NCBI RefSeq assembly: GCF_013155395.1
Contig: NZ_JABJWC010000009.1
Location: 1 to 64,000, forward strand
Source: Komagataeibacter melomenusus
Lineage (GTDB): Bacteria; Pseudomonadota; Alphaproteobacteria; Acetobacterales; Acetobacteraceae
DNA: 64,000 nucleotides
Reading direction: 5' to 3'
In this document: piece after piece, positions 1 to 64,000 of the stretch
Position numbering within the stretch: position 1 is the first letter of the stretch
Layout: each line of letters opens with the position of its first letter
Translations under genes and position numbers: made by a program
Notes under the pieces: model-generated
Seen by the model: only the letters and a program-made list of their open reading frames with translations
What the model was told of the DNA's origin: nothing
Database searches by the model: none

Positions 1-186
1 TCGTCTCGACAGACGCCCGTTCGATAAAGCCCTGTTCAAGGCGCGCCATCTCATCGAGAACTTCTTCTGCAAGCTCAAGGAGTTCAAGCGTATCGCCACG
101 CGGAGCGACAAGACAGACAGATCATTCGCAGCGATGATTTATCTCTCCGCTGCAATCATCAATTCACGATAATTCCCAACAGGCCC
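1..186 (+). mobile_element. IS5-family-like insertion sequence, right end only
   Basis: The left edge of the window lies inside an insertion sequence. It holds the 3' end of a DDE transposase gene (2-172) followed by about 14 nt reading ...TTCCCAACAGGCCC, which would be the terminal inverted repeat. The next bases are TGA (187-189). This fits the 3-bp TNA target duplications made by the IS1031/IS5 branch common in acetic acid bacteria. The end at 186 is inferred, because the left end of the element is outside the window and the inverted repeat cannot be compared. The flanking DNA at 188-212 is half of a dispersed intergenic repeat. Confidence 0.65.
2..172 (+). CDS. IS5-family transposase, C-terminal fragment (cut by window edge)
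   Basis: The last 56 residues of a transposase are readable in frame from base 2 to a TAA stop at 170-172. The fragment contains RHLIENFFCKLKEFKRIATR followed by R-x-D-K-T. This is the conserved C-terminal part of IS5-type DDE transposases: the catalytic Glu sits in the HLIENFF segment and K/R residues follow. Cut-and-paste transposition is the family function. The N-terminal part is outside the window, so whether the gene is intact cannot be judged. Confidence 0.75.
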   Translation, partial: RLDRRPFDKALFKARHLIENFFCKLKEFKRIATRSDKTDRSFAAMIYLSAAIINSR

Positions 187-187
187 T

Positions 188-212
188 GAAAAAAGCTTCA
201 CCAAAAACTTTT
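188..212. repeat. Dispersed intergenic repeat, half copy A (truncated by IS)
   Basis: The sequence GAAAAAAGCTTCACCAAAAACTTTT is the right half of the about 80-bp repeat seen complete at 3954-4033 and 49301-49380. It starts at the loop of the GAAGCTTTTTTCAAAAAGCTTC arm, where the insertion sequence abuts. It ends 18 bp from the stop codon of the minus-strand gene at 231-596. Confidence 0.7.
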
Positions 213-230
213 CCCTGCCCTGCGGGGCTT

Positions 231-596
231 TCAGGCCTCTTCCTCATCATCGCCCCGGCGGGGGTCGAAGGCACGCCAATCACGCTCCATGGGGGTGGCT
301 GCATGGGCTGCGAAATCATCAAGTTCATTGGCCGAGCGCCAGCCCTGCTCGCCTGCTTCCAGCACCTCCGCGTCCTCGCCAAAGGCGAACCAGGCCTTGA
401 GGATGTCGGCTGCCGAAAGCCCGGCCATGCGGCAGCGCTCGATGCTGTCGCGCACATAGGCGCGGGCAAAGGCATTGGCCTGGATCAGGTCGGGGAAGCC
501 GCCCACCTCCTCGACGATATTGTCCTCGGCGCCACCTGACAGGTCGATGATGCGCACGCGCCAGCCGCCCTCGGGGGCAAAGATGTTTTCTGACAA
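231..596 (-). CDS. Conserved hypothetical acidic protein (121 aa)
   Basis: A small soluble protein with no signal peptide or membrane segment. The N-terminal third (GGWRVRIIDL...GGAED) looks like a beta-rich fold, followed by a helical stretch (residues about 38-75). The tail is very acidic (DDEEEA). The start is a TTG codon at 594-596. It is supported by an AAAGG Shine-Dalgarno 7 nt upstream, and no ATG is better placed. The gene begins 14 bp after the pncB stop on the same strand, so it is probably co-transcribed with aroG and pncB. I do not recognise the family and assign no function. Confidence 0.7.
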   Translation of the reverse strand: MSENIFAPEGGWRVRIIDLSGGAEDNIVEEVGGFPDLIQANAFARAYVRDSIERCRMAGLSAADILKAWFAFGEDAEVLEAGEQGWRSANELDDFAAHAATPMERDWRAFDPRRGDDEEEA

Positions 597-610
597 GATG
601 AAGCCTTTCG

Positions 611-1780
611 TTATTCCGGGTCGTGTGGCGTGCGGCGCAGCAGGAACTCGCGCCCCGCCTTGACCCGTGGCACGTCGTCATACGCCACGATATCCGCCGT
701 GGCATAGGTCTCGGACCAGCGATCAGGGATGAACGAGCCCGTGCCGATCACATCCACCGGGGCATGGGCATCGGCCATGCTCAGGCATTTCTCCACGCTG
801 AACCCCGATGAGGCGATGATGCGTACATGCGCGAAACCCGCCTCGTCCAGCACCTCGCGCATGCGCCAGATGGCGGCAGCCGAGACCCCGGTGCCCACAA
901 GGTGGCTGAGTTCCTTGTCCGAGCGGTAGCGCCGGATGGTGCCCGGCGTGTGGCGCTCGAGCACGTCATAGGAAGCCTGCGGGTCCAGCCCTTCAAGAAA
1001 GCGGCCGCCATGCGTGTCGAGCCGCACGGCCAGCCGCCCCTGTGCCGCAAGTTCGGGGAAGTGCCGGCATACCTCCAGCGCATCCGTCACCTCGCGGCCA
1101 AAATAGTCAACCAGCACCACCAGGTCCATGGCGGGATAGACCTCATGGAACATCTCGGCCGCCCGCAGGGTCGAGCCCGCATAGCCCACCAGCGCATGCG
1201 GCATGGTGCCCAGGCCGTGGGTGGTGCCAAAATAATGGGCCGTGGCGTCATTCGCGCCACCAATGAAGCCATGCGCCCCTTCCTTCTGGGCGGCATGGCT
1301 GCCAACGGAGGCGGCATAGGCCATCTGCTCCTGCATGCCAAAGCCCGCGCAATGGCGGGCCTCCATGGCCAGAAAGCGCACATGGGGCAGCGCCATGGCC
1401 ATCTGGTAGGCATTATGGGCCGCGACACAGGCCGGGCCGAGGCGCTGGAGCAGCAGTGTCTCGAGCGGGGCAAGGGCTGCAAACGAGCCGGTTACGTAGG
1501 CCAGCGGCTCACCCGCCCCCACCCATGTGCCCTCGGGGTAGAGAAGCGTGGTGTCAATGGTGATGCCGCGCGCACTACCAACTGCGCGCAGCCACTCGGT
1601 CATGAGCCGGGGGGCGGAAATGACCGGGCGGCGCAGGAAGACGGCATAGGTCACCTTCCTGTCGCCAAAATGCTCCACAATGGCGCGCGTGCGGTTGAAA
1701 TACGCATCCGTGCGGGCTGCGATCATGTCATCCGCAGCACTGGCAAGCCTGTCACGGCCTGCCGGTTCACCCTGGGTCAT
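611..1780 (-). CDS. pncB: Nicotinate phosphoribosyltransferase
   Basis: Predicted to join nicotinate to PRPP, giving nicotinate mononucleotide, in the Preiss-Handler salvage route to NAD. The 389-aa product has the family architecture: an N-terminal segment with DAYFNRTRAIVEHFGD, a central AHNAYQMAMA/EARHCAGFGMQ stretch containing the expected catalytic His region, and a C-terminal barrel with SSGFSVEKC and VDVIGTGSF phosphate-binding elements. The start is the ATG of MTQGEPAGRD, directly after a GGGAGGGG ribosome site. The upstream in-frame extension is not needed. It lies 32 bp downstream of the DAHP synthase gene on the same strand. NAPRTase and the related nicotinamide enzyme are hard to separate by eye, but the motif order favours PncB. 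Confidence 0.85.
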   Translation of the reverse strand: MTQGEPAGRDRLASAADDMIAARTDAYFNRTRAIVEHFGDRKVTYAVFLRRPVISAPRLMTEWLRAVGSARGITIDTTLLYPEGTWVGAGEPLAYVTGSFAALAPLETLLLQRLGPACVAAHNAYQMAMALPHVRFLAMEARHCAGFGMQEQMAYAASVGSHAAQKEGAHGFIGGANDATAHYFGTTHGLGTMPHALVGYAGSTLRAAEMFHEVYPAMDLVVLVDYFGREVTDALEVCRHFPELAAQGRLAVRLDTHGGRFLEGLDPQASYDVLERHTPGTIRRYRSDKELSHLVGTGVSAAAIWRMREVLDEAGFAHVRIIASSGFSVEKCLSMADAHAPVDVIGTGSFIPDRWSETYATADIVAYDDVPRVKAGREFLLRRTPHDPE

Positions 1781-1812
1781 GTCCCCTCCCTTCCCGCTCC
1801 GGGGCGGCGGGG

Positions 1813-3216
1813 TCAGCGTGCCCCGCCAGCCATCCGGTGCATCCGCGTTTTCAGTTCCTCGGCCAGACGGAATGCCATCTCCAGCGACTGTTCCGCATTC
1901 AGGCGCGGATCGCAAAAGGTTTCATACCGCTCGCCCAGATCATCTTCCGTCAGGCGGTGGGCGCCACCGATGCATTCGGTCACGTTCTGGCCCGTCATTT
2001 CAAAATGCACGCCGCCGGGGCTGGCGCCCGCGGCCTCGAACACATCAAAGAAGCCGTGGATCTCGGAGAGGATGGCATCGAACGAACGCGTCTTCACACC
2101 CGTCGAGGTCGAACTGGTATTGCCGTGCATGGGGTCGCACAGCCACGTGACCGTGCGGCCGGTGGCCATCACCTTGTCGAGCAGCGGCGGCAGGTGGTCG
2201 CGCACCTTGCCCGCCCCCATGCGCGAGATGAGCGAGATGCGCCCGGCTTCATCCCCGGGGTTGAGAATGTCGAGCAGCTGCTCGAGGTCCTCGATGGTGG
2301 TGGAGGGGCCGACCTTGATGCCGATGGGGTTGCGCACCCCGCGCAGGAACTCGACATGCGCGCCATCGGGCTGGCGGGTGCGATCACCGATCCACACGAA
2401 ATGGGCCGAGCAGTCATACCATTCGCCCGATGTCGAATCGATGCGGGTCAGCGCCTGCTCGTAAGGCAGCAGCAGGGCCTCGTGCGAGGTATAGAACTCG
2501 GTCTCGTCGATCTGGGGCGTGGTGGTGGCATTCAGGCCGCAGGCCGCCATGAAGTCCAGCGTCTCGCCGATGCGACCGGCGAGTTCGCCATAACGCTGGG
2601 CCAGCGGCGAGCGCTCGACGAAGCCGAGGTTCCAGCGATGCACCTCATGGAGGTTGGCATAGCCGCCGCTGGCGAAGGCGCGCAGCAGGTTCATGGTGCC
2701 GACCGACTGGAAGTAGCCGGTTTCCATGCGCCTGGGGTCGGGAATGCGCGCGGCCTCGGTGAAGTCGGAGCCGTTGATGATGTCACCGCGATAGGACGGC
2801 AGGGTCACGCCATCCTTGGTTTCGGTATCCGATGAGCGCGGCTTGGCGTACTGGCCTGCCATGCGCCCGATCTTGATCACCGGCACCTTGGCGCCAAAGG
2901 TCAGCACCACCGCCATCTGCAGCAGCACGCGAAAGGTGTCGCGCACGATATCGGCGGTGAATTCGCTGAAGCTCTCGGCACACGCGCCACCCTGCAGCAC
3001 GAAGGCCTGCCCCGTGGCGGCCTTGGCCAGGTGGGCGCGCAGGCGGCGGGCCTCGCCTGCGAAGACCAGCGGCGGGTAGCGGCGCAGGCGGGCCTCCACG
3101 TCGCCCAGGGCTGTCTCGTCGGGGTATCGCGGCATCTGCCGCGCGGGAAACGACCGCCAGCTCTCCGGCGTCCAGGCCTGCCGGGAAGAACTGTTGTGGC
3201 TGTGCGTCGCACTCAT
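1813..3216 (-). CDS. Class II 3-deoxy-7-phosphoheptulonate (DAHP) synthase
   Basis: Catalyses the first shikimate step, condensing phosphoenolpyruvate and erythrose-4-phosphate to DAHP for aromatic amino acid synthesis. The 467-aa protein is the usual length for the plant-like class II enzymes. It carries [12 protein letters not shown] near residue 75, [17 protein letters not shown] with the metal/PEP-binding region, a [13 protein letters not shown] loop, and [10 protein letters not shown] with the metal-binding His near residue 370. The start chosen is [10 protein letters not shown], with AGGA 12 nt upstream. The ORF could extend further but the extension has no resemblance to the family. 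First gene of an apparent operon with pncB and the 121-aa protein. Confidence 0.93.
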
Positions 3217-3524
3217 GGGTCGGATCCTAATTCCTCTTGATACAAGACACTCCTTTCCGCCCACGGGCGGAAGGGCCGCCTTTATGTCGAAAAAACCACC
3301 ATATGGCAAAGCCTGTTCGCGGCGCTTTGTGATAGCAGGGACGGGACAGGCGCCATAAATGTTGCATGGCGGCCACAACTCAGGTGGCGCGCGCCCTCGT
3401 GGGGTCGTATTGCGCGGCGGGGGCACCCATATGTAAAAGAGGTATGGTTGGCCTGCCACGTCACCGCTTCCCTTAGCAAAAAAGCCTTGGCATGCTGCCC
3501 TCTCAGGTAAAAGGATTACGGATC
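3217..3524. other. Divergent intergenic region, aroG-type gene / small secreted protein
   Basis: 308 bp without a credible gene. It must hold outward promoters for the minus-strand DAHP synthase operon and the plus-strand 3525 gene. A short perfect hairpin (TTCCGCCC-AC-GGGCGGAA, 3254-3271) lies in the DAHP synthase leader, about 40 nt from its start. It has no U-tract, so it is not an obvious terminator. No leader peptide rich in aromatic codons is evident. Confidence 0.5.
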
Positions 3525-3869
3525 ATGGCCACCTCACGTGGGAAACTCATAACCGCCCTCTCGGCCGGGCTGTGCCTGTTGAGCGTGACGGCCATGGCCG
3601 CCCCGGCCAGCCAGGACGACGCAAACAGCCAGGATGAAGACCGGATGACCGTTCACGGCCAGCGCGGCCACCTGCCGCCCGGCTATGAGGAAGCGCCGTC
3701 GATGGAACTCAACCACGGCCCCGACCCCGACCATCTGGAGCATGTGCATCGTGACTCGGTTACGGGCACGGACCTGTCGCGCTTCGGCACGGCCTACCAG
3801 AGCAGCGGCATCAATGGCGATGGCCAGCTTGGCGATTCCACCGGCAATGGCTGGGTGGCCCCGCGCTGA
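3525..3869 (+). CDS. Small secreted protein of unknown function (114 aa)
   Basis: Starts at MATSRGKL, preceded by AAAAGGAT 9-12 nt upstream. Residues 1 to about 26 are a clear Sec signal peptide ending in an AMAAPA cleavage motif. The mature part is about 88 residues, hydrophilic and rich in Asp, His, Gly and Pro (for example GHLPPGYEEAPS and NHGPDPDHLEHVHRD), with no cysteine. The His/Asp clusters could bind metal, but this is only inference. The gene stands alone, with a strong intrinsic terminator 20 bp after its stop. I do not recognise the family. Confidence 0.7.
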   Translation: MATSRGKLITALSAGLCLLSVTAMAAPASQDDANSQDEDRMTVHGQRGHLPPGYEEAPSMELNHGPDPDHLEHVHRDSVTGTDLSRFGTAYQSSGINGDGQLGDSTGNGWVAPR

Positions 3870-3890
3870 CACATTCAGCCGCCAGACATA

Positions 3891-3929
3891 AAAAAAACCG
3901 CTGCCGGGATGACCCGCAGCGGTTTTTTT
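3891..3929 (+). terminator. Rho-independent terminator
   Basis: The stem CCGCTGC...GCAGCGG with loop CGGGATGACCC is flanked by seven A on the left and seven T on the right, so it can work in both directions. It closes the secreted-protein gene (stop at 3869). Confidence 0.9.
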
Positions 3930-3953
3930 ATTGGGCAGAGCCTGTATTCAGAT

Positions 3954-4033
3954 AAAAGTTTCTGGGAGCCGCCTTTTTCAAAAAGGCGGCATTCCTCCGT
4001 AGCTTTTTGAAAAAAGCTTCACCAAAAACTTTT
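3954..4033. repeat. Dispersed intergenic repeat, full copy B
   Basis: The copy runs from AAAAGTTTCTGGGA to TCACCAAAAACTTTT as an outer imperfect inverted repeat enclosing two hairpin arms. One is GCCGCCTTTTTCAAAAAGGCGGC (3969-3991); the other is built on AGCTTTTTGAAAAAAGCT. It lies between convergent genes and ends 16 bp from the glutathione reductase stop codon. Confidence 0.85.
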
Positions 4034-4049
4034 ACTGTTTTTTAACTTT

Positions 4050-5451
4050 TTAACCTGCGCTGCGTGGTGTCACGCGCGTGCGGGTGCGCATGGTCACGAA
4101 TTCTTCCGCCGCCGTGGGGTGGATGCCGATCGTGCGGTCCCAGTCAGCTTTCTTCAGCCGTGCCGTCACGGCCACGGCCAGCCCCTGCATGATCTCGGGC
4201 GCGTCATCGCCCAGCATGTGGGCACCGACCACCACCTGGCTGGCCTGATCGACCACAAGCTTCATCAACGTGCGCTGCTCGCGCCCGCTCAGCGTGTTGC
4301 GCATGGGGCGGAAGCGGCTGACATACACATCCACATCCCCTTCCTTCGCGGCCTCCGCCTCGGTCAGGCCAACGCTGGACAGCGTGGGGGTGAAAAACAC
4401 CGCCTTGGGCGTGGTGGCGTAGCACCATTCGCGCGGCGGGGCCTTGCCAAACAGGCGGTCGGCCAGGTTATGGCCCTCGGCAATGGCGACCGGGGTCAGG
4501 TTGAGGCGGTTGGTCACGTCGCCTATGGCGTAGATGCCGGGCACCGTCGTCTCGCTCTTGTCATCAACGATGATGCGCCCGTTCTCCTCCATCGCCACGC
4601 CAAGCTGCGTAAGCCCCAGCCCGGTCACCTTGGGGTGGCGGCCGGTGGCGAAGAAGACGCAGTCGGTCTCGATGCGGGTGCCGTTATCAAGGCTGACAAC
4701 GAAACTGCCATCGGCCTGTTTTTCAATGGCGGTGGGTGAAGCCGCCACGTGCTGGCGGATGCCACGCAGGTCGATCGCATCATGCAGGGCGTGGCGCAGG
4801 TCGGCGTCAAAACCACGCAGCGGCAGGTTCTGGCGGTAAACCAGGTCCACCGTCGAGCCAAGCCCGCGGAAGATACCGGCAAACTCCACGCCGATATAGC
4901 CCCCCCCCCACCAGGCACACGCGGGCGGGACGCTCTTCAAGGTGGAACGCCTGGTCGGACGAGATGGCATATTCCACGCCCGGCAGTTTGGGCAGGGTGG
5001 GCGTGGAACCGACCGCAATGACGATGCGCGCGGCCGTGACACGGCGCGGGGCCTCATGCGGGGCGAGTGGCGAGGGGTCGATGCGCAGGGTGTGCGCGTC
5101 CTCGATGGTGGCATGGCCGGTAAACAGGGCCACGCCAGCCTTTTCCAGCATCGTGACATAGATGCCGTTGAGCCGGGCGATCTCGCGGTCCTTGGCAGCG
5201 ATGAGCGCGGCCCAGTCATTGTGGCCGCGCTGCGTGTTCCAGCCAAAGCCGTGGCTGTCATCCACCCAGTCGCCATAGTCGCTGGCCTGCACCATCAGCT
5301 TCTTGGGCACGCAACCCAGATTGACGCAGGTGCCGCCCCAGTGGCGGCTCTCGGCTACGGCAACCCGCGCCCCGTGGCTGGCGGCAATGCGCGCGCAGCG
5401 CACGCCGCCGGAGCCCGCGCCAATGACGAACAGATCAAAATCATAACTCAT
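4050..5451 (-). pseudogene. gor: Glutathione-disulfide reductase, interrupted by a +1 frameshift in a G10 tract
   Basis: Flavoprotein disulfide reductase that would use NADPH to regenerate glutathione. The N-terminal part (start MSYDFDLFVIGAGSGG) carries the FAD-binding GxGxxG and the redox-active disulfide motif GGTCVNLGCVPKKL. The C-terminal part, in another frame, carries the NADPH-binding GGGYIGVEFAGIF, FATGRHPKV, YAIGDV and the dimer-interface HPTAAEEFV. Both parts together are of normal length (about 465 aa). The reading frame changes at a run of ten C on the + strand (4900-4909), which is G10 in the coding strand. Nine G would restore VGGGYIG. It is either a true phase-variable or broken allele or a sequencing error. 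All catalytic motifs are otherwise intact. Confidence 0.9.
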
Positions 5452-5537
5452 GCCGGTTGTGCATCCTGTCTCGGCCGGACGGGACACAGCACGCCGCATT
5501 CCGGCAATGACCCGCCCTGCGCGGGGCGGGGGCTATA

Positions 5538-5568
5538 AAAAACCCCGGCCATGGCAAATGGCCGGGGG
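5538..5568 (-). terminator. Rho-independent terminator of fpr
   Basis: On the minus strand CCCCGGCCAT-TTGCC-ATGGCCGGGG is followed by six T. It lies 12 bp after the stop codon of the ferredoxin-NADP reductase gene. Confidence 0.88.
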
Positions 5569-5579
5569 TGTGGGCGGGA

Positions 5580-6458
5580 TCAGCGCTCGGCGAACGCCTT
5601 TTCCACCACGTAGGCGCCGGGGTGGGAGTTGTTGCCCTCGTCGAAGCCGCGCTCCTGGAGCAACTTCTCGGTATCGGCCAGCATCTCGGGCGAGCCGCAG
5701 ATCATCACGCGGTCATGCTCGGGGTCGAGTGCGGGGATGTTGAGATCGGTGAAGATCTTGCCCGTCTCGATCAGCTTGGTGATGCGGTCGGTCACGGCAA
5801 ACGGCTCACGCGTCACGGCGGGGTAGTAGAGCAGCTTGCCCTTCACGTCCTCGCCGAGGAATTCATGCTCGGGCAGTTCGTGGCGGATGTGGTTGGCATA
5901 GGCCAGTTCACCCGAAATGCGCACCGTATGGCTCAGGATCACGTGCTCGTAACGCTCATAGCATTCCGGGTCCTTGATCAGGCTCATGAAGGGCGCAAGC
6001 CCCGTGCCGGTGGACAGGAAATACAGGTTGCGGCCCGGGCGCAGGTTATCAAGCAGCAGCGTGCCCACGGGCTTGCGGCCGATCAGTACCTTGTCACCCA
6101 CCTTGACGTGGCGCAGGCGCGAGGTCAGCGGGCCATCGGGCACGGCGATGGACAGGAATTCGAGGTGGTCCTCGTAATTGGCGCTGGCAATGCTGTAGGC
6201 GCGCAGCAACGGCTTGCCCTCGACCTCGATGCCGATCATCGTGAACTGGCCGTTCTCGAAGCGCAGCGCGGGATCACGCGTGGTGGTGAAGCTGAACAGC
6301 CGGTCGGTCCAGTGATGCACGGACAGCACGGTCTCGGCATTCAGGTGGCCGTATTCCTTGGTGGGTTCGGCAAGATGGAACACGCCGGACTGCCCCTCAA
6401 CCGGGGCGAGGCCGGTGAGCATGGTCTCACTGGTTGGCATAATCAACGTATCGGACAT
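5580..6458 (-). CDS. fpr: Ferredoxin/flavodoxin-NADP+ reductase
   Basis: FAD enzyme that moves electrons between NADPH and ferredoxin or flavodoxin, supporting redox defence and Fe-S metabolism. The 292-aa product is a little longer than the usual 257 aa of the bacterial subclass because of about 35 extra N-terminal residues. It shows the FAD-binding RAYSIAS motif, GPLTSRLRHVKVGD, the NADP-binding STGTGLAPFMSLI and MICGSPEML, and the C-terminal aromatic-free tail AYVVEKAFAER typical of this subclass. The start MSDTLIMPT follows GGGAGAATGATAACCAG, a good ribosome site. It neighbours the broken glutathione reductase on the same strand but is separated from it by a terminator. Confidence 0.93.
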   Translation of the reverse strand: MSDTLIMPTSETMLTGLAPVEGQSGVFHLAEPTKEYGHLNAETVLSVHHWTDRLFSFTTTRDPALRFENGQFTMIGIEVEGKPLLRAYSIASANYEDHLEFLSIAVPDGPLTSRLRHVKVGDKVLIGRKPVGTLLLDNLRPGRNLYFLSTGTGLAPFMSLIKDPECYERYEHVILSHTVRISGELAYANHIRHELPEHEFLGEDVKGKLLYYPAVTREPFAVTDRITKLIETGKIFTDLNIPALDPEHDRVMICGSPEMLADTEKLLQERGFDEGNNSHPGAYVVEKAFAER

Positions 6459-6751
6459 CTGGTTATCATTCTCCCGGCTGGATATGACGCAGACACAGGA
6501 TTTCCTGAAACATGCGCCGCCCACAACGATATGGCTAAGGCGGGCATGTTTAGGCCATCCACAACGTGGATTTCCAGCACAAAACAAACATATCACGCGC
6601 CACGGGTGGCTGAACCTGCCGCATAAGGCCCGTTCTACGGCACGCCTGTCACGCAAGGCGCGTACGATGGGGGCTTCTATTCAATGATTTCCCCCACCGA
6701 TGCAAGCCGGAGTCCATTGTCCCCGCCGCATGGATGACGCACATAGGAAAC

Positions 6752-9220
6752 ATGAGTTCAGAATTTTCCGATCGCGACGCGTCCACCGCAGCCCCTGCCG
6801 CGCTGGCGCTCGATGCCGCCATCGCCGCCACCGGCCTGCATGTTGAAACCCGCGAGCGCCCCAAGCTCGAGCGCGTGATCGCCCGCAAGCTGGCCCCCGG
6901 CACCGAGCGCGTGGATGACGCGACCTTCCGCGCCGCCCTGTGTACCGTGCGCCGCAAGCCGTGGGGCTCGCGCCTGATGGACCTCACCCGCCGGGCAGGG
7001 CAGGTGTGGGTTACCCGCGCGGATACCGAGGCTGCGGCAAAAACGGTCGATACCCCCGAGCCGGACGATGCCACCCTGCTCGCGGCGCTGACGCCCGTGC
7101 TGCATGAAAAACTGCGCACCCAGGGCGACACGCCACAGCAGGCGGTGGAGAACATCCGCTCCGACCTGTTCGATGGCACGGGGCGCATGCTCTCGCCCGG
7201 TGAACTGCGCACCCTGGCGCTGGCGGTGGCCGATGCCTTTGCCCTGGCCGACCCGGCCGCCTTTGCCGCCAGCCTCGATGCGGCGGAAAGCAGTCGCCGC
7301 GACCGCGATGCCCGCATAGAGGACACGGCGCGCACCCGCCGGCGCGAGGAAGTCCAGCGCCTGCGCGATTGGGAAAAGAGCCTCGTGCCCTTCAGCGACG
7401 TGCCGGGCCTGCTGCGCTGCTCGCAGCGCGAGGCCCTACGCTGGATTGCCGAGAACCGCCTGCCCGTCGCCCGCCGCGTGCCGCAGGCGGGTGGGCAGGA
7501 ACGCTGGGAGTTCGACCCCTCCGAACTCATGGCCCTGCGCCAGAACCTGCCCGCGTGGCGGCGCGAAGGACCGGAGGGCGACAAACGCGCACCACTGGCC
7601 CCCGACCTTGGCAACAAACGCGTGGGCAATGCCGTGATTGCGCAGGTGGCGGCGCTCGACCGCTACGCCGCCCACTTCCGCACCGCGCGCGCGCTCAACC
7701 GGCGCATCACGCTGGTTACGGGGCCGACCAACAGCGGCAAGTCGCACACCGCACTCGATGCACTGGCCCGCGCCGAAAGCGGGCTCGCACTCGCGCCGCT
7801 GCGGCTGCTGGCCCATGAGTTCCGCGAGTCGCTGACCGCGCGCGGCGTGCCGACCTCGCTCGCCACGGGCGAGGAACGCATCGACGTGCCCGGCAGCCGC
7901 CACCTTGCTGCAACAGTCGAGATGTGCCCGCTGAACAACCCGGTCGATGTCGCCATCATCGACGAGGCCCAGATGCTCACCGACCCCGACCGGGGCGCTG
8001 CGTGGACGGCGGCCATCATGGGCGCACCCGCGCGTCACCTGTTCATTCTCGGCGCGCCGGACTGCATCCCCATGGTCCGGCGCATTGCCGAACTGTGCGG
8101 CGACCCGGTGGATGAAATCCGCCTGGAGCGCAAAAGCCCGCTGGTCGCAGCCGAGCGCGCGGTCAGCCTGCCTGAGTTGCAGAAGCATGATGCGCTGATC
8201 GCCTTCTCACGCCGCGAGGTGCTCGACCTGCGCGCGCTGCTGCTGGCCCATGGCAAGCGGGTGGCGGTGGTGTATGGCGCGCTCAGCCCCGAGGTGCGCC
8301 GGGCGGAGGCGCAGCGCTTCAATAACGGCGATGCCGATATCCTGATCGCAACCGATGCCATCGGCATGGGGCTGAACCTGACCATCCGCCGCGTGGTGTT
8401 TGCGGCCCTGCGCAAATATGACGGCAACCAGACCCGCGACCTCAACCCGCAGGAGGTCAAGCAGATCGGTGGCCGCGCCGGGCGCTTTGGCAAGCATGAA
8501 CAGGGCGTGGTGGCCGTGCTGGAGGGCGTGGGCAGCCCGTCCTTCATCCGCGCCATGCTGGACGCGCCGCCGCAGCCGATCGAGGACATGCGCCCGCAGG
8601 TGCAGCCCGATGCCGACATCGTGCAGGCGGTTGCCGCCGAGATCGGCTCCGACAGCCTGTTCGGCGTGCTGGTGCGCATCCGCCGCGCGGTGCTGCGGCG
8701 TGATGACCCCAATTACCGCCTGGCCAATATGGAGCAGGCCTTCGCCATCGCCACCGCCCTTGAAGGTGTGCCGGACCTGACACTGGCCCAGCGCTGGGTC
8801 TATGCCATGTGCCCGGTGGATGACCGTGACAACGGCATCCAGCGCCTCGTGCACTGGGCTGCGGACCACGCGGCGGGCAACAGCGTGCCGCCACCGGGCA
8901 CGGGCCGCCTGCCGCCCGCCGAACGCGCCGAGCGCACGGAGCTTGAACGCGCCGAAAAGCGCCACAAGCGGCTGGTGGCGTGGCGGTGGCTGGCACTCCG
9001 CTTCCCCGAAGCCTACGTCAACCGCGAGGATGCGGAGGAAACCACGGCAAGGCTGAATGACTGGATCGAGGACGTGCTGCGCCAGCAGAGCGTGCGCGCG
9101 CGGGCCACATCCGCCTCCCCCTTCCGCCCCGACAGCCGCGCCAACCCGCCGGGGCGCAGGAGCGGCAACCGCGATGGCGCTCCCCCCAAAGGCAAGCGCC
9201 CCCACCGCAAAAGGCGCTGA
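6752..9220 (+). CDS. Suv3-like DExH RNA helicase
   Basis: An ATP-dependent RNA helicase of the SUV3 type found in alphaproteobacteria and mitochondria, where it works in RNA turnover. The 822-aa product has a poorly conserved N-terminal third. The helicase core follows: Walker A TGPTNSGKS (residue about 330), Walker B variant DEAQM (instead of DEAD/DExH), VVYGALSPEVRR, then ATDAIGMGLNL and QIGGRAGRFG (motif VI). The C-terminal tail is very basic (RRSGNRDGAPPKGKRPHRKRR region) and probably binds RNA. The start MSSEFSDRD is preferred to the ATG 18 nt upstream because AGGAAAC sits immediately before it. Transcribed divergently from fpr and convergent with serS. Confidence 0.88.
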   Translation: MSSEFSDRDASTAAPAALALDAAIAATGLHVETRERPKLERVIARKLAPGTERVDDATFRAALCTVRRKPWGSRLMDLTRRAGQVWVTRADTEAAAKTVDTPEPDDATLLAALTPVLHEKLRTQGDTPQQAVENIRSDLFDGTGRMLSPGELRTLALAVADAFALADPAAFAASLDAAESSRRDRDARIEDTARTRRREEVQRLRDWEKSLVPFSDVPGLLRCSQREALRWIAENRLPVARRVPQAGGQERWEFDPSELMALRQNLPAWRREGPEGDKRAPLAPDLGNKRVGNAVIAQVAALDRYAAHFRTARALNRRITLVTGPTNSGKSHTALDALARAESGLALAPLRLLAHEFRESLTARGVPTSLATGEERIDVPGSRHLAATVEMCPLNNPVDVAIIDEAQMLTDPDRGAAWTAAIMGAPARHLFILGAPDCIPMVRRIAELCGDPVDEIRLERKSPLVAAERAVSLPELQKHDALIAFSRREVLDLRALLLAHGKRVAVVYGALSPEVRRAEAQRFNNGDADILIATDAIGMGLNLTIRRVVFAALRKYDGNQTRDLNPQEVKQIGGRAGRFGKHEQGVVAVLEGVGSPSFIRAMLDAPPQPIEDMRPQVQPDADIVQAVAAEIGSDSLFGVLVRIRRAVLRRDDPNYRLANMEQAFAIATALEGVPDLTLAQRWVYAMCPVDDRDNGIQRLVHWAADHAAGNSVPPPGTGRLPPAERAERTELERAEKRHKRLVAWRWLALRFPEAYVNREDAEETTARLNDWIEDVLRQQSVRARATSASPFRPDSRANPPGRRSGNRDGAPPKGKRPHRKRR

Positions 9221-9231
9221 ACAGAACAGAC

Positions 9232-9306
9232 GTTTTTGGTGAAGCTTTTTTCAAAAAGCTTCGAAAAGAAGCCGCTTTTTTGAAAAAAGGCGGCACCCAA
9301 AAACTT
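9232..9306. repeat. Dispersed intergenic repeat, full copy C
   Basis: GTTTTTGGTGAAGC...GGCGGCACCCAAAAACT with both arms: GAAGCTTTTTTCAAAAAGCTTC (9241-9262) and GCCGCTTTTTTGAAAAAAGGCGGC (9271-9294). It fills most of the gap between convergent helicase and serS genes, 11 bp and 10 bp from their stop codons. Confidence 0.88.
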
Positions 9307-9316
9307 CTGATTTTCT

Positions 9317-10582
9317 TCAGCGGATGATGTCGATCCCGCCCATGTAAGGCCGCAGCACCTCCGGCACGGTGATGGTGCCATCCTCGTTCTGGTAGTTTTC
9401 CATCACCGCGATCAGCGTGCGGCCCACGGCAAGGCCGGAACCATTGAGCGTGTGCACGAAGGCGGGCTTGCCATCGGCCGCGCGGTAGCGGGCATTCATG
9501 CGCCGGGCCTGGAAGTCGCGCGTGGTGGAGCACGACGAGATCTCGCGCCACGCCTTCTGGCCGGGCAGCCAGGCCTCGAGGTCGAAGGTCTTGGCCGCGC
9601 CAAAGCCGGTATCCCCCGCGCACAGCAGCAGGCGGCGATAGGGGATGCCCAGCTTCTCCAGCACCATCTCGGCACAGCGGGTCATGCGCTCGTGCTCGGC
9701 ATCACTTTCCTCCGGCGTGGTGATGCTGACCATCTCCACCTTCTGGAACTGGTGCTGGCGCAGCATGCCGCGCGTATCCCGCCCTGCCGCCCCCGCCTCG
9801 CTGCGAAAGCATGAGGAAAGCGCCACCAGCCTGCGCGGCAGCACGGAGCTGGGCAGGATCTGGCCCGAAACACTGGCCGTGAGCGGTACCTCGGCGGTGG
9901 GGATGAGCCAGCGGCCATCTTCGGTGCGGAAGGACTGGTCGGCAAATTTGGGCAGCTTGTCGGTGCCGTACATGGCCTCGTTATTGACCAGCACCGGCAC
10001 GGCTGTTTCCTCATAGCCGTTATCGGTGGTGTGCAGGTCGAGCATGAACTGGCCCAGGGCGCGCTCCATGCGGGCCAGTGCGCCGCGCAGCACCACGAAG
10101 CGCGCCCCCGACAGGCGCGATGCGGTCTCGAAATCCATCAGGCCCAGCGCCTCGCCCAGCTCGAAATGTTCGCGCGGGGTGAAGCTGAATTCGCGCACCA
10201 CGCCATTGCGGTGCACTTCCACGTTGGCGCTTTCATCCGCCCCATCGGGCACCGACGGATCAAGCTGGTTGGGCAGGCGCTCGAGCGTGCCGCGAATCTG
10301 GCCATCGAGTTCGGCAACCCGGGTCTGGAGTGCTTCCATCCGCGCCTTGCCATGGGCCACGCGCTCTTCAAGTGCTGCGGTATCCGCGCCGGATTTGCGC
10401 AAGGCCCCGATCTCTTTGGAGATCTTCTTGCGGCTGGCCTGAAGCTCCTGCAATTCGGTCTCGGCGGCGCGGCGCTCGGTGTCCAGCAGCAGCACGCCAT
10501 CGGCCACGGCGGGCGCCCCGCGCCGTTTCAGGGCAGCATCAAAGCCTGCGGGGTCGGCGCGTAGGGCACGCAGGTCGTGCAT
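9317..10582 (-). CDS. serS: Seryl-tRNA synthetase
   Basis: Charges tRNA-Ser with serine. The 421-aa product has the family layout: N-terminal antiparallel coiled-coil arm (about residues 30-105, rich in Lys, Glu and Leu) that grips the long variable arm of tRNA-Ser, then the class II core. Motif 2 appears around [21 protein letters not shown] and motif 3 around [17 protein letters not shown]. The start ATG overlaps the tatC stop (ATGA), so it is the last gene of a scpA-scpB-tatB-tatC-serS string. The downstream border is a dispersed repeat. Confidence 0.97.
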
Positions 10583-11391
10583 CAGGGGGTCTCCTCGGTT
10601 TCTTCAGGCGGTCTGCGCGGCTCGACAAGGCGGGCGCAGAGAATGGAAATTTCGTACAGCCCGATCAGCGGCACGGCCAGGCCGGTCTGGGTAATGACAT
10701 CGGGCGGGGTGAGAATGGCAGCCGCCACGAACGCGCCCACATAGGCGTAGCGCCGCACCTTCGCCAGCCCCCTTGACGTGACCAGCCCCACGCGGGCCAT
10801 CAGCGTGAGCACCACCGGCAGCTCGAACGCCATGCCGAACGCCAGGATCAGCTTCATCACCAGCGAGAGGTATTCCGACACCTTGGCCTGAAGCTCGATC
10901 TGCAACCCGTCCTGCCCGTCCGCCGTCTGGAACGACAGGAAGAACTTCCACGCGGCGGGGAAGATGAAGTAGTAGGCCAGCGCGGCACCGATGGCGAACA
11001 TGATGGGGGTGGCCACGAGGAAGGGCGCGAAAGCCCGCTTTTCGCTCTTGTACAGACCGGGTGCGATGAAGATCCATGCCTGCACCGCCACCATGGGGAA
11101 TGACAGGCAGGCCGCGCCGAAGAAGGCGACCTTCATGTAGGTGAAGAAGGCTTCGTACAGCGCGGTATAGATCAGGTGCGGCTGCTCGCCCTTCTGGCGC
11201 ATGATGTCGCCCAGCGGCTTGGCGAGGAAGAAGTAGATCTGCTCGGAATAGTAGTAGCAGACCGCAAAGCACGCCACGAACGACACCATCGACCACAGCA
11301 GCCTGCGCCGCAGTTCGACAAGGTGCTCGAGCAGCGGCATGGGCTGGTCATCAATGGCGTCCGGGTTGGGGCTTTCGTCTTGGGCGTCCAT
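10582..11391 (-). CDS. tatC: Sec-independent protein translocase subunit TatC
   Basis: Core receptor of the twin-arginine translocase, which exports folded proteins across the inner membrane. The 269-aa protein has the six hydrophobic segments of the family and the conserved N-terminal [18 protein letters not shown] region that binds the RR signal peptide, with the key HLxELRRR motif. FGxAFELP is present as [11 protein letters not shown]. It sits 7 bp downstream of tatB and overlaps serS by 1 bp. A candidate Tat substrate in this window is the endoglucanase CMCax (39980 region). Confidence 0.95.
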
Positions 11392-11398
11392 CGTGTTC

Positions 11399-11959
11399 CT
11401 ATTCCTGCCCTGCGGGGTTCACGCCAACGCGCTGGCCACGGTGAATGACCCGGACTGGCGGCAGGAAGGCAGGGGGGGTAAGGCGCGGCAGTTCGGCGGC
11501 GATGCGCCGGGCGGCGCGGGGTGGCAGGAAATCGGGCGCATCGGGTGCGTCCACCTCCGCAGGGTCTGCATCGACAAGGGGCGGGATGTAGTGGCGTGAG
11601 GGAATGGCCTGCTCGGGCAGGGATGATGCAGGCGTTGTAACGGGTGCGGACATGGCGGACTGCGCCGCCTCATGCGTATCATCAAGCGAGCGGCGCAGGG
11701 CGCCATCGCCGTCAATGGCGCTCATGATCTTGTCGCGCACGTTCATGCGCTTGAGCTGGCCAAGCTGGTCGCGCGCCTCGGTCAGGTCGGCCTCGCGCAC
11801 CATCTCATCCACATGCGACTGGAACTCGGTGGCAAGGCCGCGGGCCTTCTTGATCAGCCCGGTGACGGTGCGGATGGCGACAGGCATGTCCTTCGGCCCG
11901 ATCAGCAGCAGGCCCACCACCCCGATCAGGGCAAATTCAGACCATGCGAAATCGAACAT
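11399..11959 (-). CDS. tatB: Twin-arginine translocase subunit TatB
   Basis: Single-span membrane protein that forms the Tat receptor with TatC. The N-terminus MFDFAWSEFALIGVVGLLLIGP has the transmembrane segment with the conserved Glu near position 8, ending at the Gly-Pro hinge, followed by an amphipathic helix. The C-terminal half (about 110-186) is a long Pro/Ala-rich tail typical of TatB rather than TatA. No separate tatA lies between scpB and tatB: only 78 bp separate them. Confidence 0.92.
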   Translation of the reverse strand: MFDFAWSEFALIGVVGLLLIGPKDMPVAIRTVTGLIKKARGLATEFQSHVDEMVREADLTEARDQLGQLKRMNVRDKIMSAIDGDGALRRSLDDTHEAAQSAMSAPVTTPASSLPEQAIPSRHYIPPLVDADPAEVDAPDAPDFLPPRAARRIAAELPRLTPPAFLPPVRVIHRGQRVGVNPAGQE

Positions 11960-12037
11960 CAGCCGTTCCTTCCCTACCGCGCCCGCCCCTTGCGGCCCGC
12001 GCAGAACCGTACATCATCATCCTGCTCCGCACACCTA

Positions 12038-12733
12038 TCACGCCACGGGCGCGTCAGGAACCTCATCCGGCGCATCATCGCCTCCGTCCGCCGCCTGCAT
12101 GCCACCGGGCGGTTCGGATGCCGCATCGGGCACATCCACCAGCAGTTCCTCGCGCCGGGGCAGGTCGCCCAGGTCCTTGAGGCCAAAATGGCGCAGGAAG
12201 CCGCTTGACGTGCCCCACAGGATCGGCCGCCCCGGCACTTCCTTGCGGCCCAGCGGCATGATGAGTTCGGCCTCGAGCAGCGTGTCGAGCACCTGCTGGC
12301 TCAGGCTCACACCGCGAATTTCCTCGATCTCGGCGCGCGTGCAGGGCTGGTGGTAGGCGATGATGGCCAGCGTCTCCATGGTCGAGCGCGCCAGCCTGCG
12401 CGGGCGCGGCATCACGCGGGTCAGGCGCGGAGCAAGGTCAGGGGCTGTGCGGAACTGCCAGCCCCCCGCCACCTCGACCAGTTCCACCCCGCGCCCGGCA
12501 TACTGCGCGCCAAGGGCGGCCAGCGTGGCTGCCACATAGGCATCGCGGTCGGCGGTATCATGCGGGATGCCGCCCTGCGCGCCGAGCACCTCGGCAATGG
12601 CGCGGGTGCTGAGCGGGTCGGCACGGGCGAAGATCAGGGCCTCGACAAGGCGCAGCGAAAAATCACGCACCGTGATGTCTTCCGCCCCGTCCTGCACGGG
12701 CGCGATGAGATCAGGCTGCTCGGGGTCGTTCAT
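12038..12733 (-). CDS. scpB: Segregation and condensation protein ScpB
   Basis: Winged-helix partner of the SMC-ScpA condensin that compacts and segregates the chromosome. The 231-aa product shows the family core: VEALIFARADPLS, a VEVAGGWQFRT strand pair, and the ETLAIIAYHQPCTRAEIEEIRGV second winged helix. A low-complexity acidic tail follows (from about residue 200). The start codon overlaps the scpA stop. Confidence 0.94.
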   Translation of the reverse strand: MNDPEQPDLIAPVQDGAEDITVRDFSLRLVEALIFARADPLSTRAIAEVLGAQGGIPHDTADRDAYVAATLAALGAQYAGRGVELVEVAGGWQFRTAPDLAPRLTRVMPRPRRLARSTMETLAIIAYHQPCTRAEIEEIRGVSLSQQVLDTLLEAELIMPLGRKEVPGRPILWGTSSGFLRHFGLKDLGDLPRREELLVDVPDAASEPPGGMQAADGGDDAPDEVPDAPVA

Positions 12734-13590
12734 CAGGGCCTCTCGCCTTCTGGTTGCATGGGGGCGGCGGGGTGGTCAGCCGCCATCCGTTCACGCAGCA
12801 GGATGCGGCCAAACTGTTCCGCCTGCCGCAGTTCGATCGTGCCATTGCGCGCCATCTCCAGGCTGGCCAGCAGCGTGCCCGCCACGGCGGCCCTCCGGCC
12901 GGTCTCGGCCAGGGGGCCAGCGCTGTCCGCCCCGGTGGCAGGGGGCAGGAAGGCCTCGAGCTCGCACCAGCCCACGGGCATGAGCGTGCCGAGCATGCGC
13001 CGCAGCCGCTCCAGCGCATCCTGCACGGTCCAGAACCGGGGCGGGCGCGGCTGGTAGGTGGCCTTGCGCGCGCGCCGCCGCATGGCGGCCATATAACCGC
13101 GCATGAGTTGCGGCACATCCACCGCCAGCCCCGAGCGGTCGATCGCCACAAGGCTTTCGGCCTGCCCGCGTTCAAACACCTCATGGCCAAGCTGGTCACG
13201 CGCGCCGAGCCAGCGGCCCAGTTGCACCATGCGCTCAAGCTCGAGCAGGCGCTCGTGCAGGAGGGCTGCCGCATCCTCGGCATCAATGTCTTCGCCGTCA
13301 TCCTCGGGCAGCAGCAGGCGCGACTTGAGCCAGGCCAGCCATGCCGCCATCACCAGCCAGTCCGCCGCCTGCTCCAGCCGCACGGCGGGAATGGTCCGCA
13401 CCACCACCAGAAACTGCTCGACAAGCTGCAGGATGGAAATGCGCCACAGATCCACCTTCTGCGCCCGGGCGAGTTCAAGCAGCAGGTCCATTGGCCCGTC
13501 AAACCCGTCAAGATGCACGATGGGCGAGGTCGGCTGCCCCTGCAGGGCAGGCGCGCCTGCGCCCCGCCCCGCCTCATCTGGCTGGGTCAT
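12733..13590 (-). CDS. scpA: Segregation and condensation protein ScpA (kleisin)
   Basis: Kleisin subunit bridging the SMC heads. The 285-aa protein contains the N-terminal FDGPMDLLLELARAQKVDLWRISI kleisin signature around residues 29-53 and LEQAADWLVMAAWLAWLKSRLLLP. The C-terminal winged-helix region lies near GWCELEAFLP. The first about 25 residues are low complexity and probably disordered. It lies 9 bp after the SPOR-domain gene and overlaps scpB, giving strong evidence for co-transcription. Confidence 0.95.
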   Translation of the reverse strand: MTQPDEAGRGAGAPALQGQPTSPIVHLDGFDGPMDLLLELARAQKVDLWRISILQLVEQFLVVVRTIPAVRLEQAADWLVMAAWLAWLKSRLLLPEDDGEDIDAEDAAALLHERLLELERMVQLGRWLGARDQLGHEVFERGQAESLVAIDRSGLAVDVPQLMRGYMAAMRRRARKATYQPRPPRFWTVQDALERLRRMLGTLMPVGWCELEAFLPPATGADSAGPLAETGRRAAVAGTLLASLEMARNGTIELRQAEQFGRILLRERMAADHPAAPMQPEGERP

Positions 13591-13599
13591 GGAGTGCGC

Positions 13600-14583
13600 T
13601 CAGGAATGGACCGGTTCACACGGCAGGCTTTTGGCCTTGACCTTCTCGCACACCGATGCCGCCTGCGCCTTGCTCAACCCCTTGATGCGCAGGCGGTAGA
13701 ATGTCTTGCCGCCCCGCTCCGCCTTGATGACGGCAGGCTGGTATGGGCCAAACACGCCGGGATAACGGCTGAGGAGGCTGCTCCAGTTTTTCAGCGCCGC
13801 CTCCTGCGAATCAAGGGCCGCAAGCTGCACGCCATAGGCCCCATTGCCCTCATTGAGCGCGCGCGGCACCGGCGGCGGCAGGGTGGCGGGTGCCTCCTCG
13901 GCCTGCTTTACCGGTTCCGCGGGCTTCTGGGCGGCCTCCTGCGGGGCGGGCTCGGTCGCGGCGGGCGTCTCGGCAGGTGGCGGGGCGGCGGCCGTGGTGG
14001 TGGCTGGCGCAGGGGTATTGCCACCATCGGCGCTGTCGCCGCCCGGTGGCGGGCCATACTGCCGGGCCATGGCATCGGGCTGGGGCTGCTCGGGCGGGGG
14101 CGAGAGGCGCATCACGCCACCATCAGCGGCCATGCCATCGCCCGCACCCAGAATCTGCATGCCGCCCGGATCGGCCGGCTTGACGCGCACCGGCCCCGGC
14201 GGGGGGCCAAGCACCGCAATCCCGCCTTCATGGTGGCCGAAGAGCGACCAGCCGCCAATCGCCAGGACCAGAATGCCGCCAAGCCCCGCCGCGCCATAGA
14301 CCAGCTTGCGCGTGAGCGGGTCATCGCCCAGCAGGCTGCTGCCCGCAAACCGCGCCAGCAGGGCCTTGAAATCGGTGCCACCCCGGCCCCCACGCGCGGA
14401 TGGGCGCTGGCCGATATCATCAGCCGGCTCCATGGGCGCGCGCGTGTTCAGGTCGGGGTTGGAATCCGTGCCCATGCGCTCGCGCGTGGGCGGGCGCTCG
14501 GCATAGGGATCGGGTGCTGCCGGGCTGTCCCGCCGGAGGTCATCGGGGCCACCATTGCGCGGCGGGGTATCGTCAGGACTCAT
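13600..14583 (-). CDS. SPOR-domain membrane protein
   Basis: A 327-aa bitopic inner-membrane protein: cytoplasmic N-terminus (1 to about 85), a single membrane segment near LVYGAAGLGGILVLAIGG, then a long Pro/Ala-rich periplasmic linker. The C-terminal SPOR domain (about 250-327) contains YGVQLAALDSQEAALKNWSSL...YRLRIKGLSKAQAASVC. SPOR domains bind denuded septal peptidoglycan, so a role at the division site is likely. It overlaps the argS stop by 4 bp and precedes scpA by 9 bp. In many alphaproteobacteria nagZ lies here, but it is not in this window. Confidence 0.88.
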   Translation of the reverse strand: MSPDDTPPRNGGPDDLRRDSPAAPDPYAERPPTRERMGTDSNPDLNTRAPMEPADDIGQRPSARGGRGGTDFKALLARFAGSSLLGDDPLTRKLVYGAAGLGGILVLAIGGWSLFGHHEGGIAVLGPPPGPVRVKPADPGGMQILGAGDGMAADGGVMRLSPPPEQPQPDAMARQYGPPPGGDSADGGNTPAPATTTAAAPPPAETPAATEPAPQEAAQKPAEPVKQAEEAPATLPPPVPRALNEGNGAYGVQLAALDSQEAALKNWSSLLSRYPGVFGPYQPAVIKAERGGKTFYRLRIKGLSKAQAASVCEKVKAKSLPCEPVHS

Positions 14584-16385
14584 CGCATCTCCTCGACCGG
14601 CTGCACGCCGAGCACGTTCAGGCCCGAACGCAGCACGGTTGCCGTCGCCTCGACAAGGGCGAGTTTCGTGCGGGTTGCGGCCACGTCATCTTCCTGCACG
14701 AAGCGCAGGGTCGTGTCATCCTTGCCCCGGTTCCACAGCGCATGGAAATCGGAGGCCAGTTCATTGAGATAGAACGCAATGCGGTGCGGCTCATGCGCGC
14801 TGGCCGCCGACTCGACCATGCGCGGCCACTGCGCCATGCGCTGCAAGAGCGCCAGTTCCGCATCCGCCACCAGCCCCGACAGGTCGGCGGTTGCCAGCTC
14901 GGCAGGGGTCAGGCCGCCGGGCAGCCTGCCCGCATTGGCAAGGCCCGCCGCCGCCCGCAGCACCGAGCAGCAGCGCGCATGGGCATACTGCACGTAAAAG
15001 ACCGGGTTGTCGCGGCTCTGGGCCACGACCTGGTCAAGGTCGAACTCCATCTGCGCGTCGGCCTTGCGGGTAAGCATGGTAAAGCGCACCGCGTCACGCC
15101 CCACCTCATCGATCAGGTCGCGCAGGGTGACGAACGTGCCCGCGCGCTTGGACATGCGCACCGGCTGCCCATCGCGCACGATGCGCACGATCTGGCAGAG
15201 CAGCACATCAAGCACCGGGCGGCCATCGGTAGCCAGTGCCGCAACGGCAGCCTTCATGCGCGTGACGTAGCCGCCATGATCGGCACCCCATACATCGACC
15301 AGCACATCCGCACCCCGGCGGATCTTGTCGGCATGGTAGCCGATGTCATTGGCGAAATAGGTGTTCGAGCCATCCGACTTGCGCAGGGGCCGGTCCACGT
15401 CATCGCCAAATTCAGTGGAGCGGAACAGGGTCTGGGGGCGGGCCTCCCAGTCATCGGGCAGCTTGCCCTTGGGGGGCTCGAGCACGCCTTCGTAGATCAG
15501 GCCCTTATCCTCGAGCTTTTTGATGGCGCGGTCGGTCTCGCCATCGGCCAGAATCTTCGCCTCGCTGGTGAACACGTCATGATGCACGCCAAGGGCGGCC
15601 AGATCCGCGCGGATCATGCCCATCATGGTATCGACCGCCTCTTTTTTCACGGTCTCGAGCCACAGGGCGGGATCGGCGGGCTTCAGACCAGGGGCGGCGA
15701 GGCTGTCGCCATGTTTTTTGGCCAGCGCCTCGCCTACGGGCACCAGATAGTCACCGCCGTACTGGATCGCGCCACCGGGCACGACGGCTGCGAATTCCGC
15801 CTCCGTCACGGTAGTGTGCAGCGCCTGCAGGTAGCGCCAGTACGTAGCCCAGGCCAGCGCGATCACCTGCGCGCCAGCATCGTTGATGTAATATTCTTTC
15901 GTAACGTCATACCCCGCCTTGGCCAGCAGGTTGGCCAGCACGTCACCCACCACGGCGCCACGGCAGTGGCCCACATGCATCGGCCCCGTGGGGTTGGCCG
16001 AGACATATTCCACATTCACCTTGACGCCACGGCCTGCGCTGCTCGTGCCGTAGGCCTCGCCTGCGTGCAGCACGTCACGGGCCACGGCCTGCCACACGGC
16101 GGGCGCAAGGCGCATGTTGACAAAGCCCGGCCCCGCCACCTCGGCCTGCGCGATGCCGGGCACGCTGGCCAGCGCCGTGACCAGTTCGCCCGCGATCTCG
16201 GCCGGGCGGCGGCGGGCCGCCTTGGAGATGACCAGAGCCGCATTGGTGGCCAGGTCGCCATGCGCGGGGTCGCGGGTCGGTGTTACCTCAACGCGCTCAA
16301 GGGCTGCCGGGGGCAGGTCGGGCATGATGGCGCGCAGCGCATCGCGCACATGCGTGAGGTAACGGGCGAACAGACTGTCTGACAT
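14580..16385 (-). CDS. argS: Arginyl-tRNA synthetase
   Basis: Charges tRNA-Arg. At 601 aa it has the N-terminal Add-1 domain and then the class I core. The HIGH-like motif is present as SANPTGPMHVGHCRGAV near residue 130. The KMSKS equivalent is MSKRAGTFVTLRDLID near 400, and the anticodon-binding alpha-helical C-domain ends VLNVLGVQPVEEMR. The start is MSDSLFARYL. It heads the argS-SPOR-scpA-scpB-tatB-tatC-serS string. Confidence 0.97.
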   Translation of the reverse strand: MSDSLFARYLTHVRDALRAIMPDLPPAALERVEVTPTRDPAHGDLATNAALVISKAARRRPAEIAGELVTALASVPGIAQAEVAGPGFVNMRLAPAVWQAVARDVLHAGEAYGTSSAGRGVKVNVEYVSANPTGPMHVGHCRGAVVGDVLANLLAKAGYDVTKEYYINDAGAQVIALAWATYWRYLQALHTTVTEAEFAAVVPGGAIQYGGDYLVPVGEALAKKHGDSLAAPGLKPADPALWLETVKKEAVDTMMGMIRADLAALGVHHDVFTSEAKILADGETDRAIKKLEDKGLIYEGVLEPPKGKLPDDWEARPQTLFRSTEFGDDVDRPLRKSDGSNTYFANDIGYHADKIRRGADVLVDVWGADHGGYVTRMKAAVAALATDGRPVLDVLLCQIVRIVRDGQPVRMSKRAGTFVTLRDLIDEVGRDAVRFTMLTRKADAQMEFDLDQVVAQSRDNPVFYVQYAHARCCSVLRAAAGLANAGRLPGGLTPAELATADLSGLVADAELALLQRMAQWPRMVESAASAHEPHRIAFYLNELASDFHALWNRGKDDTTLRFVQEDDVAATRTKLALVEATATVLRSGLNVLGVQPVEEMR

Positions 16386-16865
16386 GCGGCTTGGTTTCCC
16401 AACAGATAACGATAACAGGCGCTGTGGCCCGGCATGGAATGGCCCGCCGGCATCGCGCCACGGCGGTGGCAGGCGGAGGATCGTGCTGCGCGTGTTTCAC
16501 CCCGGCGGGGACGGGTCCGTCAACCGTCGATATGCCTCCATTGTGCAGCGACCCGTCATACCGGCAGTATAATCGGCCGCGACCCGGCACGCACCTGCCA
16601 TGTCACGCCCCCCACCCGTAGCAGGGGCCTGGCGCAGGCGCCGATGGCCGGGATCGATTCGATCACAGGGCGGCCACGGTCGCGCTGCAATGGGCCATGG
16701 GCCGGAGCGGTCTGGACAGCGCAGGGTGCAGTGCTCATATAGGATCAGGACCAAGCCATGGATGAAACGGTAAAGGCCATATCACCGTACATCCATAACC
16801 CGCCCGCGGCCCGCCGCCAACATGCAGTGGTGCCGGCCTGCGTGCACAGATCATGGTGAAACCCG
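16386..16865. other. Divergent intergenic region argS / erpA-type gene
   Basis: 480 bp without a supported gene. All reading frames are short and have atypical composition. A TATAAT hexamer stands at 16568-16573 on the + strand, but no good -35 lies at the right spacing, so I do not call a promoter. In related genomes a dGTP triphosphohydrolase gene may sit between argS and the Fe-S gene. I see no remnant of one here. Confidence 0.5.
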
Positions 16866-17231
16866 ATGTCCACGCCCCCTTCCCCCCCGGCCGAGATGTT
16901 CCGCGTATCGGATTCGGCAGCAGATCGCCTGCGCGAAATTCTGGATGAACAGCCCGCCGCCCCCACGGGCGAGCCTGCTTTGCGGGTGGCGGTGGAGGCC
17001 GGTGGCTGCAACGGCTTTCAGTATAAATTCGCCCTTGAGCCCGAAACCCGCCCCGATGACATCGTGATTGCCGCAGGCACTGCCCGCGTACTCGTTGACC
17101 CCGCCAGCATGGACCTGCTGAGTGGCGCGGTGCTCGATTTTGATGACAGCCTGATGGGCGCGCATTTCACGGTGCGCAACCCGCATGCGGCGTCATCATG
17201 CGGGTGTGGCACCAGCTTCTCGGTGGAATGA
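16866..17231 (+). CDS. HesB/IscA/ErpA-type iron-sulfur cluster insertion protein
   Basis: A-type carrier that delivers Fe-S clusters to target proteins. The 121-aa product has the domain from about residue 12 (RVSDSAADRLREIL) and the three signature cysteines: one in VEAGGCNGFQY and a pair in SSCGCGTSF near the C-terminus. This fits ErpA/IscA. The first about 10 residues are a Pro-rich extension. Its stop codon overlaps the ATG of the exonuclease III gene. No isc or suf genes are present nearby, which favours the stand-alone ErpA role, but the subtype is inference. Confidence 0.88.
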   Translation: MSTPPSPPAEMFRVSDSAADRLREILDEQPAAPTGEPALRVAVEAGGCNGFQYKFALEPETRPDDIVIAAGTARVLVDPASMDLLSGAVLDFDDSLMGAHFTVRNPHAASSCGCGTSFSVE

Positions 17232-18013
17232 TGAAATTCGTTACCTGGAACGTCAATTCCATCCGCCAGCGCCTTGACCATGTGCTTGACTACCTTGCCC
17301 GCGAGCAGCCCGACGTGCTGGCGTTGCAGGAGATCAAGTGCGCCACCGAGATCTTCCCCGCCGATGCATTCAGGGCGGCAGGCTATGACAGCATCGTGGT
17401 CGGGCAGAAAAGCTATAACGGCGTGGCCATCCTCACGCGCCTGCCGCATGAGGTCACGCACACCGCCCTGCCCGGCTGGGAGACCGACCCGCCACAGGCC
17501 CGCTACGTGGAAATTCGCGCAGGCGGGCTGGTTTTTGGCAATCTGTACCTGCCCAACGGCAATTCCGGCGGCAGTGCAGGCTACGACTCCAAGCTTGCCT
17601 TCATGGAGGCACTGGCCCTCCACGCCCATGCCATGCTTGCAGCCGGGCAGGACTTCGTGCTGCTGGGCGACTACAATGTCTGCCCCACCGATGAGGACTG
17701 CGCACCCGGCGCGCTCGCACCCGATGATGCGCTGGTGCGCCCGGCCAGCCGTGCTGCCTTCCGCCGCCTGCTCTGGCTCGGCCTGACCGATGCGCTGCGC
17801 GCGCTGCACCCGGTGGGGCGCTTTTATACCTTCTGGGATTATCAGGCCGCCGCCTGGCAGCGTGACAGCGGACTGCGCATCGACCATGCCCTGCTCTCGC
17901 CCCGCGTGGCCGAACGGCTGCTCACCGCCCTGCCCGCGCGTGACGAGCGCGGCAAGGCCCAGCCATCGGACCATGTGCCGCTGGCTGTTACAGTGGCCGA
18001 TGCTGCGGGCTGA
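17231..18013 (+). CDS. xth: Exodeoxyribonuclease III (AP endonuclease)
   Basis: Base-excision repair enzyme that cuts at abasic sites and trims 3' ends. The 260-aa product matches the ExoIII/Ape1 family: MKFVTWNVNSIRQR with the metal-ligand Asn, LALQEIKC with the metal-binding Glu, NLYLPNGN, LGDYNVCPTDED with the catalytic Asp/Asn pair, RIDHALLS and SDHVPLAV with the catalytic His. The start is at the ATG overlapping the preceding stop. An ATG one codon earlier is equally possible. Its last 26 bp overlap the convergent EipB-like gene. Confidence 0.95.
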   Translation: MKFVTWNVNSIRQRLDHVLDYLAREQPDVLALQEIKCATEIFPADAFRAAGYDSIVVGQKSYNGVAILTRLPHEVTHTALPGWETDPPQARYVEIRAGGLVFGNLYLPNGNSGGSAGYDSKLAFMEALALHAHAMLAAGQDFVLLGDYNVCPTDEDCAPGALAPDDALVRPASRAAFRRLLWLGLTDALRALHPVGRFYTFWDYQAAAWQRDSGLRIDHALLSPRVAERLLTALPARDERGKAQPSDHVPLAVTVADAAG

Positions 18014-18878
18014 GCGGAGCGGCCGGCGGGCAGTGATCGGGCACCGGCAGCAGCCGGAATTCGCGTAGCGTGCCCGCCAGCCGGAACTGCCCGAAATTGA
18101 GGTCGAGCTGGTCGGCCACCCCGTTGGTGAAATAACGCATGCCCTGCTCGAATATCGGCCCCATGTCGCGCGTGGTGGGGTTGTAGTAGGCAATATGCAC
18201 CCGCTGCGCCCCAAGCGGGGCCAGGGCTGCAAACGGCGTTGCCACAGGCGGCGCCTCGCGTGCCAGCAGCAGCACGTAGGTGCTCAGCGCCCCGGTCTCG
18301 ACCGTGCCATCGAACAAAGGCGGCGCGATCTCGCCCTGGCCCGCCTGGCCTGCCGCGATCACGCTGGTGGTGTGCGCCACGGGGAACAGCGTGCCCGCGG
18401 GCAGCGCCACGTCATGCACGCTGGGCGCGGTATAATGCACCCTGCCGCCCGTGGGGCGCATATGCGCCTCGCCTGCTATGCGCGGGCTGGGCTGGCCGTT
18501 TTCTCTCTGGTCGGCACGGAAAACGAGGGAGGCGCCATCCTTGTCCTCCAGCACCGCGTAATCGGAATCACTGTCGTGCTGATCACCCCCCCGGCCCACG
18601 GTGCGCACATGCAACTGCTGCTGGGTGGACCAGGCCGTGCACATGTCGGACAGCACGAAGGTCAGCCTGCCCTCCGCCGTCACCACATCGCCATCGCCCA
18701 CGGCGGACAGCACAAGGTCATACACCGCCCGGTGCGCCGCCATGCCCGCAGGCGGGGCGGCACGCGCCGGGCCATGCCACAGCCCCACGGCCACCATGCC
18801 CGCCATCATGCCGCCATGATACATGCGCCGCGCCACAATGCGGCGCGCCGTGAGGGAGGGGTCCATCACGGCGTGCAT
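17988..18878 (-). CDS. EipB-like (DUF1849) periplasmic cell-envelope integrity protein
   Basis: A 296-aa exported protein with an N-terminal signal or anchor ending in GPARAAPPAG. The mature sequence begins AAHRAVYDLVLS and contains AEGRLTFVLSDMCTAWSTQQ. This resembles the start of the DUF1849/EipB beta-spiral family, and two cysteines (in SDMCTAW and PDHCPP) could form its conserved disulfide. EipB in Brucella supports envelope integrity. A similar role here is inference. The gene starts 5 bp after the aspS stop, suggesting an aspS-eipB operon, and overlaps xth tail-to-tail. Confidence 0.75.
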   Translation of the reverse strand: MHAVMDPSLTARRIVARRMYHGGMMAGMVAVGLWHGPARAAPPAGMAAHRAVYDLVLSAVGDGDVVTAEGRLTFVLSDMCTAWSTQQQLHVRTVGRGGDQHDSDSDYAVLEDKDGASLVFRADQRENGQPSPRIAGEAHMRPTGGRVHYTAPSVHDVALPAGTLFPVAHTTSVIAAGQAGQGEIAPPLFDGTVETGALSTYVLLLAREAPPVATPFAALAPLGAQRVHIAYYNPTTRDMGPIFEQGMRYFTNGVADQLDLNFGQFRLAGTLREFRLLPVPDHCPPAAPLSPQHRPL

Positions 18879-18883
18879 CGCAC

Positions 18884-20680
18884 TCAGTCCTTCTTCTGGC
18901 CGGGCTTGGGGCGCGGCAGGTCAAGCGCGAGCGAGAGTTCCTTGAGCCGCTGCGGCTCGACCGGGGCGGGGGCCCCCATCATCAGGTCCTCGCCCTGCTG
19001 GTTGAGCGGGAACAGGATCACCTCGCGGATGTTCGGCTCATCGGCAAGCAGCATCACGATGCGATCCACGCCCGGCGCCGAGCCACCATGCGGCGGCGCG
19101 CCGTAGCGGAAAGCGTTGAGCATGCCGCCAAAGCGGGCCTCGACCTCGCTGGCCGGATAGCCCGCGATCTCGAAGGCGCGGATCATCACATCGGGCTGGT
19201 GGTTCCGGATCGCGCCCGATGAGAGTTCGATGCCGTTGCATACGATATCGTACTGATAGGCCTTGATGGTCAGCGGGTCCTGATTCTGGAGCGCGTCCAT
19301 GCCCCCCTGCGGCATGGAGAACGGGTTGTGCGAGAAGTCGATCTCGCCCGTTTCCTCATTGCGCTCGTACATCGGGAAGTCCGTGATCCAGCAGAAGCGG
19401 AAGGCGTTCTGCTCGATCAGGTCGAGTTCGGTCGCAACGCGGGTGCGCACGGCCCCCGAGAACTTGACCATCTCATCGCCCTTGCCCGCTACGAAGAACA
19501 CGGCATCGCCTGCCTTCAGCCCGGTCTTGGCGCGGATGGCCTCGATACGCTCGGCCTCGAGGTTCTTGGCGATCGGCCCCTTGCCGCCTTCTTCCGCGAA
19601 GATGATGTAGCCCAGCCCGCCAGCACCCGATTCACGCGCCCAGTTGTTGAGCTTGTCAAAGAACGCACGCGGGCGGTCACCCGCACCGGGGGCGGGAATG
19701 GCACGGACCTGGCCACCATCGGCGGCAATACGGGCAAACAGGCCAAAGCCGGAACCGGCAAACGCCTCGGTCACGTCCGAGAGTTTGAGCGGGTTGCGCA
19801 GGTCGGGCTTGTCGCTGCCATAGACGTCCATGGCCGTGGCGTAGGGAATGCGCTCGAACGGCCCTTCGCTGACGATGCGGCCACCGCCGAACTCACGGAA
19901 CACGCCTTCCATCACCGGCTCGAGGGTCGCGAACACGTCTTCCTGTGTGGCGAACGCCATCTCGAAATCAAGCTGGTAGAACTCACCGGGCGAGCGGTCG
20001 GCGCGCGCCGCTTCATCACGGAAGCAGGGTGCGATCTGGAAATAGCGGTCAAACCCCGCCACCATGGCCAGCTGCTTGAACTGCTGAGGGGCCTGCGGCA
20101 GGGCGTAGAACTTGCCCGGATGCATGCGCGCGGGCACGAGGAAGTCACGCGCGCCCTCGGGTGATGACGCGGTCAGGATCGGGGTCTGGAATTCGACAAA
20201 GCCGAGGTCGGTCATGCGCTTGCGCAGGCTCGCGATCACCTGCGCGCGCAGCATGATGTTGCGGTGCACCTTCTCGCGCCGCAGGTCGATGTAGCGGTAG
20301 GTCAGGCGCAGGTCTTCGGGGTAGTGCTCGTTGCCCGCCACCTGCAGCGGCAGCACGTCGGCGCTGGACTGGACCACGATCTCGCGCGCGCGCAGTTCGA
20401 TCTCGCCGGTGGGCAGGTTGGGGTTCTTGGTGGCGCCATCGCGCAGCACCACGTCACCCGTCACGGTCAGCACGCTTTCCACGCGCACGCGCTCGGCGGT
20501 TTCCAGCACGGGGGAGCCTGCGGGGATCACGATCTGCGTCATGCCGAAATGGTCGCGCAGGTCAATGAACAGCAGGCCGCCATGATCGCGCTTGGAGTGT
20601 ACCCATCCGGAAAGGCGGGCCGTCTGCCCGGCATCGGCAGCCCGCAGGGCCGCGCAGCTATGGGTACGATAGGGATGCAT
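18884..20680 (-). CDS. aspS: Aspartyl-tRNA synthetase
   Basis: Charges tRNA-Asp, and probably tRNA-Asn in the non-discriminating form. The 598-aa length is typical of the bacterial type with the inserted GAD domain. Seen are the N-terminal OB-fold ([20 protein letters not shown]), class II motif 2 ([23 protein letters not shown]) and motif 3 ([19 protein letters not shown]). An AGGA lies about 10 nt before the ATG. Confidence 0.97.
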
Positions 20681-20814
20681 GCTCTTGTCCTGATTCTACC
20701 AGATTTGGGGGGCATGGCCACAAGGGGCCGCACCCGGTTGCAGGCGCGACAAAGCCAATCCCGCCCGCGCCTGTCAAGGTCATAGGTGAGCAGCCCCGGC
20801 CTGCGGGGCCGTGC

Positions 20815-21906
20815 TCACACGTATTCGGGGAAGAGATCGCACAGCCCGTCCGCCGTGGCCGGGCAGCGCCCGCGCTCGGTGATCAGGCCGGTCACGAGGC
20901 GCGCGGGGGTGACGTCAAAGGCCGGGTTGGCGGCCGGGCTGCCATCGGGCACAAGCTGCACGCCTGTCACGCGGCCTTCCGCATCCCGGCCCTGGATATG
21001 GGTGACTTCGCGGCCGTCACGCTCCTCGATCGGGATTTCGCTGACCCCGTCACTGATGGTCCAGTCGATGGTGGTCGACGGCAGCGCCACCCAGAAGGGC
21101 ACGTTATTGTCACGCGCCGCCAGTGCCTTGAGGTAGGTGCCGATCTTGTTGGCCACATCGCCCGTGCGGGTCACGCGGTCGGTGCCCACGATCACGAGGT
21201 CGACCTGCCCATGCTGCATCAGGTGGCCACCGGCGTTATCGGCAATGACGGTGTGCTTCACCCCATGGCTGCCCAGTTCCCATGCGGTGAGCGAGGCGCC
21301 CTGGTTGCGCGGGCGGGTTTCATCCACCCACACATGCACGTCAATGCCACGGTCATGCGCCATGTAGATGGGCGCAAGCGCCGTGCCCCAGTCCACGGTG
21401 GCGATCCAGCCCGCGTTGCAGTGGGTGAGTATATTGACCGGGCCGGGGCGGCGGGCAGCGATCTCCCCGATCAGTTCCAGCCCCTGCCGGCCGATGGCCT
21501 CGTTCTGGATCACGTCTTCATCGCAGATGCGCCCGGCCTCGTCATAGGCGGCGGCCACGCGGTCGGCCTGGGGCGTGGTGCGCAGGCGGGTGAGCATGCG
21601 CCTGATGGCCCAGGCCAGGTTGACTGCCGTGGGGCGGGTGGCGGCAAGCAGTGCTGCGTCACGTTCCATGGCGGCATCACTGCTGTCATGGCGCAGGGCA
21701 AGCGCCAGCCCGTAGGCCGCGACCGCACCGATCAGCGGCGCGCCACGCACCTGCATGGTGCGGATGGCGTGCGCCACCTGATCGCGCCCGGTCAGGCGCA
21801 GGATATCGAGCGACCAGGGCAGACGGGTCTGGTCAAAGATATGGACCGACCAGCCATCATCGGCATCCACCCAGACACTGCGATAAGAGACGTTATCAAT
21901 TTTCAT
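20815..21906 (-). CDS. mtnA: Methylthioribose-1-phosphate isomerase (MtnA)
   Basis: Converts 5-methylthioribose-1-phosphate to the ribulose form in the methionine salvage pathway; it belongs to the eIF2B-related isomerases. The 363-aa product shows the [20 protein letters not shown] substrate loop (Arg-Gly-Ala-Pro), [19 protein letters not shown] with the catalytic Cys, [17 protein letters not shown] and [21 protein letters not shown] with the catalytic Asp. The start [10 protein letters not shown] fits the family; its ribosome site is weak. No other salvage genes are adjacent. Confidence 0.93.
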
Positions 21907-22211
21907 ATAAGATTTGCCGCCATCCAAAAACCGGAACACACAAAAGGGCGTGTAGGGAAGCATCCGGCCGGACCGCGTTCAAGGCCCTGCCGCCTGAATA
22001 CTTTGAATAAAGCTGCCGTTGCGGTTTTTCTGCCATAAGGCAGCGTAAACCGTTCCCGCATGGGCGGGATCATACAGGCAGTCAGCCCGCAGGGCTACAC
22101 CGGAACATGAAAAGCCCCTGCGCCCGGCCCGGCTGAAGCCTGAAAAAAAACATCCCGCCATGCACAACGCATGGCGGGACGTTGGGAGCATACCCTTCAG
22201 CGCAGGGCTGA
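21907..22211. other. Intergenic region mtnA / htpG
   Basis: 305 bp between two minus-strand genes. It contains the htpG terminator near 22143-22179 and presumably the mtnA promoter. I see no gene in the rest. Confidence 0.5.
22143..22179 (-). terminator. Rho-independent terminator of htpG
   Basis: On the minus strand TCCCGCCATGC-GTTGT-GCATGGCGGGA is followed by TG and eight T. It lies 32 bp after the htpG stop codon. Confidence 0.92.
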
Positions 22212-24098
<1,887 letters not shown>

Positions 24099-24149
24099 GG
24101 CTTATCCAGTCTGTCTGTTGCAATGTCGTCGGGTTACAATTTGTATTGG

Positions 24150-24176
24150 ATATGGAAATCCCGGCTGGTTTTTCAA
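24150..24176 (-). promoter_or_regulatory. Probable RpoH (sigma-32) promoter of htpG
   Basis: Minus strand: TTGAAA (24171-24176), 15-nt spacer, CCATAT (24150-24155). This resembles the sigma-32 pattern (CTTGAAA, spacer of 11-16 nt, CCCCATNT; CYTAT-like in alphaproteobacteria). The -10 element is about 50 nt upstream of the htpG ATG. The promoter itself is inferred, but htpG is a known RpoH target in related bacteria. Confidence 0.6.
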
Positions 24177-24208
24177 TGGGCGGCCTGTGGGTTGCGTGAA
24201 CGCTGCGA

Positions 24209-24248
24209 CGCCGCCTTTTTGAAAAAAGGCGGCACCCAAAAACTTTTA
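24209..24248. repeat. Dispersed intergenic repeat, half copy D
   Basis: GCCGCCTTTTTGAAAAAAGGCGGCACCCAAAAACTTTT: one arm plus one side of the outer stem. It ends 31 bp from the Nudix gene stop codon. Confidence 0.8.
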
Positions 24249-24279
24249 CTACTTTATCAAGTCATTGTTTTTTAAGGTT

Positions 24280-24909
24280 TCAGTCAAAATCCGTGGGCAG
24301 GTCGGGGTTGGCGGCGTGTTCGAACATGCGGGCCAACTGGCCGGGCAGCACGCGGCCAAGCGAGAGGTCGGTGGGCAGGTGGTCTGCAGCAAACCAGCCG
24401 ATCTCCGATGTCTCGATACTGGTCTTGGCACTGCCGCCGGTCAGTTCGCAGATGAAATAGAGCGTGCAGCATGAAAACGGTCCCGGCGGGTGGCCCTGCC
24501 GGTCGCGGTCCCACACGGCGGCGAGCTTGGTCACGCGCACGCTAAAGCCGCTTTCCTCGCGCACTTCCTTTACCGTGTTTTCCACCGGGGTCAGGTTCAC
24601 ATCCGCCCAGCCGCCAGGCAGGGTCCAGCGGTCATGGTCCAGCACCTCGCGCACCAGCAGTATCCGGCCCTGCGCATCGAACACGGCGGCGCGCACCACC
24701 AGCTTTGGCGTGGCATAGCCGTCCTGATCGCTGAACAGGTCGAGCACGCGCGCCATGTCGGCATGGCTGCCCGCGGCCATCATGTCGGCTGCGATCTGCC
24801 TTATGCTTTCATAGCGTTCCCGGTCGAACGGGCTTTCGGCATAGGTCAGGCCACTCTGGGCCAGTGCCTGCAGGTCGCGCGCCCAGATGAGCCATTGCGG
24901 GGGTGTCAT
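24280..24909 (-). CDS. Nudix hydrolase with N-terminal extension
   Basis: Mg-dependent hydrolase of a nucleoside diphosphate linked to another moiety; the substrate is not predictable. The 209-aa product has an N-terminal helical domain (about 1-65, of the hydrolase N-terminal type often found with ADP-ribose or NADH-like substrates). The Nudix fold follows: VRAAVFDAQGRILLVRE, DRWTLPGGWAD and the Nudix box GWADVNLTPVENTVKEVREE with SGF, all catalytic Glu present. The start overlaps the stop of the cupin gene upstream by 4 bp. Confidence 0.88.
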   Translation of the reverse strand: MTPPQWLIWARDLQALAQSGLTYAESPFDRERYESIRQIAADMMAAGSHADMARVLDLFSDQDGYATPKLVVRAAVFDAQGRILLVREVLDHDRWTLPGGWADVNLTPVENTVKEVREESGFSVRVTKLAAVWDRDRQGHPPGPFSCCTLYFICELTGGSAKTSIETSEIGWFAADHLPTDLSLGRVLPGQLARMFEHAANPDLPTDFD

Positions 24910-25364
24910 GCGTTTTCTCCTTGTGGCGTCCAGCCGGGCGGGGCCAGTTCAAACTGGCTGAAAACAAAGGCGGGCGCCACCTGGCAGCCCATCAGGCTCC
25001 AGCCCCCCTCGCTCCGGGCTGCCTGCCATGCCCCCGGCGGCACCACCGCCTGTAGCACCTGCCCCTGCGTGGCCAGCGGGCCAAGCACGATCCGCTCGAT
25101 CGGAGCCCCCTGCCCTGCGGCAATTTCAAGGACGAGCGGGCTGCCGCCCTGCCAGCACCAGATCTCGGCCGCATCAACGCGGTGCCAGTGCGAGCGCTCG
25201 CCCGCCGCCAGCAGGAAACTGATGGTCGAGACCGCGCCGCGCGGGCCATCGGCTGGCGTACTGCGCCATATTTCGCGGTAGCTGCCGCCTTCGGGGTGGG
25301 GGTGCAGGCCCAGTACCTGCCGCACGGTCTCGGCTGGCGTGTTGGGGTCGCGCAAATCTGTCAT
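24906..25364 (-). CDS. Cupin-fold protein of the DUF985 type
   Basis: A 152-aa soluble single-domain cupin. Sequence features are HPHPEGGSYREIWRS near residue 20, STISFLLAAGERSHWHRVDAAEIWCWQGGSPL with the cupin metal-site His and Glu, and AVVPPGAWQAARSEGGWSLMGCQVAPAF in the second cupin motif. These match the DUF985 family, whose biochemical role is uncertain. The start MTDLRDPNTP is preferred over an upstream extension that runs into a dispersed repeat. It is translationally coupled to the Nudix gene. Confidence 0.85.
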   Translation of the reverse strand: MTDLRDPNTPAETVRQVLGLHPHPEGGSYREIWRSTPADGPRGAVSTISFLLAAGERSHWHRVDAAEIWCWQGGSPLVLEIAAGQGAPIERIVLGPLATQGQVLQAVVPPGAWQAARSEGGWSLMGCQVAPAFVFSQFELAPPGWTPQGENA

Positions 25365-25447
25365 GGGGTTCGGGCTCCGGTCAGGGTCGCATGCGCTGGC
25401 GTAGCCTTCCTGCCGCCGGTCTGCAAACGGCAGGGAAAGAATGAATG

Positions 25448-25527
25448 AAAGTCTTCGGGTGCCGCCCTTTTTCAAAAAGGCTGATTTCTTCGAAGCTTTT
25501 AAAAAAAAGCTTCGCCAGAAACCTCTT
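25448..25527. repeat. Dispersed intergenic repeat, degenerate full copy E
   Basis: AAAGTCTTCGGGTGCCGCC...AAAGCTTCGCCAGAAACCTCTTC, with both arms recognisable but diverged: CCTTTTTCAAAAAGG (25467-25481) and GAAGCTTTTAAAAAAAAGCTTC. It abuts the stop of the chorismate-lyase-like gene. Confidence 0.7.
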
Positions 25528-26204
25528 CAGGGATCGGGGCTTCCCTGATCCCGAGACGGAAAGGCGAGGGTCTGGTCGGTATAGGTTTCCACCACCTCAC
25601 TAAAGGCATGCCCCTGCCCGTCGCGCAGCACCGCGCGCTGGCGCACGATTTCAGCCGGGGCCACGATCATCGCCATGGCCTGCCCCGCAGCCGGTCCCGG
25701 CCAGGGGGACCACAGCCGCGTAAATTCCAGCCGCTCGCGGGTAAAATCCAGCGGCGCCACCACATGGCCGAAGGAGGTATCCGTCCCCTCCAGCGTGGCG
25801 TTCATCTGCGGCGTCAGCAGACCGGGCACATACCAGTTATCCGCGACCGAAAGCACATACGGGCCACAGGCCAGCCTGACCTGCCGGTGCCGCACGGGCT
25901 GCGTGGCACTCACGCCCAGATCGGCCCGCACCCGCGCGGGCACGGGGTCGGGCTGCGGCAGGTCTGCCTTCTGTGCCACCACCACGGGGTGTTCGGCCAT
26001 ATGGTGGACTGCGCACCAGTCCTCGAGCGCCAACGTTGCGCTGGGGTGGGTGAGCAGGGTGATTTCCAGCTCCTGCACGCTCATCATCAGGCGCGCGCGG
26101 TTAGCAGGCGTATCGGGCCATGCGGGGCTGGCCGCCTGCACGGGGCAGGCAGGCAACAGGCCAGCCACCATGATCGCTGCCCCAAGCGGCGCCCTTCTCC
26201 TCAT
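25527..26204 (-). CDS. Exported chorismate-lyase-like (UbiC/UTRA-fold) protein
   Basis: A 225-aa protein with a cleavable signal (MRRRAPLGAAIMVAGLLPAC...QAASP). The segment LPAC could also serve as a lipobox. The mature part begins with a helix (LMMSVQELEITLLTHPSATLALEDWC). It then contains VRHRQVRLACGPYVLSVADNWYVP, TDTSFGHVV and VLRDGQGHAFSEVVETYT. That order (an R-x-V-x-L strand, an A-x-N-W-Y/P-x-L segment and a final SE-V-E-x-Y) recalls chorismate pyruvate-lyase and its relatives. An exported version would not meet cytoplasmic chorismate, so the activity is unknown. It lies 8 bp after bglAx on the same strand and is likely co-transcribed with it. Confidence 0.65.
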   Translation of the reverse strand: MRRRAPLGAAIMVAGLLPACPVQAASPAWPDTPANRARLMMSVQELEITLLTHPSATLALEDWCAVHHMAEHPVVVAQKADLPQPDPVPARVRADLGVSATQPVRHRQVRLACGPYVLSVADNWYVPGLLTPQMNATLEGTDTSFGHVVAPLDFTRERLEFTRLWSPWPGPAAGQAMAMIVAPAEIVRQRAVLRDGQGHAFSEVVETYTDQTLAFPSRDQGSPDP

Positions 26205-26212
26205 GTGCCGCC

Positions 26213-28420
26213 TCAGGGCGCCATGGTCCGGCCATGCAGGTGCATGGTGGCCTGCTGGCTGTCATCGGTGGCGCATGATGCAAGCCAGACGCGGAAGGTG
26301 CCCGAGGGCACGCTCCACCGGTTATGCCGGCCATCGAAATGCGCCAGCAGGCGCGGGTCAAGCTGCACCGAAACCTGGCGGCTCTCGCCCGGCGCCAGGC
26401 TGACACGCTGCCACCCCGCCAGGCGGCGCGCGCCCCCATCGGGCAGGCCGACATAGACCTGCGGCACATCCACGCCCGGCTGCGTGCCGGTGTTATGCAC
26501 GTTGAATGTGGCCGTCACCTGCCCATGGCGTTCGGCCAGCTTCAGCCCATCGGTGCTGAACGTGGTGTAGGTCAGGCCATAGCCGAACGGGTAAAGCGGC
26601 TTGAAATGGTTGCGGTCGAACCAGCGGTAACCGACATCGCTGCCTTCATCGTAAACCAGTTCCTGATCGGTGTGGAACTGCATCTCGAACACGTTATCCG
26701 CCGTCACACCCGCGATATCGGGGTGGGCAAGTTGCGATTCCGCCTGCGGGAAGGTCATGGTCAGGTGACCCGAGGGCGCAACCTTGCCAAACAGCAGCCG
26801 CGCAATGGCCGGACCACCGCCAGAACCGGGGAACCATGCCTCAAGCACGCCCGCCACGCTGTTGTTCCACGGCATCAGCACCGGGTCGCCGGTTTCCATC
26901 ACCACGACCGTGCGCGGGTTGGCGGCGGCGACGGCGGTAATCAACGCATCGGCATTGCCATCAAGATGCATGCTCGGCGCGTCCATCCCCTCGAACGTGA
27001 ACTGCGTGGCATACACCACCACCACGTCGGCCGCGTGTGCCGCCCGCACGGCAGAGGCGATATTGGTGCCGGAATCATAGGTGATGCGGGCCTGCGGTGC
27101 CTCGGCCTTCATGGCCTTGAGCGGCGAGGACGGGAAATAGACCGGATCGCCCGGCCATTCCTTCTTGCCCGGCCCCTTCACCACCTCGCCCCCGATCGGA
27201 TCGACCTGGCTGGACCCGCCGCCTGAAATCACGCCCACATCGGCATGCCCGCCAATAACGGCAATGCGCGCGGTGGGCGAAAGCGGCAGGATGTGGCCCT
27301 GGTTGCGCAGCAGGACCGCGCCTTCTTCCTCATCCTTCTGGGCCACAAGGGTATCGGTCACGACATCAAGCGCGCTGCGCTGCGGCTGATGGTCCACCAG
27401 CCCCACCGCGAACAGCGAGCGGACAATGCGCTCCGCCATGTCGTTGATGCGGGCCTGCGGCACGCGGCCCGCCTTTACATCGGCCTCAAGCAGGGCGCGG
27501 AAATAGGGGCGGGCATCGGCATGGTCGCCTGCCGATTCCTGGTCCAGCCCCGCCAGCGCCGCACGGGCGGAGGAATGCGTGGCCCCCCAGTCGGACATGA
27601 CAAAACCGGGATAGTGCCAGTCCTGCTTCAGCGTCGTGGTCAGCAGGTAGGGGTTTTCACAGGCATACAGGTCATTGACGCGGTTGTACGAGCACATGAC
27701 CGAACCGGGATGCCCGGTTTCAAGGGCGATCTCGAATCCCAGCAGGTCGCTCTCGCGCATGGCCACGGGGTCGATATCGGCGCTCATGGTCATGCGTGAG
27801 GTTTCAAGATCGTTCATCGCATAATGCTTGAGCGTGGAAATCACATGCTGCGACTGCACGCCCGCAATGGTGCTGCCCACCATGCGCCCGGTCTGGAGCG
27901 GGTCCTCGCCCGCATATTCAAAGTTGCGGCCGCCGCGCGGGTCGCGCGTCAGATCCGCGCCACCCCCGAGCAGGATGTTGAAGCCACTCTGCCACGCCTC
28001 GCGCCCGATCATGACACCGGCCTGCCGCGCCATGTCCATATCCCACGTGCTGGCCGTGGACAGGCCCGACGGCAGGGAGACCGCCGCCCCGTCCTTGCGG
28101 ATATGCGCCGGGTTGCGCACGCCAAGCCCCGCATCGGAAATCTGCAGGTCAGGCAGGCCCGAACCCTTGGGCGCGCGCAGGTACGCCGCCGAGCCCAGGC
28201 CGCCGGGAGGGGCCACGCTGCCATTGAAGCCACCGCCATCAACACTGAACAGCAGGGACATCTTGTCCTCAAGGCTCATGGAGGCGAGCACCTGCCGCGC
28301 CCGGGCATCGGCCGGGTCGCCCCCGCCATCATGCGCATGCCGCGCGAAAGCGGGCGCCTGGGCCACCGCCATGCCACACGCCACGGCGGATAACAGGAAT
28401 ATCTTGCGGGACAGTCTCAT
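26213..28420 (-). CDS. bglAx: Periplasmic beta-glucosidase, GH3 (BglAx) of the cellulose locus
   Basis: Exported glycosidase encoded beside the bcs operon in Komagataeibacter, acting on cello-oligosaccharides by hydrolysis or transglycosylation. The 735-aa product has a signal peptide (residues 1 to about 26, ending APAFARHA), the GH3 barrel with NILLGGGADLTRDPRGGRNFEY and KHYAMND, and the nucleophile Asp277 in GFVMSDWGATHS. The alpha/beta sandwich domain and the C-terminal fibronectin-III-like domain (from about residue 620) follow. The start MRLSRKIFLL follows AAGGAGGAG, an unusually strong ribosome site. A terminator separates it from bcsD, so it should have its own promoter. Confidence 0.94.
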   Translation of the reverse strand: MRLSRKIFLLSAVACGMAVAQAPAFARHAHDGGGDPADARARQVLASMSLEDKMSLLFSVDGGGFNGSVAPPGGLGSAAYLRAPKGSGLPDLQISDAGLGVRNPAHIRKDGAAVSLPSGLSTASTWDMDMARQAGVMIGREAWQSGFNILLGGGADLTRDPRGGRNFEYAGEDPLQTGRMVGSTIAGVQSQHVISTLKHYAMNDLETSRMTMSADIDPVAMRESDLLGFEIALETGHPGSVMCSYNRVNDLYACENPYLLTTTLKQDWHYPGFVMSDWGATHSSARAALAGLDQESAGDHADARPYFRALLEADVKAGRVPQARINDMAERIVRSLFAVGLVDHQPQRSALDVVTDTLVAQKDEEEGAVLLRNQGHILPLSPTARIAVIGGHADVGVISGGGSSQVDPIGGEVVKGPGKKEWPGDPVYFPSSPLKAMKAEAPQARITYDSGTNIASAVRAAHAADVVVVYATQFTFEGMDAPSMHLDGNADALITAVAAANPRTVVVMETGDPVLMPWNNSVAGVLEAWFPGSGGGPAIARLLFGKVAPSGHLTMTFPQAESQLAHPDIAGVTADNVFEMQFHTDQELVYDEGSDVGYRWFDRNHFKPLYPFGYGLTYTTFSTDGLKLAERHGQVTATFNVHNTGTQPGVDVPQVYVGLPDGGARRLAGWQRVSLAPGESRQVSVQLDPRLLAHFDGRHNRWSVPSGTFRVWLASCATDDSQQATMHLHGRTMAP

Positions 28421-28553
28421 GTGGCAGGCTCCTCCTTCAGGGGCTGGACAGTGACGGCGCGGCCGCCATCTCCTCAACCCGTTTGTGAAGCACCCGGCCC
28501 CCGCGCCGCATGATCTAGCGCAAAAACAGGGCAAAGAATGGGGGCCGTGTACG

Positions 28554-28606
28554 CAAAAAAACCCTGCCTACAGGGCACGGACTCGCCTGTAGGCAGGGTT
28601 TTGACG
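28554..28606 (-). terminator. Rho-independent terminator of the bcs operon
   Basis: The inverted repeat AAAACCCTGCCTACAGG / CCTGTAGGCAGGGTTTT (28558-28574 and 28586-28602) on the minus strand runs into about eight T. It lies 23 bp after the bcsD stop and marks the end of the main cellulose transcript. Confidence 0.92.
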
Positions 28607-28628
28607 CACATGGCGCGGCTGACCAGAA

Positions 28629-29099
28629 TCAGGTCGCGGCGCTGCGGGTGCGCATGTACAGGATCACCGTCTGCGCCGGGACCGAGTTCAGGTCTTCCGC
28701 ATCGATATCGCGCGTCACGACATAGTCACCGAATGCGCCGGGCTGCGACGTGATCCAGCGGCCATAAAGCCCTTCCAGCACCGGCGCGAGCCATGTGCCG
28801 GCGGGCTCGCCCGCGCTGCCCACCTGCGGCAGGTCTTCATGCACGATGCGCATGGCCTGCTCTTCGGCCAGCAGGTCCAGCTTCACGTAGCCCCAGTTGA
28901 TCATGGCCAGCAGGGCGTTCAGCTCGATCTGAAGCTGGTGGATGGTGTTGCACAGCGGCGGCTGGAAACGACCAGCCATACCCCGGCCGACCTCGCGCAA
29001 CAGGTCATTGCGGACCTCGATCCCGGCCTGATCATCGATCTCCCAGGACAGGGCCTGCAGGAAAAGCGAAAAGTCCGGTTTTGCGTTCAAAGTTGTCAT
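28629..29099 (-). CDS. bcsD: Cellulose synthase subunit D (BcsD/CesD)
   Basis: Periplasmic octameric ring protein specific to type I bcs loci, thought to guide four glucan chains and to help crystallise cellulose I ribbons. The 156-aa sequence (MTTLNAKPDFSLFLQALSWE... ending MRTRSAAT) is the characteristic length and is readily recognised. It has no signal peptide, which is a known puzzle of the family. The start ATG overlaps the bcsC stop as TAATG. Last gene of the operon before the terminator. Confidence 0.97.
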   Translation of the reverse strand: MTTLNAKPDFSLFLQALSWEIDDQAGIEVRNDLLREVGRGMAGRFQPPLCNTIHQLQIELNALLAMINWGYVKLDLLAEEQAMRIVHEDLPQVGSAGEPAGTWLAPVLEGLYGRWITSQPGAFGDYVVTRDIDAEDLNSVPAQTVILYMRTRSAAT

Positions 29100-32000
29100 T
29101 ACTGGTCCATAATAAGATAGTGTGCGGAAATCATGGCGCCGCTTTCAGTCCAGTTACCGGCCTTCTGATAGCGCCCCGACAGATCAAGACGAACATTGCG
29201 TGTAAAGCGATAGCCAACCCTAGCATTAAAGCCACCGGTAAGACCAGCAATACTATCCCCGGGATAATAGGCGCTGTTCACCGTTTCCTGTGACAGATAA
29301 TCCGTTGGCAGGGCATTCTGCACAAAATTCGATGCGACGTAATTGGCGCCGGACTGCAGCAGCGATGACGTGGGGAAGAAGGGCGCCGAGTGCTCATGGA
29401 ACACCTGGTAGCCCACGCTGCCCGTCACATCCCAGTCCAACCGCTTGTGCTGGCCCGCGTAGCGGATCGGCACGGTCGCCGCGTAATAGGATTGCGGCGA
29501 GAAGTAACCACCCTGCCCGTAGGTATAGAAATCCTCGTTCTTGGCATAACCGAAATACGTCAGGCTCACGCCGATGCGCACCAGCATGTTGGCGTTATGC
29601 CACACCAGCGTGTTGGCGCCGATGCCGGCTTCACGCTCGCTGTTGCGCTGCACGTTCTTACCGGTCTGGATCGCGTAGCCACCGCCACCATACAGGATGG
29701 TGTTGCCCAGCGTCGCCTCGACCTGACCGTGGAAGTGGTTGGTCACCACCCCACCCCATTCGCTCCCCCACTGCTTGGTCAATTCATGACCATAGACCTG
29801 GCGCGCGTAACGACCGACCTCACTGTTGTAGTTCGGATCACGCAGGCCACCATAAGACAGCACGCTGTTGGTGATCGACCGCCGCTCGGCGCTGACGCGG
29901 AACGTGACCGGCCCCACCCGCGGCGAGAACTCGACGCCACCCAGCACGTTGGTGATGGGGAAACCGATGGGCGAGGCGCCGACATCGGCACGCACCCAGC
30001 TATTACCGAACTGCACATCCGGCGCAAATCCGGCCTCGCCTGCACCCGCCGCAATACGCTGGGTATGGTTGGCACCGAGGAAATCAAGCGCCCCGCACGA
30101 ACTGTGGCCCGCGCACTGGTTGGCGGCCTGCGTTGCCATGAACGTACCATAACGCGGCACGTCATAGACGGAGCCTGTGTTGAGCTGGCCCGACCAGATC
30201 ATGGTTGGCGTGATCGAGAAGGTCAGGGCGGAAGCACCGGCCTGCAGTGGCAGGCGCCCCACGATGGGAATGTTCGCCTCCGTCAGGCGACCCATGCCAT
30301 GCTCGCCCGAACGCGACCGGAACCCGAGGCCACCATCGATGGAGGGGGCAAGGTTCTCGCGCAGCGTATGGATCTGGCCGGCAATGGAGGAGAGCATCTG
30401 GTCCGACGTATCGGGCGATGCCGCCTCGGCGCTGTAGGAACCGCCGGTTACAGGCGCGCCGAGTTCCGTCTGGTGGCCATAACCACGCGGGCGGAACGGG
30501 TTGGTCGACGGGGGCGCCAGCGCCTCTTCCTGCGCTACGGCCGCACTGGATGAAGCCCGCGTGCCCTCAACCTGCTGCAGGCGCAGGTCATAAGCCCGGC
30601 GCAGGTCCTCGATGGTGCGCTGCCCGTGGCCGTCAGCCTGGTCAGCCACGGCCATGGCCAGCCAGGCGCGGGCATCCATCGGGCTTTCCTGCACGCCATC
30701 CATGGCGAGACGGGTGGCAAGGCTGTTGTGGTCGCTGTTGACCGCGGCCTGCACCGCGGCCTGCCGCGCATCCAGATCCTGCGGGTTGTGGCGCAGCACC
30801 GCAAGGTCGATCTCGAGCGCCTTGCCCGGCTTGCCGTGGCCGTTATACAGCCGCGCGAGCGCCAGCTTGGGTGATGTTGCCTCCGGGTCGGCCTGCAGGG
30901 CGGGCGCAAGATGGTCATAGGCCTGCGCCTGATCGCCCCGCTGGTTCAGCAGGTCAGACTGCGCGACCGAGATGCCCATGCGCAGTTGCTGCAGCGTCTG
31001 CATCTGCTCGGGCAGCAACGCATTGCCCGCACCCGAACCCGTGCCGTCACCAAGCGGCGCGAGCAGGCGCGCGGCGGCCACCGGGTTGCTGATCTTCATG
31101 TATTCGGTGGCGTAGGACAGGCGCTGGTCAGGCGAGAGATCGATGGTGCGCGTCGAGGCGATGCGCAGCGCCATGCGGGCATGCACCATGTCGCCACGCT
31201 GGCGGAACAGGTCGGCCACCGCCACGCCGCGCGCGCCCGTCGGATCAGGCTGGGAAAGGGCCTCGCGGATCAGCGGCACCGGGTTGGACACCATGGACAG
31301 GCGGCTGGCCAGATCCTGCTTGATTTCCATTTCCTCGGCAATGGAGCGGATCGCGGGGGAATAATCCGCAGGCGACAGCCCGGCCAGAAGCTGGCGGGTC
31401 ATCGCATCATTGCCACTGCCATAGGTATAGAGAATACCGGCCTGGCGGTCCTGCGCGGTAACGGGATTGGCCAGCACAGGCTGCATCACGCGCCCGGCTT
31501 CAGCCACGTCGCCCTGCTGCTGCAACGCATTGGCAAGGTTGATGCGCACCCACGGGTCACGCGGGGCCTGGGCCATCGCTTCACGCAGGATGGAAACCTT
31601 GCGCGCCGAATCCGACGTCTGTGATGCCGCCGCCATCAGGCCGGAAACCTCGATTTCCCCCACCTGGCTGGCATATTGCGGGCTGACGCGCGACAGAAGC
31701 TGGCGTGCCTCCGCCGTGTTGCCCTGCGCCATGTCCACCCGCGCCAGCCCCATCAGGGCCAGCTGGTTATTGGGTTCACGCGACAGGATGCCACGATATT
31801 CCTGCTCGGCGGCGGCGATCTGGCCGGTCGAACGCTGCAGGTCGGCCAGCATCAGGGTCGCGCCAGTGTACTGCCCGGGCTGGCGGGCCAGCGTGGCAAG
31901 CTTCTGCTTGGCCTCGGTGTACTGATGGGCGGCGATCATCTGGCGAACGGAGGCATATTCCCCGCTGACCTCCATGCCCGCCAGCGCGGGGCGCCAGCGA

Positions 32001-33082
32001 TCGGCGGTCTTGGGGTCGGCGGCCATCGCTTCCTCAAAATAACGATGTGCCTCGGCGGTATCACCCTGCCGCATGCTCACGAGCCCCATGCCGCCTAGCG
32101 AATCAGCATCATGGGAATTGATCTGCAACGCCGACTGGAAGGACTGCTCGGCTGCGGAAAGACGGCCCGCGTTAAGCTGCTGGTAACCGGCCTGGCGCGC
32201 GAGCCCCGCCTTGTCCGGCGGGCCGCCGGGGGGGGGGTGGAGCATATGTTCGCGCAGCGCGGTATCATTGGGGTGGGCGGAAAGCCACTGCTCCATAAGG
32301 GGCTGCGTATCGGGGTTGACCGGCAGCCAGCTCAGGGTCTGGCGATAGGATTGTGTCGCGGCGGCGGCCTCGACCGGCGCCTGACTGCGGAAGGTCTGCA
32401 GATCCTTGAGCCGTGTCAGGCCTTCCATGCGGGTCGAGGTATTATAGGTCAGGGTCTGGGCAAAGGCGAGCTGGGCGCGGTAATCCTGCGGGTTGGATGC
32501 AACGATCCCGGCCAGGCCCGCGCGGGCCTGGTCCCACTGGCTCGGCACGCCAGCCATGGTCTGGTAGTATTCCACCGCGAGCGAACGGGGCGGCTTGCCA
32601 CCGTGGAACAGCTTCTGGTACCCCGCCACCGCCTGCGCGTTCTGGCCCGAACCCGCCAGCGAGCGGATCTGTGACAGGTCGCTCTGGGAAATGGCCCGCT
32701 CGCTGAGCAGGTCACTCAGGTTGCCAGCCGCCGCACTGCCCGGCGCCACCTGCTGCAGGCGGCGCAGCGTATCGGCTGCGGCCTCGCGGTTGCCAACGGC
32801 CGCCTGGTATTCACCCTGCATTTCCAGCACGTCAGGGGAATTGGGGGCGATGCGCTCCGCATTCTGCAGGGCCTGGCGGGCATTGTCATATTGCTGCTGC
32901 TGGAGCCAGAAGCGTGCCTGCTGCAGCAGGATCTGCCGTGGTGCCGCAGCCGTGTTCGTGGCAGCGGCCGTCATGGTCGTGGAAGCCTGCTGCGCCTGCG
33001 CGGCAGGAACCGCCACCAGCACCGTCATGCAGCTGCTGGCCAGCAGGGCACCAGAAAGCGAAAGGGCGTATCGCCTGTTCAT
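29099..33082 (-). CDS. bcsC: Cellulose export outer-membrane protein BcsC
   Basis: Exports the glucan chain from periplasm to medium. The 1327-aa product has a signal peptide (start MNRRYALSLSGALL, ending PAAQAQQAS), then a long periplasmic superhelix of TPR repeats (about residues 40-900; examples DVLEMQGEYQAAVGNREAAAD and LALMGLARVDMAQGNTAEAR). The C-terminal BCSC domain forms the 16-strand barrel, ending in aromatic-rich beta strands GAMISAHYLIMDQ. Two bases separate it from bcsB. A run of ten C in the coding strand (32228-32237, encoding part of HPPPGG near residue 283) is a likely slippage site, intact here. Confidence 0.96.
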   Translation of the reverse strand: MNRRYALSLSGALLASSCMTVLVAVPAAQAQQASTTMTAAATNTAAAPRQILLQQARFWLQQQQYDNARQALQNAERIAPNSPDVLEMQGEYQAAVGNREAAADTLRRLQQVAPGSAAAGNLSDLLSERAISQSDLSQIRSLAGSGQNAQAVAGYQKLFHGGKPPRSLAVEYYQTMAGVPSQWDQARAGLAGIVASNPQDYRAQLAFAQTLTYNTSTRMEGLTRLKDLQTFRSQAPVEAAAATQSYRQTLSWLPVNPDTQPLMEQWLSAHPNDTALREHMLHPPPGGPPDKAGLARQAGYQQLNAGRLSAAEQSFQSALQINSHDADSLGGMGLVSMRQGDTAEAHRYFEEAMAADPKTADRWRPALAGMEVSGEYASVRQMIAAHQYTEAKQKLATLARQPGQYTGATLMLADLQRSTGQIAAAEQEYRGILSREPNNQLALMGLARVDMAQGNTAEARQLLSRVSPQYASQVGEIEVSGLMAAASQTSDSARKVSILREAMAQAPRDPWVRINLANALQQQGDVAEAGRVMQPVLANPVTAQDRQAGILYTYGSGNDAMTRQLLAGLSPADYSPAIRSIAEEMEIKQDLASRLSMVSNPVPLIREALSQPDPTGARGVAVADLFRQRGDMVHARMALRIASTRTIDLSPDQRLSYATEYMKISNPVAAARLLAPLGDGTGSGAGNALLPEQMQTLQQLRMGISVAQSDLLNQRGDQAQAYDHLAPALQADPEATSPKLALARLYNGHGKPGKALEIDLAVLRHNPQDLDARQAAVQAAVNSDHNSLATRLAMDGVQESPMDARAWLAMAVADQADGHGQRTIEDLRRAYDLRLQQVEGTRASSSAAVAQEEALAPPSTNPFRPRGYGHQTELGAPVTGGSYSAEAASPDTSDQMLSSIAGQIHTLRENLAPSIDGGLGFRSRSGEHGMGRLTEANIPIVGRLPLQAGASALTFSITPTMIWSGQLNTGSVYDVPRYGTFMATQAANQCAGHSSCGALDFLGANHTQRIAAGAGEAGFAPDVQFGNSWVRADVGASPIGFPITNVLGGVEFSPRVGPVTFRVSAERRSITNSVLSYGGLRDPNYNSEVGRYARQVYGHELTKQWGSEWGGVVTNHFHGQVEATLGNTILYGGGGYAIQTGKNVQRNSEREAGIGANTLVWHNANMLVRIGVSLTYFGYAKNEDFYTYGQGGYFSPQSYYAATVPIRYAGQHKRLDWDVTGSVGYQVFHEHSAPFFPTSSLLQSGANYVASNFVQNALPTDYLSQETVNSAYYPGDSIAGLTGGFNARVGYRFTRNVRLDLSGRYQKAGNWTESGAMISAHYLIMDQ
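32228..32237 (-). repeat. C10 homopolymer inside bcsC
   Basis: Ten consecutive G on the + strand (C10 in the coding strand) within the TPR-encoding part of bcsC. Gain or loss of one base would truncate BcsC about one fifth of the way through. The reading frame is intact in this sequence. Confidence 0.9.
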
Positions 33083-33084
33083 GA

Positions 33085-35493
33085 TCACGTTCTCTGCCTT
33101 TCTTCCTGCAACTCCTTGCGGCGGCGCAGAGCATGCTTGGCCAGGGCGCGCACCATGACGGCCACCACCAGCAGGCAACCGAACAGGCCAACCAGGATCA
33201 CGCGGCTGGGATGGTTGTGCATATACCAGTCAGGCTTGAGCAGCAGCGGCACGGTGCCAACCGTATAGAGCGGCGAACTGCGGTAGGATGTCAGGTCATC
33301 CCCGTGCGCCAGCACCAGATCCCCCTGGATCTTGGCCTGGTTTTTCCGCTGCGCCAGGATCTGCACAAGGTTGTTGAGCCCCTGCCCGTCGCCTGAAAGC
33401 AGCGCAAGCACGGTCCGCCCCGAAGCCAGCGGCGATTCCGCCTCAACCATCGCGGCCACGCCACCGCTGAGCGTGCTCTCGACCTCGGTCGGGGCCGTAT
33501 GGCTGATGGCCGACATGGGATCCTGGAACAGGTTCCACACGCCACTCAGCGTCGAGCGCAGGGCCATGTGCAGCCGCCCGTCAGAAATCTGATAGGACGA
33601 ATTGCTCAGCAGTTGCGAAACATCACCGCTATTGGCCAGCGTTGACAGGACAATCAGGTTCCGGTCCGCCACGTCATTTACATGGTCGCTCGAGACCACA
33701 TCCACGCCGGACACCGGATACCACGTCGTCGCCCCCATGAAGCCCATGAGGTCGAGATAGGCGCTGACAACCATGCCATTGGGGTGTTCGGGCAGCACCA
33801 CGGCCGAGCGCGACAGATCGGCATAGGTGGTGAACGGATAGCCGGCACTGGCCATGAAGGCGAGGTTGGGCATCTGGGTGATGTGATAGGCGTTGGACAG
33901 ATCGATCGTCGAATCCGGGTCAACACCCATATGGAACGTGCTCGGACCGGGTTTGCAGCCCGGCTCTGTCATCGCGGCCATCTCGAAATAGAACAGCAGC
34001 TGGTTCTGGCCAAAGACCCGGTAGGTCGGGATCGGCATGGTGTGCTGCTGCACGCTGTCGTTGTGATGGCCGATACCTACGCGGCTCAGGAGCTGGTCCA
34101 GTGTCGAATCCGGCTCGCGCAGCGGGTAGGCCTCGAGATAGGTATCGTTGATACCCACATTGAGCGACGAGCGCGACACATCGACGATCGGACCCGGCGG
34201 CGCGCGGAAACGGATGTTCAGCTTGAACGGCCGGTCGCGCCATGTGTACAGGTCAGGCGAGACGCGGAACGGCACCGCCAGCGGTCCGGGCGCGTAACCT
34301 TCAGCCTGCAGCGCGCTGTCCGGCACCAGTTCACCAAGCCGGACCGGGCGATTGGTGGGAATGAAGGAGGGCGCATCATTCGCAGCGCGGGCCCCGACAT
34401 CAATCGGCGCCACGTCCATGCGGTTGGCCGTGGGCAGGGTGCTTGACCCGAAGCCGATGCCCTTGCTCGCGGTGATGACTTCATCACGGTCACGCCCCGT
34501 TACGAGCAGCACCGTGCCGTTGGGGTCGGATGGATTGGCCACCTCCATGAGCGTGGGCCCATTGACCGACTGGCGCCCGAGGGCGGAAGGCAGTTCGTCG
34601 GCCACGCCCACAACAACGGCATTGCCCGTTTGCGGAATGGTGGAGAAGACCGGGAAGGTGACGCCACGGAAGTCGGTCTGCTGGCCGAACCAGGATGCCA
34701 GGATGCCCGTCGCCTTCAGCACTTCGGGATCAAATGTCTGTGCGAGAACGAACGGAATGACGATCTTCTGCTTTACGTTCTTGTCGAAGAACGGCTGGGG
34801 CAGGCGCGACAGCTGGCGGCGCGGGGGAAGCGGTATGGTGGTGATCTGCAGTTCCGAGTGTTCGGATACGCTTGCCCACAGCAGGCCGTTGCTGGGGTCC
34901 GTGCAGCCCTTCGAGCTGGAAGCGAAGCTGAAGTTCAGCCGGTTGCCGCTGATGAAGAAGATGGGGTTGATATCGAACGAGAGCGGCCCAAATGTAGGAT
35001 GTGTGGGGTCCGGGCGCAGCGTACCGATGAACTGCTCGTTCAGCGTGATCGTGACCGCGCTGGTATCCGGCTGGAGGCTGGGCGACATGGCACCGGACAC
35101 GACAAGCCGCGCCGACGTGACCAACTGGTCGGCGGGAATGCCGAACTGCAGGCCCTGCAGCGTGGCGGCGCCCTGCATTTTCAGGGCACTCTGCGCACCG
35201 AGTTCCTTGAGGGAATACGTATGCACCGTCGCCACGTCAGATGCGGCAATGGCGTTCTCGGCGTTGTCCACGACCGCGTCAGCCGCGCTGGCGGCAGTCG
35301 TATCCGCTGCTGGCGGGGTGGCGGCAGGCTGGTCCGTACTCGCGGGCGCGGGCGTTGCAGCCTGCGGGGCCGCCGCAGGGAGAGGTGGCAGATCGGAACC
35401 TGCGGGCTGCTGGGCTGGCGCCCTGGAAGCAACAGGTGCAGCCTGTGCCCCCGTTGCAAAGACCAGCAGCGCGATCAGGGACACCATTTTCAT
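33085..35493 (-). CDS. bcsB: Cellulose synthase regulatory/periplasmic subunit BcsB
   Basis: Periplasmic carbohydrate-binding partner of BcsA, anchored in the inner membrane, needed for catalysis and chain guidance. The 802-aa product has a signal peptide ([20 protein letters not shown]). An Ala/Pro/Thr-rich linker spans about 25-75, with alternating CBD-like and flavodoxin-like domains (one CBD region around [21 protein letters not shown]). A C-terminal membrane helix ([18 protein letters not shown]) and a basic tail follow. bcsB begins one base after bcsA stops and ends two bases before bcsC starts. It is a separate polypeptide here, whereas some Komagataeibacter loci fuse it to BcsA. Confidence 0.97.
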
Positions 35494-35494
35494 A

Positions 35495-37759
35495 TCACGA
35501 GGCCGCACGGCTGATCGTTCCTTCCTGTGTCTGTCCACTCTGGATGGTTGTGGGCTCCCTGCGCTCAACCGGTAGTGTAAGTGGCTTAGTTTTTGGGCGG
35601 CTATTGGCCATCATTTTGCCTTTTTTGCGGAACAGCGCCTTAATGCTGTGCAGCAGGCTCAACAGGCTGCGTAGCGGTTTGTCATCCTCGTAATTGTTCC
35701 ATTGCAGCCAGGCATCGGCCCGTCCGAACACGAAGCGGACAATGTCGCGTTCCGTATCAAGATCGTTATTGTCCCATGTGAACACGGCCTTGCCATTCGT
35801 GCAGCGCAGCATGGTGGCGGGGATGTCGATCTCCTCGCCATCGAGCACGGCATGGATACGTGTCTTGACAGGCCCCGTGTTGACATCGGGCCAAGGCATA
35901 TGCACGGCAACACCACCCATCGAGACATCCTGCGTCATGCCCGGCGTCGCATTATGGTAGGTATTGGGCTGCCCTTCGACCGGTGCTTCATAAACCGTGA
36001 CCGGGATATGCGCTTCGACACGATGGTTGTAACGGACCTGCTTGGTCTCACGCCCCACGGCAATGGCGGCAAACAGGATGATGAGACTGATCAGCGCCCA
36101 TACGCAGTTCAGCATATAAGCGTGCATCGCGATGCTATCGAGCTGGTTGTAATGCATGGTCATCTCGAACAGACCGACCAGCAGGCCACCCATCATGATC
36201 GTTGCAAAGATGATGTTGGGGTAGGTGGCGCCAAGGTCGAACTCTTCTTCCTCCAGCACGCCGCCTTTTTCCGTCACGTTGAACTTGCCCTTGGAGGGGA
36301 AGAGCATGGTGACGACGGTCACGCGCACCAGGAACAGCGCCATGGTGGTTTCGTACACTTCACTCCAGAACGAATAGCGCCAGCCCTTGTTCACCTTGGC
36401 GGCGGTCGCGATGGAGTGGAACATGTGCGGAATGGCGTAGGCCGCCACGGCCGTCGGCGAGGCGGCGATGATGTTCTGCCCCGCGAACAGGAAGGCCAGC
36501 GGCGAGGCAAGGAAGATGACGCGCGGAATGGCAAAGAAGAACGACGTCATGGCCGAGAGATAGCACAGCCGCTGCCCAAGCTTCAGGCCCCGCCCGAGCA
36601 TCGGGTTATCCACGCGGAAGATCTGGATCATGCCGCGCGCCCAGCGCATGCGCTGGCCGATATGGGTTGTCAGTCGCTCGGTGGCCAGGCCACTGGCAAC
36701 GGGAATGCGCAGGTAGGCGGTGGACCAGCCGCGGCGCTGCATGCGCAGGGCGGTATGGGCATCTTCCGTCACGGTTTCAACCGCGAAGCCGCCAATCGAT
36801 TCAATGGCCTCACGCCGCAGGATGGCGCACGAGCCGCAGAAGAAGGTGGCATCCCAGAAATCGTTACCATCCTGAATAACGCCGTAGAACAGGTTGCCTT
36901 CCGGCGGCGTGCGGTAGCCCACGGCCAGGTTACGCTGGAACGGATCGGGGGAGTAGAAGTGATGCGGCGTCTGCATCAGGGCGATCTTGCGGTCGGCAAC
37001 CATCCACCCCATGGCGATCTGCAGGAACGCGCGTGTCGGAATATGGTCACAATCCAGGATGAGGATGTAATCGCCAGAGGTCCGCTTAATGGCGTGGTTG
37101 AGGTTACCCGCCTTGGCGTGCGCGCTATCGACGCGCCCGATATAGAGGGCGCCGCACTCCTTGGCGAACTGCTCGAATTCGGGCCGCACACCGTCATCAA
37201 GGATATAGACATTCACTTTATCGGGCGGCCAGTCGATGCCCAGCGCGCCCAGCACGGTCAGGCGCACGATGCTCAGCTGCTCGTCGTAGGTCGGAATGAA
37301 GACATCGACGGTCGGCCAGTCATCAACATTGTCAGGCAGGGGCAGCGGCGAGCGATGGAGCGGCTGGATTGTCTGGAAATAGCTGAGAAACAGCATATAC
37401 AGGGCATACAGCTCGGCCATGAGCAGGGTTACGCCCAGTATGCCCTGTATCCATGTATTGAAGTCGAGCGTTTCGGTCAGGCGCCATGTCAGGTAACGCA
37501 GGGAGACCAGCGCCGAGAGCACCTCGAGAAAGACCTGGGTACGCCGGCTTTTGCCCCGCCCGACCACAAAAAAGATGACAACACATACACCTGCCACAAT
37601 CAGCTGCTCATTATTGTTCAGCGTAACCGTGGTCGCGGCAATAAGTGCACAAAGCCCCAGCGCGCCAACTATATAGTTGGCTCCACGCAGTGACAGTATC
37701 GTGTTCGAAAAGCGGGTTAGCCTACTTTCCGCGGGTACTGGCGACTGAACCTCTGACAT
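35495..37759 (-). CDS. bcsA: Cellulose synthase catalytic subunit BcsA (UDP-forming)
   Basis: Processive GT2 glycosyltransferase that polymerises UDP-glucose into beta-1,4-glucan and threads it through the inner membrane. The 754-aa product shows membrane helices on both sides of the catalytic loop. Catalytic residues are ILDDG (Asp188-Asp189), DCD (236-238), TED with the catalytic base Asp333, and QRMRW (369-373). The FFCGS finger-helix region is also present. The C-terminal PilZ domain has the c-di-GMP motifs RYNHR (576-580) and DVSMGG (611-616), so allosteric activation by c-di-GMP is expected. The start is the ATG of [10 protein letters not shown]. It is preceded by an AT-rich leader, 176 bp after ccpAx. 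Confidence 0.98.
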
Positions 37760-37762
37760 CAA

Positions 37763-37935
37763 TAGCTCGTCCGATAATAAATACTGATAAAACAGGCAGT
37801 TATGTATTCAAAAGAAAACCGTCAGACGCATTCGGTCCGTCATGTCGCCTTTCGGCCCGCAGCGGGTGCGGGATGGGGGAAATCCTCCCCCCTCTTCCCT
37901 TGGCGTACCGGGAGCAGGTTACTCCCGGCACGATT
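37763..37935 (-). promoter_or_regulatory. ccpAx-bcsA intergenic region: two hairpins and a possible internal promoter
   Basis: Read on the minus strand, the ccpAx stop is followed by CCGGGAG-N7-CTCCCGG (37908-37928). A second stem of GGGGGA/TCCCCC type follows (about 37872-37895). Neither has a U-tract. The next about 50 nt are AT-rich with TTGAAT (37806-37811) and TATCAG 16 nt later, or TATTAT at 37774-37779 as an alternative -10. This could be a separate bcsABCD promoter; a promoter just upstream of bcsA has been described in this genus. The exact elements are uncertain. Confidence 0.4.
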
Positions 37936-38934
37936 TCAGGAGTCGCCGTTCGCGTCTTCACGCTTGCGCATCAGGGCATCACGCAGGCTGGGCTTGGGCA
38001 CCAGCCGGTCCGTGGCCCGACCGCCAAGGGTCATGAACACTTCGGTCAGGGTAGGAGAATTGTCGGTCGGCGCGGGGCGGCCAGCCTGACTGTCATTCGG
38101 GGAACTCTTGTCAAATTTGGTCATTGTGGTCACCTTGGAAACAGGTTTTGAAACAGGCCGGGACACCGGTGCGGACTGGAACAGCCTCGGCGCGGGCGCC
38201 CGCTCGCTGCCCGTGCCGAAAAAGAAGCCCGGCCCTGTCAAACGCTGCCCACGCTGCTGCCGGGCCTTGGGCACGGGCGCCCATTCATCCGCCGCGACGG
38301 GGGCCGTTGCCGAAGCCGCACCAGAAGCCGGGGCCGGACGCGGCGCCATGAAGGAAGACACGGCAGGCCTCGGTGTGAAGGGCGGCGCTGCGGGCCGTTC
38401 CTGCCTGACGGGCGGGACCACATCAGGAGCGGACGGCGCCACGACCGCAGGCTGCTCCGGCGCGGGGGCTGCGGCAGGCTGGGGCGTGGGCTCATATGCC
38501 GGGGCCGCTACGGCTTCGGCATGGGTCGCCGCATATGTCTCGGGTTCGGCTGCGGGCGTATCGTCATGCGTGGCATAGGCCTCGGGCGCGGCCGGTGCAG
38601 GCTCCGGCTGCGCGGCATAGGCATCATGCGCATATGATGCCCCCCCGTAATGATGCACCTGCCCTGCTGTCTCGGCCGGTGCCGTTTCCGGCGCTGACGG
38701 GGCGGAATAGGCATCATCGTACGAAGAAACGGCATGCTGCGACGTTTCTTCAATGGCCTGCGCTGTGTCGGCCTCCTCATGCGTGACCTCCGGCTTGGGC
38801 GGACGCTTCTGCTTGAAGGGACGATAGTGAAAACCTGCGCTGCTGATACCATAGCCATTGGTCAGCATGCGATCGACATCCTGCTGGTTGTCGGTATTGA
38901 TCTGCGTTCCCGCTTCCTTTTCAGGTGTGCTCAC
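37936..38934 (-). CDS. ccpAx: Cellulose complementing protein CcpAx (BcsH)
   Basis: Accessory factor found only in cellulose-ribbon-forming Komagataeibacter. It interacts with BcsD and is needed for normal crystalline cellulose and for localising the terminal complex. The 332-aa product is mostly low complexity, dominated by Ala, Pro, Glu and Tyr from about residue 65 to 240. Better-conserved ends flank it: an N-terminal NGYGISSAGFHYRPFKQKRP and a C-terminal TLTEVFMTLGGRATDRLVPKPSLRDALMR. No membrane segment or signal peptide is seen, so it is probably cytoplasmic. The start overlaps the cmcAx stop by 4 bp. Confidence 0.95.
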   Translation of the reverse strand: MSTPEKEAGTQINTDNQQDVDRMLTNGYGISSAGFHYRPFKQKRPPKPEVTHEEADTAQAIEETSQHAVSSYDDAYSAPSAPETAPAETAGQVHHYGGASYAHDAYAAQPEPAPAAPEAYATHDDTPAAEPETYAATHAEAVAAPAYEPTPQPAAAPAPEQPAVVAPSAPDVVPPVRQERPAAPPFTPRPAVSSFMAPRPAPASGAASATAPVAADEWAPVPKARQQRGQRLTGPGFFFGTGSERAPAPRLFQSAPVSRPVSKPVSKVTTMTKFDKSSPNDSQAGRPAPTDNSPTLTEVFMTLGGRATDRLVPKPSLRDALMRKREDANGDS

Positions 38935-40022
38935 ATTCCATCTCCCTGGTTCCGGGCGATATAGGCCAGCATGGTCAATGCGGCCGAATAATAATCGGGC
39001 GCATGATCAAGCGTGGGCAGTTCACCCGCCGATGCCAGACCCGTGCATGACGCCACGGCCAGATAGCCCGGCGGCGCATTATAGGGCGAACGCGTGCCGT
39101 TGGTCAGGTCAACCCAGCCCGGCAGGGCGGACGCGCCATAATGGTTCCAGAACCGGCTGAAATCCGCCAGCAGTTCCGGGGTCAGCATATGTGCCCAAGA
39201 CAGGTAGAGCGGCACGCGAATCGCATCATACGAGAAGCGCGGCGGCCAGCCCTTGGCGATGGAGAAGGCATTGGTGTGCAGGTTGATCGATAGCCAGTCA
39301 GGCGGGAGCTTCCACTCACCGAATCGACCCTTGGCGATGATCTGAAGCCCGTCGCCCATCACCTTTGTCCACTGAGCGTCCCCCGTCAGCGCGAAGGCCT
39401 GCATGAGCGAAGGCATGACGTAATAGGAGAGGTTGAGGGTCACCGCATCCTTGGTAAGAAACCCGACAGCACCCGGCAGCAGCACCGTATAGGGGCCGAC
39501 AGGCCTGGTCATGAGTTTCAGCACATCGCCGTAAATGGCCATGGCGTCCTGGATATAGTCGGCCCGCTTCCAGCGCTTGCCGGCCCAGGCCAGCCCGAGG
39601 GCGATGAGCAGGTCGCCATCGGTTGCGTTGTTCTTGTCGGCCACCGGCGGGTTATGGCCCTCAAGGTAACGCCACGAAAAGAGGGCGTCCTCCTTGTGCT
39701 GCAGGTTGGCGCGCGCCCAGGTCCATATCGCCTCGAATGCGGCCCGGTCGCCTGCGGCGGCGGAAAAGAGCATGCCGTAGCCTTGCCCTTCGCTGTGGGA
39801 TTCGCCGCTATTGCCCGTATCGACGATGCGCCCGTCGGGGCGAAAATACTTGCTGCGGAAAATGGACCATTGCTGGGCGACCTGCGGATTCACGCCAATG
39901 GCGTCGTCAGCTTCAGCGCGGGAAAGCATGGGGAAGCTGCCAGCCGCAGCCATGACGGACAGAAAGGAGCGACGCCCCATTCCGGATACATGTTTTTGCA
40001 GCTTCATAAAATCCAACAGCAT
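38931..40022 (-). CDS. cmcAx: Endo-beta-1,4-glucanase CMCax, GH8 (BcsZ type)
   Basis: Exported cellulase encoded at the head of the cellulose operon and required for normal ribbon assembly, apparently by editing tangled glucan. The 363-aa product carries the GH8 fold with GNSGESHSEGQGYGM, whose Glu in SEGQGYG (about residue 78) is the expected general acid. NNATDGDLLIALGLAW and RFSYDAIRVPLYLSW are also present. The N-terminus contains GMGRRSFLSVMAAAGSFPM, which reads like a twin-arginine signal (RRSFL followed by a weakly hydrophobic stretch). Alternative starts are 40007 (MKLQ) and 39980 (MGRRSF); no candidate has a strong Shine-Dalgarno. Confidence 0.95.
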   Translation of the reverse strand: MLLDFMKLQKHVSGMGRRSFLSVMAAAGSFPMLSRAEADDAIGVNPQVAQQWSIFRSKYFRPDGRIVDTGNSGESHSEGQGYGMLFSAAAGDRAAFEAIWTWARANLQHKEDALFSWRYLEGHNPPVADKNNATDGDLLIALGLAWAGKRWKRADYIQDAMAIYGDVLKLMTRPVGPYTVLLPGAVGFLTKDAVTLNLSYYVMPSLMQAFALTGDAQWTKVMGDGLQIIAKGRFGEWKLPPDWLSINLHTNAFSIAKGWPPRFSYDAIRVPLYLSWAHMLTPELLADFSRFWNHYGASALPGWVDLTNGTRSPYNAPPGYLAVASCTGLASAGELPTLDHAPDYYSAALTMLAYIARNQGDGM

Positions 40023-40385
40023 CTACCACCACACCCTCAAGAAGTCTGAACCCATGTCACCGCCTGGCGGAACGCCTGCCGCGCCCTCGATACCCTGCCG
40101 TGCCATGACGCCTTAATCGGAAACTCCTCCATCCTGCAAGTCGAAGGCGACCATTCCGGGACAGACTTTATTACTGAAAAGGACCATAACGTCTCTCCCC
40201 CCGGCGGTGAAACCGCCACCAGCGCCACAACTGGCTACAGGGAGGAGGAAGTTGCATTTTTGTCACGCAGGAGCACATGGCGCCCCATAAAAACCGTTGA
40301 TAATTCCTAAGGAAATGAAAGAAGAGACATGTGGCAAATGATCGCCGTTCACTATGGTGCCATCTTTCGTAAAATTAAAAGGCGG

Positions 40386-40425
40386 AAAATATTTTTAAAT
40401 TTCAAACCCGATTGATCTGAATCAA
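40386..40425 (-). promoter_or_regulatory. FNR-box and probable promoter of the cmcAx-ccpAx(-bcs) operon
   Basis: TTGATCTGAATCAA at 40412-40425 matches the FNR consensus TTGAT-N4-ATCAA at every fixed position. On the minus strand a TATTTT -10-like hexamer (40386-40391) lies about 30 nt downstream of the palindrome centre. That is the class II activator arrangement (site near -40). A CRP/FNR-family regulator affecting cellulose synthesis is known in Komagataeibacter. Binding at this site is inference. Confidence 0.7.
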
Positions 40426-40457
40426 TGCTTTTTGGGTAATTCGCCGCGGCAGTATAT

Positions 40458-40498
40458 AAGTTGCCTTTATTATATATTAATATAAAAAAAGTTGCCTT
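40458..40498. repeat. Direct repeats AAGTTGCCTT flanking an AT-rich palindrome
   Basis: AAGTTGCCTT occurs at 40458-40467 and again at 40489-40498, starting exactly 31 bp apart (about three helical turns). TTATATATTAATATAA lies between them. The pair sits upstream of the FNR-box when read towards cmcAx, and could be a second operator or an UP-like element. Confidence 0.55.
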
Positions 40499-40555
40499 GC
40501 CATAGCGCACCCACGCTTCGCGCAAAGATATTTGTCAAAAACGCAGTACATACGA

Positions 40556-40579
40556 AAAACCCGCCTTGCGGCGGGTTTT
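40556..40579 (-). terminator. Rho-independent terminator of tRNA-Glu
   Basis: AAAACCCGCC-TTGC-GGCGGGTTTT, bidirectional in appearance, lies 34 bp past the tRNA-Glu 3' end on the minus strand. It would also insulate the cellulose promoter from tRNA transcription. Confidence 0.88.
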
Positions 40580-40612
40580 CATTCAGTCGGCCTTGTAACA
40601 TCCAGCCAAGGC

Positions 40613-40688
40613 TGGCGTCCCGTAGGGGATTCGAACCCCTGTTGCCGCCGTGAGAGGGCAGTGTCCTAGGCCTCTAGACGAACGGGAC
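40613..40688 (-). tRNA. tRNA-Glu (anticodon CTC)
   Basis: A 76-nt cloverleaf on the minus strand: acceptor GTCCCGT/ACGGGAC, anticodon stem-loop CTGCC-CTCTCAC-GGCGG with anticodon CTC. The T-arm GGGGTTCGAATCCCC is perfect, the discriminator is G and the 3' CCA is encoded. The usual Glu TCTAGAGGCCTAGGACA D-arm region is present. Confidence 0.95.
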
Positions 40689-40720
40689 AAAAGGCCGGTA
40701 GCCGCCTTCTAAGCGATGTT

Positions 40721-40758
40721 GCGGGGGCATGCAAGCAAAGAATCATGCATGCCCCCAC
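40721..40758 (-). terminator. Hairpin after the small membrane-protein gene
   Basis: GGGGGCATGCA / TGCATGCCCCC (40723-40733 and 40746-40756) lies 9 bp past the stop of the 40767-41120 gene. It is a strong stem but has no T-tract, so terminator function is only possible. Confidence 0.4.
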
Positions 40759-40766
40759 ATTTCCGT

Positions 40767-41120
40767 TCAGGGCTGCCCCAGCACCAGCCGCGCCGTGATG
40801 CGCCGCGCAGCGGGGTCCCATACGATGATGCGCTCGGCCACGCCGCCGCCTGCCAGCGCCACGGCCAGCAGGCCGTCCGCCCGCGCGGTGACCGAACGCA
40901 CGCTCGTGCCCGGCGGTTCGTCAACCACAAGCGCCGCCTGTGCCGGCATGTCCGGCCCGGCCACCGCGGGGCCTGCCACAGCCATCGCGGCCACTGGCGG
41001 GGGGGCGGGATGCATCATGCGATGCACCAGCACGCCCACCAGCGCCAGCGACCCGAGGAACAGCAGAACCCCCATGCCGATCACCGCGGCGAGCAGCGCG
41101 CGCGATCCCTGTTTTTCCAT
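40767..41120 (-). CDS. Small single-pass membrane protein, unknown function (DUF6476-like)
   Basis: A 117-aa protein starting MEKQGSRALL, with one membrane helix (about residues 8-32, GMGVLLFLGSLALVGVLVHRMM). A Pro/Ala linker follows, then a small C-terminal domain with SVTARADGLLAVALAGGGVAERIIVWDPAARRITARLVL. That last part resembles a couple of beta-propeller-like strands and recalls short alphaproteobacterial proteins placed back-to-back with rluD. A longer N-terminus (MCLSEKTVFG...) is possible but overlaps the divergent promoter region. Confidence 0.65.
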   Translation of the reverse strand: MEKQGSRALLAAVIGMGVLLFLGSLALVGVLVHRMMHPAPPPVAAMAVAGPAVAGPDMPAQAALVVDEPPGTSVRSVTARADGLLAVALAGGGVAERIIVWDPAARRITARLVLGQP

Positions 41121-41168
41121 TCCGTGCTTTCCGTTCCCGAATACCGTTTTTTCCGATAGACACATGCC

Positions 41169-42140
41169 ATGAACGACACTGCCCCCCCTGCCCCGATCAT
41201 CGCCACCGCCGATGATGCAGGCCAGCGCACCGACCGCTTTATTGCCAACGCGGTCGAAAGCCTTTCGCGCTCGCGCGTCAAGTCCCTTATGGAAAGCGGG
41301 CACCTGCTGCGCAATGGCGATCCGCTGCGCGACCCGGCCGAACCCGTGCGGGCAGGCATGTGTTATGAAATTCGCCTCCCCCCCGCAATCCCCGCAACGC
41401 CGCAGAGCCAGGACATCGCACTCACCATATTATACGAGGACCGCGACCTGATCGTGCTCGACAAGCCCGCCGGCATGGTGGTGCATCCCGCACCGGGCAA
41501 TGAGGACGGCACGCTGGTCAACGCCCTGCTCGCCCATTGCGGCGAGAGCCTGACCGGCATCGGCGGTGAAAAGCGCCCCGGAATCGTGCACCGGCTGGAC
41601 AAGGACACATCGGGCCTCATGGTCGCCGCCAAGACCGAGATGGCGCATCAGGCCCTGTCCCTTGCCTTTGCCGAGCGGCGGATCGACCGCGCGTACGAGG
41701 CCCTGTGCTGGGGCATCCCCACACCGGCCAGCGGGTCGTTCGATGGCGCGATCGGGCGCGACAGGCGCGACCGCAAGCGCATGGCGGTGGTGACCGGCAC
41801 CAGCGGCAAGCACGCGCTCACCCATTACCGGATTCTCAATACCTTCCATGGCGGGCTTGCGCATGTGCAATGCAAGCTGGCCACCGGGCGCACGCACCAG
41901 ATCCGGGTGCATTTTGCCCATGCCGGGCACGCGCTGGTGGGCGACCCGGTCTATCTGCGCCGCATCCCCGCCGCCGCCCGCGCCCTGCCGCCCGCGGCAA
42001 AGACCGCAGCGCTGGATTTTGGCCGCCAGGCGCTGCATGCGCGCAGGCTGGGCTTCATCCACCCGCGCAGCGGCGAGGAGATGCTGTTTGAAAGCGCGCC
42101 GCCGGAAGACTTTCGCCAGCTTCTGGCCGATATTGCCTGA
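41169..42140 (+). CDS. RluD-family 23S rRNA pseudouridine synthase
   Basis: Converts uridines of rRNA (in E. coli RluD, helix 69 of 23S rRNA) to pseudouridine. The 323-aa product has an N-terminal S4-like domain (about 15-75, QRTDRFIANAV...SRSRVKSLMESGHLLRNG). The catalytic domain carries the motif GIVHRLDKDTSGLMV with the catalytic Asp, and C-terminal KCKLATGRTHQIRVH (seen as CKLATGRTHQIRVHFAHAGHALVGDP). Exact target is inferred from its place directly upstream of rpoH, a common alphaproteobacterial order for rluD. Confidence 0.92.
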   Translation: MNDTAPPAPIIATADDAGQRTDRFIANAVESLSRSRVKSLMESGHLLRNGDPLRDPAEPVRAGMCYEIRLPPAIPATPQSQDIALTILYEDRDLIVLDKPAGMVVHPAPGNEDGTLVNALLAHCGESLTGIGGEKRPGIVHRLDKDTSGLMVAAKTEMAHQALSLAFAERRIDRAYEALCWGIPTPASGSFDGAIGRDRRDRKRMAVVTGTSGKHALTHYRILNTFHGGLAHVQCKLATGRTHQIRVHFAHAGHALVGDPVYLRRIPAAARALPPAAKTAALDFGRQALHARRLGFIHPRSGEEMLFESAPPEDFRQLLADIA

Positions 42141-42156
42141 TTATCAGGCATATTCA

Positions 42157-42185
42157 TTGACACGAGCAGGAACAATGCTTATGTT
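42157..42185 (+). promoter_or_regulatory. Probable sigma-70 promoter of rpoH
   Basis: TTGACA (42157-42162), 17-nt spacer, TATGTT (42180-42185): a perfect -35 and a good -10 at optimal spacing, just after the pseudouridine synthase stop. Start of transcription would be near 42192, leaving a leader of about 190 nt before the rpoH ATG. Confidence 0.75.
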
Positions 42186-42191
42186 CGATGA

Positions 42192-42383
42192 TTGTTCGCC
42201 GGGGCCGACGCCCCCAGGCTAACTGGACGTCCTGTATGGAACTGCCCAGGATGGGGGTTGCATGCAGGGACGTGAGAAGTCCAGTCGTGCGTCTAGCAGA
42301 GTGATGATGCAACCCGCCCGGTCACAATGACGTTGAGCCGGATTACAGCTGCCCCCATCCCTCTGGTACAGGAGTCCGTTGCA
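42192..42383 (+). promoter_or_regulatory. Structured rpoH 5' UTR, candidate RNA thermometer
   Basis: The leader contains TGGAC-G-TCCTGTA (42224-42236), which pairs with TACAGGAGTCCG (42367-42378). This forms an 11-bp helix (12 with a terminal U-G) and a single bulged G that completely covers the Shine-Dalgarno AGGAG (42370-42374). Competing pairs exist: ACTGGAC (42222-42228) with GTCCAGT (42279-42285), GGATGGGGG (42249-42257) with CCCCCATCC (42352-42360), and GGGTTGCAT (42255-42263) with ATGCAACCC (42307-42315). The arrangement resembles ROSE-type thermosensors in outline. Function is inference. Confidence 0.55.
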
Positions 42384-43280
42384 ATGGCCTCTTCTGCTCT
42401 TATTTCCGGTCCCGAAAACAACCTCTCCAAATACCTTCGGGACATCCGCAAATTCCCCATGCTCTCCCCCGAGGAGGAGCTTCGCCTCTCCCATCGCTGG
42501 AAGGACAAGGGCGATACCGAAGCCGCCCACAAGCTTGTCACCTCCCACCTGCGCCTCGTGGCCAAGATCGCCATGGGCTATCGCGGCTATGGCCTGCCGG
42601 TGGGCGAACTGATCAGCGAAGGCAATATCGGGATGATGCAGGCCGTGCGCCGCTTCGACCCCGATCGGGGCTTCCGCCTGGCCACATACGCCATGTGGTG
42701 GATCCGTGCCGCGATACAGGAATACATCCTGCATAGCTGGTCACTGGTGAAGATCGGCACAACCGCCGCCCAGAAAAAACTTTTCTTCAACCTGCGTCGC
42801 CTCAAGGGCCAGATGCAGGCCATTGACGATGGCGACCTCAAACCCGAGCAGGTCAACAAGATCGCCCAGTCCCTCGGCGTGCCCGAGCAGGACGTGGTGA
42901 ACATGAACCGCCGCCTCGCCGCCCCCGACCACAGCCTGAACGCGCCGCTGCGCATGGATGGCGAGGGCGAGTGGCAGGACTGGCTGGTGGATGACAACGA
43001 CAACCAGGAACAGACCCTGGCGGAGAGCGAGGAATATTCCGGCCGCCAGGCGCTTCTGGCCAATGCCATGAAGGGCCTCAACGACCGCGAGCGCCACATC
43101 CTGACCGAGCGCAGGCTCAAGGATGAACCGGCTACGCTGGAAGAACTGTCGCATGTCTACAACATATCACGCGAGCGGGTGCGCCAGATCGAGGTCCGTG
43201 CCTTTGAAAAGGTACAGAGCGCGATGAAGGCCGAAGTCGCCACCCGCCGTGCGCAGCATGCGGAAGGGGCGGAAGCCTGA
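42384..43280 (+). CDS. rpoH: RNA polymerase heat-shock sigma factor RpoH (sigma-32)
   Basis: Alternative sigma factor for heat-shock genes. The 298-aa product has region 2 (SHLRLVAKIAMGYRGYGLPVGELISEGNIGMMQAVRRFDPDRGFRLATYAMWWIRAAIQEYI, seen as the conserved core at about 54-113). The RpoH-specific box QKKLFFNLRR follows at about 131. Region 4 is an RERHILTERRL...LEELSHVYNISRERVRQIE helix-turn-helix. The start MASSALISGP follows ACAGGAG. It is preceded by its own promoter and a structured leader. A target, htpG, is in the same window. Confidence 0.96.
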   Translation: MASSALISGPENNLSKYLRDIRKFPMLSPEEELRLSHRWKDKGDTEAAHKLVTSHLRLVAKIAMGYRGYGLPVGELISEGNIGMMQAVRRFDPDRGFRLATYAMWWIRAAIQEYILHSWSLVKIGTTAAQKKLFFNLRRLKGQMQAIDDGDLKPEQVNKIAQSLGVPEQDVVNMNRRLAAPDHSLNAPLRMDGEGEWQDWLVDDNDNQEQTLAESEEYSGRQALLANAMKGLNDRERHILTERRLKDEPATLEELSHVYNISRERVRQIEVRAFEKVQSAMKAEVATRRAQHAEGAEA

Positions 43281-43285
43281 AATAA

Positions 43286-43313
43286 AGGCGGCGTTCTTTA
43301 AAGCTTTTAAAAT
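43286..43313. repeat. Dispersed intergenic repeat, decayed half copy J
   Basis: AAAGGCGGCGTTCTTTAAAGCTTTTAA resembles the junction between the two arms of the full repeat read in reverse (GCGGCGTTCTTTTGAAGCTTTTT). It lies 5 bp after the rpoH stop, next to the terminator. Confidence 0.5.
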
Positions 43314-43314
43314 T

Positions 43315-43350
43315 AAAGCCCCGCATGCCAATGGCCTGCGGGGCTTTTTC
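43315..43350 (+). terminator. Rho-independent terminator of rpoH
   Basis: AAAGCCCCGCA-N11-TGCGGGGCTTTTTC with a run of T on the + strand, 34 bp after the rpoH stop codon. Confidence 0.92.
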
Positions 43351-43363
43351 TTTGAAAATAATA

Positions 43364-43442
43364 AGAAGTTTTTGGTGAAGCTTTTTTCAAAAAGCTTCAA
43401 AAAATGCCGCCCTCCAGTATGAAGGGCGGCACCCAAGAACAT
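43364..43442. repeat. Dispersed intergenic repeat, full copy F with variant arm
   Basis: AGAAGTTTTTGGTGAAGC...GGGCGGCACCCAAGAACAT. The first arm is standard (GAAGCTTTTTTCAAAAAGCTTC, 43377-43398). The second is GCCGCCCT-CCAGTATGA-AGGGCGGC: the stem is kept but the AT-rich loop is replaced. It ends 14 bp from the purA stop codon. Confidence 0.85.
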
Positions 43443-43456
43443 CTATCCAGCCGCGA

Positions 43457-44746
43457 TCAGTCCTCGAACGGGTCGCGCATCAGGATGGTGTCATCACGCT
43501 CGGGGCTGGTGGAAAGCAGGGTGACCGGCGCCTCCACCAGTTCCTCGATGCGGCGGACATACTTGATGGCCTGCGCGGGCAGTTCGGCCCAGGAGCGTGC
43601 GCCCTTCGTGCTGTCCTTCCAGCCTTCCATCCTCTCGAACACCGGGCGGATGCGCTGCTGCGCGCCGGGCGCCGAGGGGAAGTGCTTCGTGGTCTTGCCG
43701 TCGAGTTCGTAGCCCACGCAGATGCTGATCTCGTCCAGCCCGTCCAGCACGTCCAGCTTGGTCAGGGCCAGGCCATTCACGCCGCCCACGCGCACCGCAC
43801 GGCGCACCAGCACGGCATCAAACCAGCCACAGCGGCGGGGGCGGCCCGTCACGGTGCCGAATTCATGCCCGCGCTCGCCAATGATGCGGCCCATCTCGTC
43901 ATGCAGTTCGCTGGGGAACGGCCCCTCGCCCACGCGGGTGGTGTAGGCCTTGGCAATGCCCAGCACGAAGCCGATGCTCGTCGGCCCCACGCCAGCCCCC
44001 GTACCCGCATTGGCGGCAACGGTATTGGATGAGGTCACATACGGGTAGGTGCCGTGGTCGACATCAAGCATCACGGCCTGCGCGCCCTCGAACAGGATGC
44101 GCGAACCGCCACGGCGGCTGTCATCAAGCAGGTCCCACACAGGCGCCATGAAGGGCAGCACGCGGGGGGCGACAGTGTTGAGGAAGGCGAGCAGTTCGGC
44201 CTTGGTGAAGGTCTCGGCACCCAGCCCCTTGAGCAGGGTGTTGTGGTGCAGCAGCAGTTCGTCAAGCTTCCAGTCCAGCGTTTCCGGCTCGGCCAGGTCG
44301 CACAGGCGGATGGCGCGGCGGGCCACCTTGTCCTCATAGGCGGGGCCGATGCCGCGCCCGGTGGTGCCGATCTTGCGCTCGCCACGGGCCGCTTCGCGCG
44401 CGCGGTCAAGCGCGCCATGCACGGGCAGGATCAGGGGGGCGTTTTCCGCGATCTTCAGCGTATCGGGCGTGACCTTCAGGCCCTGGGCGGTCACGCGGTC
44501 GATTTCCTTGAGCAGCGCCTCGGGGTCAACCACCACGCCATTGCCGATCACGCCCATCTTGCCGCGTACGAGGCCAGAGGGCAGCAGGGAGAGCTTGTAG
44601 GTCTGCTCACCCACAACCAGCGTGTGGCCCGCATTGTGGCCGCCCTGAAAGCGCACGACCACATCGGCGCGGCTGGCCAGCCAGTCCACGATCTTTCCCT
44701 TGCCCTCGTCACCCCACTGGGTGCCGATCACGGTGACGTTGGACAT
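43457..44746 (-). CDS. purA: Adenylosuccinate synthetase
   Basis: First committed step from IMP to AMP, using GTP and aspartate. The 429-aa product has [17 protein letters not shown] with the P-loop, GGHNAGHT with the catalytic His, [37 protein letters not shown] and [14 protein letters not shown]. All are canonical. The start is [10 protein letters not shown], 83 bp after hisZ on the same strand. Ends at a dispersed repeat shared with rpoH. Confidence 0.97.
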
Positions 44747-44829
44747 TTCATGCTCCTTGATATGCTGCCCGGCAGCCACTGCGCGGCCAGCCGGAAAAAA
44801 CGGGGTCGGTTCAGAAAAAAGAAATCGGT

Positions 44830-45987
44830 TTAGACTTCGGCGCCATTCACCGGCACGAGCTGGCCATCCACCACCACCAGCGTGCAGGCCAGCAGGGCGG
44901 CCTGCACCAGCGGGTCTTCATCGGGGCCAAGGGCGCTGACCGTGGCATAGCCCGCAGCCCGCAGGGCGGCCGCCTTTTCCGCCGGCGTGCCCCACGGCAC
45001 GAAGATGCGCGTGCGGCTGGGCAGGGGCGGCGCCGCGCGCAGGATGATGTCGGGCCGCAGGGTGATGCCACAGGCCGGTTCATCATCGTTGGACAGGTAG
45101 CGCCCGCCCCGGCCCAGCTCCTCGCGCTGCCCGGCAGCATAAACGCTCACGCACACGCCGGTATGATACTGCCAGCCCCGGAACTCCACCGGGTCCACCG
45201 TCAGGCGGATGCCGGGCACGCGGGCCTCGATGGCGGCAACGGTGGCCGCCAGTCGCTCGCTCAGGGCGCGCACGGCAGGCGGCAGGTCAACAGCTGCCAG
45301 CTCGGCCAGCGCGCCCTGCGCCGGGCCTGCCGCGTGCAGGAGGCGGATCAGCACATCGGCCAGTGCGCCGCCATGCCGCGCCACGGCGGCGGCATCCTTG
45401 CGGTCAAGCGCGCGCATGAGCATGCCGCGCACGGAGCCCTCGAACCCGCCCGCATCGAGCAGGGCGGTGGTGAGGGCAGGCATGGTCAGGTCGAAGGACA
45501 CGCCGCGCACCTGCAATGTGGCCAGGCACTCGGCGGCCAGGGCCACGATTTCCGCATCCGCATGCGGGCCATCGGGGCCGATCAGTTCCACGCCCGCCTG
45601 CGAGATCTGCCGATCCCCCTCGCCGCGGTTGGGGGCCATGAGAATGCACGGCCCGGCATAGGACAGGCGCAGCGGGCGCGGCACGTCAGGCAGGCGCGTT
45701 GCCGCAATGCGGGCGATCTGGGGCGTCATGTCCGGCCGCAGCGCCATCATGCGCCGCGTATCGGGGTCCATCAGGCGGAAGGTCTGCGCCGCCACCGCCG
45801 CCCCCGCGCCAGAGAGCAGGGTGGTCTCGAATTCCAGCAGCGGCGGGGTCACGCGGTCATACCCATGGGCTGCGAACACGCGCACCAGGGTCTCGACGCC
45901 CGCAGCCTCGGCCTCGGCCTCGGGGGGGAGCCGGTCCACGAACCCGGCAGGCAGAAGGGCTGGGTTGAACGGCGGGTCATCAGTCAT
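44830..45987 (-). CDS. hisZ: ATP phosphoribosyltransferase regulatory subunit HisZ
   Basis: Catalytically dead HisRS paralogue that forms the active ATP-PRT complex with short-form HisG at the first step of histidine synthesis. The 385-aa protein has [21 protein letters not shown], class II synthetase motif-2-like [32 protein letters not shown], and a late [16 protein letters not shown] region. It lacks the HisRS anticodon domain and the full HisA/HisB catalytic motifs. This implies that the genome has a short HisG elsewhere. It lies between serC and purA on the same strand. Confidence 0.9.
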
Positions 45988-46070
45988 GGCAGGGCCTATC
46001 GTGCTGCATCATGCCCGCGGGCGCGCGGCCCAAGGCATGATGGATCGGACATGGAAGGAGAATGGAGGGA

Positions 46071-47243
46071 TCAGGCGTGTTCGCGCCGCACCTGCGCATA
46101 AGCCCAGTCAAGCCACGGCAGCACGGCCGCGAGGTCTGCGGTCTCGACCGTGGCCCCGCCCCACAGCCGCAGGCCCGGCGGGGCATCGCGGTAGCTGCCC
46201 ACATCCATGGCGACACCTTCCTCGCCCAGCAGGGCGACAATCTTCTTCGCCGCCGCCGTCTGGGCCGCGTGATCGAGTGCTGTAAACCAGGGGGCGACAA
46301 TGCGCAGGCAGATGGCCGTGCTCGAACGGTGCGCGGGGTTGGGGGCGAGGAACCGTGCCCAGTCGGATTTTGCCTCCCATGCGGCGATGGTGGCCAGGTT
46401 GGCTTCGCTGCGCGCGATCAGCCCTTTCAGCCCGCCAATGCCTTCGGCCCATTTCAGGCCATCAAGCGCGTCTTCCACGCACAGCATGGAAGGCGTGTTG
46501 ATGGTATCGCCCTTGAAGATGCCATCTATCAGGCCCTTGGCGTTGGTCAGGCGGAAGATCTTGGGCAGCGCGCGCGGCGCGGGCGTGGAGACCAGCCGCT
46601 CGACCGCGCGCGGGGAGAGCGCCAGCATGCCGTGGGCCGCCTCGCCGCCCAGCACCTTCTGCCACGACCATGTCACGACATCGAGCTTCTCCCACGGCAG
46701 GTCCATGGCGAAGGCGGCGGATGTGGCATCACAGATCACCAGCCCGTCGCGCTGCGTGGGGATGGCGGCATCATAGGGCAGGCGCGCGCCCGATGTGGTG
46801 CCGTTCCAGGTCAGCACCACGTCGCGCGACCAGTCCACCTGCGCCAGATCCGGGATCTCGCCATATTCGGCCTTGAGCACGCGGGCCTCGGGCAGCCTGA
46901 GCTGGGCGATGATGTCATTGGCCCATGTGGCCGAGAAACTCTCGAACGCCAGCACGTCCACCGGGCGCGTGCCCAGGATCGACCACAGCACCATCTCGAC
47001 GGCACCCGTGTCGGATGCGGGCACGATGCCGAGCACCCAGTCCCCGGGCATGCCCAGCATGGCCTTGGAGCGGGTAATGACCTCATTGAGCCGCGCGCGC
47101 CCTTCCGCCGAGCGGTGCGAGCGGCCCACCAGCGCATCGGCCAGGGCAATGAGCGACCACCCCGGGCGCTTGGCGCACGGACCGGAGGAAAAGCGCGGAT
47201 TGGCAGGCCGCACGGACGGCTTTGCAGTAAGGGCTTCAGGCAA
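46071..47243 (-). CDS. serC: Phosphoserine aminotransferase
   Basis: PLP enzyme making 3-phosphoserine from 3-phosphohydroxypyruvate and glutamate, second step of serine synthesis. The about 390-aa product belongs to the longer alphaproteobacterial SerC type: [47 protein letters not shown] and the PLP-lysine region [35 protein letters not shown] and [11 protein letters not shown] follow. The start is uncertain. The best choice is a TTG at 47241-47243 (fMet-Pro-Glu-Ala) with AGGA upstream; an in-frame GTG at 47211-47213 is the alternative. Any ATG further upstream lies inside tRNA-Leu. Confidence 0.92.
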
Positions 47244-47309
47244 GGGAGATAACGTCCTGTTCGCGACACGGGCATTGGCACGGCAACACCGCCAACCGGT
47301 GCGCCAGAC

Positions 47310-47393
47310 TGGTGCGAGAGGGGGGATTCGAACCCCCATGCCTTGCGGCGGTCGATTTTGAGTCGACTACGTCTACCGTTCCGTCACTCTCGC
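47310..47393 (-). tRNA. tRNA-Leu (anticodon CAA)
   Basis: An 84-nt class II tRNA on the minus strand: acceptor GCGAGAG/CTCTCGC and anticodon stem-loop GTCGA-CTCAAAA-TCGAC with anticodon CAA. A long variable arm follows, then T-arm GGGGGTTCGAATCCCCC, discriminator A and an encoded CCA (47310-47312). It lies 66 bp upstream of serC on the same strand with no evident terminator between. Confidence 0.95.
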
Positions 47394-47469
47394 ATACAGG
47401 CACCCCGCCCGGAACAGGACGGATGATACCATGGCAATCAGTCCATGGACGTCTTGCGGACCCGCTATA

Positions 47470-48405
47470 TCACACCGGCGGCGGCGGCTCCAGCCCCAGC
47501 ATCAACGCCAGATTCTGGATCGCCGCCCCCGACGCGCCCTTGCCCAGATTGTCCAGCCGCGCGGTCAGCACCGCCTGGCCCAGCGCTTCATCGCCATGCA
47601 CGCGCAGTTCCATCCGGTCGGTGCCCGCCAGCGCATCGGCCACCAGCTTGGCACACGGTTCGGCCACCGTAATGCGATCGGAACCTGCATAATGCGCCGC
47701 CAGCACCCCGTGCAGGTCGGCAAGGCCGACAGTGCCGGGCAGCAGGTCGAGATGCAGCGGCACGGACACGATCATGCCCTGCGCAAAATGCCCGACCGAG
47801 GGTACGAACAGCGGCAGTTGCGCAAGACCCGCATACAGCTTCATTTCCGCAATGTGCTTGTGGCCAAGACCCAGCCCGTACAGCTCGAAGGCCGGGCCGC
47901 CATCGCGCTCATGCGCCTCGATCATGCTGCGGCCGCCGCCGCTGTAGCCGCTCACGGCATTGATTGTGATGGGGTAGTCATCGGGCACCAGCCCGGCCTT
48001 GACCAGCGGGCGCAGCAGCGCCACCAGCCCCGTGGGGTAGCAGCCGGGGTTGGACACGCGCGCCGCCTGGCGGATGCGCCCGGGCTGGGCGGCATCCATT
48101 TCGGGAAAGCCGTAAACCCAGGCCGGGTCGGTGCGGAACGCGGTGCTGGCATCAAGGATGCGCGGCGCCGCCGCGCCCATGCCGTCGGCCATGGCCACGG
48201 CTTCCTTCGCTGCCGCATCGGGCAGGCACAGCACCACCACATCGACTGCGGCCATCATCTCGCGCCGGGCGTCGGGGTCCTTGCGGCGGGCGGGGTCGAT
48301 GGAGCGCAGCGTAACCGGCAGGTGTCGGAGCCGCTCGCGGATGCCAAGCCCCGTGGTACCTGCCTCGCCATCGATAAAGACCGTCGCCTGTCCGTCGCTG
48401 CTCAT
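47470..48405 (-). CDS. argC: N-acetyl-gamma-glutamyl-phosphate reductase (short type)
   Basis: NADPH-dependent third step of arginine synthesis. The 311-aa product is the shorter ArgC type. It starts with a Rossmann-like [18 protein letters not shown], then [19 protein letters not shown], the active-site SNPGCYPTG with the catalytic Cys, [11 protein letters not shown], and [11 protein letters not shown] with the catalytic His. It is transcribed divergently from mazG across 95 bp. Its 3' end is 77 bp from tRNA-Leu. Confidence 0.94.
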
Positions 48406-48500
48406 GTGCCGTGTATCCTGATAAGAACTTCCCGCTGCGGGGTGTGCGATCTATACAAAACCTGCGCCCGACCGCAACACAAACAGGCAGGAACCACCCC

Positions 48501-49295
48501 ATGCAAGACGCTGCCCTTCCCCTCCAACGCCTGCTGGACATCATGGCCCGCCTGCGCGACCCCGAGACCGGCTGCCCGTGGGACAAGGTGCAGGATTTCG
48601 CCTCCATCGCACCCTACAGCATTGAAGAAGCCTATGAAGTAGCCGACACCATCGCCCGCGAGGACTGGAACGGCCTGCCCGATGAGTTGGGCGACCTGCT
48701 GCTCCAGGTCGTCTATCACGCGCAGATGGCCGATGAGAAAGGCCTGTTCGACTTTGCCACCGTGGCCACCCTGATTGGCGACAAGATGGTCCGCCGCCAC
48801 CCCCATGTGTTTGGCGAGGCCGAAGCCGCACCCGGCCAGTGGGAAAGCGGCAAGGCGCTCGAACGCCTTGCCCGCAACCGGCGCGGCACGCTGGACGACG
48901 TGCCCGTGGGCCTGCCTGCGCTGCTGCGCGCGCGCAAGCTCTCGGCGCGCGCAGCCCGCGTGGGGTTTGACTGGGATACGGTGGGCGAAGTCGCCGCCAA
49001 GGTGGATGAGGAACTCGATGAACTGAAGGTGGAGCTTGAAAGCGGCGACCGCGAAAAGATATTCGATGAACTCGGCGACGTGCTGTTCACGCTGGCCACA
49101 CTGGCCCGCAAGCTCGACATGGACCCCGAGGCCTGCCTGCGCCAAGCCAATGCCAAGTTTACCCGCCGCTTTACCGCCGTCGAGCACGACCTGGCCGACC
49201 GGGGGCTGGCGCTGGCCGATGTGGACGTGAAAACCATGGAAGAGGGCTGGCAGGCGGTAAAACGCCGCGAGCGTGCAGCAATAAAAAAGACTTAA
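48501..49295 (+). CDS. mazG: Nucleoside triphosphate pyrophosphohydrolase MazG
   Basis: House-cleaning all-alpha NTP pyrophosphatase. The 264-aa product has the two tandem MazG domains of the full-length enzyme: the first with DPETGCPWDKVQDFASIAPYSIEEAYEVAD, then ELGDLLLQVVYHAQMA. The second has VDEELDELKVELE and DELGDVLFTLATLARKL (the ExxE-x(12-28)-ExxD metal motifs). The start MQDAALPLQR has AGGA 10 nt upstream. Directly followed by a dispersed repeat. Confidence 0.94.
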   Translation: MQDAALPLQRLLDIMARLRDPETGCPWDKVQDFASIAPYSIEEAYEVADTIAREDWNGLPDELGDLLLQVVYHAQMADEKGLFDFATVATLIGDKMVRRHPHVFGEAEAAPGQWESGKALERLARNRRGTLDDVPVGLPALLRARKLSARAARVGFDWDTVGEVAAKVDEELDELKVELESGDREKIFDELGDVLFTLATLARKLDMDPEACLRQANAKFTRRFTAVEHDLADRGLALADVDVKTMEEGWQAVKRRERAAIKKT

Positions 49296-49300
49296 AAATC

Positions 49301-49380
49301 AAAAGTTTTTGGTGAAGCTTTTTTCAAAAAGCTTCAAAAGAACGCCGCTTTTTTGAAAAAAGGCGGCACCCAAAAACTTT
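49301..49380. repeat. Dispersed intergenic repeat, best-preserved full copy G
   Basis: 80 bp from AAAAGTTTTTGGTG to CACCCAAAAACTTTC, an outer 14-bp inverted repeat. Inside are arm 1 GAAGCTTTTTTCAAAAAGCTTC (49314-49335) and arm 2 GCCGCTTTTTTGAAAAAAGGCGGC (49344-49367). It fills the gap between convergent mazG and the phosphatase gene: 5 bp and 6 bp from the two stop codons. Confidence 0.92.
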
Positions 49381-49386
49381 CATCTT

Positions 49387-50223
49387 TCAGGGAGCCGTCA
49401 GCAGCAGGTCGTGCAGCGCCTGCCAGCTTGCCCGGTCCGGCGCATAAAGCAGCCCACCGCTGCGGTCACTCACGCGATAGGGCGCGCCATCAAAATGCGC
49501 GCTGTAGCCGCCTGCTTCCTGATGGATCAGCCAGCCTGCCAGATGGTCCCATGGCAGGGTGCGGTTGAACAGCAGGAAATGGCAGCGCCCATCGACCAGC
49601 ATCAGGTATTCATGCGCCGCACAGCGGAAATCCCATGATCCTGCCACCTTGGGCAGGTTATGGGTCACCACATCACGCACGGGGGCGGGCAGGTAGCGCC
49701 ATGAGGCATTGCCCGCCATCTCATGCGCGGGCACGGCGGGGGCGACCTGCAGGCGGCGCTCGCCTCCCTGGCCATCATTGAGCCACGCACCCTGGCCGCG
49801 CGCGGCCAGGGCTGCGATATTGCAGATGGGGTCCACAATCGCCCCACCCACCACTTCGCCGCCCGATACGGCGGACACCATCACGCCAAACAGCGGCACG
49901 CCCGCCGCGTAATTGGCGGTGCCATCAATCGGGTCGATCACGAAGGCCAGGTCTGCCGTGGCCAGGCCATCAAGCAGGTCGGGGCGTGCGGCCACCGCCT
50001 CCTCCCCCACCACGAGAGCCTGCGGCCAGACGGCCTGCAGGGCAGCGGTCAGGTCGCGCTCGGTCGCTTCATCCGCCACGGTCACGATGTCCATCGGCCC
50101 GGTCTTGCTGCGGATATCGGTACGGTCAAGGCAACGGAAGGAGGGCATGACATGGCGCCGTGCGGCTTCACGCATCATCGCCACCACCTTGTGCATATCC
50201 GCCAGTGTGATCCGTTGCGTCAT
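49387..50223 (-). CDS. Inositol monophosphatase-family phosphatase
   Basis: Mg-dependent phosphatase of the IMPase/CysQ superfamily. The 278-aa product has the metal site VVGEEA (Glu), FVIDPIDGTANYAAGVPLFGV (the DPIDGTxN motif) and SWDFRCAAHEYLMLVDGR with PWDHLAGWLIHQEAGG near the C-terminus. All metal ligands are present. Whether the substrate is inositol phosphate, histidinol phosphate or PAP cannot be read from sequence. HisN activity is a fair alternative given acetic-acid-bacterial metabolism. Start at 50223 follows GGAGG. Confidence 0.85.
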   Translation of the reverse strand: MTQRITLADMHKVVAMMREAARRHVMPSFRCLDRTDIRSKTGPMDIVTVADEATERDLTAALQAVWPQALVVGEEAVAARPDLLDGLATADLAFVIDPIDGTANYAAGVPLFGVMVSAVSGGEVVGGAIVDPICNIAALAARGQGAWLNDGQGGERRLQVAPAVPAHEMAGNASWRYLPAPVRDVVTHNLPKVAGSWDFRCAAHEYLMLVDGRCHFLLFNRTLPWDHLAGWLIHQEAGGYSAHFDGAPYRVSDRSGGLLYAPDRASWQALHDLLLTAP

Positions 50224-50364
50224 TGCCGCCTCCACCCCTGTCCGTTGTTCAGCCCGTCATTCCTGCGCTGCCGGGCGCTGTTTTTCCACCCCATGCGCCC
50301 GCATGGCCGGAGCATCCGGCACGCCTGCATGCAAGGCCGGTATCAAAAGACTCCTGCAACCGTA

Positions 50365-50442
50365 AGGAGGTTTGCGGTGAAGCCTTGCGAGAAAAGCTTC
50401 GGCAAATGCCGCCTTTTTGAAAAAAGGCGGCACGCAAAAACA
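50365..50442. repeat. Dispersed intergenic repeat, diverged full copy H
   Basis: AGGAGGTTTGCGGTGAAGCC...GGCGGCACGCAAAAACACCT. Arm 2 is perfect (GCCGCCTTTTTGAAAAAAGGCGGC, about 50408-50431). Arm 1 is diverged (GAAGCCTTGCGAGAAAAGCTTC). In the outer stem GGTTTGCGGTG faces CACGCAAAAACACC, where the changed C-G pair is kept. It ends 19 bp from the hflX stop. Confidence 0.75.
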
Positions 50443-50461
50443 CCTGCCTGTGCTGCGGTGC

Positions 50462-51772
50462 CTAATCGACCAGACAGGTCACCACGCGGCCAAACTGCAT
50501 CTCGAAACGCGCGCGGTTGGCAGGCGAAAGGCGCACGGTCATCTCGGCTCCTTCCTCCCCGTCCCCACGCGCGGTCACCTCGCCATGCTCGTGCAGCCAG
50601 GCCATGGCGGCGCCCTCGGTAATGGGCACGCGGTAGCGCACCACTTCCATCGCGCGGGTCATGCGCTCATCGATTGCAGCCAGCAGGTCGGGCAGGCCAT
50701 CGCCGGTAATGGCGGAAATGACCACGTTGCCCGGTCGCGCGCCCACGGCCTCGCGCCCGCCCACGAGATCGGCCTTGTTCAGCACCTCGATCACGCGGCC
50801 CTGCCAGTCGGCCTCGATCGTGCCGTTGCGCGCCATGCCCTCGAGCACCTCGATCACGTCATTGCGCTGCGAGGCGCTATCAGGATGCGAGACATCGCGC
50901 ACATGCAGGATGATGTCGGCCTCCGCCACCTCTTCAAGCGTGGCGCGGAAGGCGGCGATGAGTTCGGTCGGCAGGTCGCTGATGAAGCCCACCGTATCGG
51001 ACAGGATCACCCGCCGCCCCGATGGCAGTTGAATGCCACGCATGGTGGGGTCCAGCGTGGCAAAAAGCTGGTCCTGCGCATACACGCTCGCCCCGGTCAG
51101 GGCATTGAACAGGGTGGACTTGCCCGCATTGGTGTAGCCCACCAGCGCCACGATGGGAAACGGCACGCGCCTGCGCGCCTGCCGGTGCAGGCCGCGCGTG
51201 CGGCGCACCTGCTCAAGCTCGCGCTTGAGGCGCACGATGCGGTCGCCGATCATGCGGCGGTCGGCCTCGATCTGCGTCTCGCCGGGACCGCCAAGGAAGC
51301 CGAAGCCGCCGCGCTGGCGCTCAAGATGGGTCCAGGTACGCACCAGCCGGCTGCGCTGGTATTCCAGATGGGCGAGTTCGACCTGCAGCGTGCCTTCGCG
51401 CGTGGCCGCGCGCTCGCCAAAGATATCAAGGATCAGGGCGGTCCGGTCGATCACCTTGCAGCCCAGCGCGCGCTCAAGGTTGCGCTGCTGCACGGGGGTG
51501 AGCCGGGAATCGATGATGACAACGGTAATGTTGTCGGCCTTGACCGTCTCTTTAAGCGAATCGACCTGCCCACCGCCAAGCAGGGTGGCGGGACGGCGCG
51601 CGCGCAGCAAAAGCACCGCCTGGCACACAACCACCAGCCCGATGGAGGCGGCAAGGCCCACCGCTTCCTCCAGCCGGGCTTCGGCCGCGCGGGCATCATC
51701 GTGCCGGTCAGGGCGCTCCCATGGCAGGATGACAGCGGCGCGCGTGGCGGATGAAGGCGCCGCCACCGTCAC
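50462..51772 (-). CDS. hflX: GTPase HflX
   Basis: Ribosome-associated GTPase that rescues or splits stalled 70S ribosomes under stress. The 436-aa protein has the N-terminal HflX domain with [16 protein letters not shown] and [33 protein letters not shown]. The G domain follows: G1 [13 protein letters not shown]3 [10 protein letters not shown] and G4 NKADL. The start is GTG at 51770-51772, overlapping the hfq stop by 4 bp (GTGA). The hfq-hflX pair is conserved across proteobacteria. Confidence 0.95.
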
Positions 51773-52047
51773 GACGGGCTGCCATCCGTGGCTGCCGGTT
51801 CTTCCGTATCCTCAACCGGGGGGTCGAACAGGCTGACGGGGGTGGCAGGCATGACGGTGCTGATCGCGTGCTTGTAGACAAGCTGCGTATGCCCGTCGCG
51901 CCGCAGCAGAACGGAAAAATTGTCAAACCAGGTGATGATGCCCTGAAGCTTGACGCCATTGACGAGGAAAATGGTGACCGGCGTTTTTGACCGGCGGACG
52001 TGGTTGAGAAACACGTCCTGTACATTCTGTGAAGGTTCTTTTGCCAC
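51769..52047 (-). CDS. hfq: RNA chaperone Hfq
   Basis: Hexameric Sm-like protein that helps small RNAs pair with mRNAs. The 92-aa product has Sm1 ([41 protein letters not shown]) and Sm2 (VYKHAIST) motifs, with the conserved QxxFL region slightly changed to QDVFL. A short acidic C-terminal tail follows. The start is GTG at 52045-52047 with AAGG upstream. It is downstream of ntrX with a 127-bp gap and overlaps hflX. Confidence 0.96.
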
Positions 52048-52174
52048 GGCAGGGCCTTACTTGTTATTTGTTGGGCGAAAATCAACACGGCACAGTCACG
52101 TGTCATGCTACGGCGTTGCCACCATCCGTATCACGGTTCGTTGTCTAGCAGGCATGCGTCAGGTGGGCAAAAGC

Positions 52175-53566
52175 TCATCCTGCGTTGCGATCCTCCGATG
52201 TCACGCCCAGTTGCTTGAGCTTGCGGTGCAGCGCACTGCGCTCCATGCCCACAAAGCCTGCGGTACGGCTGATGTTCCCCCCAAAACGCAAAAGCTGCGC
52301 CTGAAGATACTGGGTCTCGAACAGATCACGCGCCTCGCGCAGCGGCAGGCTCATCACATCCTCGTCAGAATCGAACTTGAGCAGCGCGGGCGCCCCGTCT
52401 CCCACGGTGGAAGGCAGCATGTCCGCCCGGATGGGGTCGGTGCTGTTGCCCGGCATCATGATCAGCAGGCGTTCCATCAGGTTGCGCAGTTCGCGCACGT
52501 TGCCCGGCCACTCGTAGCTCTGCAGCGCCGCAATGGCATCGCCTGAAAGCTCGCGCAGCGGCAGGCCCGCATTTTCAGCCGCGCGGTCAAGGAACATGCG
52601 GGCTAGCTCGGGGATGTCCTCGCGCCGCTCGCGCAGGCTGGGAATGCGCAGCGGCACGACGGCGAGGCGGTAGTACAGATCCTCACGGAAGCGCCCGAGC
52701 CCGATCTCGGCCTGCAGGTCGCGGTTGGTGGTGGCGAGCACGCGCACATCCACCTTCACCCGCCGTGACCCGCCAAGCCGCTCAAACGTCTGGTCCTGCA
52801 GCGCGCGCACGATCTTGCCCTGCGTTTCAAGCGGCATGTCGGACACTTCATCAAGCAGGAGCGTGCCGCCATGCGCGCGCTCGAGCACCCCCGTGCGCCG
52901 CCCCGCGCCATCATCGCTGCCTTCGATGCCGAACAGTTCCTCCTCAAACCGGCCCGGGGCCAGGGTGGCGCAGTTCAGCGCAATGAACGGCCCCTCCGCA
53001 CGGCGGGAACTGGCATGGATCATCCGTGCCGCCACTTCCTTGCCGGTGCCCGCCGCCCCCGATATCAGCACGCGCGAGCCGGTCGGCGCCACGCGGTCGA
53101 TCTGGTTGCGCACGGCGGCAATGGCGGCGCTGCGCCCCTCGAGCACGGTGCCCGAGCCCGCGCGCAGGCGCAGCTCGGCATTCTCGCGCGCAAGGCGCGA
53201 GGCCTCGAGCGCGCGGCGCACCACCACGAGCAGCCGGTCGGCCTGGAAGGGTTTTTCAATAAAGTCGTAGGCGCCGTGCTGCAGGGCGGCCACGGCGGTC
53301 TCGATGGTGCCGTGGCCCGAGATCATGATGACCGGGACGGACGGCTCCTCCTTGTGCAGGACATTGAGAATGCCCAGCCCATCAAGCCGTGAACCCTGCA
53401 GCCAGACATCGAGCACCACCAGCGCGGGCCGGCGCTCGCGGAAGGCGGCAATGGCGGAATCGGAATCGGCCGCCAGCCGCGTTTCATATCCTTCATCGGC
53501 CAGAATGCCTTCGATAAGGAGCCGTATATCCGGCTCATCATCGACGATCAGGATTTCATGCCCCAT
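52175..53566 (-). CDS. ntrX: Nitrogen-regulation response regulator NtrX
   Basis: Partner of the NtrY kinase in nitrogen and redox control. The 463-aa protein has a receiver domain (phospho-Asp in LVVLDVWLQ, about residue 53). The AAA+ domain carries Walker A SGAAGTGKEV and Walker B GGTLLLDEV. The Fis-type helix-turn-helix is NISRTAGFVGMERSALHRKLKQLG. The sigma-54-contacting GAFTGA loop is absent: the sequence around ELFGIEGSDDGAGRRTG has no match. This is usual for alphaproteobacterial NtrX and suggests it does not act through sigma-54. It overlaps ntrY by 11 bp. Confidence 0.95.
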   Translation of the reverse strand: MGHEILIVDDEPDIRLLIEGILADEGYETRLAADSDSAIAAFRERRPALVVLDVWLQGSRLDGLGILNVLHKEEPSVPVIMISGHGTIETAVAALQHGAYDFIEKPFQADRLLVVVRRALEASRLARENAELRLRAGSGTVLEGRSAAIAAVRNQIDRVAPTGSRVLISGAAGTGKEVAARMIHASSRRAEGPFIALNCATLAPGRFEEELFGIEGSDDGAGRRTGVLERAHGGTLLLDEVSDMPLETQGKIVRALQDQTFERLGGSRRVKVDVRVLATTNRDLQAEIGLGRFREDLYYRLAVVPLRIPSLRERREDIPELARMFLDRAAENAGLPLRELSGDAIAALQSYEWPGNVRELRNLMERLLIMMPGNSTDPIRADMLPSTVGDGAPALLKFDSDEDVMSLPLREARDLFETQYLQAQLLRFGGNISRTAGFVGMERSALHRKLKQLGVTSEDRNAG

Positions 53567-55823
53567 GGTCGTCCTTTATCGGCAAAATCAACGTCGACAC
53601 AGCTCCCCTGCCCCCGGCATTGTCCTCAAGCCCGATGCTGCCGCCATGATCTTCAAGAATCTTCTTGACGATCGCAAGACCCAGGCCGGTTCCCTTGGGC
53701 TTGTGCGTCACATAGGGCTCGGTCAGCCGGGCGCGATCCTCGACCGGCAGCCCGATCCCGTCATCCTCGACGCGCAGGCGAACATGCGCGCCGTCATTTT
53801 CCAATGTAATACGGATGTGGCCGATCACGCCATCCCCGCCCGGCACCACGCCGGAGGCACGCATGGCAATGGCGTCGGCCGCGTTCTGCAACAGGTTGGT
53901 CAGCGCCTGGCCCACCAGCCTGCGGTCGCAGCGCACGATCGGCCCCCGGTCGGGCAGGTCCACGTCATAGACCAGCTCGGGGTGGGCGTTGCGTTGCAGG
54001 ATCAGCGCCTCGCGCACGATGCGCGAAAGGTCCTCGTTGCGCATGACGGGCTGCGGCATGCGGGCGAAGGCGGAAAATTCATCCACCATGCGCCCGATAT
54101 CGCCCACATGGCGGATGATGGTGTCCACGCATTGCACGAACGTATCGGGGTCGGATGAAATCTCGCGCAGGAAGCGGCGCTTGAGCCGCTCGGCCGCAAG
54201 CTGGATGGGGGTGAGCGGGTTCTTGATCTCATGGGCGATGCGGCGCGCCACGTCCGCCCAGGCCGCCTTGCGCTGCGCCACCTGCAGGGCTGTTATGTCA
54301 TCAAACGTAACCACATAGCCCTCGGCCGAGACACCGGCCACGCTGCCCTGCATTTCCGCGCCGATTCGCACCAGCAGCGTGCTGGCCCGCCCCCCGGTGA
54401 GCACCTGCACCTCGCCCGTCAGTTCGCGCGCGCCGTCATGGGCGATGCGGTCGAGCATGTCGGCAAGTTCGGGCACCACCTCGATCAGGGGCAGGCCCAC
54501 GCACTCGGCCATATCACGGTGCAGCAGCACGCTGGCCGCCCGGTTGGGCAGTTCGATCATGCGCTGCGAGTCCAGCCCGATCACCCCTGCCGAAACACCG
54601 GACAGCACGGCCTCGGTAAAGCGGCGACGTTCATTGATCTGGTTGTTGGCCTGGATCAGTTCGGCGCGCTGGGTGGCAAGCTGCGTGGTCATGCGGTTGA
54701 AGGCGCGTGACAGGCTGGCCACCTCGTCATCACGATCGCCCTCGGGCACGTTGCTGTCGAGATCGCCCTTGCTCACCCGCTCGGATGCCAAGATGAGCAG
54801 GCCGAGCGGGCGCACGATCTGGTTGGCCAGCATCAGCCCGATCAGGATGGCAGCGCCGAGCACCAGCACCGCCACGAGCGCGAAGATGAGCACGAAGGTG
54901 AACTGGATCTTGCCACGGTTGCCATTGAGGCGCTGGTAGTCGGCCACCACCTGCTCGGTCCGGTGCATGTGCTCGAGGATGTCGGGGTCGACGGGGCGGG
55001 CGATCATGAGCATGAGCGGCGGCGTATCGCCCAGCGTCACCACCGCGCGGACGGTCTTTTCATCCGCCGAGTCCAGGATCGCGATCTCGTTGGTGCGGGC
55101 CATGAGGGTGGCGGCGGGCGGCGGCAGGTCCTTCATGTTGGCGGCCCGCCCCATCAGCCCGCCCGAGGCCACGACCGTGTTTGTGAACGGGTCGTACACC
55201 ACCGCCACGTCCAGCCCGCGCAGGGTGGCCTGCGAATCCAGCACCTGCGAGAGCGCATCGGGGTTGTGCAGCAGGTCATCGCCCGACCCGGCCAGCGCGG
55301 TCTGGGCACTGACCAGATAGTTGGCCAGCGAGAAGGCCTCGGTGCGGATATTGGCGTTATGCTCCTGCAGGTAGCCGCGCGAGGTTTCCAGCGCCTCGTT
55401 CAGCGCGGTGTTCACCCGGTCGCTGAACCAGATCTGGATGCCATAGTGAAAGAACACGGCGGCAAACGTGCCCACCACGATGGTGGGCGCCACCGCCACG
55501 ATGCCGAACAGCGTGACCAGCCGCACATGCAGCCGCGCCCCCGCCAGCCCGCTGCGCCGCTCGGCCAGCACGCGGCCCACCTTCTCGGTCAGCGAGGTGG
55601 CCAGCAGCAGCAGCACCAGGAAGTTGAGGATGAACACCAGCGCCTGGATCTGCGGGTGGTGGGCCAGCGAGTTGCCGCCCGACAGCACCACGAAGGTCGC
55701 CACCCCCAGCACAAGGGCCAGCAGCACCAGCACCAGCGCCACGTTGCGGCGCACGAGCATGTCGAGCATGCGCCGCGCCAGGCGGTAGGCTACACCGGGG
55801 CGCGACGGGGCGGACATGGTCAT
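53556..55823 (-). CDS. ntrY: Membrane sensor histidine kinase NtrY
   Basis: Kinase sensing nitrogen or redox state and phosphorylating NtrX. The 755-aa protein has N-terminal membrane helices ([20 protein letters not shown], then [18 protein letters not shown] and [21 protein letters not shown]) and a periplasmic sensor region. A further helix is followed by HAMP (about 330-385), a PAS domain (about 400-480), the HisKA box [22 protein letters not shown] and the HATPase motifs [16 protein letters not shown] and [12 protein letters not shown]. The start [10 protein letters not shown] overlaps the ntrC stop by 4 bp; the second Met is possible. Confidence 0.95.
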
Positions 55824-57271
55824 GCCCCTCCGCGCACCACGGGAATGTCGAGATCGCGGATCTTCTTGCGCAGCGTGTTGCGGTTGAGCCCCAGCATGGC
55901 GGCGGCGCGGATCTGGTTGCCGCGCGTGGCCGAGAGCATCATGGCAATGAGCGGGCGCTCCACCTCGGCAATCACCTTGTCATAGATATCGCTCATGGGC
56001 ATGTCGTCCTGCCCGGCCCTTGCCGCGAGGAAGCGCCTGAGATGGCGCTCGACCGCCTCGGCCAGGGTTTCGGTGCTGCTGCCCTCGCCCGGCGCGCCAC
56101 TGTTGCTGACTTCGGCGAGTTCGGCATCGATGATGTCGGCCCCGATGCTCTCCTGCGGGTGGAGCGCGGTGATGCGGCGCATCAGGTTTTCAAGCTCGCG
56201 CACGTTGCCCGGCCAGCGATAGGCCTGCAGGCGGGTCATGGCCTCCTCATCCAGCACGCGCACATTGCCCGCGCCATCGGCGTTCTCGTTGAGGAAGTGC
56301 CGCGCGAGCAGCGGAATGTCCTCCACCCGCTCACGCAGGGGGGGCAGGCGCATGGGCACCACGTTCAGGCGGTAGTACAGATCCTCGCGGAACGTGCCCT
56401 CGCGGATGGCCTGGCGCAGGTCGCGGTGGGTGGCGGCGATGATGCGCACATTGGCGCGGATGGGCACGGTGCCGCCCACGGTGGTGAACGCGCCATCCTG
56501 CAGCACGCGCAAGAGCCTTGTCTGGGCCTCGGGCGGCATGTCGCCAATCTCGTCAAGGAACAGCGTGCCGCCCGCCGCCTGCTCGAAGCGCCCCGCCACC
56601 CGGCTGGTTGCCCCCGTAAAGGCCCCGCGCTCGTGGCCGAACAGTTCGCTCTCGATCAGGTTGCGCGGAATGGCGGCCATGTTGATGGCCACGAACGGCC
56701 CGGTGCGGCGCGGCCCGTAATCATGCAGGGCGCGGGCGACCAGTTCCTTGCCGGTGCCGCTCTCGCCCGTAATCATCACGGTCAGGTCCGATGTCGTCAG
56801 CCGCGCGATGATGCGGTAGATGTCCTGCATCACCACCGAGCGTCCGATGAGCGACATCTGCTCCTCCGGCCGGGGGGCGACCACCGCGGGCTGCACCGGC
56901 ATGGCGGGGGTGGCCAGCGCGCGGGCGACCACGGCCAGCACTTCCTTGAGGTCAAAGGGCTTGGGCAGGTATTCGAACGCGCCGCGCTGCGTGGCCTTGA
57001 CCGCTGTCATGAGCGTGGACTGCGCACTCATCACCACCACCCTGAGGTCGGGGCGGATTCGGCGGATGCGCGGGATCAGGTCCAGCCCGTTCTCATCAGG
57101 CATGACCACATCGGTAATCACGAGGTCGCCCTCGCCTTCCTCCACCCACTGCCACAGGGTGGAGGCCTGGGCCGTGGCGCGGACCTGGTAGCCCGCGCGG
57201 CCAAGCGCCTGGCTCAGCACCGTGCGGATGGAGCGGTCATCATCGGCAACAAGAATGGTCGGCAGCGACAT
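55820..57271 (-). CDS. ntrC: Nitrogen-regulation response regulator NtrC
   Basis: Sigma-54 activator of nitrogen-assimilation genes. The 483-aa product has the receiver (phospho-Asp in [10 protein letters not shown]), AAA+ domain with Walker [14 protein letters not shown] and intact [14 protein letters not shown] loop. [13 protein letters not shown] and the C-terminal Fis-type motif [20 protein letters not shown] follow. Together with ntrB it forms a complete two-component pair, 47 bp downstream of ntrB. Confidence 0.97.
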
Positions 57272-57318
57272 ACGCTATAAATCTCTCAACTCTGGAATTC
57301 CCTCAACTCCGGCGGGCT

Positions 57319-58464
57319 TCAGGGCGTGCCCCGGTCTTCGGTCACGACAGGCAGGTGCAGCAGGACCTCGGTGCGGCCGGGGCGGCTTTCCACCTCGATC
57401 ACGCCGCCATGGTCGCCCACGATCTTGCCTGCAAGCGCAAGCCCCAGCCCGCTGCCCGTGGTCTTGGTGGTGAGGAACGGCTCGAACAGGTGCGGGCGGA
57501 TATTCTCGGGAATGCCCGGCCCGTTATCGCGCACCGAGACCAGCAGCGGCAGTTGCACGCGCTGGCTGCCCGCCCCGGTGGAAACCCAGATGCCGGGGCG
57601 GTAGCTGGTGGTGAGCGTGATCTGCGGCAGCGCGTCGCCTTCGGAGTGGTCGTGCAGGGCCTCGGCGGCATTTTTCACCAGGTTGAGCAGCACCTGCACC
57701 AACTGGTCGCGGTTGCCCCATACTGGCGGCAGCGAGGGGTCATAGACTTCCTCAAAGCGGATATCGGCGGCAAAGCCCTGCTGGGCCAGCCTGCGCACAT
57801 GCTCGAGCACGCGGTGGATGTTGACCGGCCTGCGCTCGAGCGGTCGGTCGCTGAACATGTCCATCCGGTCCACGAGGTCGCGGATGCGGTTGACCTCGTC
57901 CTGGATCAGCACGGCCAGTTCGCGGTCTGATTCCCCCACCGAGGTTTCAAGCAGTTGCGCCGCGCCCCTGATGCCCGAGAGCGGGTTCTTGACCTCATGC
58001 GCCAGAATGGCGGCCATGCCCGCAACGCTGCGCGCCGCCGAGCGGAAGGTAAGCTGGCGGTCAAGCACGCGCACGGCGGAGAAATCATGGAACGTCAGCG
58101 CAACCGAGCCCGGCTCCTCCAGCACGGGAGCGCCCTGCACGGTCACGCCCTCATGGCGCAGGCGCGGGCTTTCGAGCGTGACCTCGTGCTCGACCACGGT
58201 ATGATCCTGTGCGCGCACCTGCTCCATGAGCAGGAAGAGCGGGCTGTCACCAGGCAGGATGTCGGTCAGGCGCATCTGCACCAGATGCGCGCGCGACATG
58301 CCAAAAAACGGCTCGGCGGCGCTGTTGACGTAGCCAATGGCGTTATCGGCGCGCACCACCATCACCGGCAGGGCCAGCGAATCGAGTATGACCCGCCCGT
58401 TGCCCGTTACGTTATCGGGCGCGCAGGGCACATGGCCGGACGGGGCGGGCGGGGGATGGTTCAT
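57319..58464 (-). CDS. ntrB: Nitrogen-regulation sensor kinase NtrB (GlnL)
   Basis: Soluble kinase/phosphatase controlled by PII protein. The 381-aa product has a PAS domain (about 25-130, [22 protein letters not shown]) and the H-box [27 protein letters not shown]-binding boxes are [35 protein letters not shown] and [20 protein letters not shown]. Start overlaps the dusB stop by 4 bp, so translation is likely coupled. Confidence 0.96.
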
Positions 58465-59522
58465 GCCGCGCGGGCTGCGGCGCGTTCCGCCTCCACGGTG
58501 GAGGGGCGTGGCCCGCGCACATGGCCTGCCGCGATCTGCCCGTCATAGAATTCATGGATCATGCCGATCACGCCATCGACCGTGTCCATCTTGTTGACAG
58601 CGGCGCGGAACCCCGCCGAACCGGGCAGCCCCGCCGAGTACCAGGACACATGCTTGCGGGCCAGCCGCAGGCCCGGATGGGCGCCAAAATGGTCGATCAT
58701 CATGCCGTAATGCTTCAGCACGATGGCTTTTTCCGCCACCAGGTCCGGCTCGGGAATATCCTCGCCATGCATGAGCGCGCGCGCCACCTGGGCCAGGAAC
58801 CACGGGCGGCCATAGCAGCCACGCCCGATCATGACCCCCTGCGCGCCCGAGCGCGCGAGGGCCACGCGGGCATCCTCCACGCTCAGGATATCGCCATTGA
58901 CGATAACCGGCAGGTCCACCGCATCGACCACGTTGCGCACGAAATGCCAGTCCGCCGTGCCGTTATAGAACTGCTGGCGGGTGCGGCCGTGCACGGTTAC
59001 CATGCGAATGCCCGATTCCTGTGCAATCCGGGCCAGCGTGGGGGCATTAAGGCTGTTATGGTCCCAGCCCATGCGCATCTTGAGCGTTACGGGCACATCG
59101 ACCGCACGCACCACGCCCTCCAGCAGGCGGCCGGCATGGGCCTCGTCACGCATCAGGGCGGAACCTGCAAGCTGGCCCACCGCCACTTTCTTGACCGGGC
59201 AGCCGAAATTGATGTCGATGATGTCCGCCCCGCGATCAACCGCGATCCGTGCCGCCTGGCCCATCGCCTCGGGGTCGCACCCGGCTAGCTGCACGGAATT
59301 GGGGCCATCATCTGCCACTTCGGCCATGCGCAGCGTGGTCTCGTTCTCGCGGATCATGGCCCATGACGCGATCATCTCGGATACCACCAGCCCTGCCCCG
59401 AGGCTGCGCGCCAGCCTGCGGAACGGCAGGTCGGTCACGCCCGCCATGGGGGCGAGAATGACCGGCGCCCTGAGGATGACCCCGCCACCCAGATCAATGG
59501 GCGAGAGCAGTTGAGACGACAT
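58461..59522 (-). CDS. dusB: tRNA-dihydrouridine synthase (DusB/NifR3 type)
   Basis: FMN enzyme reducing uridines in tRNA D-loops. The 353-aa product shows [49 protein letters not shown] with the catalytic Cys, [22 protein letters not shown] and [13 protein letters not shown]. In alphaproteobacteria the gene was first named nifR3 and heads the ntrBC operon, as here. It is divergent from ispDF across 258 bp. Confidence 0.95.
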
Positions 59523-59780
59523 GAAACCCTACTTCCCCGCCGGCTTTCCAGCCGCATGCGGCAACGTGGAAACAGGCCAGCTACATTATCCATCAAGAAT
59601 GCTTATGATTTAGGCAGAATACCTGCTCCCGCCGCCCCGTGCAATCAGCTTCGGGGCATGCCACGAACATTTTTGCCTGATCGAACCGGGCTGAAAAAGC
59701 CGCCTGTCACCACCCGCACATTGCCCCTGCCCGCGCACAATGCTTGACGCGCGGCCCACATGGCCGCATTGCTCCGCATC

Positions 59781-60950
59781 ATGCGTGTTGCAGCCATTCT
59801 TCTCGCCGCGGGCCAGGGCAGCCGGTACAGCGCCCAGACCGCGACCCCCGTCGCCAAGCAGTATGTCACGCTCGGCGGCTGGCCCGTCATCCGCCACGCG
59901 GCGGATGCCCTTGCCCCTCATGTCGGCCTCATCCAGCCGGTGGGCGATCCCGCCCTGCTGGCCCGTGCGCTTGAAGGCTTTGCGCCCGAAGGCTGCGTCA
60001 TCCTGCCCGTGGTGCCCGGTGGCGAGACGCGCCAGGCCAGCGTGCGCGCAGGGCTTGAGGCGCTTGACCGCCTGCCCGGGGCCGAGCGCCCCGACCTGGT
60101 GCTGATCCATGACGGCGCGCGCCCCTACGTGCCCGCCAGCGTGACCGAGGGCGTGATTGCCGCACTCGCCGGGCATGCGGGCGTGATCCCTGCCGTGCCG
60201 GTGGCCGATACCATCAAGCGCGCAAAGGATGGCATCATTACCGATACCGTGCCGCGCACCGACCTGTTCCGCGCCCAGACGCCGCAGGGCTTCCGCTTTG
60301 GCCTGCTGCGCGACCTGCACCGCGCCGCCCAGGCCGCCGATGCCACCGATGACGCCGCCCTGCTTGAAGGCGCGGGCCACCCCGTGGCCATCGTGCCGGG
60401 TGCGGAAGACAACATCAAACTGACCTACAAGGAGGATCTGGTGCGACTGGAACGCCTGATCGGCCCGACCCTGCTGCCGCGCACCGGCACGGGCTACGAC
60501 GTGCATGCCTTTGCCGAGAACCGTCCGCTCATCATGTGCGGCATCACCGTGCCGCACACGCGCGGCCTGGCTGGCCACTCCGATGCGGATGTGGGCATCC
60601 ATGCGCTATGCGATGCCATTTACGGCGCCCTGGCCGAAGGCGATATCGGCCGCCACTTCCCGCCCAGCCAGAATGAGTGGAAGGATGCGGACAGCGCGCG
60701 CTTTTTAGTGCATGCAGGCGAGCGCATCCGCGCGCGCGGCGGCATGCTGGTCAATGCCGATGTGACGCTGATCTGCGAGCGCCCCAAGATCGGCCCGCAT
60801 TCCGAGGCGATGCGCGCCCGCCTTGCCGAACTGCTCAAGGTTGATGTCGATCGCATCTCGGTCAAGGCCACCACCTCCGAGCGCCTCGGCTTTACCGGCC
60901 GCGAGGAAGGCATCGCCTGCCTGGCCAGCGCCACGGTGCTGGTGCCCTGA
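59781..60950 (+). CDS. ispDF: Bifunctional IspD/IspF enzyme of the MEP isoprenoid pathway
   Basis: A fusion of 2-C-methyl-D-erythritol 4-phosphate cytidylyltransferase (residues 1 to about 225) and MECDP synthase (about 230-389). The IspD half has [31 protein letters not shown] and [10 protein letters not shown]. The IspF half has GTGYDVHAF (zinc Asp/His), [31 protein letters not shown] and [17 protein letters not shown]. The fused form is common in alphaproteobacteria. The start [11 protein letters not shown] is preferred; an ATG seven codons earlier (59760) is possible and neither has a clear ribosome site. Confidence 0.95.
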
Positions 60951-60970
60951 GGCGGGGATGAAACAGAAAT

Positions 60971-61020
60971 AAAAGTTCAGGCGCTGCCTTTATTCAGGAA
61001 GGCAGCGCCCAAAAACTTTT
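60971..61020. repeat. Dispersed intergenic repeat, half copy I with variant arm
   Basis: AAAAGTTCAGGCGCTGCCTT-TATTCAGG-AAGGCAGCGCCCAAAAACTTTT: outer stem and one arm whose sequence (GGCGCTGCCTT/AAGGCAGCGCC) differs from other copies but still pairs. It ends 1 bp from the ATP12-like gene stop. Confidence 0.75.
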
Positions 61021-61021
61021 A

Positions 61022-61783
61022 TCACTCAGCCCGGCACAACTGAAGGAAGCGGGCTGCATCTTCCACTTCCGCCGCCTGCGCGCACAGGGCTTCGAGCAGT
61101 TTCGCGTCCTTGCCCCAGAGGTCCATCTGGCTGCGCTCGTCCACGCTGGCAATCTCGGCAGCCTTTGCCGCAGGCAACGCGCCGGTTACCACCATAAGCC
61201 CCAGCACGATGCTTTTCATCGCAGGCACCATCACGCCAAGCGCCGCCAGGGCCGCGTTATCCATTGGCATGAGCAGTGCCCGCCATGCGTCATGCACGGC
61301 AGGCGACTGCACGAGCGGCATGATGCCCGTTGTCACCGCCATGTCGATGCCGTGGCGCGCGCGCAGCCACGCAAGCTGCGGGTCCCATTCCGCCTGCTGC
61401 TGCCTGCACAGGGGGGCCGGATAATCCGCGCGGTAGCACAGCAGTTCCCCATCCACGTAATGCAGCAGGGCCGCGACCTGGGCTTGCGGGTCAGGGGCCA
61501 CGCGCTCGATCATGGTGCCCGCGATGCGCGTCATGGGCAGGTCATCGGGCGTGAAATGACCGCCCTTTTCCCCGCCTGCCTGCGCCCATTCATCGGCAAT
61601 GGCCTGTGCCAGCGCACGCGAGGGCACGCATAGCGGCGTGCCGCCGGGCAGGCGGATGCCCCGCCCGTCGAGTTCCACGCCAAAGCCGCCACCGGCAACC
61701 GCGCTGATCGCGCTCGCGGCCCAGAACCGCCGGCGCTGGCCTGCGGTCTGGGGCGTGGGGGGGCGTACGCCGTCCTTCATCAT
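61022..61783 (-). CDS. ATP12-family F1-ATPase assembly chaperone
   Basis: Bacterial relative of the mitochondrial chaperone that protects the F1 alpha subunit during ATP synthase assembly. The 253-aa product shows the domain opening RRFWAASAISAVAGGGFGVELDGRGIRLPGG, then CVPSRALAQAIADEWAQAGGE, MTRIAGTMIERV, and ELLCYRADYPAPLCRQQQAEWDP. SVDERSQMDLWGKD follows near the end. All follow the ATP12 order. The ATGATG start overlaps the AsmA stop, so the two are probably co-transcribed. Confidence 0.88.
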   Translation of the reverse strand: MMKDGVRPPTPQTAGQRRRFWAASAISAVAGGGFGVELDGRGIRLPGGTPLCVPSRALAQAIADEWAQAGGEKGGHFTPDDLPMTRIAGTMIERVAPDPQAQVAALLHYVDGELLCYRADYPAPLCRQQQAEWDPQLAWLRARHGIDMAVTTGIMPLVQSPAVHDAWRALLMPMDNAALAALGVMVPAMKSIVLGLMVVTGALPAAKAAEIASVDERSQMDLWGKDAKLLEALCAQAAEVEDAARFLQLCRAE

Positions 61784-64000
61784 TTCAGGATGCCCAGCCC
61801 CTTGAGCAGCCCGCCCACCTTCTTCACGTCGGGCGACGCCTTGGAATTGCCAATCAGGCCAGCCGCGCCATTCGCACCACCTTCCGCCTTGGGCGCTGCC
61901 GTGGTGGGCTCGGGGCCGGTCGCGCCTTCACGCGCGGCCTTGAGGGTGGCCGGGCACGGATCGGCCACGGCATTGCTGTTCGAGCCGCCCAGAAGCAGGC
62001 CGATGGCATAGCGCCCGTCAGAGCCTGCATCCATCTTGGGGCGCGGCGCGCTGAGCGTGCCCCCCACGCGCAGCGGCACGGAAGCCCCGGTGCCACTGAT
62101 CATGAGTTGCGGCACCAGGTGCAGGTCAAGCGCCTGCGAGACCATGCCCACCGTGCCCTTGCCGGTCACGGTCAGCGCATTGGTCTGCACGCCGATGGTA
62201 TCGACATTGGCCGTGCCATCGGCCATGGCCATGTGCAGGCCGAAGCAGCGCAGCGCGATCGGGCCGGAACCCAGGGCACCACGCGCGGCATCACCCAGCA
62301 GTTCACCCAGCGCGCTGCCGCTGACCGTGCCATTGACCATCGACACGCCCAGATGCCCGTTCATGCCGTTACGCAGTTCGGTGCGGGTGTTGCCCTGCGT
62401 CCTGACCGAACCCACGACCTGCAGCGCGCCCTGCACCATGTTCGAAAGCCCGGCCTTGCTCTCCAGCCAGGCGGCGGGCAGCACCAGCGTGCCGATCGTG
62501 CCTGAAACGGTGGGGGGCCTGCCCGCCGTCGCATCGACCTCGAACTGCCCCGACAGGCGGCGGCCCGTGCCTTCGGCCTGCAGGGGGTCAACCTTCAGCA
62601 CGCCGCTGCGCAGGTTGATGTGGGTCAGGGCGTTGCGGTACGTATCGCCCTCGAATTCCATCTGCGCAACGCTTACGCGCAGGTCCATGTCGAGCTTGCG
62701 CAGTTCATCAAACGGCAGGGCCTCATCATTGGTTCTGGCCTGCGCGGGCGCCGCCGTGACCCCTTTCGCATCCGCGCTCGCGGGCGGGCCCATCAGGGCA
62801 TCGGCATTGAGCCAGCTTGCATCGATCGCGCCACTGACCAGCGGCACCCCGCCCGCGCCGCCATGCACGGACAGGTCAAGCCCGCCCTTGAGCGCAAGCT
62901 GCGTGCTCTTGACCACCAGGTCGGAAAGCTGGAAATGCGCGCCGTTATCCTCGCTGACCAGATGGGTCGAGGCATCGAGATGATCGAGCACCGCGCCATT
63001 GGGCAGCGGCAACTGCCCGGCCGAGGCCGTGACATTGACCACCGCGCGCGAGCCACCAAGCGTGCCCGCCACCCGCAGCGAGCCCGGTTCACCCGACAGG
63101 TCGAGTGACAGCGGCAGCGCCTCGGCCAGGTGCGACATCACCGCCGCATCAAGCTGCTGGAGCGAGCCGAGGGTTCCGGTCAGCTTCAGCCCCTTGCCCT
63201 GGAACTGGCCCTGGCTGTTGATGGTGACCGCATCCTTCGGCCCCGGCGCATCGATCGACAGGCCCTGCAGGGTCAGGCCCGACAGGTACTGCCCCGCATC
63301 GACCGCGCCCGTATCGAGATGCAGGGAGTTGAGCAGCGGTGTGCTGCCTTCCTTGTCGGCCGCGCTCCCGTCAACCACGTTGGCCTTGAGTGTCAGGCGG
63401 CGCACGTCGGGCAGGCTCAGCCCCGGTACGAAGGCGTCAATCGCCTTGAGGCTGGCGATGTTGCCATCAACCGTGACGTTATAGCCCTTCATGTGGTCGG
63501 GGTCGGCCACGGTGCCGTCAAGCGCCACCTGACCCACCGGCTCGCCGCCAGCCTTGAAGGCGGCCTTGAGCGCCACCGGCCAGCCCGAGCGCGCGGTGGA
63601 GGTGAGGTTGATCGCCCCCGTATGCCCCGCCAGCGTAAAGCTGCCGGTCTCGTTATGGCCCGCAACATCGATCTCGGGCTTGCTGCCATCCACGTCGGTC
63701 AGGTTGATGTGGTCGAGCACCACCTTGCCCTTGCTGCCCGAGAGGCGGTCATCCCAGTCCACATCGGCATTGCTGATGCGGATGCTGCCGATCTGCACCT
63801 TCCAGTCCGATGCTGCCTGCTGGGTTGCGGCATCAGGCTTTGCGGTGGCCTGCGCGCCGGTGGGTGCAAGGCGCCAGTTGGCCATGCCCTGTGCGGTACG
63901 CTCGAGGTGGATGACCGGATGGTCGAGCTTCAGGCCATCAAGCTGGATCTCGTGATGCAGCAGCGCCATCAGGCCAACGCTGGCCTGCAGCCTGTCTGCC
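61780..64000 (-). CDS. AsmA-family envelope protein, C-terminal part (cut by window edge)
   Basis: Inner-membrane-anchored periplasmic protein of the AsmA/TamB group, which affect outer-membrane lipid or protein assembly. The open frame runs past the right edge with no stop. The visible about 740 residues include the repeated beta-structure LHHEIQLDGLKLDHPVIHLERTAQGMANW typical of the AsmA N-terminal region. The AsmA-like C-domain has LELLGDAARGALGSG-type (seen as ALGELLGDAARGALGSGPIAL) and VNTIGVQT/TVGMVSQALDLHLVPQL strands. A methionine at 63969 is internal. The N-terminal anchor is outside the window. Confidence 0.88.
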   Translation of the reverse strand, partial: ADRLQASVGLMALLHHEIQLDGLKLDHPVIHLERTAQGMANWRLAPTGAQATAKPDAATQQAASDWKVQIGSIRISNADVDWDDRLSGSKGKVVLDHINLTDVDGSKPEIDVAGHNETGSFTLAGHTGAINLTSTARSGWPVALKAAFKAGGEPVGQVALDGTVADPDHMKGYNVTVDGNIASLKAIDAFVPGLSLPDVRRLTLKANVVDGSAADKEGSTPLLNSLHLDTGAVDAGQYLSGLTLQGLSIDAPGPKDAVTINSQGQFQGKGLKLTGTLGSLQQLDAAVMSHLAEALPLSLDLSGEPGSLRVAGTLGGSRAVVNVTASAGQLPLPNGAVLDHLDASTHLVSEDNGAHFQLSDLVVKSTQLALKGGLDLSVHGGAGGVPLVSGAIDASWLNADALMGPPASADAKGVTAAPAQARTNDEALPFDELRKLDMDLRVSVAQMEFEGDTYRNALTHINLRSGVLKVDPLQAEGTGRRLSGQFEVDATAGRPPTVSGTIGTLVLPAAWLESKAGLSNMVQGALQVVGSVRTQGNTRTELRNGMNGHLGVSMVNGTVSGSALGELLGDAARGALGSGPIALRCFGLHMAMADGTANVDTIGVQTNALTVTGKGTVGMVSQALDLHLVPQLMISGTGASVPLRVGGTLSAPRPKMDAGSDGRYAIGLLLGGSNSNAVADPCPATLKAAREGATGPEPTTAAPKAEGGANGAAGLIGNSKASPDVKKVGGLLKGLGILK

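Follow-up and report, generated by a model that had tools for sequence, protein, structure and literature searches.

The Correia/NEMIS, ERIC and RUP sequences are short mobile intergenic repeats that fold as RNA stem-loops, and some are proposed, in the accessible text of the source, to affect neighbouring mRNA through RNase III processing or stability (PMC2229807). Small bacterial MITEs, as the same accessible text describes them, mostly have TA ends and form a single stem-loop from both ends (PMC2229807). The CIR repeats of Caulobacter and Brucella are there given as intergenic units of ∼110 bp, in which two RNA arms are joined by a linker and GANTC sites are present (PMC2229807). REP, BIME and REPIN sequences form another class, and the available portion of one source states that CGTC repeats are missing from the Acetobacteraceae (PMC3733652). 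For one member of this family, Lichenicola cladoniae, RepRanger gives REP counts of 1,369 in the text and 6,569 in the table, and in the available sections these REPs are known by counts alone, without motif, fold or gene-end analysis (PMC12306157).

Here we describe a two-hairpin repeat family found in 64,000 nucleotides of DNA from Komagataeibacter melomenusus (contig NZ_JABJWC010000009.1; this whole stretch is called the window) and across the rest of the genome. Parts of the element resemble known kinds, namely MITEs, REPINs, CIR repeats and two-way terminators. Set against the partly available descriptions cited above, it differs from the Correia/NEMIS, ERIC and RUP repeats in carrying two arms within an outer stem, in lying at gene 3′ ends and in its mostly TNA target sites. 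Like CIR, which was compared by description only, it is an alphaproteobacterial intergenic two-arm repeat, but its consensus contains no GANTC by eye. Within a literature search made mostly without subscription papers, we recognised no description of the two-hairpin family. Rfam returned two tRNA matches only for the window, and in seven element-bearing loci the matches over elements fell below the curated scores of their families.

Copies of the core and their predicted fold

The sequence-only reading had listed ten copies, all of which were located in the window sequence, six as full two-arm elements and four as partial ones:

49301-49380, + strand: full two-arm core in a convergent spacer, between genes 48411-49295 (+) and 49387-50235 (-), with stops 5 and 6 bp away
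43364-43442, + strand: full core in a convergent spacer, adjoining a canonical bidirectional terminator (∼43314-43353)
43286-43313, - strand: remnant of a second element on the opposite flank of the canonical terminator (profile E 0.0014)
9232-9306, + strand: full core in a convergent spacer, with stops 7 and 10 bp away
3954-4033, - strand: full core in a convergent spacer, with stops 85 and 16 bp away (minus-strand reading)
25448-25527, - strand: full, diverged core immediately 3′ of the stop of gene 25527-26204 (-)
50365-50442, + strand: full, diverged core 20 bp past the stop of the right-hand gene (tandem minus)
24209-24248, + strand: half copy made of arm B and the right outer strand, ∼33 bp past the stop of gene 24280-24909 (-)
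60971-61020, + strand: short copy made of the outer stem and a single arm, with the stop of gene 61022-61783 (-) 2 bp away
187-212, - strand: remnant made of half of arm A and its outer strand (profile E 0.0018)

Half copies had been described as keeping one arm and the outer stem, which is true of 60971-61020, while 24209-24248 has one arm with a single outer strand and 187-212 and 43286-43313 are remnants. The flank to the left of the 187-212 remnant (∼148-187) recurs beside another copy on a separate contig (L185; G000:C70, ∼43.7 kb), perhaps as a small duplication.

At the 49301 site, an element match is present in 13 of 16 loci of the Komagataeibacter/Novacetimonas group; the loci of K. 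melaceti and K. saccharivorans (2 of the 16) have no match, the N. hansenii locus stops at a contig edge, and the element is absent from all nine Gluconacetobacter loci of this site. The product of the adjacent gene 49387-50235 shares 96% protein identity with its K. xylinus NBRC 15237 counterpart. One record among the mostly alphaproteobacterial relatives of the query gene (L139, JAHREI010000002.1) is titled Bacillus subtilis. At the 43364 site, the element is at least partly present in all 14 aligned sequences (L112 holds part only; L105, L106 and L114 were left out of the alignment), and at the position of the 43286 remnant a longer copy is present in L102. The canonical bidirectional terminator at ∼43314-43353, flanked by the two element copies, is itself kept across the aligned Komagataeibacter loci.

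The genome measures 3,636,471 bp, and a search with the left half of the core (31 bases, at most 3 mismatches) found 140 near-copies genome-wide (69 and 71 on the two strands), with none for the reversed control. A profile search of 822,708 bp, comprising the window and further stretches, returned 94 non-overlapping elements (E ≤ 1e-3), 67 of which cover at least 65 of 79 positions. The repeat family proposed from the window is therefore real, and it extends through the genome with its two-arm order, neither confined to the window nor reduced to simple hairpins.

For 49293-49388 (+), RNAfold predicts an outer stem with two arms at -34.3 kcal/mol (z -5.47, 200 shuffles). The outer ends are complementary, as had been claimed, and the three-way junction is predicted on this strand; it is not the sole predicted fold on other strands, where the T/A runs of the two arms pair mutually in the minimum-energy fold (9220-9315 minus and 3947-4041 minus). 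With the sequence-derived structure as the template for counting, 90.3% of the cells are paired in 61 copies from the genome, and double-sided changes occur in 19 of 34 pairs, against 8.8 in shuffles. This covariation is modest because the sequence of arm A is nearly invariant. RNAalifold, applied to alignment A1, returned a weak and different structure (-2.8 kcal/mol) in place of the stem with two arms.

Position at gene ends

Gene contexts, in the genome itself and in distant genera, were called with a simple purpose-made gene caller. None of the 94 elements in the 822,708-bp sample lies inside a called gene. By spacer type, 57 are convergent, 33 tandem and 4 divergent, while the 427 background spacers of at least 60 bp comprise 78 convergent, 235 tandem and 114 divergent ones. 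Convergent spacers are thus in excess (57/94 against 78/427; binomial P ∼1e-19), and elements are rarer in divergent spacers than the background (4/94 against 114/427). All 33 tandem copies are closer to the upstream stop (median 19 bp) than to the downstream start (median 158 bp). Counted from the genes, an element is present in 55 of the 90 convergent spacers with a length of 40 bp or more, and lies -15 to 60 bp behind the stop in 114 of 697 genes and at most 60 bp before the start in 4.

Like bidirectional intrinsic terminators, the element sits between convergent genes as a hairpin structure that is A-rich before and T-rich behind. Over the 12 bases on each exit side of the 67 full elements, the T fraction is 0.47 and 0.37, compared to 0.225 in spacers. 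Unlike these terminators, the element is multi-branch with an A-U rich base, and a simple terminator scan called 26 of the 94 elements, which leans towards protection after Rho, or towards an unusual terminator. Elements in tandem spacers have no preferred orientation (13 of 33 co-oriented, counted by hand). A canonical terminator is also present at at least two element sites, and the presence of an element does not clearly go with fewer such terminators, which occur in 10 of 54 convergent spacers with an element and 10 of 34 without. The idea that elements replace canonical terminators is accordingly unsupported by these counts.

The 162-bp MITE and its candidate mover

A longer insert around an extra copy at the 50365 site of K. 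xylinus NBRC 15237, where a whole 162-bp MITE is inserted as a second copy beside the core, revealed a larger unit. The MITE consensus of 162 bp has inverted ends (GAGACTGTTTGAAAAG...) and contains the 80-bp unit as its core; its termini read GAGACTGTTTGAAAAGTYAG ... CAAACAGTCTC, with a 3-bp, mostly TNA target duplication. The unit size of ∼80 bp given by the sequence-only reading is therefore that of the core and not of the whole unit, recent copies being 162 bp. A search of the genome with the long K. xylinus copy, in which the best 40 of 284 candidates were scored, found several copies of 145-164 bp, and the same search matched 19 of 19 genus genomes, our own included (∼40 best candidates scored per genome). 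Copies were also present on seven plasmid records, six from Komagataeibacter and one from Novacetimonas.

Twenty-one copies were chosen from the full-length matches, 20 of which measure 160-165 bp and one 153 bp. Identical 3-bp flanks were found in 10 of these 21 copies, a set chosen for length, and in 16 of 24 copies in a set with longer flanks, the two sets having about five copies in common. The 16 identical triplets comprise nine TTA, four TAA, two TCA and one TTG, so that 15 of the 16 are TNA; the remaining copies have unequal flanks, as would be expected where a copy is old. For 7 of the 16, the triplet that is duplicated serves as stop codon to an adjoining ORF of 80 aa or longer. These represent about four independent sites (L198, L235 and L382, and likewise L233 and L234, look like the same gene), one of which is an annotated aldo/keto reductase gene on a K. 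nataicola plasmid.

Orthologous regions of two 20-kb blocks were taken from 18 other genus genomes (19 with our own; some table cells were unplaced). Several spacers exist in occupied and empty versions, which measure, for example, ∼394 and 202 bp, 217 and 59 bp, and 120 and 30-66 bp, and show insertion. Both the target duplications and the empty sites between relatives, to which the sequence-only reading had pointed as a check, are thus found, in 10 of 21 and 16 of 24 copies and among the 19 genomes, respectively. Copies are also lost at some orthologous sites. At spacer 44707/47385, old copies without MITE ends keep a near-consensus core; at 122967/124052, core and MITE ends are both kept; and at 118157/118963, the core is lost from our own genome. 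At the last of these, the copies of two groups point in opposite directions and differ in position, which suggests two separate insertions. Genome-wide, 14 MITE ends (16 bases, at most 2 mismatches), some of them from other elements, compare to 140 core halves.

Related sequences were seen in passing. A 117-bp stretch bearing MITE-type ends lies at 434-550 of L302 (G151:C281), and at ∼1501 of L186 (G000:C22) a MITE end stands before a different hairpin (GCCAGCCGCCGCC...) and may belong to a sister MITE. In N. hansenii plasmid p1 (L381), which is typed as conjugative, three cobalamin riboswitch matches (302-536, 1947-2192 and 2320-2560) fall within 2.3 kb near a full MITE copy.

Two larger units carry comparable ends. 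In L380 (G162:C62), positions 8862-12199 hold a transposon of 3,338 bp, the candidate mover, with ∼26-bp ends (GAGACTGTTTCAGAAGTTAGTATAAA and its near-inverse), a TTA/TTA duplication, a DUF4096 transposase and passengers; over the first 20 bases, it departs from the MITE consensus at 2-3 positions. In our own genome, L225 (G000:C33:43700-49300) holds at 223-5279 a transposon-like unit of ∼5 kb with ends GAGACTGTTTCAAAAG, TAA/TAA, a central DUF4096 transposase and passenger genes, one of which matches HEPN pEK499_p136. Among 19 loci with DUF4096 genes, MITE-type ends were found nearby only in L275, L288 and L290, which are parts of L225 and L226, and the candidate mover came instead from a related genome. 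We take the DUF4096 transposase and the MITE to be of the IS5/IS1031 type, with its TNA target rule. Because the ends are nearly shared and the duplication is of 3 bp, a DUF4096 (IS5-type) transposase probably mobilises the MITE in trans. Like IS5-type MITEs, the element is under 200 bp, non-coding and intergenic, with a 3-bp duplication and ends resembling those of a DUF4096 transposon. Unlike them, it has a two-arm core that often persists after the ends are gone and that other genera possess without such ends, and its duplication is sometimes a stop codon. The earlier proposal of a non-autonomous element mobilised in trans is supported at the sequence level by the inverted ends, the 3-bp duplications, the empty sites and a transposase-bearing transposon with near-identical ends.

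The sequence-only reading also called the repeat REP-like, which fits its look but not its mobilisation. Like REP, BIME and REPIN sequences, as the partly available sources describe them (PMC2817692; PMC3733652), it is an extragenic, high-copy inverted hairpin doublet with compensatory changes, but the genus genomes searched contain no RAYT. A REP/REPIN system moved by RAYT, the Y1 tyrosine transposase, would account for the intergenic, high-copy pair of inverted hairpin-plus-tail half-units as a REP doublet. We regard it as very improbable, since Y1_Tnp is absent from all 11 Komagataeibacter genomes searched (our own and 10 others), is present at all in 4 of 26 genomes that have the element or belong to the genus, and no GTAG- or CGTC-type tag was seen by eye beside the hairpin in the alignment A1 consensus. 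Inverted ends with a 3-bp duplication, moreover, fit a DDE transposase. For Komagataeibacter, a REP/RAYT origin was rejected on the absence of Y1_Tnp in 11 of 11 genomes. A separate strong Y1_Tnp match (145.7 bits) lies in a genus g73 genome (L368; G142:C11:52773-53135).

The architecture in other genera and its reading

A model search of the genome and of other Acetobacteraceae, suggested from the window, recovered the 94 elements of the sample and 12 further genera. Model R1 matched 22 of 150 family genomes, namely three Komagataeibacter, two of genus g73 and 17 others. By eye, the architecture is present in 16 of these 17, spanning 12 genera, with a contig from a bog Acetobacteraceae MAG (L126) as a named carrier; the match in G029 (L092), which on inspection is an ordinary hairpin, was not counted. 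Model R2, with strict filters and the best ten candidates scored per genome, matched at least one of 385 alphaproteobacterial genomes, our own. The architecture is absent from nine Gluconacetobacter loci and 10 other loci. Arm sequences vary by genus (GAAGC, GGTTC, GCTTC, GGGGGC, GGCCCC, GGGAG and others) yet remain complementary. In 56 aligned rows from distant genera, which were fitted to the model and include both strands of most elements, 94.7% of cells pair, 32 of 34 pairs show double changes, and there are 309 double-change cells against 84 in shuffles. All 21 loci tested (19 from these genera, one from g73 and one Komagataeibacter) are intergenic, 6 of them convergent, 15 tandem and none divergent.

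One genome of genus g68 has eight copies that carry 7 different arm-1 stems, all of which pair. This small set, in which two rows are shifted by the alignment, contains 10 double-change cells compared to 3.8 in shuffles (reached in 1 of 500), while its 4 double-change pairs do not exceed the 2.6 of shuffles (89 of 500). By eye, the eight copies share no common flank beyond the core, which limits the demonstrated carriage by a MITE to Komagataeibacter and one Novacetimonas plasmid.

Divergence between orthologous copies was compared at 12 sites in 24 site-groups, using non-inverted rows whose core scored 15 or more. Pooled pairwise divergence is 0.102 for the left outer strand, 0.103 for arm A, 0.212 for the internal spacer, 0.140 for arm B and 0.185 for the right outer strand. 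The MITE ends diverge by 0.173 (left) and 0.209 (right), or 0.187 for both, these columns being neighbouring DNA where the ends are gone. Both arms together (0.122) are slower than the internal spacer (0.212; ratio 0.44-0.78, bootstrap over 12 sites) and than the MITE ends (ratio 0.49-0.87, likewise), and diverge less than the spacer in 17 of 23 site-groups and less than the ends in 15 of 23. As a control, the internal spacer serves best, because gene conversion of the core would have homogenised the spacer too. Compared to the spacer DNA that lies beyond the element, the arms are not slower (pooled values 0.122 and 0.105; arms lower in 4 of 11 site-groups only), although this control is small, uneven and partly strongly conserved.

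These comparisons bear on a purely selfish MITE, whose gene-end bias would reflect its TNA targets, which a GC-rich genome offers at stop codons, and the purging of harmful insertions from genes and promoters, with no host function. The MITE features and stop-codon duplications, the canonical terminators that elements adjoin, the losses at orthologous sites and the outside-DNA rate all agree with it. We nevertheless consider it rather unlikely, given that, in orthologous copies, both the internal spacer and the MITE ends diverge faster than the arms, that 140 core halves face 14 MITE ends, and that the gene-end cores of other genera differ in their arms and lack common flanks.

The strand test for selection at the RNA level was negative, with 34 G-U and 44 A-C cells in the arms; in the outer stem, the 95 G-U and 38 A-C cells show no dependence on the direction of transcription. 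The missing strand-specific G-U signal would suit a DNA-level palindrome, cruciform or replication-linked, that is kept by template-switch repair of imperfect palindromes and to which transcription is irrelevant. The core is also inverted in place, with the same flanks, between close relatives (G165 and G163, G160 and G157), and between L101 and L102 at the 49301 site. A palindrome alone, however, leaves unexplained why 33 of 33 tandem copies lie near the upstream stop and why elements are rare in divergent spacers, and we hold this account to be improbable.

We think it somewhat probable that the repeat is a gene-end element, serving termination or 3′-end protection in both directions, and that it was multiplied in Komagataeibacter by the MITE. 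The MITE inserts in intergenic DNA; several insertions have hit a stop codon, which became the duplicated target triplet, so that the gene retains its stop. Insertion of the MITE explains the spread of the copies and the stop-codon neighbourhood of fresh ones. Transcripts arriving from either side may then form the outer stem with its two enclosed hairpins and a U-rich stretch behind it, and the folded core may end transcription, or block 3′-exonucleases after Rho-dependent termination. Between convergent genes, it would curb read-through into the facing gene. Inserted copies often lose their MITE ends to decay or deletion and often keep the hairpins; in other Acetobacteraceae genera the architecture is preserved and the arm sequences differ. 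Since the arms are slower and the same fold occurs at gene ends without MITE ends, the MITE alone seems insufficient, and we infer, as the simplest account, that the host uses the element where transcripts of either strand end.

The sequence-only reading had offered a mobile element and a bidirectional terminator or mRNA-stability module as alternatives, yet the two are not exclusive. The second is favoured by the location, the arms that are slower than the internal spacer and the cross-genus covariation; the outside-DNA rate, the strand test and the terminator-scarcity test are neutral towards it or count against it. More tentatively, and as a possibility that we hold with limited confidence, the repeats may form an Acetobacteraceae-wide gene-end class, in which arms turn over while the fold and the place behind stop codons are kept, with use possible on both strands. 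In Komagataeibacter, a MITE that can land in stop codons would have made this class mobile and self-spreading, so as to supply the 3′ ends of a large share of the convergent pairs.

If this is true, a jumping element would have given many genes their 3′ ends in a genus of vinegar and kombucha bacteria that is exploited for cellulose and vinegar, and the genome-wide rewiring of transcript ends by mobile DNA would become directly testable. The occupied, empty, shortened and inverted versions of orthologous sites in 19 genomes would offer a natural experiment on termination and mRNA decay, and the elements may provide ready two-way gene-end parts for the engineering of acetic acid bacteria.
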